Shown here: positions 1-31,054 of the stretch, in pieces
How the letters are laid out: the number at the start of each line of letters is the position of its first letter
Numbering within the stretch: the first letter of the stretch is position 1
DNA from: a virus
Length of the DNA stretch: 31,054 bases
IMG/VR virus record: IMGVR_UViG_3300030002_000081
Location: 1-31,054 of that record
Reading direction: 5' to 3' (one strand)
Program-made: the position numbers and the translations under genes
Notes under the pieces: generated by a model
The model's database searches: none
Seen by the model: only the letters and a program-made list of their open reading frames with translations
What the model was told of the DNA's origin: nothing

Positions 1-25
1 CAAGAGCCACGGCCTGTGTTAAAAT
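1..25 (+). promoter_or_regulatory. Partial sigma-70 promoter at window edge, inside an inverted repeat
   Basis: A TAAAAT -10 lies at 20-25 with TGT just before it (extended -10). Seventeen bases upstream the window begins with CA, which would be the last two bases of a TTGACA -35 cut off by the window edge. The element sits in an 11-bp perfect inverted repeat (arms 4-14 and 27-37, 12-base loop containing the -10). Transcription would start near 32, inside the right arm, and read the helicase gene. The -35 is an inference because only two of its bases are visible; the same geometry recurs at 11450-11478. Confidence 0.6.
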
Positions 26-57
26 GGGCCGTGGCTCAAACATATCTGGAAAATACA

Positions 58-1767
58 ATGAAAGTTGACGTGTTAAACGGTAAGTTTGCAATAAAATGTA
101 GTTACATGGAAAACCACCGCATCATGGAATTACCCAAGCGCGAGTTCAAGAAAAAATTCGCATTGTGGGCTGTGGCACCTACGTACGACAATGCTGTGGC
201 GTTGATAGCGGGTTTTTCTGATGATATGAGCGAGGAAGCTAAGAGATTAGCCAAAGAGATTGTGGCCGCAGCTACCCCCGTGACCATTGAAGGGGAACCC
301 CCCGCTGTTATTTTTAACGGTCTACTTGAGCACCAAATCACAGCCATCAACAAAGCGTGGAATCACGAAGCGTACGCCATTCTACACCGTCCCCGACTGC
401 GAAAAACATCAACCACTATCAGGCTGGCATGTGGCCGGTTTATCGCAGGACAGATTAACTCGCTATTGGTGGTATGCCCGAACTCCATAAAGTCGGTTTG
501 GGAGACTGAATTCGGGAAACGAGCTGTGTGCCCCTATAACCTGCATGTGTTAAATATCAAAAAAGACCCGAAGAAGAAGAAGATCGGGGCATGGCTGGAA
601 GAGGTCAAAGCAAAAACCACCAAGGGTGAGCCAAAGCTACAAGTGCTGGTGGTGTCGGTCGAGGGTCAGGCGTCGTTAGGCGGGCAAGAGTTGGCAAGAG
701 ATTTTGTAAGCATCTATGGCTCGCGCACTATGGCCGCCGTGGATGAATCCACCCGTATCAAGAATCACAAGAGCCTCAGAACTGAATCTATTTGGGACCT
801 AGGTACAGTCGCAGGATTCAGGAACATTTTAACGGGGTCTGAGATAACGCGGTCTCCATCAGACTTGTTCGCCCAGTTCCGGTTCCTAGGGATCCACACG
901 TTAGGCTATGACTCATTCCAATGCTTCCGTAATCATTTCGTTTTGATGGGAGGCTTCCAACGCAAAAAGGAGATTGGGGTAAAGAACGTAGAAGAGTTGA
1001 TGGCTAAGCTGTCTAAATATGCACATCTAGTCAAGACGTCAGATGTGGTAGACCTCCCGGATAAGACATTTAACCAGAGGATGGTCGAACCCACAGCCGA
1101 GCAAGTAAAAATGGTCAAAGAGCTACAAAAGACTCTTGAGACCTCTATGATAACGACTACGGATGAGCATGAGACCATAGTTAAAACAGCTATGACTCTA
1201 CTTTTAAGAGCGCAGCAAATAGCAGGAGGGTTTTTCCCGTCGCTGCAGGAAGACGGAACTACCATACCTATCCCTTTAAAAGTTAACCCTAAACTTGACG
1301 AATTGATGGATGTCATTGCCGAGGAACCCGGAAAAGTCATCATTTGGGCGCGGTTTGTGCCTGAGATAGAGGCTATCCGGGACGCGCTGTCTGATAGATA
1401 CGGCCCCGAATCAGTGGTCACATTTTATGGTGGTCGAGACGAGGACGAAAGGGTAGTTGCTCGTACAACTTTCCAATCAGATGAGCAGGTGAGATATTTT
1501 GTGGGCAACCCTACTTGCGGGTCCATGGGACTGGAGTTGAGCGCTGCTGATGTGATGGTCTATTATAGCATGGATTATCAATATGAAAGTCGGGTGCAGA
1601 GTCTTGAACGGGCCACGAATCTCGAAAAAACGCAGGGAATAGGGGTGATAGATCTTACACTGGATATAAACGCCGACAGATCTATCATGGAAGCCACAAA
1701 CCAGAAAAAAGACATCTCCGAATGGGTTGAGGAAGCTGTGCACTCAGGAAAATTCTCTTTAATCTAG
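58..1767 (+). CDS. SNF2/DEAD-like superfamily 2 DNA helicase
   Basis: 569-residue SF2 helicase of the SNF2-like type common in phage replication modules, expected to remodel or unwind phage DNA. Motifs in order: Q-type region LLEHQITAINKAW before the nucleotide site; a degenerate Walker A, RPRLRKTSTT, with Lys116; motif Ia VVCPNSIKSVW; Walker B DES at 229-231 followed by RIKN, the SNF2-style DEAH-box tail; motif III LTGSEITRSP; a C-terminal RecA lobe with VIIWARF, GSMGLELSAADVMVYYS and the motif VI region QSLERATNLEKTQ. The usual glycines of Walker A (GxGKT) are Arg/Leu here and motif VI ends in Asn rather than Arg. The start at 58 is chosen because an ATG-equivalent further upstream lies before the predicted transcription start. 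First gene of its operon; a promoter follows directly after its stop. Confidence 0.85.
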   Translation: MKVDVLNGKFAIKCSYMENHRIMELPKREFKKKFALWAVAPTYDNAVALIAGFSDDMSEEAKRLAKEIVAAATPVTIEGEPPAVIFNGLLEHQITAINKAWNHEAYAILHRPRLRKTSTTIRLACGRFIAGQINSLLVVCPNSIKSVWETEFGKRAVCPYNLHVLNIKKDPKKKKIGAWLEEVKAKTTKGEPKLQVLVVSVEGQASLGGQELARDFVSIYGSRTMAAVDESTRIKNHKSLRTESIWDLGTVAGFRNILTGSEITRSPSDLFAQFRFLGIHTLGYDSFQCFRNHFVLMGGFQRKKEIGVKNVEELMAKLSKYAHLVKTSDVVDLPDKTFNQRMVEPTAEQVKMVKELQKTLETSMITTTDEHETIVKTAMTLLLRAQQIAGGFFPSLQEDGTTIPIPLKVNPKLDELMDVIAEEPGKVIIWARFVPEIEAIRDALSDRYGPESVVTFYGGRDEDERVVARTTFQSDEQVRYFVGNPTCGSMGLELSAADVMVYYSMDYQYESRVQSLERATNLEKTQGIGVIDLTLDINADRSIMEATNQKKDISEWVEEAVHSGKFSLI

Positions 1768-1770
1768 TAA

Positions 1771-1799
1771 TTGACAAGACCACAGGGATGTGGTAGAAT
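1771..1799 (+). promoter_or_regulatory. Strong sigma-70 promoter with palindromic spacer
   Basis: TTGACA at 1771-1776, a 17-base spacer, and TAGAAT at 1794-1799 preceded by TGG (extended -10). The spacer contains an inverted repeat ACCACA-GGGA-TGTGGT (1779-1794). Its core 14-mer, CCACAGGGATGTGG, is repeated exactly in the next promoter at 3054-3067, suggesting a shared operator. Drives the 1859 and 2457 genes. Confidence 0.88.
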
Positions 1800-1858
1800 A
1801 TCAACATCGGGAAGCGGGGACCCCGAATCGAAACCCCACTTAAACACTGAGGTACATC

Positions 1859-2473
1859 ATGAGCGACATTCTATTGGTGGCTATCGAGCCGCCGCTAAGT
1901 TACACTAAAAAATATGCGGCATACTCCAAAGCGCACAGCGATTTCCATTCTATGCTAACATCAGTGGGCGTTGCCTATACTGTGTTGCTAAAGGAAAGAA
2001 GTGAAGAAGACATCAGTGATGACGTTGAATATCCCGGTTATTATCAGATATCCACTTTTGAAGCAGTCATATCGGTGGGTCAATTTTTGTCCCTGATAGA
2101 CATGGGTGTCCAGCCTAAAATTAAATCACGTCACACACCCAAATCTGTCGACGCGACTCTGGTAAGTGTTGAAGCAGCCGTCCGAAAGCTAGAGTCTAGG
2201 CTGGCCGAGATGTCTGAAAAGATGCCGGAGCTGTCATACAACTCCAAGTGCGATGTTCATGTTCCGGGACTGGGGTTGATGATTCTGAATGAGACGATGC
2301 TGCTCGAAGACTCATGTACCGACCAATTGCAAGTAGCTCTTGATAACGGTTGGCGTATAGTCGCCGCATGTCCACAACCCGACAGCCGCCGCCCGGATTA
2401 CATTTTGGGCCGATATAACCCCCAGCGCGAAGAAGCCAATACAGGAGCCACTCGACATGCAAACACTAAATGA
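1859..2473 (+). CDS. Hypothetical protein, first gene of its operon
   Basis: 204 residues; not recognised. It is soluble with no signal peptide or membrane segment. A central stretch (about residues 95-125, VEAAVRKLESRLAEMSEKM) looks like an amphipathic or coiled-coil helix. The last part, with a CPQPDSRRPDYILGRYNP stretch, is polar and basic. A GAGG Shine-Dalgarno lies 8 bases before the ATG, and the gene is the first after the promoter at 1771-1799. It overlaps the next gene by 17 bases, so the two are translated together. Its position between helicase and ssDNA-binding genes suggests a role in replication or takeover of the host, but that is context only. Confidence 0.8.
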   Translation: MSDILLVAIEPPLSYTKKYAAYSKAHSDFHSMLTSVGVAYTVLLKERSEEDISDDVEYPGYYQISTFEAVISVGQFLSLIDMGVQPKIKSRHTPKSVDATLVSVEAAVRKLESRLAEMSEKMPELSYNSKCDVHVPGLGLMILNETMLLEDSCTDQLQVALDNGWRIVAACPQPDSRRPDYILGRYNPQREEANTGATRHANTK

Positions 2474-3044
2474 TCCAGATAACAAAATGAGCCAAGAAAC
2501 CACCATGGTAGGTACTGATGCCCGCGCACCCACTACTGAAGATGTGATCACTGTAATTGAGCGTGTCGGTCGCGGTCTGGAAGCAACAAAACCTAAGCGC
2601 TCCGGGGATCCAATCATGCTGCTTACCAACCTCGCCAAGCGCATTAAGCAACTGACTGAAATCCACGACGCGCTTGATTCGGTGCGTAAGCAATTGAATG
2701 CCGAATTCGACCAATTGAAATTAAAAGAGGTTCCCGATCTGATGATCGAGATGGAACTTCGAACCTTCACCGTGGAGGGAGTAGGGCGGGTCCAAGTGTC
2801 GGGGGATGTCTATGCATCTATTTCAGCCGAGAAACGCGAAGAAGCGTATAAATGGCTGCGAGATAACAACTATGGCGATATGATCCAAGAAACGGTAAAT
2901 GCGTCTTCATTAAAAGCGTGGCTGAAAGAGGGTATCCAATCTGGCCGCGCTACGCCGGAAGATCTGTTTAAATGCACCCCTTATTCCAAAGTTAGTCTGG
3001 TTAAAGTTGCTGCTAAAAAAGCAAAAGCGTCTAAATCAGAATAA
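2457..3044 (+). CDS. Conserved phage replication-module protein of unknown function
   Basis: 195 residues. It resembles a phage family frequently found beside ssDNA-binding and polymerase genes: an N-terminal helical half with a coiled-coil-like region (about residues 53-85, LTNLAKRIKQL through LNAEFDQLKLKEVPDLM), then a small beta segment (FTVEGVGRVQVSGDVYASI) and a helical end with VNASSLKAWLKEGIQSG and a basic, Lys/Ala-rich tail (VKVAAKKAKASKSE). Start 2457 has AGGAG at a good distance; the next in-frame ATG at 2487 has none. It overlaps the preceding gene and ends just before a new promoter. The basic tail suggests nucleic acid or protein contact. I recognise the family pattern but not a proven function. 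Confidence 0.8.
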   Translation: MQTLNDPDNKMSQETTMVGTDARAPTTEDVITVIERVGRGLEATKPKRSGDPIMLLTNLAKRIKQLTEIHDALDSVRKQLNAEFDQLKLKEVPDLMIEMELRTFTVEGVGRVQVSGDVYASISAEKREEAYKWLRDNNYGDMIQETVNASSLKAWLKEGIQSGRATPEDLFKCTPYSKVSLVKVAAKKAKASKSE

Positions 3045-3073
3045 TTGACACCGCCACAGGGATGTGGTATAAT
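3045..3073 (+). promoter_or_regulatory. Consensus sigma-70 promoter, same operator core as 1771-1799
   Basis: TTGACA at 3045-3050, 17-base spacer, TATAAT at 3068-3073 with TGG before it: full consensus plus extended -10. The spacer carries the 14-mer CCACAGGGATGTGG (3054-3067), identical to that in the promoter at 1771. The first hexamer starts only one base after the stop of the preceding gene. It drives the abundant ssDNA-binding-type protein at 3150. Confidence 0.92.
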
Positions 3074-3149
3074 GTTCGATATTGGGGATAGAGGACACCC
3101 TAAACCAAACCTCTAACTAATGAAACCTTTAACCATAGAGAGAACGAAA

Positions 3150-3923
3150 ATGTCAAAAACTCAAGTCGCCACAACCAACTCTGCTCTTCTGGCATCAGCT
3201 GACCAACTGCCAGAATGGCTTAAAAAGGGCGACGCTCGCGGTAATGAGCAGGTCGACTCAAACGACATCATGCTGCCCCGCATCGGCATCATTCAGGCCA
3301 TTTCTCCGCAGTTGAAGAAAAACGACCCGAAATACATTGCTGGCGCAGAGCAAGGCCGTTTGTATAACACCCTGACCGATGAGCTTTACGGCGATGAAGG
3401 CATTCTGTTTGTACCAGTGCTGTTCCGCAAAGAATGGATTGCATTCAAAGACCGTGAAAAAGGCGGCGGTTTCAAGGGTGCGTGGCCTTTCAGTGAAGAA
3501 GTCCGCGCACGTACTGAAATCGAAGCTATGGAAGACGGCGATGATGTCGAACTGATGGAAAGCCACTCGCACATTGGATTCGTTGTCAAGCCTGATGGCG
3601 GTTTGGACCAAGCTATTATCGCATGTACCAAATCCGCAATTAAATTTTCACGCAAGTTGAATTCTCTGGTTACTATGTCAGGCGTCGACCGTTTCGCCAA
3701 AGCATATACAGTATCAACAGTCGAAGCAAGTTCCGCGAAGGGTGACTACTACACCTACGATGCTCGCCCGGCTGGCTTTGTCAATCAAGGAACATACAAG
3801 GAAGCTGAAACATTGTATGAATTCCTGAAAGATAAAGCAGTGACCACCAACCACGAACCTGACGCGGAGGAAACTGGTCAGAAAGGCCAGAAATATTCCG
3901 CCGAAGAAGAAAAAGAATTCTAA
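3150..3923 (+). CDS. Probable phage single-stranded DNA-binding protein
   Basis: 257 residues from the ATG at 3150, which has a GAGAACGA Shine-Dalgarno-like stretch; the in-frame ATG at 3120 has none. The protein belongs by pattern to a phage family with conserved N-terminal LPEWLKKG and DSNDIMLPRIGIIQAISPQL segments and a mixed alpha/beta core. The C-terminal 25 residues are charged and end in EEEKEF, an acidic tail with a terminal Phe like that of T7 gp2.5 and other SSBs, which recruits polymerase and helicase. It has its own full-consensus promoter and a strong terminator directly after its stop, as expected for a protein needed in stoichiometric amounts. Function is inferred from tail, family pattern and context. 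Confidence 0.75.
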   Translation: MSKTQVATTNSALLASADQLPEWLKKGDARGNEQVDSNDIMLPRIGIIQAISPQLKKNDPKYIAGAEQGRLYNTLTDELYGDEGILFVPVLFRKEWIAFKDREKGGGFKGAWPFSEEVRARTEIEAMEDGDDVELMESHSHIGFVVKPDGGLDQAIIACTKSAIKFSRKLNSLVTMSGVDRFAKAYTVSTVEASSAKGDYYTYDARPAGFVNQGTYKEAETLYEFLKDKAVTTNHEPDAEETGQKGQKYSAEEEKEF

Positions 3924-3931
3924 GAACCACC

Positions 3932-3955
3932 AAGGCCGGGAAATCTCCCGGCCTT
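3932..3955 (+). terminator. Intrinsic terminator after the ssDNA-binding gene
   Basis: A 10-bp perfect stem (3932-3941 with 3946-3955, AAGGCCGGGA paired with TCCCGGCCTT) with a 4-base loop, followed by TCAAT. It lies 8 bases after the stop of the 3150 gene. The weak T-tract suggests partial read-through into the polymerase operon, which has no obvious promoter of its own. Confidence 0.8.
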
Positions 3956-4006
3956 TCAATATCCGCCATATTCGTATAGGGGCTAATGCCCAAAACAGGA
4001 AATAAG

Positions 4007-4246
4007 ATGGAAAACAAATCGTACGACCCCACCAACTCAGGTGCCTTGTTCCGCGCCAAAGAAAAACGCACTACAACAAGCCCGGACTACACCGGCAGCA
4101 TCAACATTGAAGGTAAGGAATTTTTTATATCTGGCTGGAAGAAAATGAGCCGTGCTAGTGAGACATTTCTGTCGCTCAAAGTGACGGCCAAAACCCAGCC
4201 TTCGAACATCCCGACGTCTAATGGCCCTGATGATCAGCCGTTTTAA
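4007..4246 (+). CDS. Small DUF736-like protein with SSB-type C-terminal tip
   Basis: 79 residues. Pattern: SYDPTNSGALFRAKEK, then SPDYTGSINIEGKEFFISGWKK and FLSLKVTAKT, a small beta-rich fold of the DUF736-like/OB-like type. It ends in GPDDQPF, very close to the DDIPF tip by which bacterial SSBs recruit partner proteins. AGGA sits 6 bases before the ATG at 4007, so I prefer this over the upstream in-frame ATG at 3986. It lies 9 bases before the polymerase start and is likely co-translated with it. Probable small ssDNA-binding or SSB-mimicking accessory protein of the replisome; the fold assignment is by eye. Confidence 0.72.
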   Translation: MENKSYDPTNSGALFRAKEKRTTTSPDYTGSINIEGKEFFISGWKKMSRASETFLSLKVTAKTQPSNIPTSNGPDDQPF

Positions 4247-4255
4247 GGGGGCGTT

Positions 4256-6121
4256 ATGTACACACCTGAATTATTCCCCGAGCTATCCACATTCGACAAG
4301 ATAGCTTTCGACACAGAGGCCACGGGCCTCTACTACCCCAGAGATAAAGTTTTCGGCATATCGGTGTCTACCCCTGATGGCAGTGATTATTACTGGGATG
4401 TTCGCCGACAGCCAGAGGTGAAGCGCTGGTTTAATAAGCAGATGAAGTCATACAAGGGCGTAATTGCAATGCATAATGCCCACTTCGACTGCAAAATGGG
4501 CTATGGCATGGGGCTTGAAATCCCTTTGGGTCAAGTACGGTGTACTCAAATACAGGCATGCTTGATAAATGAGCACGAGATGGAATATTCCCTCGACGCT
4601 CTGTCTAAAAAGTATTTGAAAGACAACAAAGTAGATGATATCTACGAAAAATTGGCAGCTATTTTCGGTGGCCGCGCCACTCGCGCCGCGCAAATGCCTA
4701 ATCTCCATAAAGCGCCTCCCGAGCTGGTAAGCCCGTACGCCAAGCAGGATACCTCACTTACTCTGCGCCTATACGACTGGCAAGTAAATCACATCACAGA
4801 AGAAAAACTCCAAGAAGTAGTGGACTTTGAATTTGGGGTGTTCCCTACTCTGCAGCGCATGACCCGGCGTGGCGTTAGGGTAGATTTGGAAGCGGCTAAC
4901 GCGGCTATCTTGGAGCTAGATGTCATCATTGCCGAAGACCAAACCAAAATCAATTCCTTGGTGGGGTTTGAGCTTAATGTCAATAGCGCCCCGCAAATCA
5001 AAAAGGTTTTTGATCCGCACAAAGAAGGCAATGTATGGATCGCCAACAACGGCTACCAAGTAGAAACCGCCAAGAAAACGGGAGGGCCGTCGATGCCCTC
5101 CCCTGTCTTACGTGAGATGGTGAATGACCCAAGAGCGCAATTGATAGTTGATATCCGTTCTAACATCAAAACGCGCGACACATTTTTAAAGGGCCACGTA
5201 ATTGGGCATGCGGTTGGTGGCCGTGTGTATCCGTCCATCAACCAATGCAAGGGTGAGGACGGCGGTACAGGCACCGGAAGGCTGTCATACCAAGAGCCAG
5301 CACTGCAGCAGATTCCGAGCCGAAACAAACGTGTAGCTAAGATAGTTAAATCTTGTTTCCTTCCAGAGGTAGGACACCGCTGGGGCAGCACTGACATCAT
5401 GTCGTGCGACGTTCGGGTGTTTGCTCATCTGGCGAATAACGAAGTGGTTATCGCAGCGTACGCCGAGAATCCAGAACTTGACTTCCACCAATTCACCGCC
5501 GATTTGATGGGGATCAAACGAAATGCGACGTACTCGGGGGAAGTAAACGCCAAGCAGTTAAATCTATCGATGATATTTAACTCAGGGAATGGTGCTATTG
5601 CCGAGAAGTTGGGCCTTCCTTTTAAATGGGAATCCTTCACATCGCGTGGCGAATTGGTCACATACAAAAAAGCTGGCAAAGAAGCCGAAGAAGCTATATC
5701 TATGTACCACCAGAAGGTGAAGGGGGTTAAGGACCTAGCTGAACGAGCCAAGAAATGCGCCGAGCAACGCGGGTGGGTGCGAACTCACTCAGGGCGCAGG
5801 ATGAGATTCCCTAGGGGGCATAAATCATACGCCGCATCAGGGTTGATAATCCAAGGGACCGCAGCCGATGTTAACAAAACGGCTCTTACTGTTCTGGAGG
5901 CTACGTTAGCCCGTCACGATTCTTTTCTACTCCTTAATGTGCACGATTCGTTTGAATTCTCAGTGCCCCTCGAAAAAGACATAGCCGAAGTGTGCTGGGA
6001 CGTAGTTAAATCATTCCAAGATGCTTTCCCGTGGATGAGAGTACCGATGATGCTTGAGCTGAACGGCACCGGGAAAACATATTTCGAAGCATCCACGGCC
6101 AAAGGCCAATATCTCTATTAG
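4256..6121 (+). CDS. dpoZ: Family A DNA polymerase with 3'-5' exonuclease, DpoZ-type candidate
   Basis: 621 residues, no 5'-3' nuclease domain. Proofreading exonuclease: Exo I D19/E21 (FDTEATG), Exo II N74/D78 (HNAHFD), Exo III Y161/D165 (YAKQD). Polymerase: TGRLSYQEPALQQIPSRN; motif A D380-I-M-S-C-D385-V-R; motif B E429-V-N-A-K433 with L437 and F441; motif C V562-H-D564-S565. Compared with Klenow, the motif A Glu is Asp, the O-helix Arg754 position is Glu, Phe762 is Leu, Tyr766 is Phe and the motif C Glu after the catalytic Asp is Ser; the two metal-binding Asp remain. With PurZ, MazZ and DatZ 3 kb away this fits the DpoZ polymerases that accept 2-aminoadenine. GGGGGC precedes the ATG. The gene symbol reflects the context; the polymerase call itself is certain. 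Confidence 0.93.
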   Translation: MYTPELFPELSTFDKIAFDTEATGLYYPRDKVFGISVSTPDGSDYYWDVRRQPEVKRWFNKQMKSYKGVIAMHNAHFDCKMGYGMGLEIPLGQVRCTQIQACLINEHEMEYSLDALSKKYLKDNKVDDIYEKLAAIFGGRATRAAQMPNLHKAPPELVSPYAKQDTSLTLRLYDWQVNHITEEKLQEVVDFEFGVFPTLQRMTRRGVRVDLEAANAAILELDVIIAEDQTKINSLVGFELNVNSAPQIKKVFDPHKEGNVWIANNGYQVETAKKTGGPSMPSPVLREMVNDPRAQLIVDIRSNIKTRDTFLKGHVIGHAVGGRVYPSINQCKGEDGGTGTGRLSYQEPALQQIPSRNKRVAKIVKSCFLPEVGHRWGSTDIMSCDVRVFAHLANNEVVIAAYAENPELDFHQFTADLMGIKRNATYSGEVNAKQLNLSMIFNSGNGAIAEKLGLPFKWESFTSRGELVTYKKAGKEAEEAISMYHQKVKGVKDLAERAKKCAEQRGWVRTHSGRRMRFPRGHKSYAASGLIIQGTAADVNKTALTVLEATLARHDSFLLLNVHDSFEFSVPLEKDIAEVCWDVVKSFQDAFPWMRVPMMLELNGTGKTYFEASTAKGQYLY

Positions 6122-6129
6122 GGGTTACT

Positions 6130-6933
6130 ATGTTACCTATTTTCAGATGGGCCGGTGGTAAGCGACGCATGATCCCGAAACTGATGGAGCATATGCCATC
6201 AGAGTACGATACATTCATCGAGCCGTTTGTAGGCGCGGGGGCTATGTTCTTTCACCTAGAACCCGCCAAAGCTATCATTGGCGATGCTAACAGCGATTTG
6301 ATGGCAGCATATAAAGCGATCAAAGTGCTAGGCTCGGGTCTGGCAGAGCGGGTAAACGCATGGGAGAACAGCCCGACAGATTATAACATAGTCAGGTCGC
6401 TGTCCCCTGACTATTCGGTAAACAAGGGGTGCAGGTTTATTTATTTGAATAGGCTATGTGTGAACGGTTTGTGGCGTGTCAACAAAAGAGGTGGATTTAA
6501 TGTACCCTATGACTATCGGCGCAGCGGGGTAAGCCCTATCATAGATGGGGATGTGCTGGATAAGGCGCAAAAGGTGCTGAGACACGCGGCCACAATCACC
6601 TCACACTACATAAATACCACAGCATTGGCATGCGCAGGGGATGTGGTATTTATGGACCCTCCTTATATTCCTTTTACTAAAAATGGCCATGTGGACTACA
6701 CAGCTAAGGGTTTCACCGCTGCTGACCACTTAGCTCTTTGTGATGAGTTTAAAAGACTCGACTCTATAGGCTGCCGGGTGATATTGACTAACTCAGATCT
6801 TCCCGAAGTGCGTGAGATGTACGAAGGCTACACCATCGAGCGGGTAGAGACCAAATCCACCATAAAGCGCACCGCAAACCAAGGATCATACGGAGAGCTT
6901 ATCATCAGTAACAGACCTAAGGCTGAAAGTTAA
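6130..6933 (+). CDS. dam: Dam-like DNA adenine-N6 methyltransferase (D12 class)
   Basis: 267 residues, the usual length for Dam-type alpha-class enzymes. N-terminal FRWAGGKRRMIPKL matches the conserved WaGGK element; motif I is FIEPFVGAGAMFF (about residues 29-41, AdoMet binding); GDANSDL is the acidic adenosine-binding strand; the catalytic motif IV is DPPY at 176-179; C-terminal ILTNSD and IKRTANQGSYGELIISN complete the D12 pattern. It would methylate N6 of the target purine, classically in GATC. It lies 8 bases after the polymerase with an AGGGG Shine-Dalgarno. In a genome expected to carry 2-aminoadenine, the substrate may be Z rather than A, or the enzyme may act on host DNA. All hallmark motifs look intact. 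Confidence 0.92.
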   Translation: MLPIFRWAGGKRRMIPKLMEHMPSEYDTFIEPFVGAGAMFFHLEPAKAIIGDANSDLMAAYKAIKVLGSGLAERVNAWENSPTDYNIVRSLSPDYSVNKGCRFIYLNRLCVNGLWRVNKRGGFNVPYDYRRSGVSPIIDGDVLDKAQKVLRHAATITSHYINTTALACAGDVVFMDPPYIPFTKNGHVDYTAKGFTAADHLALCDEFKRLDSIGCRVILTNSDLPEVREMYEGYTIERVETKSTIKRTANQGSYGELIISNRPKAES

Positions 6934-6959
6934 AGCTAACTCTTGGCACAACAGAATAC

Positions 6960-6988
6960 TTGACAGCATCACCAGGATATGATACAAT
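6960..6988 (+). promoter_or_regulatory. Sigma-70 promoter of the purZ operon
   Basis: TTGACA at 6960-6965, 17-base spacer, TACAAT at 6983-6988 with TGA before it (extended -10). A small inverted repeat, CAGGA 6973-6977 and TCCTG 6990-6994, brackets the -10. The leader (about 6995-7057) can fold a GGGC/GCCC stem at 7005-7022. It is the only clear promoter upstream of the Z-base genes. Confidence 0.88.
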
Positions 6989-7057
6989 GTCCTGTAGTTA
7001 AGACGGGCAGGAAACACCGCCCACAATCCGGGCCGCAGAGGCTCAAATGGGGAAAAT

Positions 7058-8140
7058 ATGAAAAACAATCGTAAAGTTGATGTGGTAGTGGATTTGCAGT
7101 TCGGGTCTACTGGTAAAGGCTTGTTGTGTGATTTTCTTGCAGTGGCTGGTAAATATGACACCGTAGTTAATGCGAATCTCCCTAATGCGGGCCACACCAC
7201 AGTCACCCCGGAAGGGCGCGTCTGGATGCATAAGGCGATGCCCAACGCCGTCATGGTGTCTAAGCGCATTATGATGGGTCCCGGAAGCGCCTTCTCACCT
7301 GCCCGTTTAGCGGAAGAGCTGAAAGGGGTCGCTGACTTGATCGAAGGCAAGATTTTCGTAATCCATGAAGCTTGTATGATCGTGACCCAAGAAATGAAGG
7401 ATAAAGAGCAGCAAACTCTTTCCCGCATTTCTTCCACCATGCAAGGCTCCGGTGAAGCGGTCGTTTCAAAAATCCGCCGTGAAGTGGGTGCCATTGCCCG
7501 CGATCAGATGCCGTTGCTGGCTGAATACGGTCTCGACAAGTATGTGGTAAGCCATGCTGATTACCTCCAGCACCTGCTTGATTCTGAGAGCATCTTGGTG
7601 GAAGGCGCGCAGGGATATTCCTTGGGCCACAATTCCGGCTTTTATCCGTATTGCACCTCCCGTGACTGCACCGTAACCCGTTACATGGCAGACTGCGCCA
7701 TTCCGGCAGGGTGGTTGCGTAAAGCTATCGGTGTGGCTCGGCTTCATCCGATCCGGGTTGGCAATACTGCTGACGGCTTCAGCGGTGATATCTACCCAGA
7801 CCAAGAAGAGCTTACTTGGGAACAATTGGGCGTAGCTCCCGAGCTTACTACCGTCACCAAACGTGTTCGCCGCGTGTTCTCATTCAGCTACGCACAGATC
7901 CACGAAGCCATCATTGCCAACGGCATTGATGAGGTAATGCTAAATTTCGTAAACTACAACCCGCATCAAGCGGTTGACGTCATCGAACAGGTTAATGAGA
8001 TGATGGGCGATCTTGGCTACATCGACAAAGACATCATCACCATGGTCGGGACCGGCCCTCGCCGCGATCAGGTCATCAGTGTCCAAGAATTCTTAGACCG
8101 CTATGAAGAACGGGGCTATGGCGCGGAGGACTGCGAATAA
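7058..8140 (+). CDS. purZ: PurZ, 2-aminodeoxyadenylosuccinate synthase (PurA homologue)
   Basis: 360 residues, shorter than bacterial PurA (about 430). PurZ condenses dGMP with aspartate to 2-aminodeoxyadenylosuccinate, which host PurB turns into dZMP. The N-terminal P-loop-like segment is DLQFGSTGKG (12-21): Ser17 stands where PurA has its catalytic Asp in WGDEGKGK, the known PurZ hallmark. The general base His46 is kept (NAGHTT), as is EGAQGYSLGHNSGFYPYCTSRD, while the PurA TRVGEGPFPTE loop is altered to IRVGNTADGFSGD. First gene after its own promoter with a GGGGA ribosome site; it overlaps mazZ by one base (TAATG). Alternative: an ordinary PurA, made unlikely by Ser17 and by the MazZ and DatZ neighbours. 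Confidence 0.94.
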   Translation: MKNNRKVDVVVDLQFGSTGKGLLCDFLAVAGKYDTVVNANLPNAGHTTVTPEGRVWMHKAMPNAVMVSKRIMMGPGSAFSPARLAEELKGVADLIEGKIFVIHEACMIVTQEMKDKEQQTLSRISSTMQGSGEAVVSKIRREVGAIARDQMPLLAEYGLDKYVVSHADYLQHLLDSESILVEGAQGYSLGHNSGFYPYCTSRDCTVTRYMADCAIPAGWLRKAIGVARLHPIRVGNTADGFSGDIYPDQEELTWEQLGVAPELTTVTKRVRRVFSFSYAQIHEAIIANGIDEVMLNFVNYNPHQAVDVIEQVNEMMGDLGYIDKDIITMVGTGPRRDQVISVQEFLDRYEERGYGAEDCE

Positions 8141-8454
8141 TGAATAGCCGCTCACCTGACATCAATGCTATGATGGAAGCGCAAGCGGCGTGGATTGAAA
8201 CATTGTTGGCGGGAAGAGATTCCCGCCGCACTGTCATAAAAATGGCAGGGGAAGTGGCCGAATTGATGGAGGCTGTTACCCTAGGAACCAAAGACGTGGC
8301 CGGTGAGATCGCCGACATACTCATTTTGGCTCTGGATGTGGCTAAATTACATGGCATCGATCCATCCGAAGCGTTCTATGATAAATTGGAAATAAACAAA
8401 AATCGTTCATGGCACCCAAGCGGCGGCTGTTTACAGCACAACAAAGAGACCTAA
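8140..8454 (+). CDS. mazZ: MazZ, MazG-like (d)NTP pyrophosphohydrolase
   Basis: 104 residues, single MazG-type four-helix domain. The metal-binding signature is E38-x-x-E41 (GEVAELMEAV) and E56-x-x-D59 (GEIADILIL), followed by a C-terminal AFYDKLEINKNRSWH typical of all-alpha NTP pyrophosphatases. In Z phages the enzyme converts dGTP to dGMP, supplying PurZ, and in some cases removes dATP. Translationally coupled to purZ through a TAATG junction with GGAGG upstream, and one base before datZ. Called MazZ rather than generic MazG because of the cassette; sequence alone would support only MazG-like. Confidence 0.9.
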   Translation: MNSRSPDINAMMEAQAAWIETLLAGRDSRRTVIKMAGEVAELMEAVTLGTKDVAGEIADILILALDVAKLHGIDPSEAFYDKLEINKNRSWHPSGGCLQHNKET

Positions 8455-8455
8455 C

Positions 8456-9046
8456 ATGGACATTAAAAAATTAAGGGCTGCGTGGCACCTCAATGAAATC
8501 AAACGATTCCATATGGTGAACACCAAGACCACCCAAGACGTGGCGCAACATTCATTCAGGGTGGCGTTCATATCTAAACACATCGCTCAAATCGCAAGAG
8601 AACGCGGTATGCTAGGTATTGACCCTAATCATGCGTTCTATTTCGGCGCATGTCACGACATGGATGAGATGACTACGGGGGATATCCCTTCTCATGTTAA
8701 AATCGCTTTACGAAGTGCTGGTGTTGACATAGCCTCTTTGGCCGAAAAAGATGGGTTTAAAGAGGTAAATGGATCGTATAAATGGATCGTAAAAGCGGCA
8801 GATCTAATAGAGTCGGTCTACTGGTGTGAAGTGAATATTGACCCGCTAGACACCAGAGCAGCTAGCGTCAAAGATTTCATTTCAAAAGCTTTTGATAACT
8901 TTATGATCTATTTGATGACTTTGGAGGGGCCGGGTTCCCCTGTTGCTTATGTTGCAGTGGCTCAAGCGCGAGATGACATCGAGCACATCACCCACACTTG
9001 GTGCCAAAATTACGACTTAGAGTGGCCATCCGATGAAAGAAGCTGA
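8456..9046 (+). CDS. datZ: DatZ, HD-domain dATP triphosphohydrolase (YfbR-like)
   Basis: 196 residues. The HD-domain ligands are visible: His32 (QDVAQHSFRV), His67-Asp68 (GACHDMDE) and Asp116 (KAADLIES), with the YfbR-type MTTGDIPSHVK loop at 72-82. DatZ enzymes hydrolyse dATP to deoxyadenosine and triphosphate, clearing the competing nucleotide so that only dZTP is left for DNA synthesis. It begins one base after the mazZ stop and its end overlaps the nuclease gene by 14 bases. YfbR-like 5'-nucleotidases acting on dNMPs share this pattern; the purZ-mazZ context makes DatZ the better call. Confidence 0.9.
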   Translation: MDIKKLRAAWHLNEIKRFHMVNTKTTQDVAQHSFRVAFISKHIAQIARERGMLGIDPNHAFYFGACHDMDEMTTGDIPSHVKIALRSAGVDIASLAEKDGFKEVNGSYKWIVKAADLIESVYWCEVNIDPLDTRAASVKDFISKAFDNFMIYLMTLEGPGSPVAYVAVAQARDDIEHITHTWCQNYDLEWPSDERS

Positions 9047-9461
9047 TCTGAGAACTGAAGTTGGTAGTGCTTTATCTAAGATGCACCCTAAGGCTCATTT
9101 ATCATGGATAGAGTCGCCGGTCACATCAGCGGGTTTCCCCGACCTTGATTGCTGTGTCGAAGGGCGAGTGGTCCAGATAGAGCTTAAAGTAGTGAAGAAG
9201 GGGGGCGGCATCGAAATACGGCCCACGCAATACCGGTGGTTCAAGGATAGGGCTAAAGCCGGGGGGCAGCCGGTTATGTTAATTGGTGATGATGACTGTT
9301 ACTATGTGCTACCGGCAGTATCTGTGTCGGAGCCGGACGGAATTTTTAACATAGTCCATCTGGCTGGTCGACCTCATTACCGTTCTTCAACAATAGAGTA
9401 TGCATTAGACGCAGCTCTATTGATATCAATCCATGGGAGTATTGTATGTCCGATAAAATGA
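9033..9461 (+). CDS. VRR-NUC domain nuclease
   Basis: 142 residues. PD-(D/E)xK-type active site in the VRR-NUC arrangement: G34-F-P-D37 (SAGFPDLD), E50-x-K52 (QIELKVVK) and the helix Gln in RPTQYRW (Q66). An early Glu (E9) would be the fourth acidic residue. Single-domain phage VRR-NUC proteins are structure-specific nucleases, possibly junction resolvases acting on replication or recombination intermediates. It overlaps datZ by 14 bases and the next gene by 16, so it belongs to the purZ operon. The residues after about 95 (SVSEPDGIFNIVHLAG onward) are an extension beyond the usual domain. Confidence 0.85.
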   Translation: MKEADLRTEVGSALSKMHPKAHLSWIESPVTSAGFPDLDCCVEGRVVQIELKVVKKGGGIEIRPTQYRWFKDRAKAGGQPVMLIGDDDCYYVLPAVSVSEPDGIFNIVHLAGRPHYRSSTIEYALDAALLISIHGSIVCPIK

Positions 9462-9826
9462 CCAAAATCCTTGCCGAGCGCGGCGAACAATACGGCAGCT
9501 ATCGCAGCCAAGCGGAGCTTAGCAGAGCCATTCGCGACCTTGTTTTAAGTCATATCAAATGTGAAATTCCAGCGTATATGGAAGAGTCCATTAACATGAT
9601 CTCGCACAAGATCGCACGTGTGGCCAACGGCAATACTCACAACGTCGATTCATGGCGTGATATTGCCGGTTATGCTACCCTCGTAGCCAATCTTCTCGAA
9701 GAAGAGAACAATGGTGCTGAACCCGCCCCTGTCACCCGCCGTGAGGGAAAAAGCCCAACCGAGAAAGCTGGGAAAAGCGGAGTATACGTCACGGATGAAC
9801 CTGAGGGCTGTCAAGCTCGTTTTTAG
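9446..9826 (+). CDS. DUF6378-like phage protein
   Basis: 126 residues. The core, ERGEQYGSYRSQAELSRAI through NMISHKIARVANGNTHNVDSWRDIAGYATLVANLLEE (residues about 10-92), matches the pattern of a helical phage family annotated as DUF6378, found in many nucleotide-metabolism modules; biochemical role unknown to me. The last 35 residues are Pro/Lys/Gly-rich and likely disordered. GGGAG precedes the ATG, which lies inside the end of the nuclease gene. Its place at the end of the Z-base operon allows a role in nucleotide control, but nothing in the sequence proves it. Confidence 0.75.
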   Translation: MSDKMTKILAERGEQYGSYRSQAELSRAIRDLVLSHIKCEIPAYMEESINMISHKIARVANGNTHNVDSWRDIAGYATLVANLLEEENNGAEPAPVTRREGKSPTEKAGKSGVYVTDEPEGCQARF

Positions 9827-9841
9827 CAACCAGATCAACAA

Positions 9842-9859
9842 GCCCCGTTTCGGCGGGGC
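9842..9859 (+). terminator. Terminator-like hairpin after the Z-base operon
   Basis: A GC-rich stem, GCCCCG (9842-9847) paired with CGGGGC (9854-9859), with a 6-base loop, followed by ATTGAG. It has no real T-tract, so it may be a leaky or processing hairpin between the purZ operon and the exported protein gene. Confidence 0.5.
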
Positions 9860-9871
9860 ATTGAGATAGAT

Positions 9872-10525
9872 ATGAACAAAACAATTACCGCATTTGTGGT
9901 GTTCGCGGCGTCGGTGTTGGTGTCTACGGGGGCAGAACCGCTGTGCCGTTGGTATGCGTTGAATTTGCCCGTGGAGTCCACAGAAAGATCACCGTTTGAT
10001 TCGTTCATGGTAAGAAAATTTCTTACCCCCGACGAGCAGGTGTCACTGGGTAGCTCCTATGATGTCACAGAAGCAGCCATGGCCATCGATAAAGGAGCCA
10101 GCGTCAAGGCCGCTATGAGAATAGAGGAGGCCAACCGGAAAGACGTCGCTACTAAAAATTTGGTCCGTGATTGGACTCGAGTGTCCGTCAATATGTGGAC
10201 CATATGTTCCGCTGAAGATGTGATGGTGTGTCTAGTAGTGGCCCCGGACAGCAGCGTTATTTATCTCAGCGGCATCGATGAGACTGAAAACCAAACATGT
10301 AAAGCATCAGTCTCTTATGCGGGCGTGGCACTGCCCCCAGTGGAAGCATATATCTACAATGGCAATCTATCTCTGTACGTACCAAAAACCAAGACTGGCA
10401 AAGACGCGATAGTTGCAGTTCGCAATACTCACATGTTTAGTGTGTCCTATGCATGTGTGGGGTCATCTGCCACATACAACTTCAAAGCCCCGCAGCCGCT
10501 GAAAAACAGAGAGGTCCCTCGGTGA
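9872..10525 (+). CDS. Exported hypothetical protein
   Basis: 217 residues. The N-terminus (MNKTITAFVVFAASVLVSTG) is a Sec signal or single membrane anchor, predicted cleavage near residues 20-22. The mature part has several Cys, a helical first third (ITPDEQ-like LTPDEQVSLGSSYDVTEAAMAIDKGA) and a beta-rich rest ending in a basic segment. It is not recognised. It lies between the Z-base operon and the ligase and overlaps the ligase start by four bases (GTGA), an odd place for an exported protein. It may act on the host envelope, for example in exclusion of other phages; that is speculation. Confidence 0.75.
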   Translation: MNKTITAFVVFAASVLVSTGAEPLCRWYALNLPVESTERSPFDSFMVRKFLTPDEQVSLGSSYDVTEAAMAIDKGASVKAAMRIEEANRKDVATKNLVRDWTRVSVNMWTICSAEDVMVCLVVAPDSSVIYLSGIDETENQTCKASVSYAGVALPPVEAYIYNGNLSLYVPKTKTGKDAIVAVRNTHMFSVSYACVGSSATYNFKAPQPLKNREVPR

Positions 10526-11439
10526 ACCGTTTAATGTTAGCTCCCAACGAACGTATCGAAGAAGTGGTTGAAAAATACCCATTGCAATGGCCGATGTTGG
10601 CGTCGGCCAAAATAGACGGTAACCGCATAGCTGTAAGGGAGAAAATGGCCATCACCCGGTCAGCTAAACGCGCCCCCAACTTATACTTACATAAGATGCT
10701 GGGGTATGACGCGTTTCACGGGATTGACGGGGAGCTTACAGTGGGTGCCCCCAACGCCGAAGACGTGTATATAAAGACGCAGGTTACACGGCGCATAAAA
10801 TCAGAGCCAGCCGATGAGCCTTGGACTCTTAATGTGTTTGACTTGTTTGATATGCCCGGTTACTCTTACTCCGATCGTTACGATATGCTGCAAGAAAAAT
10901 TCGCCACTACTCTACGTGATGTGCCTGATATCAGGCTTGTTGCTCAAAAATTAATATCATCACAAAATGAGTGTGATGATTATGAGAATGAGGAATTGGA
11001 GAACAAATACGAAGGGATTATGATCAGAAAGATACTAACCCCCTACAAATATGGTCGGTGCACCCCCAAAGAGGGTAACATTCTAAAGGTGAAACGATTT
11101 GAATTTGACGAAGCTGTGGTGGTTGATTTCGAAGAATTGATGATAAACACCAATGAAGCCTATATCGCCGAAAACGGGTATCAAAAGCGGTCCACAGCAG
11201 CAGGGGGTATGATACCCGGTGGAACCCTTGGTGCGCTGTGGTGCGCTGAAATTAAAACTGGCCTTTTGTTTAAAGTAGGGTCCGGTTTTGGCAAGGAATT
11301 GCGCCAAGAGATATGGGGCAGCCGGGATAAGTGGGTCGATGAGACCATAAGATTTAAGCATTTCCCTGTAGGGAGAAAAGACCTGCCGAGATTCCCTATC
11401 TACGCCGGTACTCGAGACCCGGACGATATTCTGCAATAG
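10522..11439 (+). CDS. ATP-dependent DNA ligase
   Basis: 305 residues from the GTG at 10522, which overlaps the previous stop (GTGA) and has AGAGGT 6 bases upstream; an in-frame ATG at 10534 is the alternative. Motif I K30-I-D-G-N-R carries the adenylated Lys; motif III region DGELTVG; motif IV EGIMIRK; motif V LKVKRFEFDE. A C-terminal OB-fold-sized part follows (about residues 195-305). Seals nicks in phage DNA during replication and repair. The small size is usual for phage ligases. No other promoter lies just upstream, so it is expressed with the exported protein gene. Confidence 0.93.
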   Translation: MNRLMLAPNERIEEVVEKYPLQWPMLASAKIDGNRIAVREKMAITRSAKRAPNLYLHKMLGYDAFHGIDGELTVGAPNAEDVYIKTQVTRRIKSEPADEPWTLNVFDLFDMPGYSYSDRYDMLQEKFATTLRDVPDIRLVAQKLISSQNECDDYENEELENKYEGIMIRKILTPYKYGRCTPKEGNILKVKRFEFDEAVVVDFEELMINTNEAYIAENGYQKRSTAAGGMIPGGTLGALWCAEIKTGLLFKVGSGFGKELRQEIWGSRDKWVDETIRFKHFPVGRKDLPRFPIYAGTRDPDDILQ

Positions 11440-11449
11440 GTACCAGTAC

Positions 11450-11478
11450 TTGACAAGGGATTTCTTCCGTAGTATAAT
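11450..11478 (+). promoter_or_regulatory. Full-consensus sigma-70 promoter embedded in a palindrome
   Basis: TTGACA at 11450-11455, 17-base spacer, TATAAT at 11473-11478. It lies 10 bases after the ligase stop and serves the two exported protein genes. Predicted start near 11485, which falls in the right arm of the 20-bp inverted repeat at 11455-11501. Confidence 0.92.
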
Positions 11479-11501
11479 GGGTACTACGGAAGAAATCCCT
11501 T
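11455..11501. repeat. 20-bp perfect inverted repeat spanning a promoter
   Basis: Left arm 11455-11474 and right arm 11482-11501 are perfectly complementary over 20 bp with a 7-base loop (TAATGGG). The left arm runs from the last base of the -35 through the first bases of the -10. Read-through RNA from the ligase would form a long hairpin, while RNA begun at this promoter would lack the left arm. There is no T-tract, so RNase III processing, an operator, or control of read-through are all possible. Confidence 0.95.
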
Positions 11502-11515
11502 TGCTGTAGGTGAAA

Positions 11516-11743
11516 ATGAAAAAGATATTGACGTTTGTTTTAATGATATCAGCGGTGCCATTCGCGCATTCGTGCGACATCAAAGATTCTCAATGTGCAT
11601 CGCAGTTGGCCAGATCATACAGCCAACTAAGCAACGAAATGTGGATACTGAGACAATGCAAAGAAACGTCGTGCCAGTCTACACACTCAGAAAAAGCCGA
11701 CAGGGTTAGCGCTGAAATAGCGCGCCTACAATCCAAACGTTAG
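11516..11743 (+). CDS. Small exported cysteine-containing protein
   Basis: 75 residues from the ATG at 11516, preceded by TAGGTG; a GTG at 11510 is in frame but has no ribosome site. Clear signal peptide MKKILTFVLMISAVPFAHS, cleavage before Cys or Asp; the residues before Cys (AHS) do not form a good lipobox. The mature part is about 55 residues, helical, with four Cys that could form two disulphides in the periplasm. Unknown function. It is the first gene of a two-gene cassette with its own promoter and a terminator, typical of a phage accessory (moron-like) unit. Confidence 0.78.
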   Translation: MKKILTFVLMISAVPFAHSCDIKDSQCASQLARSYSQLSNEMWILRQCKETSCQSTHSEKADRVSAEIARLQSKR

Positions 11744-11752
11744 GAGATTTTT

Positions 11753-12265
11753 ATGAAAAATGATTTTATCATGAAAGCTACTGTGTTCACCATTGCTTTC
11801 ATCCTTATGGCCTGCGCCGCCCATGCCAGTGTGGACATCAAGTCACCAGCCCACCAAGCCACTTGGAATAAAACCAAGTCTAAAGATGGTGTGGCAATGG
11901 GGATTACATGCAGCCCCACCGGGGTTTGCGTCACATCACCCGGAGCAACCGCCATTGAAGGTGAGACATATATGCCTGTTTTTTTGATGGGGTATGGCAG
12001 TTCTGTAGAACAGCAATGCGGTGTGGACATTGCTTGGAATGGGGGTTCTGAGTCGCTAACAAAAGTGAAAGCCCATTCTGACGGAGCCATCATTCTGTTA
12101 AATAACATATCTGAAAAAAAGGGATCAGGTGCCGTCATGGCCATGGTGGAGCAAAAAGCGTTTACTGTTCACATCAAATGTCCGGACGGCACCGACTCGA
12201 ATTCAACATTCAGTGTAGACAAAAGCTTTACATCATGGGCGTCGAAGGAGATGGTCGCGCACTAA
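11753..12265 (+). CDS. Exported hypothetical protein
   Basis: 170 residues (an internal ATG at 11771 would give 164). Signal peptide in the first 25-30 residues (MKATVFTIAFILMACAAHA), cleaved after AHA or, less well, as a lipoprotein at LMAC. The mature part is beta-rich with four Cys (ITCSPTGVCV, QQCGV, HIKCPDG), as in a small disulphide-bonded periplasmic or secreted domain. AGGAG lies before the start. Unknown function; paired with the small exported protein upstream and followed by a strong terminator. Candidates include superinfection exclusion or a periplasmic inhibitor, without sequence proof. Confidence 0.8.
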   Translation: MKNDFIMKATVFTIAFILMACAAHASVDIKSPAHQATWNKTKSKDGVAMGITCSPTGVCVTSPGATAIEGETYMPVFLMGYGSSVEQQCGVDIAWNGGSESLTKVKAHSDGAIILLNNISEKKGSGAVMAMVEQKAFTVHIKCPDGTDSNSTFSVDKSFTSWASKEMVAH

Positions 12266-12269
12266 CGTA

Positions 12270-12302
12270 AAGGTAAGGCCCGGTTTATCTGGGCCTTACC
12301 TT
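12270..12302. terminator. Bidirectional terminator between convergent gene blocks
   Basis: A 12-bp perfect stem (12270-12281 with 12291-12302) and 9-base loop. On the + strand it is followed by CATTTTG. On the - strand it is followed by TTACG-type sequence and its stem begins within the stop codon of the spanin-like gene. It ends both the early + strand and the late - strand transcripts. Confidence 0.88.
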
Positions 12303-12535
12303 CATTTTGACTTTTTAGTGTTCTGAGTCATGGCGTCCAGCCGTTCAACAGCCTTATCGATCCTATCGTTCCCTTTTTGGTACGTATCTTTAGCGTCGTT
12401 AACCGCCTTTAATGTACTAGTGGCGGTAGCGTTCATTTCGTCTATTCGTTCGCTGGTTCTCCAATTCTGAGCCAAAAGGGCTAAGTTGAATAGGAACAGC
12501 AAGATAATTGCGCGTCTTACGTGTTCACTTGTCAT
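12302..12535 (-). CDS. Small membrane protein with coiled coil, possible i-spanin
   Basis: 77 residues from the ATG at 12535 (AAGGA upstream; another ATG at 12544 is too close to it). A short cytoplasmic N-terminus, one transmembrane helix (about residues 8-24, AIILLFLFNLALLAQNW), then a periplasmic helix with a heptad-like pattern (ERIDEMNATATSTLKAVNDAKDTYQKGNDRIDKAVERLDAM) and a basic end. This topology fits an inner-membrane spanin (Rz-like) or another holin-associated protein, though it is short for Rz. It overlaps the holin stop by 11 bases. No nested o-spanin lipoprotein is visible. Confidence 0.65.
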   Translation of the reverse strand: MTSEHVRRAIILLFLFNLALLAQNWRTSERIDEMNATATSTLKAVNDAKDTYQKGNDRIDKAVERLDAMTQNTKKSK

Positions 12536-12839
12536 TAGTGTCATCCTTCTTATCTTCGTCCGGAATGCCAAGTCTGGACGTTACCAGTTTTTCCAAATAA
12601 CGGCTGGTGCGCTCTGCCCCCAGCCAGCCAGACAGCGATGTCAAAATGATCGCTGTATCTTCATTGAGGCCCGAAATGCGACATATTTTAGCTACTATAA
12701 AGCCTAAAAACATCGCACCAGCGCCGGCAATGACCGTTTCCGACAGTCCGTGTGTTTCTTTGCGCATGAGGGCGGCTATCATGCCCCCAATCCCTGCCAC
12801 TAGCGCTTGCATCAGGTCCGCGATGTGCTTCTCGAACAT
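12525..12839 (-). CDS. Holin, LydA/superfamily III-like
   Basis: 104 residues. Two to three hydrophobic helices (LMQALVAGIGGMIAALM; VIAGAGAMFLGFIVAKIC; TAIILTSLSGWLGAERT) and the GLNEDTAIILTSLSGWLG element seen in LydA-type holins, with a charged C-terminal tail (PDEDKKDDTNDK). It makes the inner-membrane lesion that releases or activates the endolysin. AAGGAG lies 6 bases before the ATG. No endolysin gene adjoins it, which is unusual. Confidence 0.8.
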   Translation of the reverse strand: MFEKHIADLMQALVAGIGGMIAALMRKETHGLSETVIAGAGAMFLGFIVAKICRISGLNEDTAIILTSLSGWLGAERTSRYLEKLVTSRLGIPDEDKKDDTNDK

Positions 12840-12850
12840 TACAATACTCC

Positions 12851-13057
12851 TTAAGCCGATTTAACATCCGCGATGTTGTCAACCGGCGTTACCATGTATT
12901 GCCTGATTTCAACAGGCATGCCAACATAGAACGCCCTGTATCGGTCATCATTCTCATTCAACTCCCCCTGATTTGGGTATGATTCAGGGTCTTGAGGACA
13001 TGAAAACACCGATGTTACCTTAGTCTTGCTGCTGTCTGTAAATTGAACGTAAATCAT
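12851..13057 (-). CDS. Small conserved protein after the fibre gene
   Basis: 68 residues from the ATG at 13057 (GAGGTAGG upstream; longer in-frame reading is unsupported). Pattern YVQFTDSSKTKVTSVFSCPQDPESYPNQGELNENDDRYRAFY resembles small proteins, and N-terminal parts of fibre-associated proteins, found beside phage tail fibre genes. Role unknown; a fibre-associated or accessory virion protein is plausible from context. It lies between the last fibre gene and the holin. Confidence 0.7.
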   Translation of the reverse strand: MIYVQFTDSSKTKVTSVFSCPQDPESYPNQGELNENDDRYRAFYVGMPVEIRQYMVTPVDNIADVKSA

Positions 13058-13064
13058 ACCTACC

Positions 13065-14039
13065 TCAAAAAGTGTAAGACGTAATAAACAAAGAAAAGGC
13101 CGGAGTTCCCGCATTACTTATGAATGCTATGCCCACCATTTGCGGGGCTGATATGGCGACCTCACCGTATGCAGCCGATTGGGCAAAGCCCGCAGCAACG
13201 GTGGATGTCATGCCCTGCTCACCGAACCGCTGTGGGCCGCTGGACACAAGGGCGTTCATCCCTGACTGGGCAGATGACTGAATTATCAAAGAGCCTGCAA
13301 TCGTTTTGGCATTCTTAGGGATCATTCCTGCTACTGAAATAACACTACCCAGTGCGTAAGTGGTGTTAGTAGTTATGCCAGAAACTACCGGCGATATTGA
13401 TATTTTCCTGCCTTCTAGGAAACACGCCAGCAGCAACGAGGCAGCAGTCGTCCGGAACACACCAATAAGAGCTGATGCGGTATATCCGGTCGGCATGCTA
13501 GCCCCGCCATATACTTCAGGTGCTACTGCGGATGTGGCGTTGGCACCCAACAGTGCCGATACTTGAGTGGTGGGGTTGTAAATGGTGTAGATAGCGACAT
13601 AGCCACTAGCAGGAGCAGCACCAGTGTCCATACCGCCCGCACCTACCGTTGCGAGGTTAATGGCCAAGTTAAGAGAAGACAATGAGTATGTCTGGCCTGA
13701 TAAAGATTCAGCCACCACTAGCATATCGGCGGTAAAAGTGGCCGAAGCTGAGTCGGTCGGCACTAGCATATACGCATTAGCTGACTTACCTATCACACCA
13801 GAAGCGACCATAGCATTTTTTACAAATGCGGTAGTGGCCGACTTGGTAGTGACATCCCCCTTGGGCGGCGTTATGGCAGTGGTATACCCGTTGGCGTCGA
13901 ACCCCAGCACTTGTTGTTGGGCAACACCCCCCCTTTTAACAGTCATAGTTCCGTCATTGCCGGAGGCACTCAAAACAAAGTTATTCTCGGGGGTGCTGTT
14001 CATGCCCACCTGATGATTAAAGGCGTTCACTTGGCTCAT
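13065..14039 (-). CDS. Tail fibre / receptor-binding protein (distal, paralogue A)
   Basis: 324 residues from the ATG at 14039 (GGAG 8 bases upstream; TAATG coupling to the chaperone). The N-terminus has a short fibre-connector pattern (GNDGTMTVKRGG, FDANGYTTAITPPKGD, TTKSATTAFVKNA) common to fibre proteins. The middle domain (about residues 120-230) contains GYVAIYTIYNP through GGASMPTGYTASALIGVFRT and FLEGRKISI, closely like a block in the 15311 gene. The C-terminal domain ends in a beta strand, SLFITSYTF. Predicted trimeric fibre or tip for host binding. Confidence 0.8.
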   Translation of the reverse strand: MSQVNAFNHQVGMNSTPENNFVLSASGNDGTMTVKRGGVAQQQVLGFDANGYTTAITPPKGDVTTKSATTAFVKNAMVASGVIGKSANAYMLVPTDSASATFTADMLVVAESLSGQTYSLSSLNLAINLATVGAGGMDTGAAPASGYVAIYTIYNPTTQVSALLGANATSAVAPEVYGGASMPTGYTASALIGVFRTTAASLLLACFLEGRKISISPVVSGITTNTTYALGSVISVAGMIPKNAKTIAGSLIIQSSAQSGMNALVSSGPQRFGEQGMTSTVAAGFAQSAAYGEVAISAPQMVGIAFISNAGTPAFSLFITSYTF

Positions 14040-14479
14040 TATGAAATCTCCGGTTTTACTGGCCATGTTACATTAGGATAGCCCGGTAAACTAGGAAGAT
14101 TTTTCAGCGCAGCTCGATATTCGATCCACGCCGTTTGCAACTTTGAAAGTTCACCCGGATCCCCCATGGAGGCCCATACGATGGGGGATATGGCTTCGGT
14201 CTCTGCGATAAGACGTTTGCGCAAGTCTTCAGCTTCTGCGTATTTTTCAGCATCGGTTGGAGGGACGACAACAATAGGGACCCAAGTAGGGAACCCGCGA
14301 CCATCAGCACCAAGAGTCATTCCGCTTGGTGCATTTTGGAGCATGAAATCTTCCCGCACGTAGTTGTTAACATCCACCCCATTGGCTGGCCATGTGCCTG
14401 CGGCTACGTAATCAGGCTTCATAGAATAAGGATAAAACGCCAATGTAACCGCATCAAAACACCACAATTGTTCGTCCAT
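14039..14479 (-). CDS. Tail fibre assembly chaperone
   Basis: 146 residues with the Caudo_TAP pattern: an N-terminal binding part (WCFDAVTLAFYPYSMKPDYVAAGTWP, DGRGFPTWVP), then a helix (AEKYAEAEDLRKRLIAETEAI) and the typical end LQTAWIEYRAALKNLPSLPGYPNVTWPVKPE. Helps fold or trimerise fibres. It sits between two fibre genes and is coupled to both. Confidence 0.92.
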   Translation of the reverse strand: MDEQLWCFDAVTLAFYPYSMKPDYVAAGTWPANGVDVNNYVREDFMLQNAPSGMTLGADGRGFPTWVPIVVVPPTDAEKYAEAEDLRKRLIAETEAISPIVWASMGDPGELSKLQTAWIEYRAALKNLPSLPGYPNVTWPVKPEIS

Positions 14480-14480
14480 G

Positions 14481-15302
14481 TTACCACCCTACAATAGAAA
14501 CGGAAATCGGCTGAGTGCTCATATCACCCCTAGCTGAGGTGAACCATGTATTTATTGAAGTACAAATTGAGCAACCCGTTCTTGATGACAATGAATCAAC
14601 TAATAAAGGAGTTGACGTACCGGCAACGGGGGGTTGCCCGATGTAAGCGGGCACTACTGAAAGACACGCGTTAGGGAAAGGAACAGGGTAAGTTACATCA
14701 GCAAAAAAGAATAGCCCGGCTTGTCGAACAAAACCTACGGTAGCCCATTGCTGGATTAAGCCATTAGGCAATTTGCTCCACCACGATGAAGGACCGGCCA
14801 CGTTTTTGGCGAAGTTGGGGAGGCGCTTGCCTACTGTGGATCCATCAAGCAACCAGTTCCCACTGGCCGCTATGAACACAGCAGTTTCCCCGACATCGAC
14901 GAAAATAGATGAAAGCACATTAGCATTCGATATAAAAATGCTTTCACCTGATGTAATCACCCCAACCGGGGTAGTGGCCATGTTTCTAATAGTAAAGGTA
15001 GCACCGTCAAAGAGACTCGATATAGCTGGCAAACGTAGTGTAGCACCGCCAGTGTTGACAAGCAGAGCACTGGATAAATGTGCTGCGGTCAACACAGTAT
15101 CCGAGTTTATCTGGATGGCCCCGGCATAGTTACGGGAGTTCTGTCTAACATATGCCGTCGTCGGCAGTTTAAAGGTATTGTCACCCTGAGCGGGAGTAAG
15201 GCTGCCAGTGATGTTACCAGCAGCGTCTAAAGTCATTTTGGGGCTACCATTGATGTAGATGGTGCCGCTGCCATCGGTGTTCGCTTTCAACGAAATAGTC
15301 AT
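14481..15302 (-). CDS. Tail fibre / receptor-binding protein
   Basis: 273 residues. N-terminal connector GTIYINGSPKMTLDAAGNITGSLTPAQGD and KLPTTAYVRQN, parallel to that of the 13065 gene. The rest is beta-rich, with a C-terminal domain (WWSKLPNGLIQQWATVGFV to ISVSIVGW) that matches the fibre-tip pattern in many enterobacterial phages (sWxklPnGLIiQW). AAGGGC ribosome site. It is followed directly by its chaperone, as is usual for a receptor-binding fibre. Confidence 0.85.
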   Translation of the reverse strand: MTISLKANTDGSGTIYINGSPKMTLDAAGNITGSLTPAQGDNTFKLPTTAYVRQNSRNYAGAIQINSDTVLTAAHLSSALLVNTGGATLRLPAISSLFDGATFTIRNMATTPVGVITSGESIFISNANVLSSIFVDVGETAVFIAASGNWLLDGSTVGKRLPNFAKNVAGPSSWWSKLPNGLIQQWATVGFVRQAGLFFFADVTYPVPFPNACLSVVPAYIGQPPVAGTSTPLLVDSLSSRTGCSICTSINTWFTSARGDMSTQPISVSIVGW

Positions 15303-15310
15303 ATCAGCCC

Positions 15311-16207
15311 TTAAATCTCATATTCTGTGACACCAAAACCGTGTTTAACAGGTATGGCACCGCTCAAAGGAATGAAGTTGATGTTTATCCCTGTGGTTCT
15401 ATAGGAGGTCAACAATTTATTCATAGTTTGGTTCCCGTTACCGCCTGTCGGGGAGAACCAAGATGTGACGAAACCGCCTTTCATAGCCCCGCTATTAGGT
15501 GTGATCATTAAGGTATATGGCCCGCCCCCCGACAACACCCACGCCGCTGATGATATGTGGAGCACTTTAGCATTAGCAGGAGGCGGCACACACTGGCCTG
15601 ACTCTGGAGTCGGATACGAAGTACCATCCAAATAAGTGTATGGCAGTAGAATGGTACTACCGGCAAAAGGAATCGATGCCGAGATGGCGTACCCCAGTGG
15701 CAGCATTACGGTGGATATACGTCGATCTGACTGATAGAAGCCGCGCAGGATTTTGGTGTCTTTAGCTACGTAATACACGCCGACCAATGCACTGTAGACA
15801 TAACTTGATGGGAGGTCCGCAGCTCCGGGGAACAGCTCACTGGCGGGAACACGGGTCACGAGATTTGATAGATTATCGCAGTTAATACCTACGAGACCCT
15901 CACTAGCGCCTGATGGTCTGTATACATGGTAGACCGCTATATAACCGCCATTACCTACCGCCCCGCCTACCATACCGCCTAACCCTGTCTTTGTAATATC
16001 CATAGACAAAGCGGTTGTTCCCCGTAGCGCAATTAAGTTATTAGAAGCATCAGAAAGAAGGTGCGACATGTACGACATGTTTATAGTGATGTTGTCGTTA
16101 CTCCATGCCTCCAGATTTCTTCGATCTCCGACCACACCAAAGTTAATAGATACGCTTGCGGTTTTTGGTGATGTTATACCTGCGGAGCCATCCAAAGTTA
16201 TTGACAT
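15311..16207 (-). CDS. Tail fibre-type protein (paralogue of the 13065 gene)
   Basis: 298 residues from the ATG at 16207, two bases after the previous stop. N-terminus LDGSAGITSPKTASVSINFG is a fibre-like connector. The middle (GGYIAVYHVYRPSG, LFPGAADLPSSYVYSALVGVYYV, GFYQSDRRIS) aligns by eye with the same block in the 13065 gene. The C-terminus (NKLLTSYRTTGININFIPLSGAIPVKHGFGVTEYEI) differs. Duplicated domain suggests gene duplication and divergence of receptor-binding or baseplate-distal modules. Confidence 0.78.
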   Translation of the reverse strand: MSITLDGSAGITSPKTASVSINFGVVGDRRNLEAWSNDNITINMSYMSHLLSDASNNLIALRGTTALSMDITKTGLGGMVGGAVGNGGYIAVYHVYRPSGASEGLVGINCDNLSNLVTRVPASELFPGAADLPSSYVYSALVGVYYVAKDTKILRGFYQSDRRISTVMLPLGYAISASIPFAGSTILLPYTYLDGTSYPTPESGQCVPPPANAKVLHISSAAWVLSGGGPYTLMITPNSGAMKGGFVTSWFSPTGGNGNQTMNKLLTSYRTTGININFIPLSGAIPVKHGFGVTEYEI

Positions 16208-16208
16208 T

Positions 16209-17126
16209 TTACACCACCGTCCATACTGCGCCATCAGGAACAGACACCGTGACGCCATTGTTTATAGTGATAGGGCCTGCCGTCATAGCATTTTGATTAC
16301 TAGGTATGCTATAATTGGAAGTAACAGCCTGATCGTTAAGGAAAAACACTTTATCATCACCAGCACCAGTAGCGCCGCCTTTTTGGGACAGATTGACCCA
16401 AATGGACCACACATTGGTGGACGGGTTGAGAGCACGAGCGTAAACCTGCCCTGCCGTGTCACTGTAGCGCTGCATAGTGTTGTCTATGCCTGTAATAGCA
16501 GACGTAAACTGATATGTTTCAAGAACGCCAGCCCTAGCTGTTGATTGCGTAGGAGGGCAATTCAACCACCCCCTGACGCCCGCATCGGTCTGAAATTCAA
16601 TAATCCCATTTTTGCGGCCCGTAGGGATGGGGACTGAGTTGAAGTCCCCCGTGGACGGGACGCTAGCCAAGTTGGGGTATTGGTTGACGATGCCCATGGC
16701 GTCGTATATCTGACCTACAGTAGGAACAAACTCCCAATGTGCAGTATCAGTAGGGACCGTTACTGTGCCATCCGCCAGACAGCGGTATAAGGTGTATGAG
16801 CCTAACGGGTCAGCTTTGTATCTGACGACTGAACCGGCGCTATATGTCGATGCAGGCGACGACCCGGAGTAATTAAACCATTCAGGAAATCCATACAACT
16901 GCCAGTCCATCAGCACCGATGTTATATCGTACATAAGCCCGTTGAAGTATTGACGCTCAACAGGTAGCGCTTGAGGGTCAATACCATATTGTAGGGCGTA
17001 TCTTCCGTTATAACCAGTCTGGTAGTTTACCGCAGAGGTTGACGAGCCTGAATCCGGTATCTCAACCCGATCTGACGTCGACGTCGCGTCAATGGCAAAA
17101 GGTCTTAAAAAACGTTTGGATGTCAT
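16209..17126 (-). CDS. Tail fibre, baseplate-proximal
   Basis: 305 residues. The N-terminal 85 residues (RPFAIDATSTSDRVEIPDS, VNYQTGYNGRYALQYGIDPQA, VERQYFNGLMYDITSVLMDWQLYGFPEW) fit the baseplate-attachment domain of fibres in contractile phages. A carbohydrate-binding-like small motif AGSVVRYKADPLGSYTLYRCLADGT follows. The C-terminus, NAMTAGPITINNGVTVSVPDGAVWTVV, is a widespread fibre ending. First of the four fibre genes, hence probably the proximal one. AAGGA ribosome site. Confidence 0.88.
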   Translation of the reverse strand: MTSKRFLRPFAIDATSTSDRVEIPDSGSSTSAVNYQTGYNGRYALQYGIDPQALPVERQYFNGLMYDITSVLMDWQLYGFPEWFNYSGSSPASTYSAGSVVRYKADPLGSYTLYRCLADGTVTVPTDTAHWEFVPTVGQIYDAMGIVNQYPNLASVPSTGDFNSVPIPTGRKNGIIEFQTDAGVRGWLNCPPTQSTARAGVLETYQFTSAITGIDNTMQRYSDTAGQVYARALNPSTNVWSIWVNLSQKGGATGAGDDKVFFLNDQAVTSNYSIPSNQNAMTAGPITINNGVTVSVPDGAVWTVV

Positions 17127-17136
17127 TATTAGATCC

Positions 17137-17859
17137 TTAAGCAGGGAATTGCATGATAATTTTTACGCCCATAGGTTTAGGCAGAACGTCCCACGCGGCC
17201 AAGTTAGCTACCATTGGGTCGCTTAATTTATAAGGGAAGACATAAGTTAAGGTCATATTCCCGGAATCCAAAACGTAGGGAGTCTGGCTTATGGGGGCTG
17301 ACACACCGCCCGACACGTTTAACTGACCAGTTATCTTAAAAACATCAGCTAAGGCCGCATTTAGGAATGGCACAGTGCAGTTGCCTATACTTCTGTAGTA
17401 AACCAGCTTAAGCATCTGCACTTTTTCAAGAATAGTCATCGCGGTGGCTATAGATGCCGGGGTAAAGTTACCGCCCAACCCCGAAACGGCTGGGTCTTCC
17501 ACTATACCGAAGTTTTCACGGGATGTGCCTGCCACTATAGTGGACCCTATGTTTTCAAAGGACCAAGGTTGTTTCATCCCATCCCTAGGAATTAGGATAG
17601 GCTCCAGCGGAAAATCCAATATCATAGCCCAGATGACGCACCCAAACAGAGATGTGTGGACATGAGTCATGCTGGCCGGGTCATAATTGATTTCTAACCG
17701 GAAGACACCTTCCCTCCAATTAGACCAGAAGGTATCAAAGTATTCGGAGTACCAAGCGTCTTTCTGCTTAAGTAGCTTCAGAAATGGGTCTGCGTTGTCG
17801 TACTGCCAGATGTTGGCCAGCAGACAACTACGCCTTTGGTTAAATGTTTGAGTTATCAT
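17137..17859 (-). CDS. Baseplate protein, DUF2612-like
   Basis: 240 residues from the ATG at 17859, overlapping the baseplate J stop (ATGA). The C-terminal pattern SGNMTLTYVFPYKLSDPMVANLAAWDVLPKPMGVKI is typical of phage DUF2612 proteins, which follow baseplate J and link the wedge to fibres (the position of P2 gpI). The middle has FGIVEDPAVSGLGGNF and a helix-rich MTILEKVQMLKLVYYRSIGN. Family call moderate; the baseplate role is supported by order. Confidence 0.78.
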   Translation of the reverse strand: MITQTFNQRRSCLLANIWQYDNADPFLKLLKQKDAWYSEYFDTFWSNWREGVFRLEINYDPASMTHVHTSLFGCVIWAMILDFPLEPILIPRDGMKQPWSFENIGSTIVAGTSRENFGIVEDPAVSGLGGNFTPASIATAMTILEKVQMLKLVYYRSIGNCTVPFLNAALADVFKITGQLNVSGGVSAPISQTPYVLDSGNMTLTYVFPYKLSDPMVANLAAWDVLPKPMGVKIIMQFPA

Positions 17860-19109
17860 CAGGCACCCCTTGGAACTACTACTATAGAACCAACAGGAAG
17901 GAGAGCCTGCTCCCATAGCTCAATAGGGATTTCCTGCCCCGCAGTCACTGTTTTGCCAGTCACTGTGACGCTTGAGATGTACAATCCGGGGTACACTGCA
18001 GCTACAGCACCACTAAGCTCATATGCGGACAAATTTCTGCCGATAGTAAGACCCGGATCACCATTGATTAGACCGTTTTGATACTTGTTTACAGCATCCT
18101 GAACTGCGAACTGTGGCTCATAATTACCGACCGACTGCGATGAATCATAGGTAACGACGCAGGTACAAGATACGATATCTGGCCTCGCGTGAAATATTGT
18201 GTAGGGCTGGCCGGATGCCGGTTCTATAAGTGAGGTAGTCACCGGAGTACCCTTGGCCGTCTGCCCTACTGTCCATGCTGCTCCTACTCCCTTAGCGGTC
18301 AAAAGAGCAGCGGCTATATCAGCATCGAGAGCGCCCTGTACACAAACATATATACTATTAGGGGGCATCGATATCCCATTTATGACCGCTATTGACGAGT
18401 CGTCATTATCTCGTATGGTCATGGACCGATATCCGGATAATGCGCTCACACCAGCTTTAATAGCTCTTATTGTATTACTTGATTGGGCCGCCAGTGTGCT
18501 TTTACGTCTTCTTCTGGCTGCTACATCAGACTCGGTGACTTGGCCCGTGGTCCCATCAAGAAGGTTAACTACTTTAGTAATATTAGATGGCGCAGTACTC
18601 GAAATCGACCATACTGTGTTAGCTAGAACTGGAATGGCCCCCGCAACAGCCGCCTGAAAAGTGGCTAGACCGTAATACGTGTTGGGAGTGACTGTGGTAT
18701 CCACTTGGTTCAACACTACTGCGGTCTGCTGATTAAATATGTTGCCTGCCGAGTCATAGATAGCCAGCCCGGACGGGGATGTAGAGCCATTGGTGCCGTA
18801 CACCCTAGCGCCAAACACGGTGGGTGTGGATACGTAGGGGGTTCCCCCCATCAAAGAAAATAGCGAAGCTAGGAACACGCCGCCTGACTGGTCGGGATTT
18901 ATCTGATTTGCGATCCCAGCAGTGTACGCAATTACGTTGGACCTAGCAGTTACTTCACCATCAACCAAACGACCTTGGGGGGTGGCATCAGTCAAGTCCA
19001 TATTCGAGCCAAGAGCCAGCTTGAATTCACCTTGTACGTCAGATTTTAACGTACTTGTGTCCGGGACGATAAGACCAGTATCCCTGTCATAATCGTAGTA
19101 ATTAGCCAT
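17859..19109 (-). CDS. Baseplate J-like wedge protein
   Basis: 416 residues. N-terminus DYDRDTGLIVPDTSTLKSDVQGEFKLALGSNMDLTDATPQGRLVDGEVTARSNVIAY is the standard baseplate J/gp47 opening; the middle beta region and RRRRKSTLAAQSSNTIRAIKAGVSALSGYRSMTIRDN and the end (NKYQNGLINGDPGLTIGRNLSAYELSGAVAAVYPGLYISSV) complete the pattern. It forms the baseplate wedge with the 113-residue gp25-like protein encoded just upstream; the two genes overlap by 8 bases. Confidence 0.93.
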   Translation of the reverse strand: MANYYDYDRDTGLIVPDTSTLKSDVQGEFKLALGSNMDLTDATPQGRLVDGEVTARSNVIAYTAGIANQINPDQSGGVFLASLFSLMGGTPYVSTPTVFGARVYGTNGSTSPSGLAIYDSAGNIFNQQTAVVLNQVDTTVTPNTYYGLATFQAAVAGAIPVLANTVWSISSTAPSNITKVVNLLDGTTGQVTESDVAARRRRKSTLAAQSSNTIRAIKAGVSALSGYRSMTIRDNDDSSIAVINGISMPPNSIYVCVQGALDADIAAALLTAKGVGAAWTVGQTAKGTPVTTSLIEPASGQPYTIFHARPDIVSCTCVVTYDSSQSVGNYEPQFAVQDAVNKYQNGLINGDPGLTIGRNLSAYELSGAVAAVYPGLYISSVTVTGKTVTAGQEIPIELWEQALLPVGSIVVVPRGA

Positions 19110-19443
19110 TTACCGACACCTTCCCGTATATTGAATTTATTTCTGCGCTGTAGGTCAAAACTTCACCATCGATATTTACTGTGAATGAATTAACCCCCGT
19201 TACCTCAGGGTGCGAAAGAAATTCGTTGCGCATAGCCGCTTCAAACATCAGCACATCTTTAGTCAGAAAAATAGTGTCGGCGTATGGGATTCCTCTGTCT
19301 ATAGCGTACAGCATCTCAGCCCGTCTCGTTTTGCTCATTTGACCTAACGTCTGGGCCAATGCCTCCGCCCCTGACAAAATGGCTAGGTTGCCGGAGCTAT
19401 CCAGATAGATGCTGTTGTTTCCATCTACTGCCAATGTAATCAT
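19102..19443 (-). CDS. Baseplate wedge protein, gp25/W-like
   Basis: 113 residues: LAVDGNNSIYLDSSGNLAILSGAEALAQTLGQMSKTRRAEMLYAIDRGIPYADTIF, then a helix-strand end. This fits the small gp25-like (DUF2634-type) lysozyme-like wedge family. It precedes baseplate J as in P2, Mu and phi92-type phages. ATGA overlap with the previous gene. Confidence 0.85.
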   Translation of the reverse strand: MITLAVDGNNSIYLDSSGNLAILSGAEALAQTLGQMSKTRRAEMLYAIDRGIPYADTIFLTKDVLMFEAAMRNEFLSHPEVTGVNSFTVNIDGEVLTYSAEINSIYGKVSVNG

Positions 19444-19766
19444 GATCGCACCGTAACTAAATCTGATGGGCTATAGTACGCAAGGAATGTAGTAACTCCG
19501 AAATCACTGTACAAAGGGTAATTCTCAGAGTCATTCCAATAGGCAAAATTTCCTCTCCCCGCTTCTTTGTATAAAGGGAGCAAGAAGTTAGGCAAAGGTC
19601 CTGACGTCACACATCTCAAACCAGTAACTAAAGCGACGCCGTTTCTGGATATGTCGACTGTCATAAAATTATTCACTGATTTAGGGACCACTTCGTAAAA
19701 ATCACTATCCTCAGTGAACGTCACTGATTGGTTAGGCAAAGTGCTTGTCAAAGACACTAATTTCAT
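19440..19766 (-). CDS. Baseplate plug-like protein
   Basis: 108 residues. The arrangement MTVDISRNGVALVTGLRCVTSGPLP, GNFAYWNDSENYPLYSDFGVTTFLAYY resembles the small beta proteins that plug or cap the baseplate hub in Pam3-type myoviruses. It lies between the hub and wedge genes with ATGA couplings on both sides. The family assignment is tentative. Confidence 0.6.
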   Translation of the reverse strand: MKLVSLTSTLPNQSVTFTEDSDFYEVVPKSVNNFMTVDISRNGVALVTGLRCVTSGPLPNFLLPLYKEAGRGNFAYWNDSENYPLYSDFGVTTFLAYYSPSDLVTVRS

Positions 19767-20644
19767 GCTGTGGCTGCCTTAGGATATGCTGTAAATGAAG
19801 CGTAAAAAGGAGTGTCACGGCAAGTGAGTTCATAGTCTATTTTGCCTACTACATAAGAACCATTTATTGATGGGTTCATAACGGACACTGCATTTACGGC
19901 GCACCCTAACTTCAATTCAGGTGTAAACAGAACCTTTCCCGCGATACCGAACTCTGTCCATTCAGGAATTCCTATGAATGGATTTTCGGACCCGTACCCG
20001 ATTTGAACAGTTCCCCTGGATGCCACCACTGCACCAATAGTCATGACTACCAGAGCGCTATCGTCGATAAAAGCTACTATTTGGTCCGGGTAATAACGCT
20101 GGATGTAAATCGGAATAGCCTCCAGCGTTATCATGTTGCCGCCCAAAAAATTGGTGACCGGAGCGTTGGCTAGGCTTGCTGGTAGATGTATCTCGGGAGT
20201 CAGGCCCAAAACGCCAGCCGCCCACTGGCACAGCCCACTAAAAGTGGTTGGCAGTTTGGGCCAGTATTGGACCCATTTGGTTTTATCTATTTGGTTTGTG
20301 GCCAAATCCATGATTACGCTGATATCTGGGGGGTTGCCCATGCTACATTTTATAACATTGCCTGTATACACCAGAGACGGCCCGTAGCTTTCACGGCCCG
20401 CTGATATATTTACAGGCAAAAAAGGCGTTTCTTGGGTTCTTAGCGCGAATTGGTTGAACCGGGTCATCATGTCTGCCCGTACTTCTCTACGAACGTTTTT
20501 AATTTCCAACCTTGAGTTGTTTTGGATGCTAAAAACGTTCTTACCTGCTGAAAATGAGATCGCAAAATCCTCTTTATACTCCACTATATCAGCTCCCGAG
20601 TTGAACAGGAATTGAGCGCGCAGAAGTCGAGGATCTATGATCAT
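19763..20644 (-). CDS. Baseplate hub protein (gp44/gpD-like)
   Basis: 293 residues with the hub pattern: an N-terminal beta part (FAISFSAGKNVFSIQNNSRLEIKNVRREVRADMMTRFNQFALR), YTGNVIKCSMGNPPDISVIMDLATNQ, WAAGVLGLTPEI, FLGGNMITLEAIPIYIQRYYPDQIVAFIDDSALVVM and a C-terminal beta barrel (VNAVSVMNPSINGSYVVGKIDYEL). It forms the trimeric hub that binds the spike. Four-base overlaps with both neighbours. A consensus promoter lies inside the gene upstream (20881-20909). Confidence 0.8.
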   Translation of the reverse strand: MIIDPRLLRAQFLFNSGADIVEYKEDFAISFSAGKNVFSIQNNSRLEIKNVRREVRADMMTRFNQFALRTQETPFLPVNISAGRESYGPSLVYTGNVIKCSMGNPPDISVIMDLATNQIDKTKWVQYWPKLPTTFSGLCQWAAGVLGLTPEIHLPASLANAPVTNFLGGNMITLEAIPIYIQRYYPDQIVAFIDDSALVVMTIGAVVASRGTVQIGYGSENPFIGIPEWTEFGIAGKVLFTPELKLGCAVNAVSVMNPSINGSYVVGKIDYELTCRDTPFYASFTAYPKAATA

Positions 20645-21135
20645 TTTGCTCCTTTCATTTTCATGTATCTGTACTCATTCATTGCTTTTGTGAGTATTGA
20701 ATCTTGCATCTCAAAAGCATCTTTCAATGAGCAGGTTGTTTTTAACTCTTGCAAAGTGGCGTAGTTATTTGTGATGATTGAATGAATAAAGGGACTTAAT
20801 TGCCTAGGCTCCGTCCCCTCGAATCCATCGGTATTCGGCACACGCCAAATACGCCAACCCTGCAAGAACCCGAAATTTACATTATACACTATCTCGGTTA
20901 TCTTGTCAAGTGCCATCCAGTCATCGACATATCTGTCAATAATCTCTGGGTCTTCCAGATTTACCCATTCGTCGCCTACTTTAGCATCAACAAAACTCAT
21001 CAGGTAAATGATAGATTCCTCTGACGGCGGGCTTCCGTCATTTACCTCTTTGGACAGGTAATTTTGGGCATAATAAGCAGGAATCAGGTGAATCCTATAT
21101 TTTTTATCACCCACCGTCTCTATTGTGGTGTTCAT
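20641..21135 (-). CDS. Hypothetical tail protein after the tape measure
   Basis: 164 residues from the ATG at 21135 (AAGGGG upstream). Soluble, acidic and aromatic; segments SPPSEESIIYLMSFVDAKVGDEWVNL, IDRYVDDWMALDKITEIVYN and TCSLKDAFEMQDSILTKAMNEYRYMKMK are helical. Not recognised. Position between tape measure and hub suggests a tail tip or hub assembly protein (compare T4 gp26/gp28 roles) or an assembly chaperone; this is by order alone. Carries an internal promoter. Confidence 0.75.
   Translation of the reverse strand: MNTTIETVGDKKYRIHLIPAYYAQNYLSKEVNDGSPPSEESIIYLMSFVDAKVGDEWVNLEDPEIIDRYVDDWMALDKITEIVYNVNFGFLQGWRIWRVPNTDGFEGTEPRQLSPFIHSIITNNYATLQELKTTCSLKDAFEMQDSILTKAMNEYRYMKMKGAK
20881..20909 (-). 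promoter_or_regulatory. Intragenic full-consensus sigma-70 promoter (- strand)
   Basis: Read on the - strand: TTGACA (20909-20904), 17 bases, TATAAT (20886-20881). All 12 hexamer bases match consensus. It lies within the codons for LDKITEIVYNV of the 20641 gene, with a start near 20874, about 230 bases upstream of the hub gene. It could boost the hub-to-fibre block. Chance cannot be excluded. Confidence 0.7.
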
Positions 21136-21136
21136 A

Positions 21137-23473
21137 CTACCCCTTAAATATGCCATCGTGCACATTAGCTATTTGCTTATTCATCGCCCCGATGACGTCG
21201 TTTATTTCTTTTCCCAGCCGTTCGCCAAAGTTTTTAGGCTCATCAGATTTGACATCCACATTAACTTCCCCGATATGGATCCCGCCCGGCTGCGGGGCAT
21301 TTGCTGGCTGAGCCGATGCCCTACTTGCCTCTGTCATCCTGACCCCTTTAGCTGCCGCATCATTAGCATTTCGCATAGCATCATTAGCTCGGCTCATGGA
21401 GTCGGATGCTGATTCTCTAGACGGGGTATGTTCTGTCGGCGCGGCGGCTATAAAACGCGGTCCGGGGGCTTCAGGGACCGGCATCGCTCCGGCCTGCTTT
21501 TGAGCGTTCAAGCTAGACGCCATACCCATTCGCATAACTGCAGGATCAGGAGTGAACCGCAGCACCCGCGACCTTTTCTCAAAGTCAGCTCGGGACTGTC
21601 CTTCTATCCCGGCGTCGGGGGTGCCTAAACCGCCTGCCCTGCCGATGCCGCTGGCCCACATAGCTATTGCCTGCTCAAGCCCAACGGATGTGTTTGTAAC
21701 GATCTGGCTTAATTTCTCTTTCTCCACTTGGAATTGAGCGTCATTGGCTTGCAGCCCTTCTTTCGATGTCCCTACTAACGTTTGCAATGCGGATATCACA
21801 AGCTCATTATCGTTAAGGTTAACATCTCCCTTCTGAGCCATGTCGGCGAATTGCTTGCGTAGTTCGGCCATCTTGCTGTCATCAACTTTGCCGTAGCGTT
21901 TTTGGAACTCCCCGATGTTTTCATTGAACGACTCAGTAGCACTTTTTTGGTAATCGGCCTCTTTTTGTTTTGCTTGCGCTTCTTTTTCCTTTTTACGTAA
22001 GTCCTCGTATCCCTTCCCTTTTACATCTATCTCCTTATCCGCAGCATCTACTTCTTCTTGGGTCTTCCCTCCCAGCGCCGCAGGTATTTTACCCATCATG
22101 TGGTTTATGCCCTTCTCTAAGGAAAGACTCATGCGGTCACCCAACCCGTCCAGCATATCTGGGAGATCTTTTAATTTAGAACCAAGACTTACAATGCCCT
22201 CTATGGAGCTATTGAGCATGTGCAAAGCACCAGTCGACATGTCTATCATCAGCCTTTTAAGGACAGACATTAGAGTATTCACCGGGCGCATATTCTTTTC
22301 GAGAGCTACTGTCTCCTTGGACCACGCCACCATGCCCGGAACGACTCTCGACCTGATAATAGTTTCTGTTTTTTCTTGTTCTACCTTTAGGCTTGCTTGC
22401 TCTGCCGTATAGTTTCTTGTTGATTGAGCCAAGATAGTTTCTTGTATGGCTTGCTGCTCAATCCCCTTGTTCATGTCCTTTACTTGATCGGACGTTGCTT
22501 CTATTATTTTGGATGCTTGATTGAAGTCAAGTCCGTACTGCTGCGTCGCTCTGGCCAGCGCGTAGTTTGTACCTTGCTTTTGAGCGGCTGTTCTGAGGTC
22601 GTCAACAATAACTTTCCAGATCTGGTCCATCCCTTCCAGATGCTTACCAGTCTGTATTTTGATACCTCTCGACCGCATTAATCTAGACAGAGGGTTGGTA
22701 TCAATGCCTGTCCTCATGTCGATGCCGCCCATAGGCTGGGCGCGATGAAGAGCTACCTCTTTTATCTTTTCATTAAGCCCTGATAGCCCTTTTAAACTGT
22801 CCTCACGGCTTATACCTAGGTTCTCGCCAGCTATCTGGTGTTTTAGAAGCCCTTGGGTGTTCATACCTGCTGCCCAAGCGTCTTTTTTGGTGCTTCCGTA
22901 TTTTTCTTCCGACGCTTTTGCTATGACATGACCTGACTTAACACCCCATGCGCCCGCAGCGGCTACAGCGGCAACAGCGGCAGCAATAAGGGCGACGGGG
23001 CCGCCAAGAAGGGCCAGAGACCGGGCCATGAGACCACCTGCCGTCATACCTCCTGACCCAGCTGCAGCCTCCGCCGCTGTGGCCCCCACTTCTTCCCCTC
23101 CTGCGCCATAAGCGGCACTTGGCTTTCTCATAAGAGACTGTGCGTGTTCCATGCCAGCTGACAGGACCTTTTGAACCCCGCCCTTACTGATCATGGATCC
23201 CACATCGCCTATCTGGCCTAAAATCCCTTTTACCTTTATCGCTCCATCTTTTACTTTTTCAAGTTTTTGATGGAATTTATCCGCTGAATCCCCCGCCCTA
23301 TTCATGGAGTCGGACGCGCCCTTGGCGGCATCTTCTACGCTTTTGATCCCTTTGTCACCAGCACTTTCGGTGGCTTTTCTAGCCTTTTCCGCTTTGTTGG
23401 TAACTGCGTCGATAGCTTTTTCGGTATCAGCCTTGTCTACTTCGTACTTTACATAGAATACATCAAATAGCAT
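21137..23473 (-). CDS. Tape measure protein
   Basis: 778 residues. Starts with a long coiled-coil-like helical region (KYEVDKADTEKAIDAVTNKAEKARKATESAGDKGIKSVEDAAKG), then a hydrophobic Ala/Gly segment at about 150-180 (LALLGGPVALIAAAVAAVAAAGAWGV) likely to enter the membrane. Long charged helices (EEVDAADKEIDVKGKGYEDLRKKEKEAQAKQKEADYQ) and a Pro/Ala-rich C-terminus follow. It sets tail length and is ejected; at about 1.5 angstrom per residue it predicts a tail of roughly 110-120 nm. It follows a tube-like gene and a chaperone-like gene, the expected order. No lysozyme motif seen. Confidence 0.93.
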   Translation of the reverse strand: MLFDVFYVKYEVDKADTEKAIDAVTNKAEKARKATESAGDKGIKSVEDAAKGASDSMNRAGDSADKFHQKLEKVKDGAIKVKGILGQIGDVGSMISKGGVQKVLSAGMEHAQSLMRKPSAAYGAGGEEVGATAAEAAAGSGGMTAGGLMARSLALLGGPVALIAAAVAAVAAAGAWGVKSGHVIAKASEEKYGSTKKDAWAAGMNTQGLLKHQIAGENLGISREDSLKGLSGLNEKIKEVALHRAQPMGGIDMRTGIDTNPLSRLMRSRGIKIQTGKHLEGMDQIWKVIVDDLRTAAQKQGTNYALARATQQYGLDFNQASKIIEATSDQVKDMNKGIEQQAIQETILAQSTRNYTAEQASLKVEQEKTETIIRSRVVPGMVAWSKETVALEKNMRPVNTLMSVLKRLMIDMSTGALHMLNSSIEGIVSLGSKLKDLPDMLDGLGDRMSLSLEKGINHMMGKIPAALGGKTQEEVDAADKEIDVKGKGYEDLRKKEKEAQAKQKEADYQKSATESFNENIGEFQKRYGKVDDSKMAELRKQFADMAQKGDVNLNDNELVISALQTLVGTSKEGLQANDAQFQVEKEKLSQIVTNTSVGLEQAIAMWASGIGRAGGLGTPDAGIEGQSRADFEKRSRVLRFTPDPAVMRMGMASSLNAQKQAGAMPVPEAPGPRFIAAAPTEHTPSRESASDSMSRANDAMRNANDAAAKGVRMTEASRASAQPANAPQPGGIHIGEVNVDVKSDEPKNFGERLGKEINDVIGAMNKQIANVHDGIFKG

Positions 23474-23482
23474 CTCGAAGCC

Positions 23483-23977
23483 TTAGAATATAGACAGAGC
23501 AGCGTTGGCCGCAGCTGATATTAAACCTTTTACTGAGGCTGTTGTGCACTCAGCAAATATGAACTCGAATTGCTTACCCTTTCCTCTGCCCGCTTCACTC
23601 ATCGAAGTGCCTAACGGGCCGCTTCTGATGTACCCCCTATCTAACACGATAGGGGGCTGGTTAGGGAACAGGATGCTCATGATCATCAAGTCAGGAATAC
23701 CGCCTATTCTGAAGATTGACTTGTTACTACTTAGCATAATAGTTAAGTTATCGTCATCTTCAGAACCGGCTATAACCCCTATTTTAACAGTGACCGCCGA
23801 TGCTGTCTCAAATGATATGATGTCACCATCAACCAAGAATTCATGATCTGCTACCTGAGATTCACTGAACTCTATGGGGGAGACATCATCCGAGAATTTA
23901 GATATCGTCAATCCTACCGGGAAGGTTTTAGTTGCAATTAGGCTGATAATAGTGCCAAAACCGCCGATATTATCCAT
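23483..23977 (-). CDS. Second tail tube-like protein (tube initiator candidate)
   Basis: 164 residues. It aligns by eye with the tube protein at 25780-26229: FG near the start, TFPVGLTISKFSDDVSPIEFSESQVAD against TFPNGFPLTMFADDADPFDVPSIQIAD, VTVKIGVIAGSEDDDNLTIML against ITVSFNVIPGSEDDENMRVLF, and a final FEFIFAE strand against YNFAFEG. Such tube-like proteins at the tape-measure side of the module are usually tube initiators that nucleate the tube on the baseplate hub. It overlaps the chaperone-like gene by one base (TAATG). Confidence 0.82.
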   Translation of the reverse strand: MDNIGGFGTIISLIATKTFPVGLTISKFSDDVSPIEFSESQVADHEFLVDGDIISFETASAVTVKIGVIAGSEDDDNLTIMLSSNKSIFRIGGIPDLMIMSILFPNQPPIVLDRGYIRSGPLGTSMSEAGRGKGKQFEFIFAECTTASVKGLISAAANAALSIF

Positions 23978-24396
23978 TATTGATCCTCTTTGCCCTGATT
24001 AAGGACATCACGTAGATTTTCACCGATGGCGTCGCCCATTACTTTGGTCAACCGTACCGTGATCCACGACTCTACCTTTCCTAGGATCCCTTTGGCGGTG
24101 CCGTCGAAGAACTGCGGTGCGTTATATTTTAGGGACTCAATTTCAATAGCCACCAAATCCGACCAATCAGCGATGTGGTTGTCAATCAAGGAACGGGTGC
24201 TCAATGGCTGGGCAGTCCCGTCTGATAACACCACTTCAACATGAGTCATCAGACGCAGCATAACTTCTTCATTGCGCTCGTACTCTTTGCTGTGCAGCAT
24301 CATGCTTAGTGGGTATTGCGCCACAATGGCCCTGCCTGCTAAAGCCCCGAATTTGTTGATGCGGTAAGTTTTCCCGTTGAGTATCAATTCTTTCAT
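23977..24396 (-). CDS. Probable tail assembly chaperone
   Basis: 139 residues, helical, with LILNGKTYRINKFGALAGRAIVAQYPLSMML and VMLRLMTHVEVVLSDGTAQPLSTRSLIDNHIADWSDLVAIEIESLKYN. This is similar to small tail proteins that occupy the tape-measure chaperone position. No -1/+1 frameshift extension is evident: the next gene starts on its stop. Strong AAGGA ribosome site. Called from position and helical character. Confidence 0.6.
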   Translation of the reverse strand: MKELILNGKTYRINKFGALAGRAIVAQYPLSMMLHSKEYERNEEVMLRLMTHVEVVLSDGTAQPLSTRSLIDNHIADWSDLVAIEIESLKYNAPQFFDGTAKGILGKVESWITVRLTKVMGDAIGENLRDVLNQGKEDQ

Positions 24397-24404
24397 GATT
24401 TTCC

Positions 24405-24950
24405 TTATTTACCTACGCCTGATGCCATCATAGTTCTGGCTTGATCGGCGGGAGGCATTGCTGTTTGAGTCTGCCCGCGTTTTACTGTGCTGGCATCACT
24501 TGGGGACTTTACTTTGTCCTGAGTCATCGTAGTTGATGACGCGGCCTGCGTTATTTCATGCATAGTAAAAGAAACGGGAATCGCATTTAAAACCTTAGAA
24601 TCACGGACCGGAATAAACTCTCCGAACGTGCAATTTTCTACGATGATCTCTTTTATCTGTATTCCATATAGATTTTTTCGGTCATTAAATAGTTGCTGCA
24701 TTTTGCTGTATGAATCTTGGTCTATGCAGAAACCTTCTACCTGAACCGTCCTAGGCATGATGATCTTATGGTCTGTTAAAAAATCACCATTTTCTGTAGG
24801 GTGCTGTGGGGTGTCAGCTTGGTGGGTGGCCTGTGCGCTTTTTATTTTAAGCCCTATCACCTCTGATAACGAAGGTGACAGCATATCATATATTTTGTAT
24901 GCTTTCCGGTTTGTTAACGCAGCGCCTAATGTAGAGCCTACTTGAGCCAT
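24405..24950 (-). CDS. Dit-like tail/hub protein
   Basis: 181 residues. The core (about 45-135) has TPQHPTENGDFLTDHKIIMPRTVQVEGFCIDQD, YSKMQQLFNDRKNLYGIQIKEIIVENCTFGEFIPVRDSKVLNAIPVSFTMHEI, matching the Dit-like N-terminal pattern of phage tail proteins (PxExGxxxxDH..P...v.G). The C-terminal 45 residues are Ser/Thr/Ala-rich and probably flexible. It directly follows the spike gene; likely part of the hub-tube junction. Confidence 0.75.
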   Translation of the reverse strand: MAQVGSTLGAALTNRKAYKIYDMLSPSLSEVIGLKIKSAQATHQADTPQHPTENGDFLTDHKIIMPRTVQVEGFCIDQDSYSKMQQLFNDRKNLYGIQIKEIIVENCTFGEFIPVRDSKVLNAIPVSFTMHEITQAASSTTMTQDKVKSPSDASTVKRGQTQTAMPPADQARTMMASGVGK

Positions 24951-24953
24951 AAT

Positions 24954-25715
24954 TTACGATCCAAATGGGCCTACGCGCCCACCTTCAGGGTTAGAGTGAG
25001 TGTGGCCGCCTACAGCCGTACCGGCCACAGTGAGACTATCAACAGATGAACCGCCTGCACCGCCGCTGGATGTAAAGCCAGATTGCATAACAGTAGCCCC
25101 TGCTATGGTGACGTTCCCGGAAAAGCGGCTATCTGCCGATACCACATCAAGAAGGCCCATAGTGGTTAGAGTTATTTTACCATTTACTAACTCGACGTAG
25201 GTTTCGCCTGCAGCTATTTTTACGCGACCTTGACCTATAGCCACCCTATTATTCCCGTCTACACTCTGCAGCACCATTTCATCCGCATGTTCTCCCCTAA
25301 TCACATATCGACGCATCACGTCAGGTAAAAATAAACTATCCGAGAATGTGTGTGTTCTACATGTATTAGGAGCACCTTCAGATAGGCTAATTTTAAAGGC
25401 GTCTAGATCGCGATCAGACGCCTTTATCCAGCCTAGGTCGCCAGCCACTAGAGGAAAGTTTAGGTGATAACCACCCCCGCCAAACGAGAAAACCTGCAGC
25501 CCTACTACTTGGTTCCTTGGTACTACTTGGTTGTCAACCGTGATCCGGCTTACTAGTGGTTTCACGGTTGCAGTGTTACTGACCCTGTCGTACGACATAA
25601 TCACCGCCGGTAAACAGTCGTCGATGTTAAGAAAATAATCTCTTAACATTTTATTTAATGCCGATGGTGTCGACTCATGGTCCGATGGGTTTACTGCCGT
25701 AGCGGCGGTGGTCAT
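24954..25715 (-). CDS. Central spike, Gp138-N/gpV-like, with metal-binding tip
   Basis: 253 residues from the ATG at 25715, 8 bases after AGGAG; longer in-frame reading upstream would lie before the promoter. The N-terminal OB-type domain (LRDYFLNIDDCLPAVIMSYDRVSNTATVKPLVSRI, FSFGGGGYHLNFPLVAGDLGWIKASDRDLDAF, HTFSDSLFLPDVMRRY) is the pattern of phage phi92 gp138. Then comes a beta-helix-like part (VAIGQGRVKIAAGETYVELVNGKITLTT) and a tip with GGHTHSN, an HxH motif which in P2 gpV and phi92 gp138 binds iron. Pierces the outer membrane. It has its own strong promoter. Confidence 0.9.
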   Translation of the reverse strand: MTTAATAVNPSDHESTPSALNKMLRDYFLNIDDCLPAVIMSYDRVSNTATVKPLVSRITVDNQVVPRNQVVGLQVFSFGGGGYHLNFPLVAGDLGWIKASDRDLDAFKISLSEGAPNTCRTHTFSDSLFLPDVMRRYVIRGEHADEMVLQSVDGNNRVAIGQGRVKIAAGETYVELVNGKITLTTMGLLDVVSADSRFSGNVTIAGATVMQSGFTSSGGAGGSSVDSLTVAGTAVGGHTHSNPEGGRVGPFGS

Positions 25716-25732
25716 TTTTCTTCTCCTAAAGA

Positions 25733-25754
25733 AAAGGACGGTTTCCCGTCCTTT
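25733..25754 (-). terminator. Hairpin with U-rich tail between tube and spike genes
   Basis: On the - strand a 9-bp stem (25754-25746 with 25741-25733) with a GAAA loop, followed by TCTTT. It would end read-through from the tube gene, yet sits directly after the -10 of the spike promoter, so RNA started there would lack most of the left arm. Confidence 0.7.
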
Positions 25755-25783
25755 ATTATACCATCCACACAACTTTCTGTCAA
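25755..25783 (-). promoter_or_regulatory. Full-consensus late promoter for the spike and tail operon
   Basis: Read on the - strand: TTGACA 25783-25778, 17-base spacer, TATAAT 25760-25755 with TGG before it. The -35 contains the stop codon of the tube gene (TGA 25782-25780). Drives 25715 down to the fibres. Confidence 0.92.
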
Positions 25784-26229
25784 GCCGAGGTGATGCCCTC
25801 AAATGCAAAGTTATATGTTTTTGACTTCTGACGTTGTGACTGCTGGATGCCATTGGTTGGCATGCCATCAGTCAGAATACCTTTGGACAGAGTGTAAGAT
25901 CTTGCCCCGTCACCCGGATAAATGACAGAAATACTTATTTCATCACTGGCGATGGACTTACCTTTACCCGGTCGGTTGGCTTCGAACAGCACACGCATGT
26001 TCTCGTCGTCCTCGGAACCGGGGATGACGTTAAAACTAACGGTGATGGGATTAGCCTTTGACCAGTGAACCATGTCACCGTTGATACCCATCCCTTTGTC
26101 AGCAATCTGGATGCTAGGCACATCAAAAGGGTCAGCATCATCTGCGAACATAGTCAGAGGGAAGCCATTCGGAAAGGTATTGCTAGCCTTAACTGTGGCC
26201 ACAAAACCAAAAGCACTTACGTTTTGCAT
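25780..26229 (-). CDS. Tail tube protein
   Basis: 149 residues. Tube-fold pattern: FVATVKASNTFPNGFPLTMFADDADPFDVPSIQIAD, MVHWSKANPITVSFNVIPGSEDDENMRVLFEANRPG, and the C-terminal KTYNFAFEGI strand. Located directly after the sheath gene with AAGGAG before the ATG, which is the usual order. It forms the inner tube through which DNA passes. A diverged paralogue lies at 23483-23977. Its stop codon doubles as part of the next promoter. Confidence 0.88.
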   Translation of the reverse strand: MQNVSAFGFVATVKASNTFPNGFPLTMFADDADPFDVPSIQIADKGMGINGDMVHWSKANPITVSFNVIPGSEDDENMRVLFEANRPGKGKSIASDEISISVIYPGDGARSYTLSKGILTDGMPTNGIQQSQRQKSKTYNFAFEGITSA

Positions 26230-26239
26230 TTATATCTCC

Positions 26240-27859
26240 TTAGATCAGCACATCAGAGCCAACCACACGGCGGATGACGTCGTCCTTGGAGTAAACCAAG
26301 GTGTAATTAAACTGCCATTCAGTCAATGACGACTGCGCATTAACCGTTGATGATAGGGTGGCGTTGATCCAGTACCCGGCGACCTGCACTTGGTGCCACG
26401 CCTTGTCCGACCCTGTGATCTGCGTGATATATGCTTTCTGTGTTGCATTTAAAGGCTTACCCACAGAAATAGTACCATTCGTCAATGCGGTATCGATGGT
26501 GCTTTGCATATTAAGCAACAACTGGCCGCGTCCGATTTCATTGGCAGATACTTTCATAGCCAACAACAGACTGAGGATGTTGGACAGAAATGCGTCCTTC
26601 AGCCACATCTCGTTAGCGTAGGTGTTCATGTCGGTGGCGGAGGTAGCGCCGCCCATCAAAACGCCACGTTGATAAAAGGCGATCTGCTGACCGGCTGTCA
26701 TAGTGACGCCTTGGTAGTTCACGCGGATCCCATCAAGGGCATCAGATACTGCAGTGTCCCCCACAGACCCGGCATTAGCAACCAAGTTGCCTTCTGAGTC
26801 AGCAGTGAAGCTACGGTCGGTGAACTGATAGTACATATAGCCCTGAGTACCATTGGTAGCCGTGTAGTCAGTCGCAGCCAAAATCTCCATAGGAGACTGA
26901 GCTTGGAACAGCTCTGAGTCAGTAGATGGAGAGCCACCATTATCTTGGGTCAAAGTGAACCCGCAGCCGCCAATACCCATAAAAGTAGCGTACCATGCTT
27001 GGGTGGCCTGTGAGCGGGTCACGTAGTGGGAGAAGATAAATTTGTTGTTAAACGCAGCGTTCCACAAGGCCACGTCCTGCGGGCGGTTGCCCACTACAGA
27101 GGACTGCCAGTCATCAAGCGCATCGATAAAGGCAAATGAGCCAAAATTATCGCTCTTGTTGGTGGTTCGGTCCATTGTTTGCACAGCATTATCGCCGACA
27201 CGACCTGCTGAAGACGTAAAATCGCCATCTGCAAAGCCCAAAAGGACTGACGCATCATTAGACGCAGCTGCTGTGATGATGATCGACCCTGCAGTCGTAC
27301 CCGTCGACCCGGTGATGATCAATCGGTTGGACGAGATGTTGTAAACAACCGTGGCCCCCGCAAGGGCAGAGATGCCAGCCGCTGCTGTTTGAATAGCTGT
27401 TTGGATGATCGGGGCAAGATCAAGAAAGCTTGATGCTGGGCGGGCATCAAATCGAACGGAGACTGCAGATGCAGAGCCGTATGTAATTTGAAATCCAGCA
27501 TTAGCAGACATTGCTTGGATCTGGCTCAAAATAGTCGGTGTTTTCGGTGTTGAATTACCGGTAAACACTGGCGGAATGAACGTAGTCGTGTCCCAACGCA
27601 CAAAAGACATCATCGGCGGTGACTTGACGTCTTTGTTTACGAATTTAAAGTAAGCCAATGCTCGGCGATATTCAGGTGACGAGACATCATTGTTGAATTT
27701 AGCCAGAACCGCTGGTGCGCTTTTTGCCTCGAAGATGGTGTCCCGAGACAAAAAACTTGACTTAGTGATGAAACGGCCTACTAGCTGGCGCGTCGCCACG
27801 CCAGCCCCGGCACCCACACCGGACGTGATGTTGATATACTTAGTGATGTCGATTGACAT
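26240..27859 (-). CDS. Contractile tail sheath protein (DUF3383-like)
   Basis: 539 residues. The sequence fits the DUF3383 sheath family: MSIDITKYINITSGVGAG, RQLVGRFITKSSFLSRDTIFEAKSAPAVLAKF, YFKFVNKDVKSPPMMSFVRW in the N-terminal domain; GFADGDF and DALDDWQS in the middle; and QGVTMTAGQQIAFYQRGVLMG, NEMWLKDAFLSNILSLLLAMKVSANEIGRGQLLL toward the conserved C-terminal core. This gene makes the phage a myovirus. AGGAG precedes the ATG; it is 10 bases before the tube gene. Confidence 0.93.
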   Translation of the reverse strand: MSIDITKYINITSGVGAGAGVATRQLVGRFITKSSFLSRDTIFEAKSAPAVLAKFNNDVSSPEYRRALAYFKFVNKDVKSPPMMSFVRWDTTTFIPPVFTGNSTPKTPTILSQIQAMSANAGFQITYGSASAVSVRFDARPASSFLDLAPIIQTAIQTAAAGISALAGATVVYNISSNRLIITGSTGTTAGSIIITAAASNDASVLLGFADGDFTSSAGRVGDNAVQTMDRTTNKSDNFGSFAFIDALDDWQSSVVGNRPQDVALWNAAFNNKFIFSHYVTRSQATQAWYATFMGIGGCGFTLTQDNGGSPSTDSELFQAQSPMEILAATDYTATNGTQGYMYYQFTDRSFTADSEGNLVANAGSVGDTAVSDALDGIRVNYQGVTMTAGQQIAFYQRGVLMGGATSATDMNTYANEMWLKDAFLSNILSLLLAMKVSANEIGRGQLLLNMQSTIDTALTNGTISVGKPLNATQKAYITQITGSDKAWHQVQVAGYWINATLSSTVNAQSSLTEWQFNYTLVYSKDDVIRRVVGSDVLI

Positions 27860-27870
27860 ACATGTTTCTC

Positions 27871-28419
27871 CTAGTCGGGCACTTGATATACATTCAGCAC
27901 CACTTTATCAGTGCTATCAACTACGACACTGGTTACGGTTTGGTGCGTAAGAACTACTTCAAAAGTAGGCCATGCTTCGTTGCGATGTCTGTCATCTTCA
28001 AAATAAGTGTTGTCTATTTTTTGGATTCTAAGCACGTTAACGTTACTTGAGGCCAACATCCTGCGTATTGTATCTCTTCGCTGAAGGATATTGGCCAAAT
28101 AGTTTGATATATCGCTGGCGGTTACTTGATTTACCGTCATCGATGGAGTTAGGATAACTAAAGCGCTCACTTGAAAAGTAGTTTCCATGTGCTGCGTTGT
28201 TGTTTCTGTGTTCTGTGTTGGTGAAGGTCCTGCAGTGGTTACCATGCAGGGCATGCCATATCTGTTGTCAAACAGTTTTTGAAAATACACAGCATTTTCT
28301 GTAGGTATGCCTTGTTGCGTTGATTGACTTCTCTGTACTACCGGGTAGTCCCACCCCACCATCGCCAGACCGCTTATAAGCGTCGAGCGGAACAGCCGAA
28401 TTAGGTCAGCATCAAGCAC
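27871..28419 (-). CDS. Neck/tail terminator protein
   Basis: 182 residues from a GTG (GGAG 7 bases upstream). Pattern DLIRLFRSTLISGLAMVGWDYPVVQRSQSTQQGIPTENAVYFQKLFDNRYG, TTQHMETTFQVSALVIL, SDISNYLANILQRRDTIRRML resembles the phage neck-terminator (gp12-like/LIC_12616) family. It caps the tail before joining the head. Gene order, just before the sheath, supports this. Overlaps the previous gene by 8 bases. Confidence 0.78.
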   Translation of the reverse strand: MLDADLIRLFRSTLISGLAMVGWDYPVVQRSQSTQQGIPTENAVYFQKLFDNRYGMPCMVTTAGPSPTQNTETTTQHMETTFQVSALVILTPSMTVNQVTASDISNYLANILQRRDTIRRMLASSNVNVLRIQKIDNTYFEDDRHRNEAWPTFEVVLTHQTVTSVVVDSTDKVVLNVYQVPD

Positions 28420-28807
28420 TTAGTGGCTCCTTACCTATCTGCACGATATACAACTCCACCCACCCGTCAAAATCGTACCAAGGGACCTCAGATTCAAGCT
28501 GGTATCGATATTCGTTACCCGGCAGCCCTATCACAAATTGGTCGCCTGATTGGTCACGAGACAGGTCGATAGTGTCAGTGGAGACAAAAACCTTTAAATA
28601 GTTCTTTTGCATGTCCAGACCATACTGGACATAGGTGTCTCGGTCGGGGGCTTGAACACTGGCCTCAACTATAACCATTGGCTCGTACGATGTGACCCAT
28701 ACACCCTGATCGTTGATATCTCTTCCAGCATCTTTGTAATACTTGATATCTACAGTGTCAAGCAAAGCCATAGCATCAGAGAGAAGGTTACTGTCCGGAA
28801 TGATCAT
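28412..28807 (-). CDS. Head-tail connector/stopper-like protein
   Basis: 131 residues, beta-rich after a short helix (SNLLSDAMALLDT): IKYYKDAGRDINDQGVWVTSYEPMVIVEASVQAPDR, YVQYGLDMQKNYLKVFVSTD, VPWYDFDGWVELYIVQIGKE. Similar small barrels in this position act as head completion or collar proteins. Overlaps the previous gene by 20 bases. Exact family not recognised; role from order. Confidence 0.68.
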   Translation of the reverse strand: MIIPDSNLLSDAMALLDTVDIKYYKDAGRDINDQGVWVTSYEPMVIVEASVQAPDRDTYVQYGLDMQKNYLKVFVSTDTIDLSRDQSGDQFVIGLPGNEYRYQLESEVPWYDFDGWVELYIVQIGKEPLSA

Positions 28808-29279
28808 TTTCTTCCACCCTCGATGTTAATGTCTGCCACAACAGGCCAGTGTCTATCAGTATTTGGGGTTCGTTGTGAAATTTCATTTTCCACCTTCTGT
28901 AATCCTCAGATAGAGCCTCGTAGTTTTGGGACTTAATATTTCTGATTATCAGCCCCTCGATGTAAAGCCCTATCTGCCCCATGGCCTCATCTGTTGACAA
29001 CTCCCCGTTGAGGACCTTTGACATCAACTTTCTAGCCAATGTCTTAACATTTTGCTCGTTTGTCATGATAGCATCGCTTACAAACGGCCTTGCAGGCATG
29101 TGGGGGGTCCCCTTATTGAGCCAGTACGCCACCGCTGCTACGTACTCCCCTCCTGCCCTACCACGTTTTTCATCAGCCGGGTAGCGCGCTGTCTCAAACC
29201 AACCTACCTTCACGACTTTCCGTGACATTTCGTCCATGGACTTTTTCAGTTGCTCTGACCCGGATAGATTTGACTTCAC
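28788..29279 (-). CDS. Neck/tail-completion protein, HK97 gp10-like
   Basis: 163 residues from a GTG that overlaps the prior stop (GTGA). Contains VKVGWFETARYP, GGEYVAAVAYWLNKGTPHMPARPFVSDAI and DTGLLWQTLT, the pattern of gp10-like and virion-morphogenesis proteins (glycine-flanked helix, RPF, C-terminal LxxTGxL). Helps join tail to head. Confidence 0.78.
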   Translation of the reverse strand: MKSNLSGSEQLKKSMDEMSRKVVKVGWFETARYPADEKRGRAGGEYVAAVAYWLNKGTPHMPARPFVSDAIMTNEQNVKTLARKLMSKVLNGELSTDEAMGQIGLYIEGLIIRNIKSQNYEALSEDYRRWKMKFHNEPQILIDTGLLWQTLTSRVEENDHSGQ

Positions 29280-29728
29280 CAGAATATACCACCAGCTTTT
29301 CGAAAACCGCCGCGCTCATTCAAGCCACCGACAGAAAACCCACCCACCGACTTAATCTCAAGTAGGGCCAAAAGGGCTGCCCCGTAGTTGGTTTGGTTCA
29401 TCCACCAGCTTAGTTGATCTTTATTCGGCGGGGCTAAGTACTGAACACTTATTTTGTCAATACCTGCCGACGTTTTATAGCCGCCTTGCTTGCTGGTTCC
29501 TTTAGTTTTATTTAGCTTGGCCAGCTCTAGAAAATGAGCTACCATATAGTTCATAGCCAATACTGTGCTGTCTCCCTGCAGCATGCCGTAGGTCCCGCCA
29601 TCAACAATAAAACTCCCCACTTCATCCCAGTACATCTGTAGAACTACGGTGGGGTATGCCGTTATGTCAGCAAACGCTGGGCATTGCGCTCTAAACAGGT
29701 CTTCATTAAAGGTGATGGCGTTTGACAT
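29276..29728 (-). CDS. Head-tail adaptor, DUF4054-like
   Basis: 150 residues. FRAQCPAFADITAYPTVVLQMYWDEVGSFI followed by LAMNYMVAHFLELAKL is the helical DUF4054 pattern of phage connector adaptors, which bind the portal ring. The C-terminal part is Gly-rich (SVGGFSVGGLNERGGFRKAGG). Coupled to the gp10-like gene. Confidence 0.82.
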   Translation of the reverse strand: MSNAITFNEDLFRAQCPAFADITAYPTVVLQMYWDEVGSFIVDGGTYGMLQGDSTVLAMNYMVAHFLELAKLNKTKGTSKQGGYKTSAGIDKISVQYLAPPNKDQLSWWMNQTNYGAALLALLEIKSVGGFSVGGLNERGGFRKAGGIFW

Positions 29729-29737
29729 TCAGTACCT

Positions 29738-30217
29738 CTATTTGATTTTAGGCATTGCGGCGAAATTGATTTCTTCGTCATCGCCCTTGCCAGTTGACAC
29801 TTTAGGCATTTTAGACTTGATCTTATTGCCCACCGTAGCCTCTGTTAGCTGGGCTGAAGCATCGCGGGCTTCCATGTTGCGTACTTCTTTCGCGATCGCT
29901 TTCGCACTATCCGCAATGTCGCTATTCAGCACTTTGATGTGACCGTTGTCAATATGCTGTTTAAAAATTCGATGGTCTTTTAATTCCGCGTAAGCCGCAT
30001 CTGTGATCGGAGTAACAACCCCTTCCGATGTCCACAGCGGGTGACCAGCGTCATCTTTTGACATTTCACCGACACCGCTGGTCAAACTGGGAAGACCTGC
30101 ACCGCCTCGGATATAGATGCGTTTTCGTTCACTCGGAAGGTCGCCTTTACCAGCGTCACCACTGTAAAACGTGTACGCCACGTCGCCGGTCATGGTAGAT
30201 AATACATATACAGTCAT
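29738..30217 (-). CDS. Head-associated protein of unknown function
   Basis: 159 residues. N-terminus TVYVLSTMTGDVAYTFYSGD, IYIRGGAGLPSLTSG and GVVTPITDAAYAELKDHRIFKQHIDNGHIKVLN matches small phage proteins next to DUF2184 capsid genes. The rest is helical and charged (AKAIAKEVRNMEARDASAQLTEATVGNKIKSKMPK), possibly flexible. May be a head decoration or assembly protein. Own promoter at 30299-30328; AAGGA ribosome site. Confidence 0.75.
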   Translation of the reverse strand: MTVYVLSTMTGDVAYTFYSGDAGKGDLPSERKRIYIRGGAGLPSLTSGVGEMSKDDAGHPLWTSEGVVTPITDAAYAELKDHRIFKQHIDNGHIKVLNSDIADSAKAIAKEVRNMEARDASAQLTEATVGNKIKSKMPKVSTGKGDDEEINFAAMPKIK

Positions 30218-30246
30218 TTTTATTCCTTTGTGGTCCTATTTATGTT

Positions 30247-30274
30247 ATCCATTAGCCCCCACAGCCCAATGGAT
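30247..30274. repeat. Inverted repeat in the leader of the 29738 gene
   Basis: ATCCATT (30247-30253) and AATGGAT (30268-30274) with a 14-base C-rich centre, followed by TTTTAC on the + strand. On the - strand it is a leader hairpin between the promoter and the ribosome site; on the + strand it would act as a weak terminator. Confidence 0.6.
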
Positions 30275-30298
30275 TTTTACTTTATTTCATGCACCCTT

Positions 30299-30328
30299 AT
30301 TATACCACAAAGTTGGGTTTAGTGTCAA
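30299..30328 (-). promoter_or_regulatory. Late sigma-70 promoter upstream of the head-tail genes
   Basis: Read on the - strand: TTGACA 30328-30323, 18-base spacer, TATAAT 30304-30299 with TGTGG before it. The TGTGGTATAAT stretch is identical to that of the + strand promoter at 3045-3073. Start near 30292; expresses the genes from 30217 leftward, independent of the capsid gene. Confidence 0.87.
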
Positions 30329-30340
30329 TATGCACATATG

Positions 30341-30368
30341 CTGAAAGCCCCGGTTAGGAGGCTTTCAG
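30341..30368. terminator. Hairpin after the major capsid gene
   Basis: CTGAAAGCC (30341-30349) pairs with GGCTTTCAG (30360-30368), loop 10 bases. It lies 22 bases after the capsid stop on the - strand, just upstream of the next promoter. The T-rich tail (AATTTATTT) is on the + strand side, so on the - strand it may attenuate or protect the 3' end rather than fully terminate. Confidence 0.72.
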
Positions 30369-30390
30369 AATTTATTTCAAACTGCTTAGC

Positions 30391-31054
30391 TTAGATACCC
30401 GTGTAGCGAATTACCGCCCATGGACGTTTCAGCATTACACCAGCTGTGGCGTTGGAAAAACCTTCGACATAGCTTTTGATGCGTTTTTCAACGCCCAGAG
30501 TATACAATTTGTTAGGAACTACCTGCACAAACGTTTGACCACCGTCACTTGAGCCATCTTCGGACGAGTCGATCTTATCCGCAAACAACACAAAACCATC
30601 AGCGCCGCCATTTGCACCATTAAGCTCTGGAGCTGAGATAATGGTGATCTTTTTGTAGGTCTGAGTCAGCCAATCACGAACTGAAATGCCGAAATCAGAC
30701 GTTACGGTCAGGAAATCAACCTTGGCGGTAGGGAGAACCAAAGTTAGTTCGGTAGTTTCTGGGTCGATGATATCTTGGGACTGGGTGCGCAGCGCAGCCA
30801 CAGCAACACGGATATCGGCAGTGATCTGCAGGAACGTCTTAGTGTTCCAAGTAGACCCTGATACTGACACCCAAGCCGGGAGGTTTGGATCGTTAAGGAA
30901 ACCAAACGTACGGTTGTTGCCGTTGTTCCAGCCATAGAAGCCCACTGCGTTTCGGAAAGTTTCCAAAGAGATGGAACAGGCTTGGCGTTTTTCTTCAGCG
31001 GATGACAGACGCATCGCAGCGGAACGGCCTTCTTCCAACATACCTACCTGAATA
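30391..31054 (-). CDS. Major capsid protein, DUF2184-like (partial, 5' part outside window)
   Basis: The last 220 or so residues are visible; the frame stays open to the window end, and upstream codons (IQVG) continue the protein, so the ATG at 31041 is internal. Segments GMLEEGRSAAMRLSSAEEKRQACSIS, ETFRNAVGFYGWNNGNNRTFGFLNDPNLP, FLQITADIRVAVAALRTQSQDIIDPETTELTLVLP and VGVEKRI-like LGVEKRIKSYVEGFSNATAGVMLKRPWAVIRYTGI fit the DUF2184 capsid family (HK97 fold) of several myo- and siphoviruses. A hairpin follows the stop. Confidence 0.9.
   Translation of the reverse strand, partial: IQVGMLEEGRSAAMRLSSAEEKRQACSISLETFRNAVGFYGWNNGNNRTFGFLNDPNLPAWVSVSGSTWNTKTFLQITADIRVAVAALRTQSQDIIDPETTELTLVLPTAKVDFLTVTSDFGISVRDWLTQTYKKITIISAPELNGANGGADGFVLFADKIDSSEDGSSDGGQTFVQVVPNKLYTLGVEKRIKSYVEGFSNATAGVMLKRPWAVIRYTGI

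Follow-up and report, generated by a model that had tools for sequence, protein, structure and literature searches.

Results

The analyzed window, a 31,054-bp IMG/VR virus record of metagenomic origin (IMGVR_UViG_3300030002_000081) with one end lying within a capsid gene, carries four intact genes of a predicted 2-aminoadenine (Z) pathway on the plus strand. These are dpoZ (4256..6121), for a predicted aminoadenine-selective family A DNA polymerase with a 3'-5' exonuclease; purZ (7058..8140), for a predicted succino-amino-deoxyadenylate synthase; mazZ of the MazZ-1 type (8140..8454), for a predicted (d)GTP pyrophosphohydrolase supplying dGMP; and datZ (8456..9046), for a predicted HD-type dATP triphosphohydrolase. 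The original prediction had read the last three ORFs, with the same boundaries, as a tightly coupled Z cassette, and this reading was upheld by PDB, PHROGs, and NCBIfam matches; purZ and mazZ overlap by 1 nt, and mazZ and datZ lie 1 nt apart. At the level of sequence, the E-values of the purZ, mazZ, and datZ matches rule out chance. The PolA described as divergent and 1 kb upstream was correctly placed, ending 937 bp before purZ, but it lies on the same strand and is DpoZ itself.

The 360-residue PurZ best matched the phiVC8 enzyme in the PDB (6fm1, E 7e-91), followed by a second PurZ (7odx, E 4e-59), with PurA far behind. As had been claimed, the catalytic Asp of PurA (Asp13, within WGDEGKG in the E. 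coli enzyme) is replaced by Ser17 within FGSTGKG, Ser or Gly at this position being the mark of PurZ that was looked for, and Ser occupies the same position in all IMG/VR contigs among the matches listed. The score against NCBIfam NF038379 was a bare pass (300.8 bits; cut-off, 300), which was counted against a Z reading. By analogy, PurZ would make dSMP from dGMP and aspartate. MazZ, matching S-2L MazZ (7ody, E 9e-12), contains the anticipated MazG-type metal-binding motifs E38xxE41 and E56xxD59, and the alignment revealed conservation of the K, N, R, and W residues of the S-2L MazZ pocket.

The proposed HD type of DatZ was borne out by a match to the dATP triphosphohydrolase family phrog_7076 (E 4e-22). 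Its structure, modeled by AlphaFold2 with 26 relatives (pLDDT 87), is consistent with the fold of S-2L DatZ (6zpa; TM-score, 0.65/0.73), which ranked second by E-value in the structure search and had the highest target TM-score among the matches listed, with E. coli YfbR close behind. Invariant columns include R17, A30, H32, H67, D68, E71, G75, D76, K82, and D116 of the window protein; the residues assigned to metal and phosphate binding in S-2L DatZ (PMC8065100), namely, H34, H66, D67, and D119, the second-site residues E70 and D75, and R19, K81, and K116, are kept. The S-2L selectivity positions W20, I22, and P79 are occupied by Phe18, Met20, and His80, which was counted against a Z reading, I22 being the residue that excludes the 2-amino group (PMC8065100). 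At I22 and W20, the pocket positions that select against Z and against ribonucleotides in S-2L, the exchanges are conservative, so that a like specificity may be presumed at most; ZP6 and Burkholderia phage Bm1 likewise have Met in place of I22.

DpoZ matched 7pbk (E 5e-197) far more strongly than Klenow (1e-34) in the PDB search, 7pbk being the phiVC8 DpoZ structure (PMC11946847), and scored 835 bits against the aminoadenine-incorporating polymerase family NF038380 (cut-off, 500). The phiVC8 DpoZ clade is marked by three insertions together with L455, F459, G548, and S583 (PMC8599892), and the window protein carries all of these as well as R440. The PolA of Ochrobactrum phage OH (L015 2963-4789) lacks the insertions and F459, so this clade test discriminates; OH has PurZ and HD/MazG genes, and its polymerase may either be a Z polymerase of another kind or lack selectivity. 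Phage phiJL001 has a DpoZ-like polymerase but carries no Z genes (PMC8599892). Motif A of the window DpoZ (DIMSCDVR) has Asp385 where other aligned references have Glu, a substitution shared with G001, a 63.7-kb close relative from another metagenome that has both the Z block and the structural module. We take this position to be that of the Klenow steric gate, Glu710. The motif A Glu is a general PolA residue and not a clade mark, and Asp385 was counted against a Z reading. These departures bear on an alternative in which the cassette is active but the virion DNA is an A/Z mixture, partial or regulated, with DatZ or DpoZ being less discriminating here. We regard such a mixture as unlikely: the changes at the I22, W20, and P79 positions of DatZ, the E-to-D exchange at the DpoZ gate, and the continued carriage of an adenine-N6 methyltransferase, where E. 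coli methylases are poor on Z (PMC8342488), fit it, but the same Met is found in ZP6 and Bm1, and DpoZ otherwise has all the clade marks tested. In the reading that we favor, adenine would be largely or wholly replaced, and DpoZ would by analogy prefer dZTP over dATP.

The Z genes form part of a compact block. An ssDNA-binding protein homologue (SSB; 3986..4246, plus strand; 48% identity to Bm1 SSB) precedes dpoZ, a Dam-family N6-adenine methyltransferase gene (6130..6933, plus strand), not named in the original prediction, occupies the interval between dpoZ and purZ, and datZ overlaps by 14 nt the next gene, for a nuclease/helicase-associated small protein (phrog_2165; 9033..9461, plus strand), which is followed by a DUF6378 gene (9446..9826, plus strand). 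The last two are kept after datZ in Bm1, phiVC8, and BUCT555. From SSB through DUF6378, neighboring genes overlap by up to 16 bp or lie up to 9 bp apart. The one exception is the 124-bp interval ahead of purZ, which contains a sigma-70-type promoter with an extended -10 element (TTGACA-N17-TACAAT with TG; 6960..6988, plus strand); G001 and Bm1 have a promoter before purZ with identical hexamers and spacing.

The methyltransferase scored 202 bits against TIGR00571 (cut-off, 115), retains its DPPY motif, and has the GATC enzyme DpnM as its nearest PDB relative (E 1e-43). It is also present in G001 (79% identity), and no match was detected in the other Z loci tested. GATC is only mildly rare in the window lineage, at 0.55-0.70 of the trinucleotide expectation. 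The modified base 6-methyl-2-aminoadenine confers endonuclease resistance, and E. coli methylases are weak on Z (PMC8342488). We suggest, only tentatively, that the enzyme may give additional protection where restriction enzymes can still cut Z-DNA or guard A-holding DNA. If the genome is Z-DNA, this methyltransferase inside the Z block would have 2-aminoadenine as its substrate, and its place beside the Z genes raises the question of whether Z-DNA is also methylated. GATC avoidance was considered as a mark of Z genomes and rejected, being strong in phiVC8, ZP6, PMBT28, and PSA28 but absent in S-2L, SH-Ab, and Bm1. Counts of 2-14 GATC sites against about 100-140 expected were observed in L008, L009, L013, L016, and L045 (phiVC8, ZP6, PMBT28, PSA28, and 3300024581_001758), and CCGG sites are few or missing in ZP6, SH-Ab, and L045.

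The window also encodes contractile-tail and head proteins on the minus strand. The sheath and wedge of the original prediction were recovered in PHROGs as a tail sheath (26240..27859; phrog_205, E 1e-32; 41% identity to Bm1 and 43% to Carpasina) and a baseplate wedge subunit (17859..19109; phrog_6, E 1e-32), together with a baseplate hub (19763..20644; phrog_196, E 5e-21), neck proteins, and a major head protein truncated where the window stops (30391..31041; phrog_264, E 1e-45; 64-65% to Carpasina and Bm1). The predicted spike (24954..25868) is 40% identical to Carpasina gp28, which is annotated as a baseplate spike. With sheath, hub, and wedge present, the phage is predicted by homology to be a myovirus, as first proposed; its relative Bm1 is a published myovirus with a contractile tail by transmission electron microscopy (TEM) (PMC12003559). 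No phage record matched the window by megablast. A second large contig, G002 (51.6 kb), shares genes of about 100% identity with the window at both ends and thus very probably stems from the same genome or one almost identical to it. Tail genes foreign to a Z phage, through a chimeric contig or in a virion that is not a myovirus, might be suspected in a 31-kb metagenomic contig ending inside a capsid gene, but G001 from another metagenome has the same joint arrangement, G002 overlaps the window at both ends, and the isolate Bm1 has both modules with contractile tails by TEM. This alternative is therefore largely refuted, and we give it hardly any credence.

Genes flanking the Z block belong to a known myovirus backbone: a SNF2-type helicase (16..1767), common to Carpasinavirus/Pbunavirus and Bm1, a Pam3 gp33-like protein (PF23984; 2457..3044) on the left flank of the block, a Pam3 gp34-like protein (PF23977; 3120..3923), the final backbone gene on that side, and an ATP-dependent DNA ligase (10453..11439) on the right, all on the plus strand. 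Carpasina carries Pol III alpha, Pol III epsilon, and thymidylate synthase, as does JG024; the Carpasina proteins were not detected by tblastn in G001, G002, or Bm1. With the backbone Pol III not detected, DpoZ is most likely the replicase. This bears on another alternative, namely, that the phage has ordinary DNA and either gained the cassette recently or is losing it. No chemistry was found for the window lineage, Dam-type methylases are common in ordinary-DNA phages, and DatZ diverges fast, with 68% identity between the window and G001 against 96% for PurZ, all of which would suit ordinary DNA. However, the four genes are intact in the window, G001, and Bm1, DpoZ as well as PurZ is strongly conserved between the window and G001 (92% for DpoZ), and DpoZ is the likely replicase of a genome with no detected Pol III, so that ordinary DNA appears very improbable.

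An IMG/VR alignment search yielded 130 PurZ loci, of which 80 were kept, all with Ser at the catalytic position. In the PurZ tree, which had been suggested as a check, the window, G001, and Bm1 proteins formed one clade (support 100/100); neither Carpasinavirus nor Pbunavirus was among the PurZ matches listed. When the records behind the longer PurZ loci were searched for sheaths, these were found in G001, G002, G013, G017, G018, G067, G068, and Bm1, accompanied by a hub, tape measure, or wedge in G013, G017, and G067 and by a wedge in G018; the tail type of G068 rests on the sheath alone. The PurZ phages 3300022750_000026, 3300034170_000047, 3300049297_000014, 3300042897_000946, and 3300010231_000012 have sheaths only distantly similar to that of the window. 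Mapped onto the PurZ tree, the presence of a sheath requires four changes, forced by well-supported branches, and none of the bootstrap trees requires just one; the four places are a detected count and not a number of gains, as the remaining records are partial or may have other sheath families. The Z trait thus appears to travel as a module among phages of different virion type. Rooting with E. coli PurA was rejected because of its long branch (10 changes per column), so no order of tail types is claimed.

Near-consensus sigma-70 promoters (TTGACA, 16-18 nt, TATAAT, with 5 of 6 positions or better) were in excess in the Z-cassette phages and occurred in most of the Z-cassette groups tested, phiVC8 and SH-Ab 15497 among them. 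The 22 Z-cassette groups had 108 sites in 988 kb (4 expected from shuffles), 103 of them with TG before the -10 element, against 4 sites in 721 kb in four non-Z control groups (4 in shuffles, 0 with TG) and 2 sites in 205 kb in structural relatives of G001. The window has 7 sites, G001 25-27, and G002 19, mostly with TG, where about 0.3-0.5 would be expected in each. Those of the window lie at 1771, 3045, 6960, and 11450 on the plus strand and at 30328, 25783, and 20909 on the minus strand. The palindrome CCACAGGGATGTGG, possibly an operator, lies between the -35 and -10 elements in both promoters 1771-1799 and 3045-3073. Every such site has TG in phiVC8 (3/3) and in SH-Ab 15497 (5/5), both established Z phages, and S-2L has no near-consensus site. 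In phages picked by promoter pattern, among the matches listed, TG occurred in 47/158 sites (about 30%), at a lower GC of 0.38-0.39; the Fisher p for the difference in TG share from the Z set (1e-29) is too small, since sites in related phages are not independent, and host, GC, and ancestry were only partly controlled in the comparison. A few contigs without a PurZ match were equally TG-rich. The extended -10 element was discarded as a Z indicator by itself, PurZ being found in 1 of 47+47 pattern-picked records, an already known Z contig. It is possible, although we consider it somewhat doubtful, that Z-DNA reshapes transcription and that phages with Z genomes depend on sigma-70 promoters that are close to perfect and have an extended -10 (TTGACA-N17-TGnTATAAT); Z:T pairs, with three hydrogen bonds and a minor-groove amino group, would impede -10 recognition or melting by host RNA polymerase.

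Discussion

Our analysis indicates that the window very probably derives from a phage that has a contractile tail and carries the full phiVC8-type Z block, and in whose virion adenine would be largely or wholly 2-aminoadenine. This reading draws on the family tests, the clade marks, the DatZ residues and fold, the operon-like spacing, and the retention of the cassette in G001 and Bm1, as well as on the undetected Pol III in G001, G002, and Bm1, the PurZ clade, the contractile-tail genes, and the TEM of Bm1. We infer each enzymatic reaction of the pathway, and A-to-Z replacement in the window lineage itself, from characterised relatives. MazZ would convert (d)GTP to (d)GMP, PurZ would join dGMP and aspartate into N6-succino-2-amino-dAMP, and host PurB and kinases would carry this product on to dZTP. 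With DatZ depleting dATP, DpoZ would copy the genome with dZTP preferred, so that 2-aminoadenine would replace adenine in virion DNA largely or wholly, and the resulting Z-DNA would block many host restriction enzymes.

The Z gene set is already known, and its contractile-tail carrier is the point of interest. The expectation that Z phages are mainly siphoviruses stood as far as siphoviruses are concerned, but podoviruses (ZP6 and the phiVC8 group) are also known (PMC8599892, PMC8515928), and the DpoZ paper names both Siphoviridae and Podoviridae (PMC8599892). The whole Z replication block, comprising DpoZ and the PurZ-MazZ-DatZ triad, would now be placed on a third tail type. The passages found in papers that combine PurZ or 2-aminoadenine with a myovirus or a contractile tail, as far as read here, report no Z myovirus. 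Judged by gene content, the window phage is nevertheless not the first such genome on record, as Bm1 and several IMG/VR Z-cassette phages also have sheaths. The genome section of the Bm1 paper gives two DNA polymerases without further comment, and the words adenylosuccinate, aminoadenine, and dATP are absent from the whole paper (PMC12003559). The Bm1 genome was sequenced on ONT. Bm1 having been isolated and described by microscopy in a paper silent on the cassette, Z-DNA in a myovirus is directly testable.

Carpasinavirus and, in part, Pbunavirus share with the window a homologous head and tail module, the helicase, the gp33- and gp34-like genes, and the ligase, and the structural genes of the Carpasinavirus myoviruses are syntenic with those of the window (capsid, 64%; sheath, 43%). 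Three small genes separate the gp34-like gene from the ligase in Carpasina, whereas in the window this interval is filled by SSB-DpoZ-methylase-PurZ-MazZ-DatZ followed by two small genes and one additional ORF; in Carpasina terms, the Z block is flanked by the gp39-like gene on one side and the ligase on the other, both of which are shared. Most simply, a myovirus backbone would have exchanged its Pol III system for a phiVC8-type replication block. In Burkholderia phage Bm1 (PP183292), whose closest relative is BCSR129 (MW460247), the order SSB-DpoZ-PurZ-MazZ-DatZ-small nuclease-DUF6378 is as in the window, and the structural module is of the same type (identity: PurZ, 60%; DpoZ, 58%; capsid, 65%; sheath, 41%). 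Bm1 differs in lacking the methyltransferase between dpoZ and purZ, in having a tRNA-Met before dpoZ, and in retaining Glu at the DpoZ gate. Vibrio phage phiVC8, in which Z biosynthesis was elucidated (PMC12884076), shares with the window the gene order DpoZ-(x)-PurZ-MazG-type-DatZ and the downstream small genes (PurZ, 48%; DpoZ, 51%). An integrase-annotated gene stands where the window has the methylase, its shorter MazG-type protein has no BLAST match to the MazZ-1-like protein of the window, and its tail type is different. The siphovirus cyanophage S-2L shares the compact PurZ-MazZ-1-DatZ triad (PurZ, 38% identical), but it has only a non-selective PrimPol where the window phage has DpoZ.

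Follow-up and report, generated by a model that had tools for sequence, protein, structure and literature searches.

A candidate transcript insulator formed by a sigma-70 promoter and a 20-bp stem-loop in a phage genome

Results

A full-consensus promoter within a perfect palindrome follows a phage ligase gene

The locus lies in a 31,054-nt stretch of phage DNA (IMG/VR record IMGVR_UViG_3300030002_000081), the whole of which is called the window below. An ATP-dependent DNA ligase gene, whose open frame could begin at 10453, stands upstream of and codirectional with a promoter that begins 10 nt past the ligase stop codon and heads a two-gene cassette closed by a terminator-like hairpin. This ligase-side cassette is retained in a 63.7-kb relative, G001 (IMGVR_UViG_3300020045_009460), which shares 74–79% DNA identity with the phage where blastn aligns. 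The features, all on the plus strand, are:

10531–11439 (+): ATP-dependent DNA ligase gene (phrog_114, 2e-45; Pfam DNA_ligase_A_M and OB_2 above cut-off)
11450–11455 (+): -35 hexamer TTGACA, read from the sequence and identical in G001
11455–11474 (+): left arm AAGGGATTTCTTCCGTAGTA, comprising the last A of the -35 hexamer, the entire spacer and the first TA of the -10 hexamer
11473–11478 (+): -10 hexamer TATAAT, after a 17-nt spacer without a TGn extension
11475–11481 (+): loop TAATGGG, holding the remainder of the -10 hexamer
11482–11501 (+): right arm TACTACGGAAGAAATCCCTT, which takes in the predicted start and the leader's 5' half
11484–11486 (+): predicted transcription start (~11485), from sigma-70 spacing, ~7 nt past the -10 hexamer
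11507–11511 (+): Shine-Dalgarno-like AGGTG, outside the hairpin; TAGGTG is retained in G001
11516–11743 (+): first cassette gene, 75 aa, signal-peptide-like start, no family
11753–12265 (+): second cassette gene, 170 aa, signal-peptide-like start, no family
12270–12302 (+): terminator-like hairpin ending the cassette, at the junction with convergent structural genes

The first cassette gene most likely starts at ATG 11516; the alternative, GTG 11510, is less favoured, its counterpart in G001 being out of frame.

The window overlaps a second contig, G003 (IMGVR_UViG_3300030019_000047), at both ends with 99.98–99.99% identity, so that the two make up one phage of ~63.3 kb. Positions 4256–9043 of the window hold a 2-aminoadenine gene set encoding DpoZ (835 bits, cut-off 500), PurZ (300.8 bits, cut-off 300), a DatZ-like HD hydrolase (phrog_7076, 4e-22) and, by a weak match, a MazG-like protein. 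Judging from these genes, the phage DNA probably carries 2-aminoadenine (Z) in place of adenine.

A first-pass annotation had described the promoter as sealed in a 20-bp perfect palindrome, its left arm covering the spacer and both hexamer borders and its right arm the predicted start site, and the coordinates bear out this description. The hexamers match the sigma-70 consensus at 12/12 positions (TTGACA-17-TATAAT), and the two 20-nt arms (11455–11474 and 11482–11501) are 100% complementary around the 7-nt loop. The palindrome is the longest perfect short-loop inverted repeat in the window, compared with 9–13 bp for the longest in each of 100 first-order Markov shuffles, and its arm sequence has no second copy anywhere in the window. 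Because an identical copy is found inside an independent contig, G002 (IMGVR_UViG_3300029980_000009; 99.995% identity to the window over 22 kb), the element is not an assembly error. Promoters with 12/12 consensus bases number 5 in the 31-kb window, against 0 in each of 5 shuffles; the composite phage has 12 (23 with at least 11), and the 63.7 kb of G001 hold 16. It is the palindrome, and not the full-consensus promoter, that distinguishes the element, since the phage has 12 such promoters. The 11450 promoter also lacks the TGn extension that is present in 20 of the 23 phage promoters with at least 11 of 12 matches.

An Rfam search of the element gave no match, and a search of the phage collection for close DNA relatives of the element returned only weak chance matches. 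For the surrounding region, the same collection gave nothing beyond the ligase gene of Pseudomonas phage tabernarius, and no comparable promoter hairpin was present in that phage. The downstream cassette protein was not found among named phages, and the ligase had no relative in bacterial genomes.

Only read-through RNA is predicted to fold, and the pairing is kept in a relative

The two transcripts that could cover the locus differ in their predicted folds, as the first-pass annotation had anticipated. RNA read through from the ligase forms the hairpin, at about -34 kcal/mol in the promoter region, whereas the first 45 nt of promoter-started RNA reach about -3 kcal/mol and form an open leader, because the start site falls within the right arm.

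Conservation of the arms, which that annotation had named as the point to check, was examined in G001, where they differ in sequence and still pair. Both hexamers are unchanged at the same locus and a 19-pair hairpin is retained, although the left arm has changed from AAGGGATTTCTTCCGTAGTA to AAGGGGCTTTTCCTGTAGTA and the right arm from TACTACGGAAGAAATCCCTT to TGCTACGGGGAAGTCCCTT. Two pairs are altered on both sides, from U-A to C-G, as compensatory double changes; four have become G-U through a change in one arm; deletion of one partner leaves one bulge; and none of the remaining arm substitutions breaks an RNA pair. The energy of the RNA hairpin is largely kept (-33.3 kcal/mol in the window and -27.3 in G001), and that of the DNA hairpin falls by more than half (-21.2 and -9.1 kcal/mol). 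From these arm changes and energies, selection appears to act on the RNA pairing of the promoter spacer with the first transcribed bases. What is new in the design is that a promoter spacer covaries with its own leader at the level of RNA.

The tract that follows the stem, TTTGCTGT, has a T-score of 2.83, just under the usual cut-off of 2.895 and above both the 95th percentile of the window (2.07) and the hairpin that ends the cassette (2.17). The corresponding tract in G001, TTAAACAT, scores 1.78; the U-tract is weak and not conserved.

The design recurs at other promoters

The same design is found elsewhere in the phage and its relatives, beyond the scope of the first-pass annotation. Stems joining the spacer to the first transcribed bases were found in G001 at 3126(+), 49087(-) and 61020(+), with a wider stem at 58846(+), and in G003 at 46116(+) and 28783(-). 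Two pairs of these loci are homologous, namely G001 49087 with G003 46116 and G001 3126 with G003 28783, and at both the two sides of the stem have changed together, with T-A to G-C and C-G to G-C among the replacements. Computation shows the anatomy and the fold difference of the 11450 element, and compensatory pairing both there and at two further promoters of the phage pair. When an equal number of random substitutions was simulated at the three loci in both directions, the observed pairing was reached in 0.06, 0.003, 0.000, 0.008, 0.034 and 0.0002 of runs; the highest of these, 0.061, came from one direction at the 11450 locus. The other straddling stems are mostly ~10–14 bp, and the arms differ in sequence from promoter to promoter. 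Most lack a U-tract, several having T-scores near zero; G001 61020, of the same design, has TTTTTT past the stem (T-score 4.54). Intrinsic termination is therefore a plausible activity for some members only. A codirectional open frame precedes all five strong G001 cases, as it does most other promoters, so that read-through is possible there.

We also compared the pairing of each spacer with its own leader to that obtained when leaders were exchanged among promoters. In this swap test, whose p values are per genome and uncorrected for the number of genomes, excess pairing was found in G001 (p 0.0001; 0.00045 without the homologue of the 11450 element), K300 (p 0.0012), Burkholderia phage Bm1 (p 0.0017, at least 10 matches) and Vibrio phage VP2 (p 0.023), and the window's own phage gave p 0.0055 with the 11450 element and 0.095 without it, a result that depends on the element. 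Clear individual examples lie at 193 and 11395 in Bm1, and K300 possibly holds similar elements. VP2 has a 14-bp straddling stem ahead of its major head protein, and phiVC8 has the same element with one G-U pair. In the T4-type phage RB49, stems straddle the -10 hexamer at 36985(-), 3201(-), 39130(-), 119937(-) and 2832(-), and many spacer dyads are present; its promoter set as a whole showed no excess pairing (p 0.13). No excess was found in six more distant Z-type contigs (G005, G009, G010, G015, G016 and G022), and on that account we gave up the idea that every phage with the Z gene set shares the pattern.

Relation to known promoter hairpins

The nearest comparison is with the PeSL (promoter-early stem-loop) elements found in T4-type phages and described in RB49, which are reportedly near-identical repeats that mediate recombination and act as effective terminators. 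The likeness lies in a strong sigma-70 promoter joined to a stem-loop in a short intergenic cassette with small accessory genes adjoining; at 11450 the promoter has 12/12 hexamer bases with a 17-nt spacer, and the associated stem is 20 bp. The elements differ in that every hairpin here has its own sequence, near-identical recombining copies not being found, in that the U-tract at 11450 is weak (2.83 against the 2.895 cut-off, and 1.78 in G001), and in that the genome carrying the element is not T4-type but that of a ~63-kb phage with DpoZ and PurZ.

In T4, the leaders of gene e, soc, 49 and I-TevI form a hairpin with a late promoter within its 5' arm; read-through RNA alone folds, and transcripts begun at the internal promoter are missing that arm (PMC3014915). 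The 11450 promoter likewise leaves its own RNA without the 5' arm, and only read-through RNA is predicted to fold; in the T4 leaders, however, the stem encloses the ribosome site and a late promoter is used, whereas the 11450 element has a plain sigma-70 promoter and a ribosome site beyond the stem. A further parallel is the hairpin of Vibrio phage phiVC8 at 5460–5511, annotated by its authors as a putative rho-independent terminator (PMC4802629). This hairpin straddles TTGACT-17-TATAAT with the geometry seen at 11450, but it was annotated as a terminator alone, the internal promoter passing unremarked, and it has no U-tract. The same phage has 20-bp perfect palindromes around GTCGAC just 5' of ribosome sites (PMC4802629, Table 3), which suggests that genes in the phiVC8 group are commonly preceded by stem-loops. 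Since PeSL-like composites and the T4 leaders already pair promoters with stem-loops, the 11450 element is best described as a variant of a known design.

Discussion

A proposed composite insulator and its alternatives

We give about an even chance to the reading that the 11450 element is a composite of promoter and RNA stem-loop, akin to the PeSL elements, that serves as a transcript insulator. A strong host sigma-70 promoter would be positioned so that its start site splits the hairpin. RNA reading through from the ligase operon would carry both arms, form the 20-bp stem-loop before the next gene, and there be terminated, cut, or trimmed as far as the stem. The promoter's own RNA would begin in the right arm, lack the left arm and, with its leader open, be freely expressed, and the two-gene cassette would thereby be uncoupled from its ligase neighbour. 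We infer both that read-through occurs and that the hairpin lowers it; the acting activity would be weak intrinsic termination, RNase III, or Rho termination with 3' trimming. What the members share is a stem on the 3' side of the upstream gene, absent from the promoter's own RNA. Besides the conserved pairing, the composite at promoter 25783(-) and the terminator annotation of the phiVC8 hairpin speak for an insulator. Against it stand the weak U-tract at 11450 and its lack at most other members, the shortness of most other stems for RNase III, the swap-test p of 0.095 for the window's own phage without the 11450 element, the six Z-type contigs that show no excess, and the 0.061 from one direction of the simulation at 11450.

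Two alternatives are specific forms of the insulator, so that the weight given to them overlaps with its own, and each taken by itself is rather unlikely. RNase III might cleave the stem in read-through RNA and part the ligase mRNA from the downstream one: 20 perfect pairs amount to about two helical turns, a good substrate for the enzyme, and pairing at the RNA level is preserved in G001. The other members, with only ~10–14 pairs, are short for RNase III, which fits the 20-bp stem better than the shorter stems of the family and would leave that family unexplained. The element might equally be the intrinsic terminator of the ligase operon, incidentally containing the next promoter; the strong stem, a T-score that exceeds those of most of the window and of the cassette's end hairpin, and the T-rich tract at G001 61020 speak for this form, but the low score of the G001 homologue and the lack of a U-tract at most members weigh against it, and the 11450 site was not listed by a terminator scan of the window.

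The remaining alternatives depart from an insulator altogether. Perfect symmetry over 47 bp, including both hexamer borders, would suit an element read in DNA, such as an operator bound by a dimeric regulator or a cruciform closing off the promoter. The first-pass annotation had put forward both an operator and a cruciform. We regard such a role as improbable: symmetry in G001 is broken at five positions by changes that retain RNA pairing as G-U or leave the one bulge, the DNA hairpin loses more than half its energy, conserved symmetric operator half-sites were not found at 11450 as the halves diverge in this way, and the arms differ at every other promoter of the set, leaving no shared binding motif. 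A translation switch like that of T4 gene e or I-TevI, in which the read-through hairpin hides the ribosome site, has the right topology, with the promoter in the 5' arm and only read-through RNA folding. It too has little likelihood, given that the Shine-Dalgarno sequence (11507–11511) and ATG 11516 lie outside the stem and that predicted openness of the former shows no clear difference between read-through (0.17–0.32) and promoter-started RNA (0.32). Least probable is a functionless by-product of mutation, a quasi-palindrome perfected by template switching; the arms are indeed perfect in the window and imperfect in G001, but double compensatory changes at three unrelated loci and excess pairing in several genomes speak against it. 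A Frpo-like single-stranded promoter was considered and dropped, as neither hexamer is double-stranded within the hairpin.

Genes are tightly packed in phages, and neighbouring operons need to be separated in very few bases. A promoter and a stem-loop that share 50 bp, with the promoter's own RNA escaping the loop, would insulate economically. Judging from the compensatory changes, RNA pairing may constrain a promoter spacer, a factor that promoter models ignore. The changes also provide a simple rule by which similar elements can be sought in other phages. More tentatively, and with the balance tilting against it, phages with the 2-aminoadenine gene set may have a class of 'split-hairpin' promoters, in which the spacer is selected to pair with the first transcribed bases, the RNA records whether it began at its own or an upstream start, and read-through RNA is disposed of. 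If this were true, the sigma-70 spacer, normally thought to be sequence-free, would be under pairing selection.

Additional observations

Another composite is found at promoter 25783(-), which has full consensus (25755–25783) and runs directly into a terminator-like hairpin, AAAGGACGG/CCGTCCTTT with TTTTCTTT. The left arm of this hairpin overlaps the start site expected there and precedes most of the transcript. This composite is conserved in G001 at 23257 and looks like a true terminator placed at the promoter start site.

The non-orthologous elements at G001 61020 and G003 28783 resemble each other in the right arm and the leader, with 78% identity over 68 bp, as though the cassette had moved. 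Position 1 of the window corresponds to G003 46120, so that the left end of the window falls inside the hairpin promoter at G003 46116, possibly through an assembly break there. Lastly, a short dyad lying entirely within the spacer and ending in the TGn extension, for example CACGGGCTTCGGCCCGTG or CCACAGGGATGTGG, is present at many promoters, among them 1771 and 3045 in the window and 60413, 60682, 62318, 46074 and 57871 in G001, and RB49 has promoters with comparable spacer dyads (GGGGATCNNNGATCCCC).
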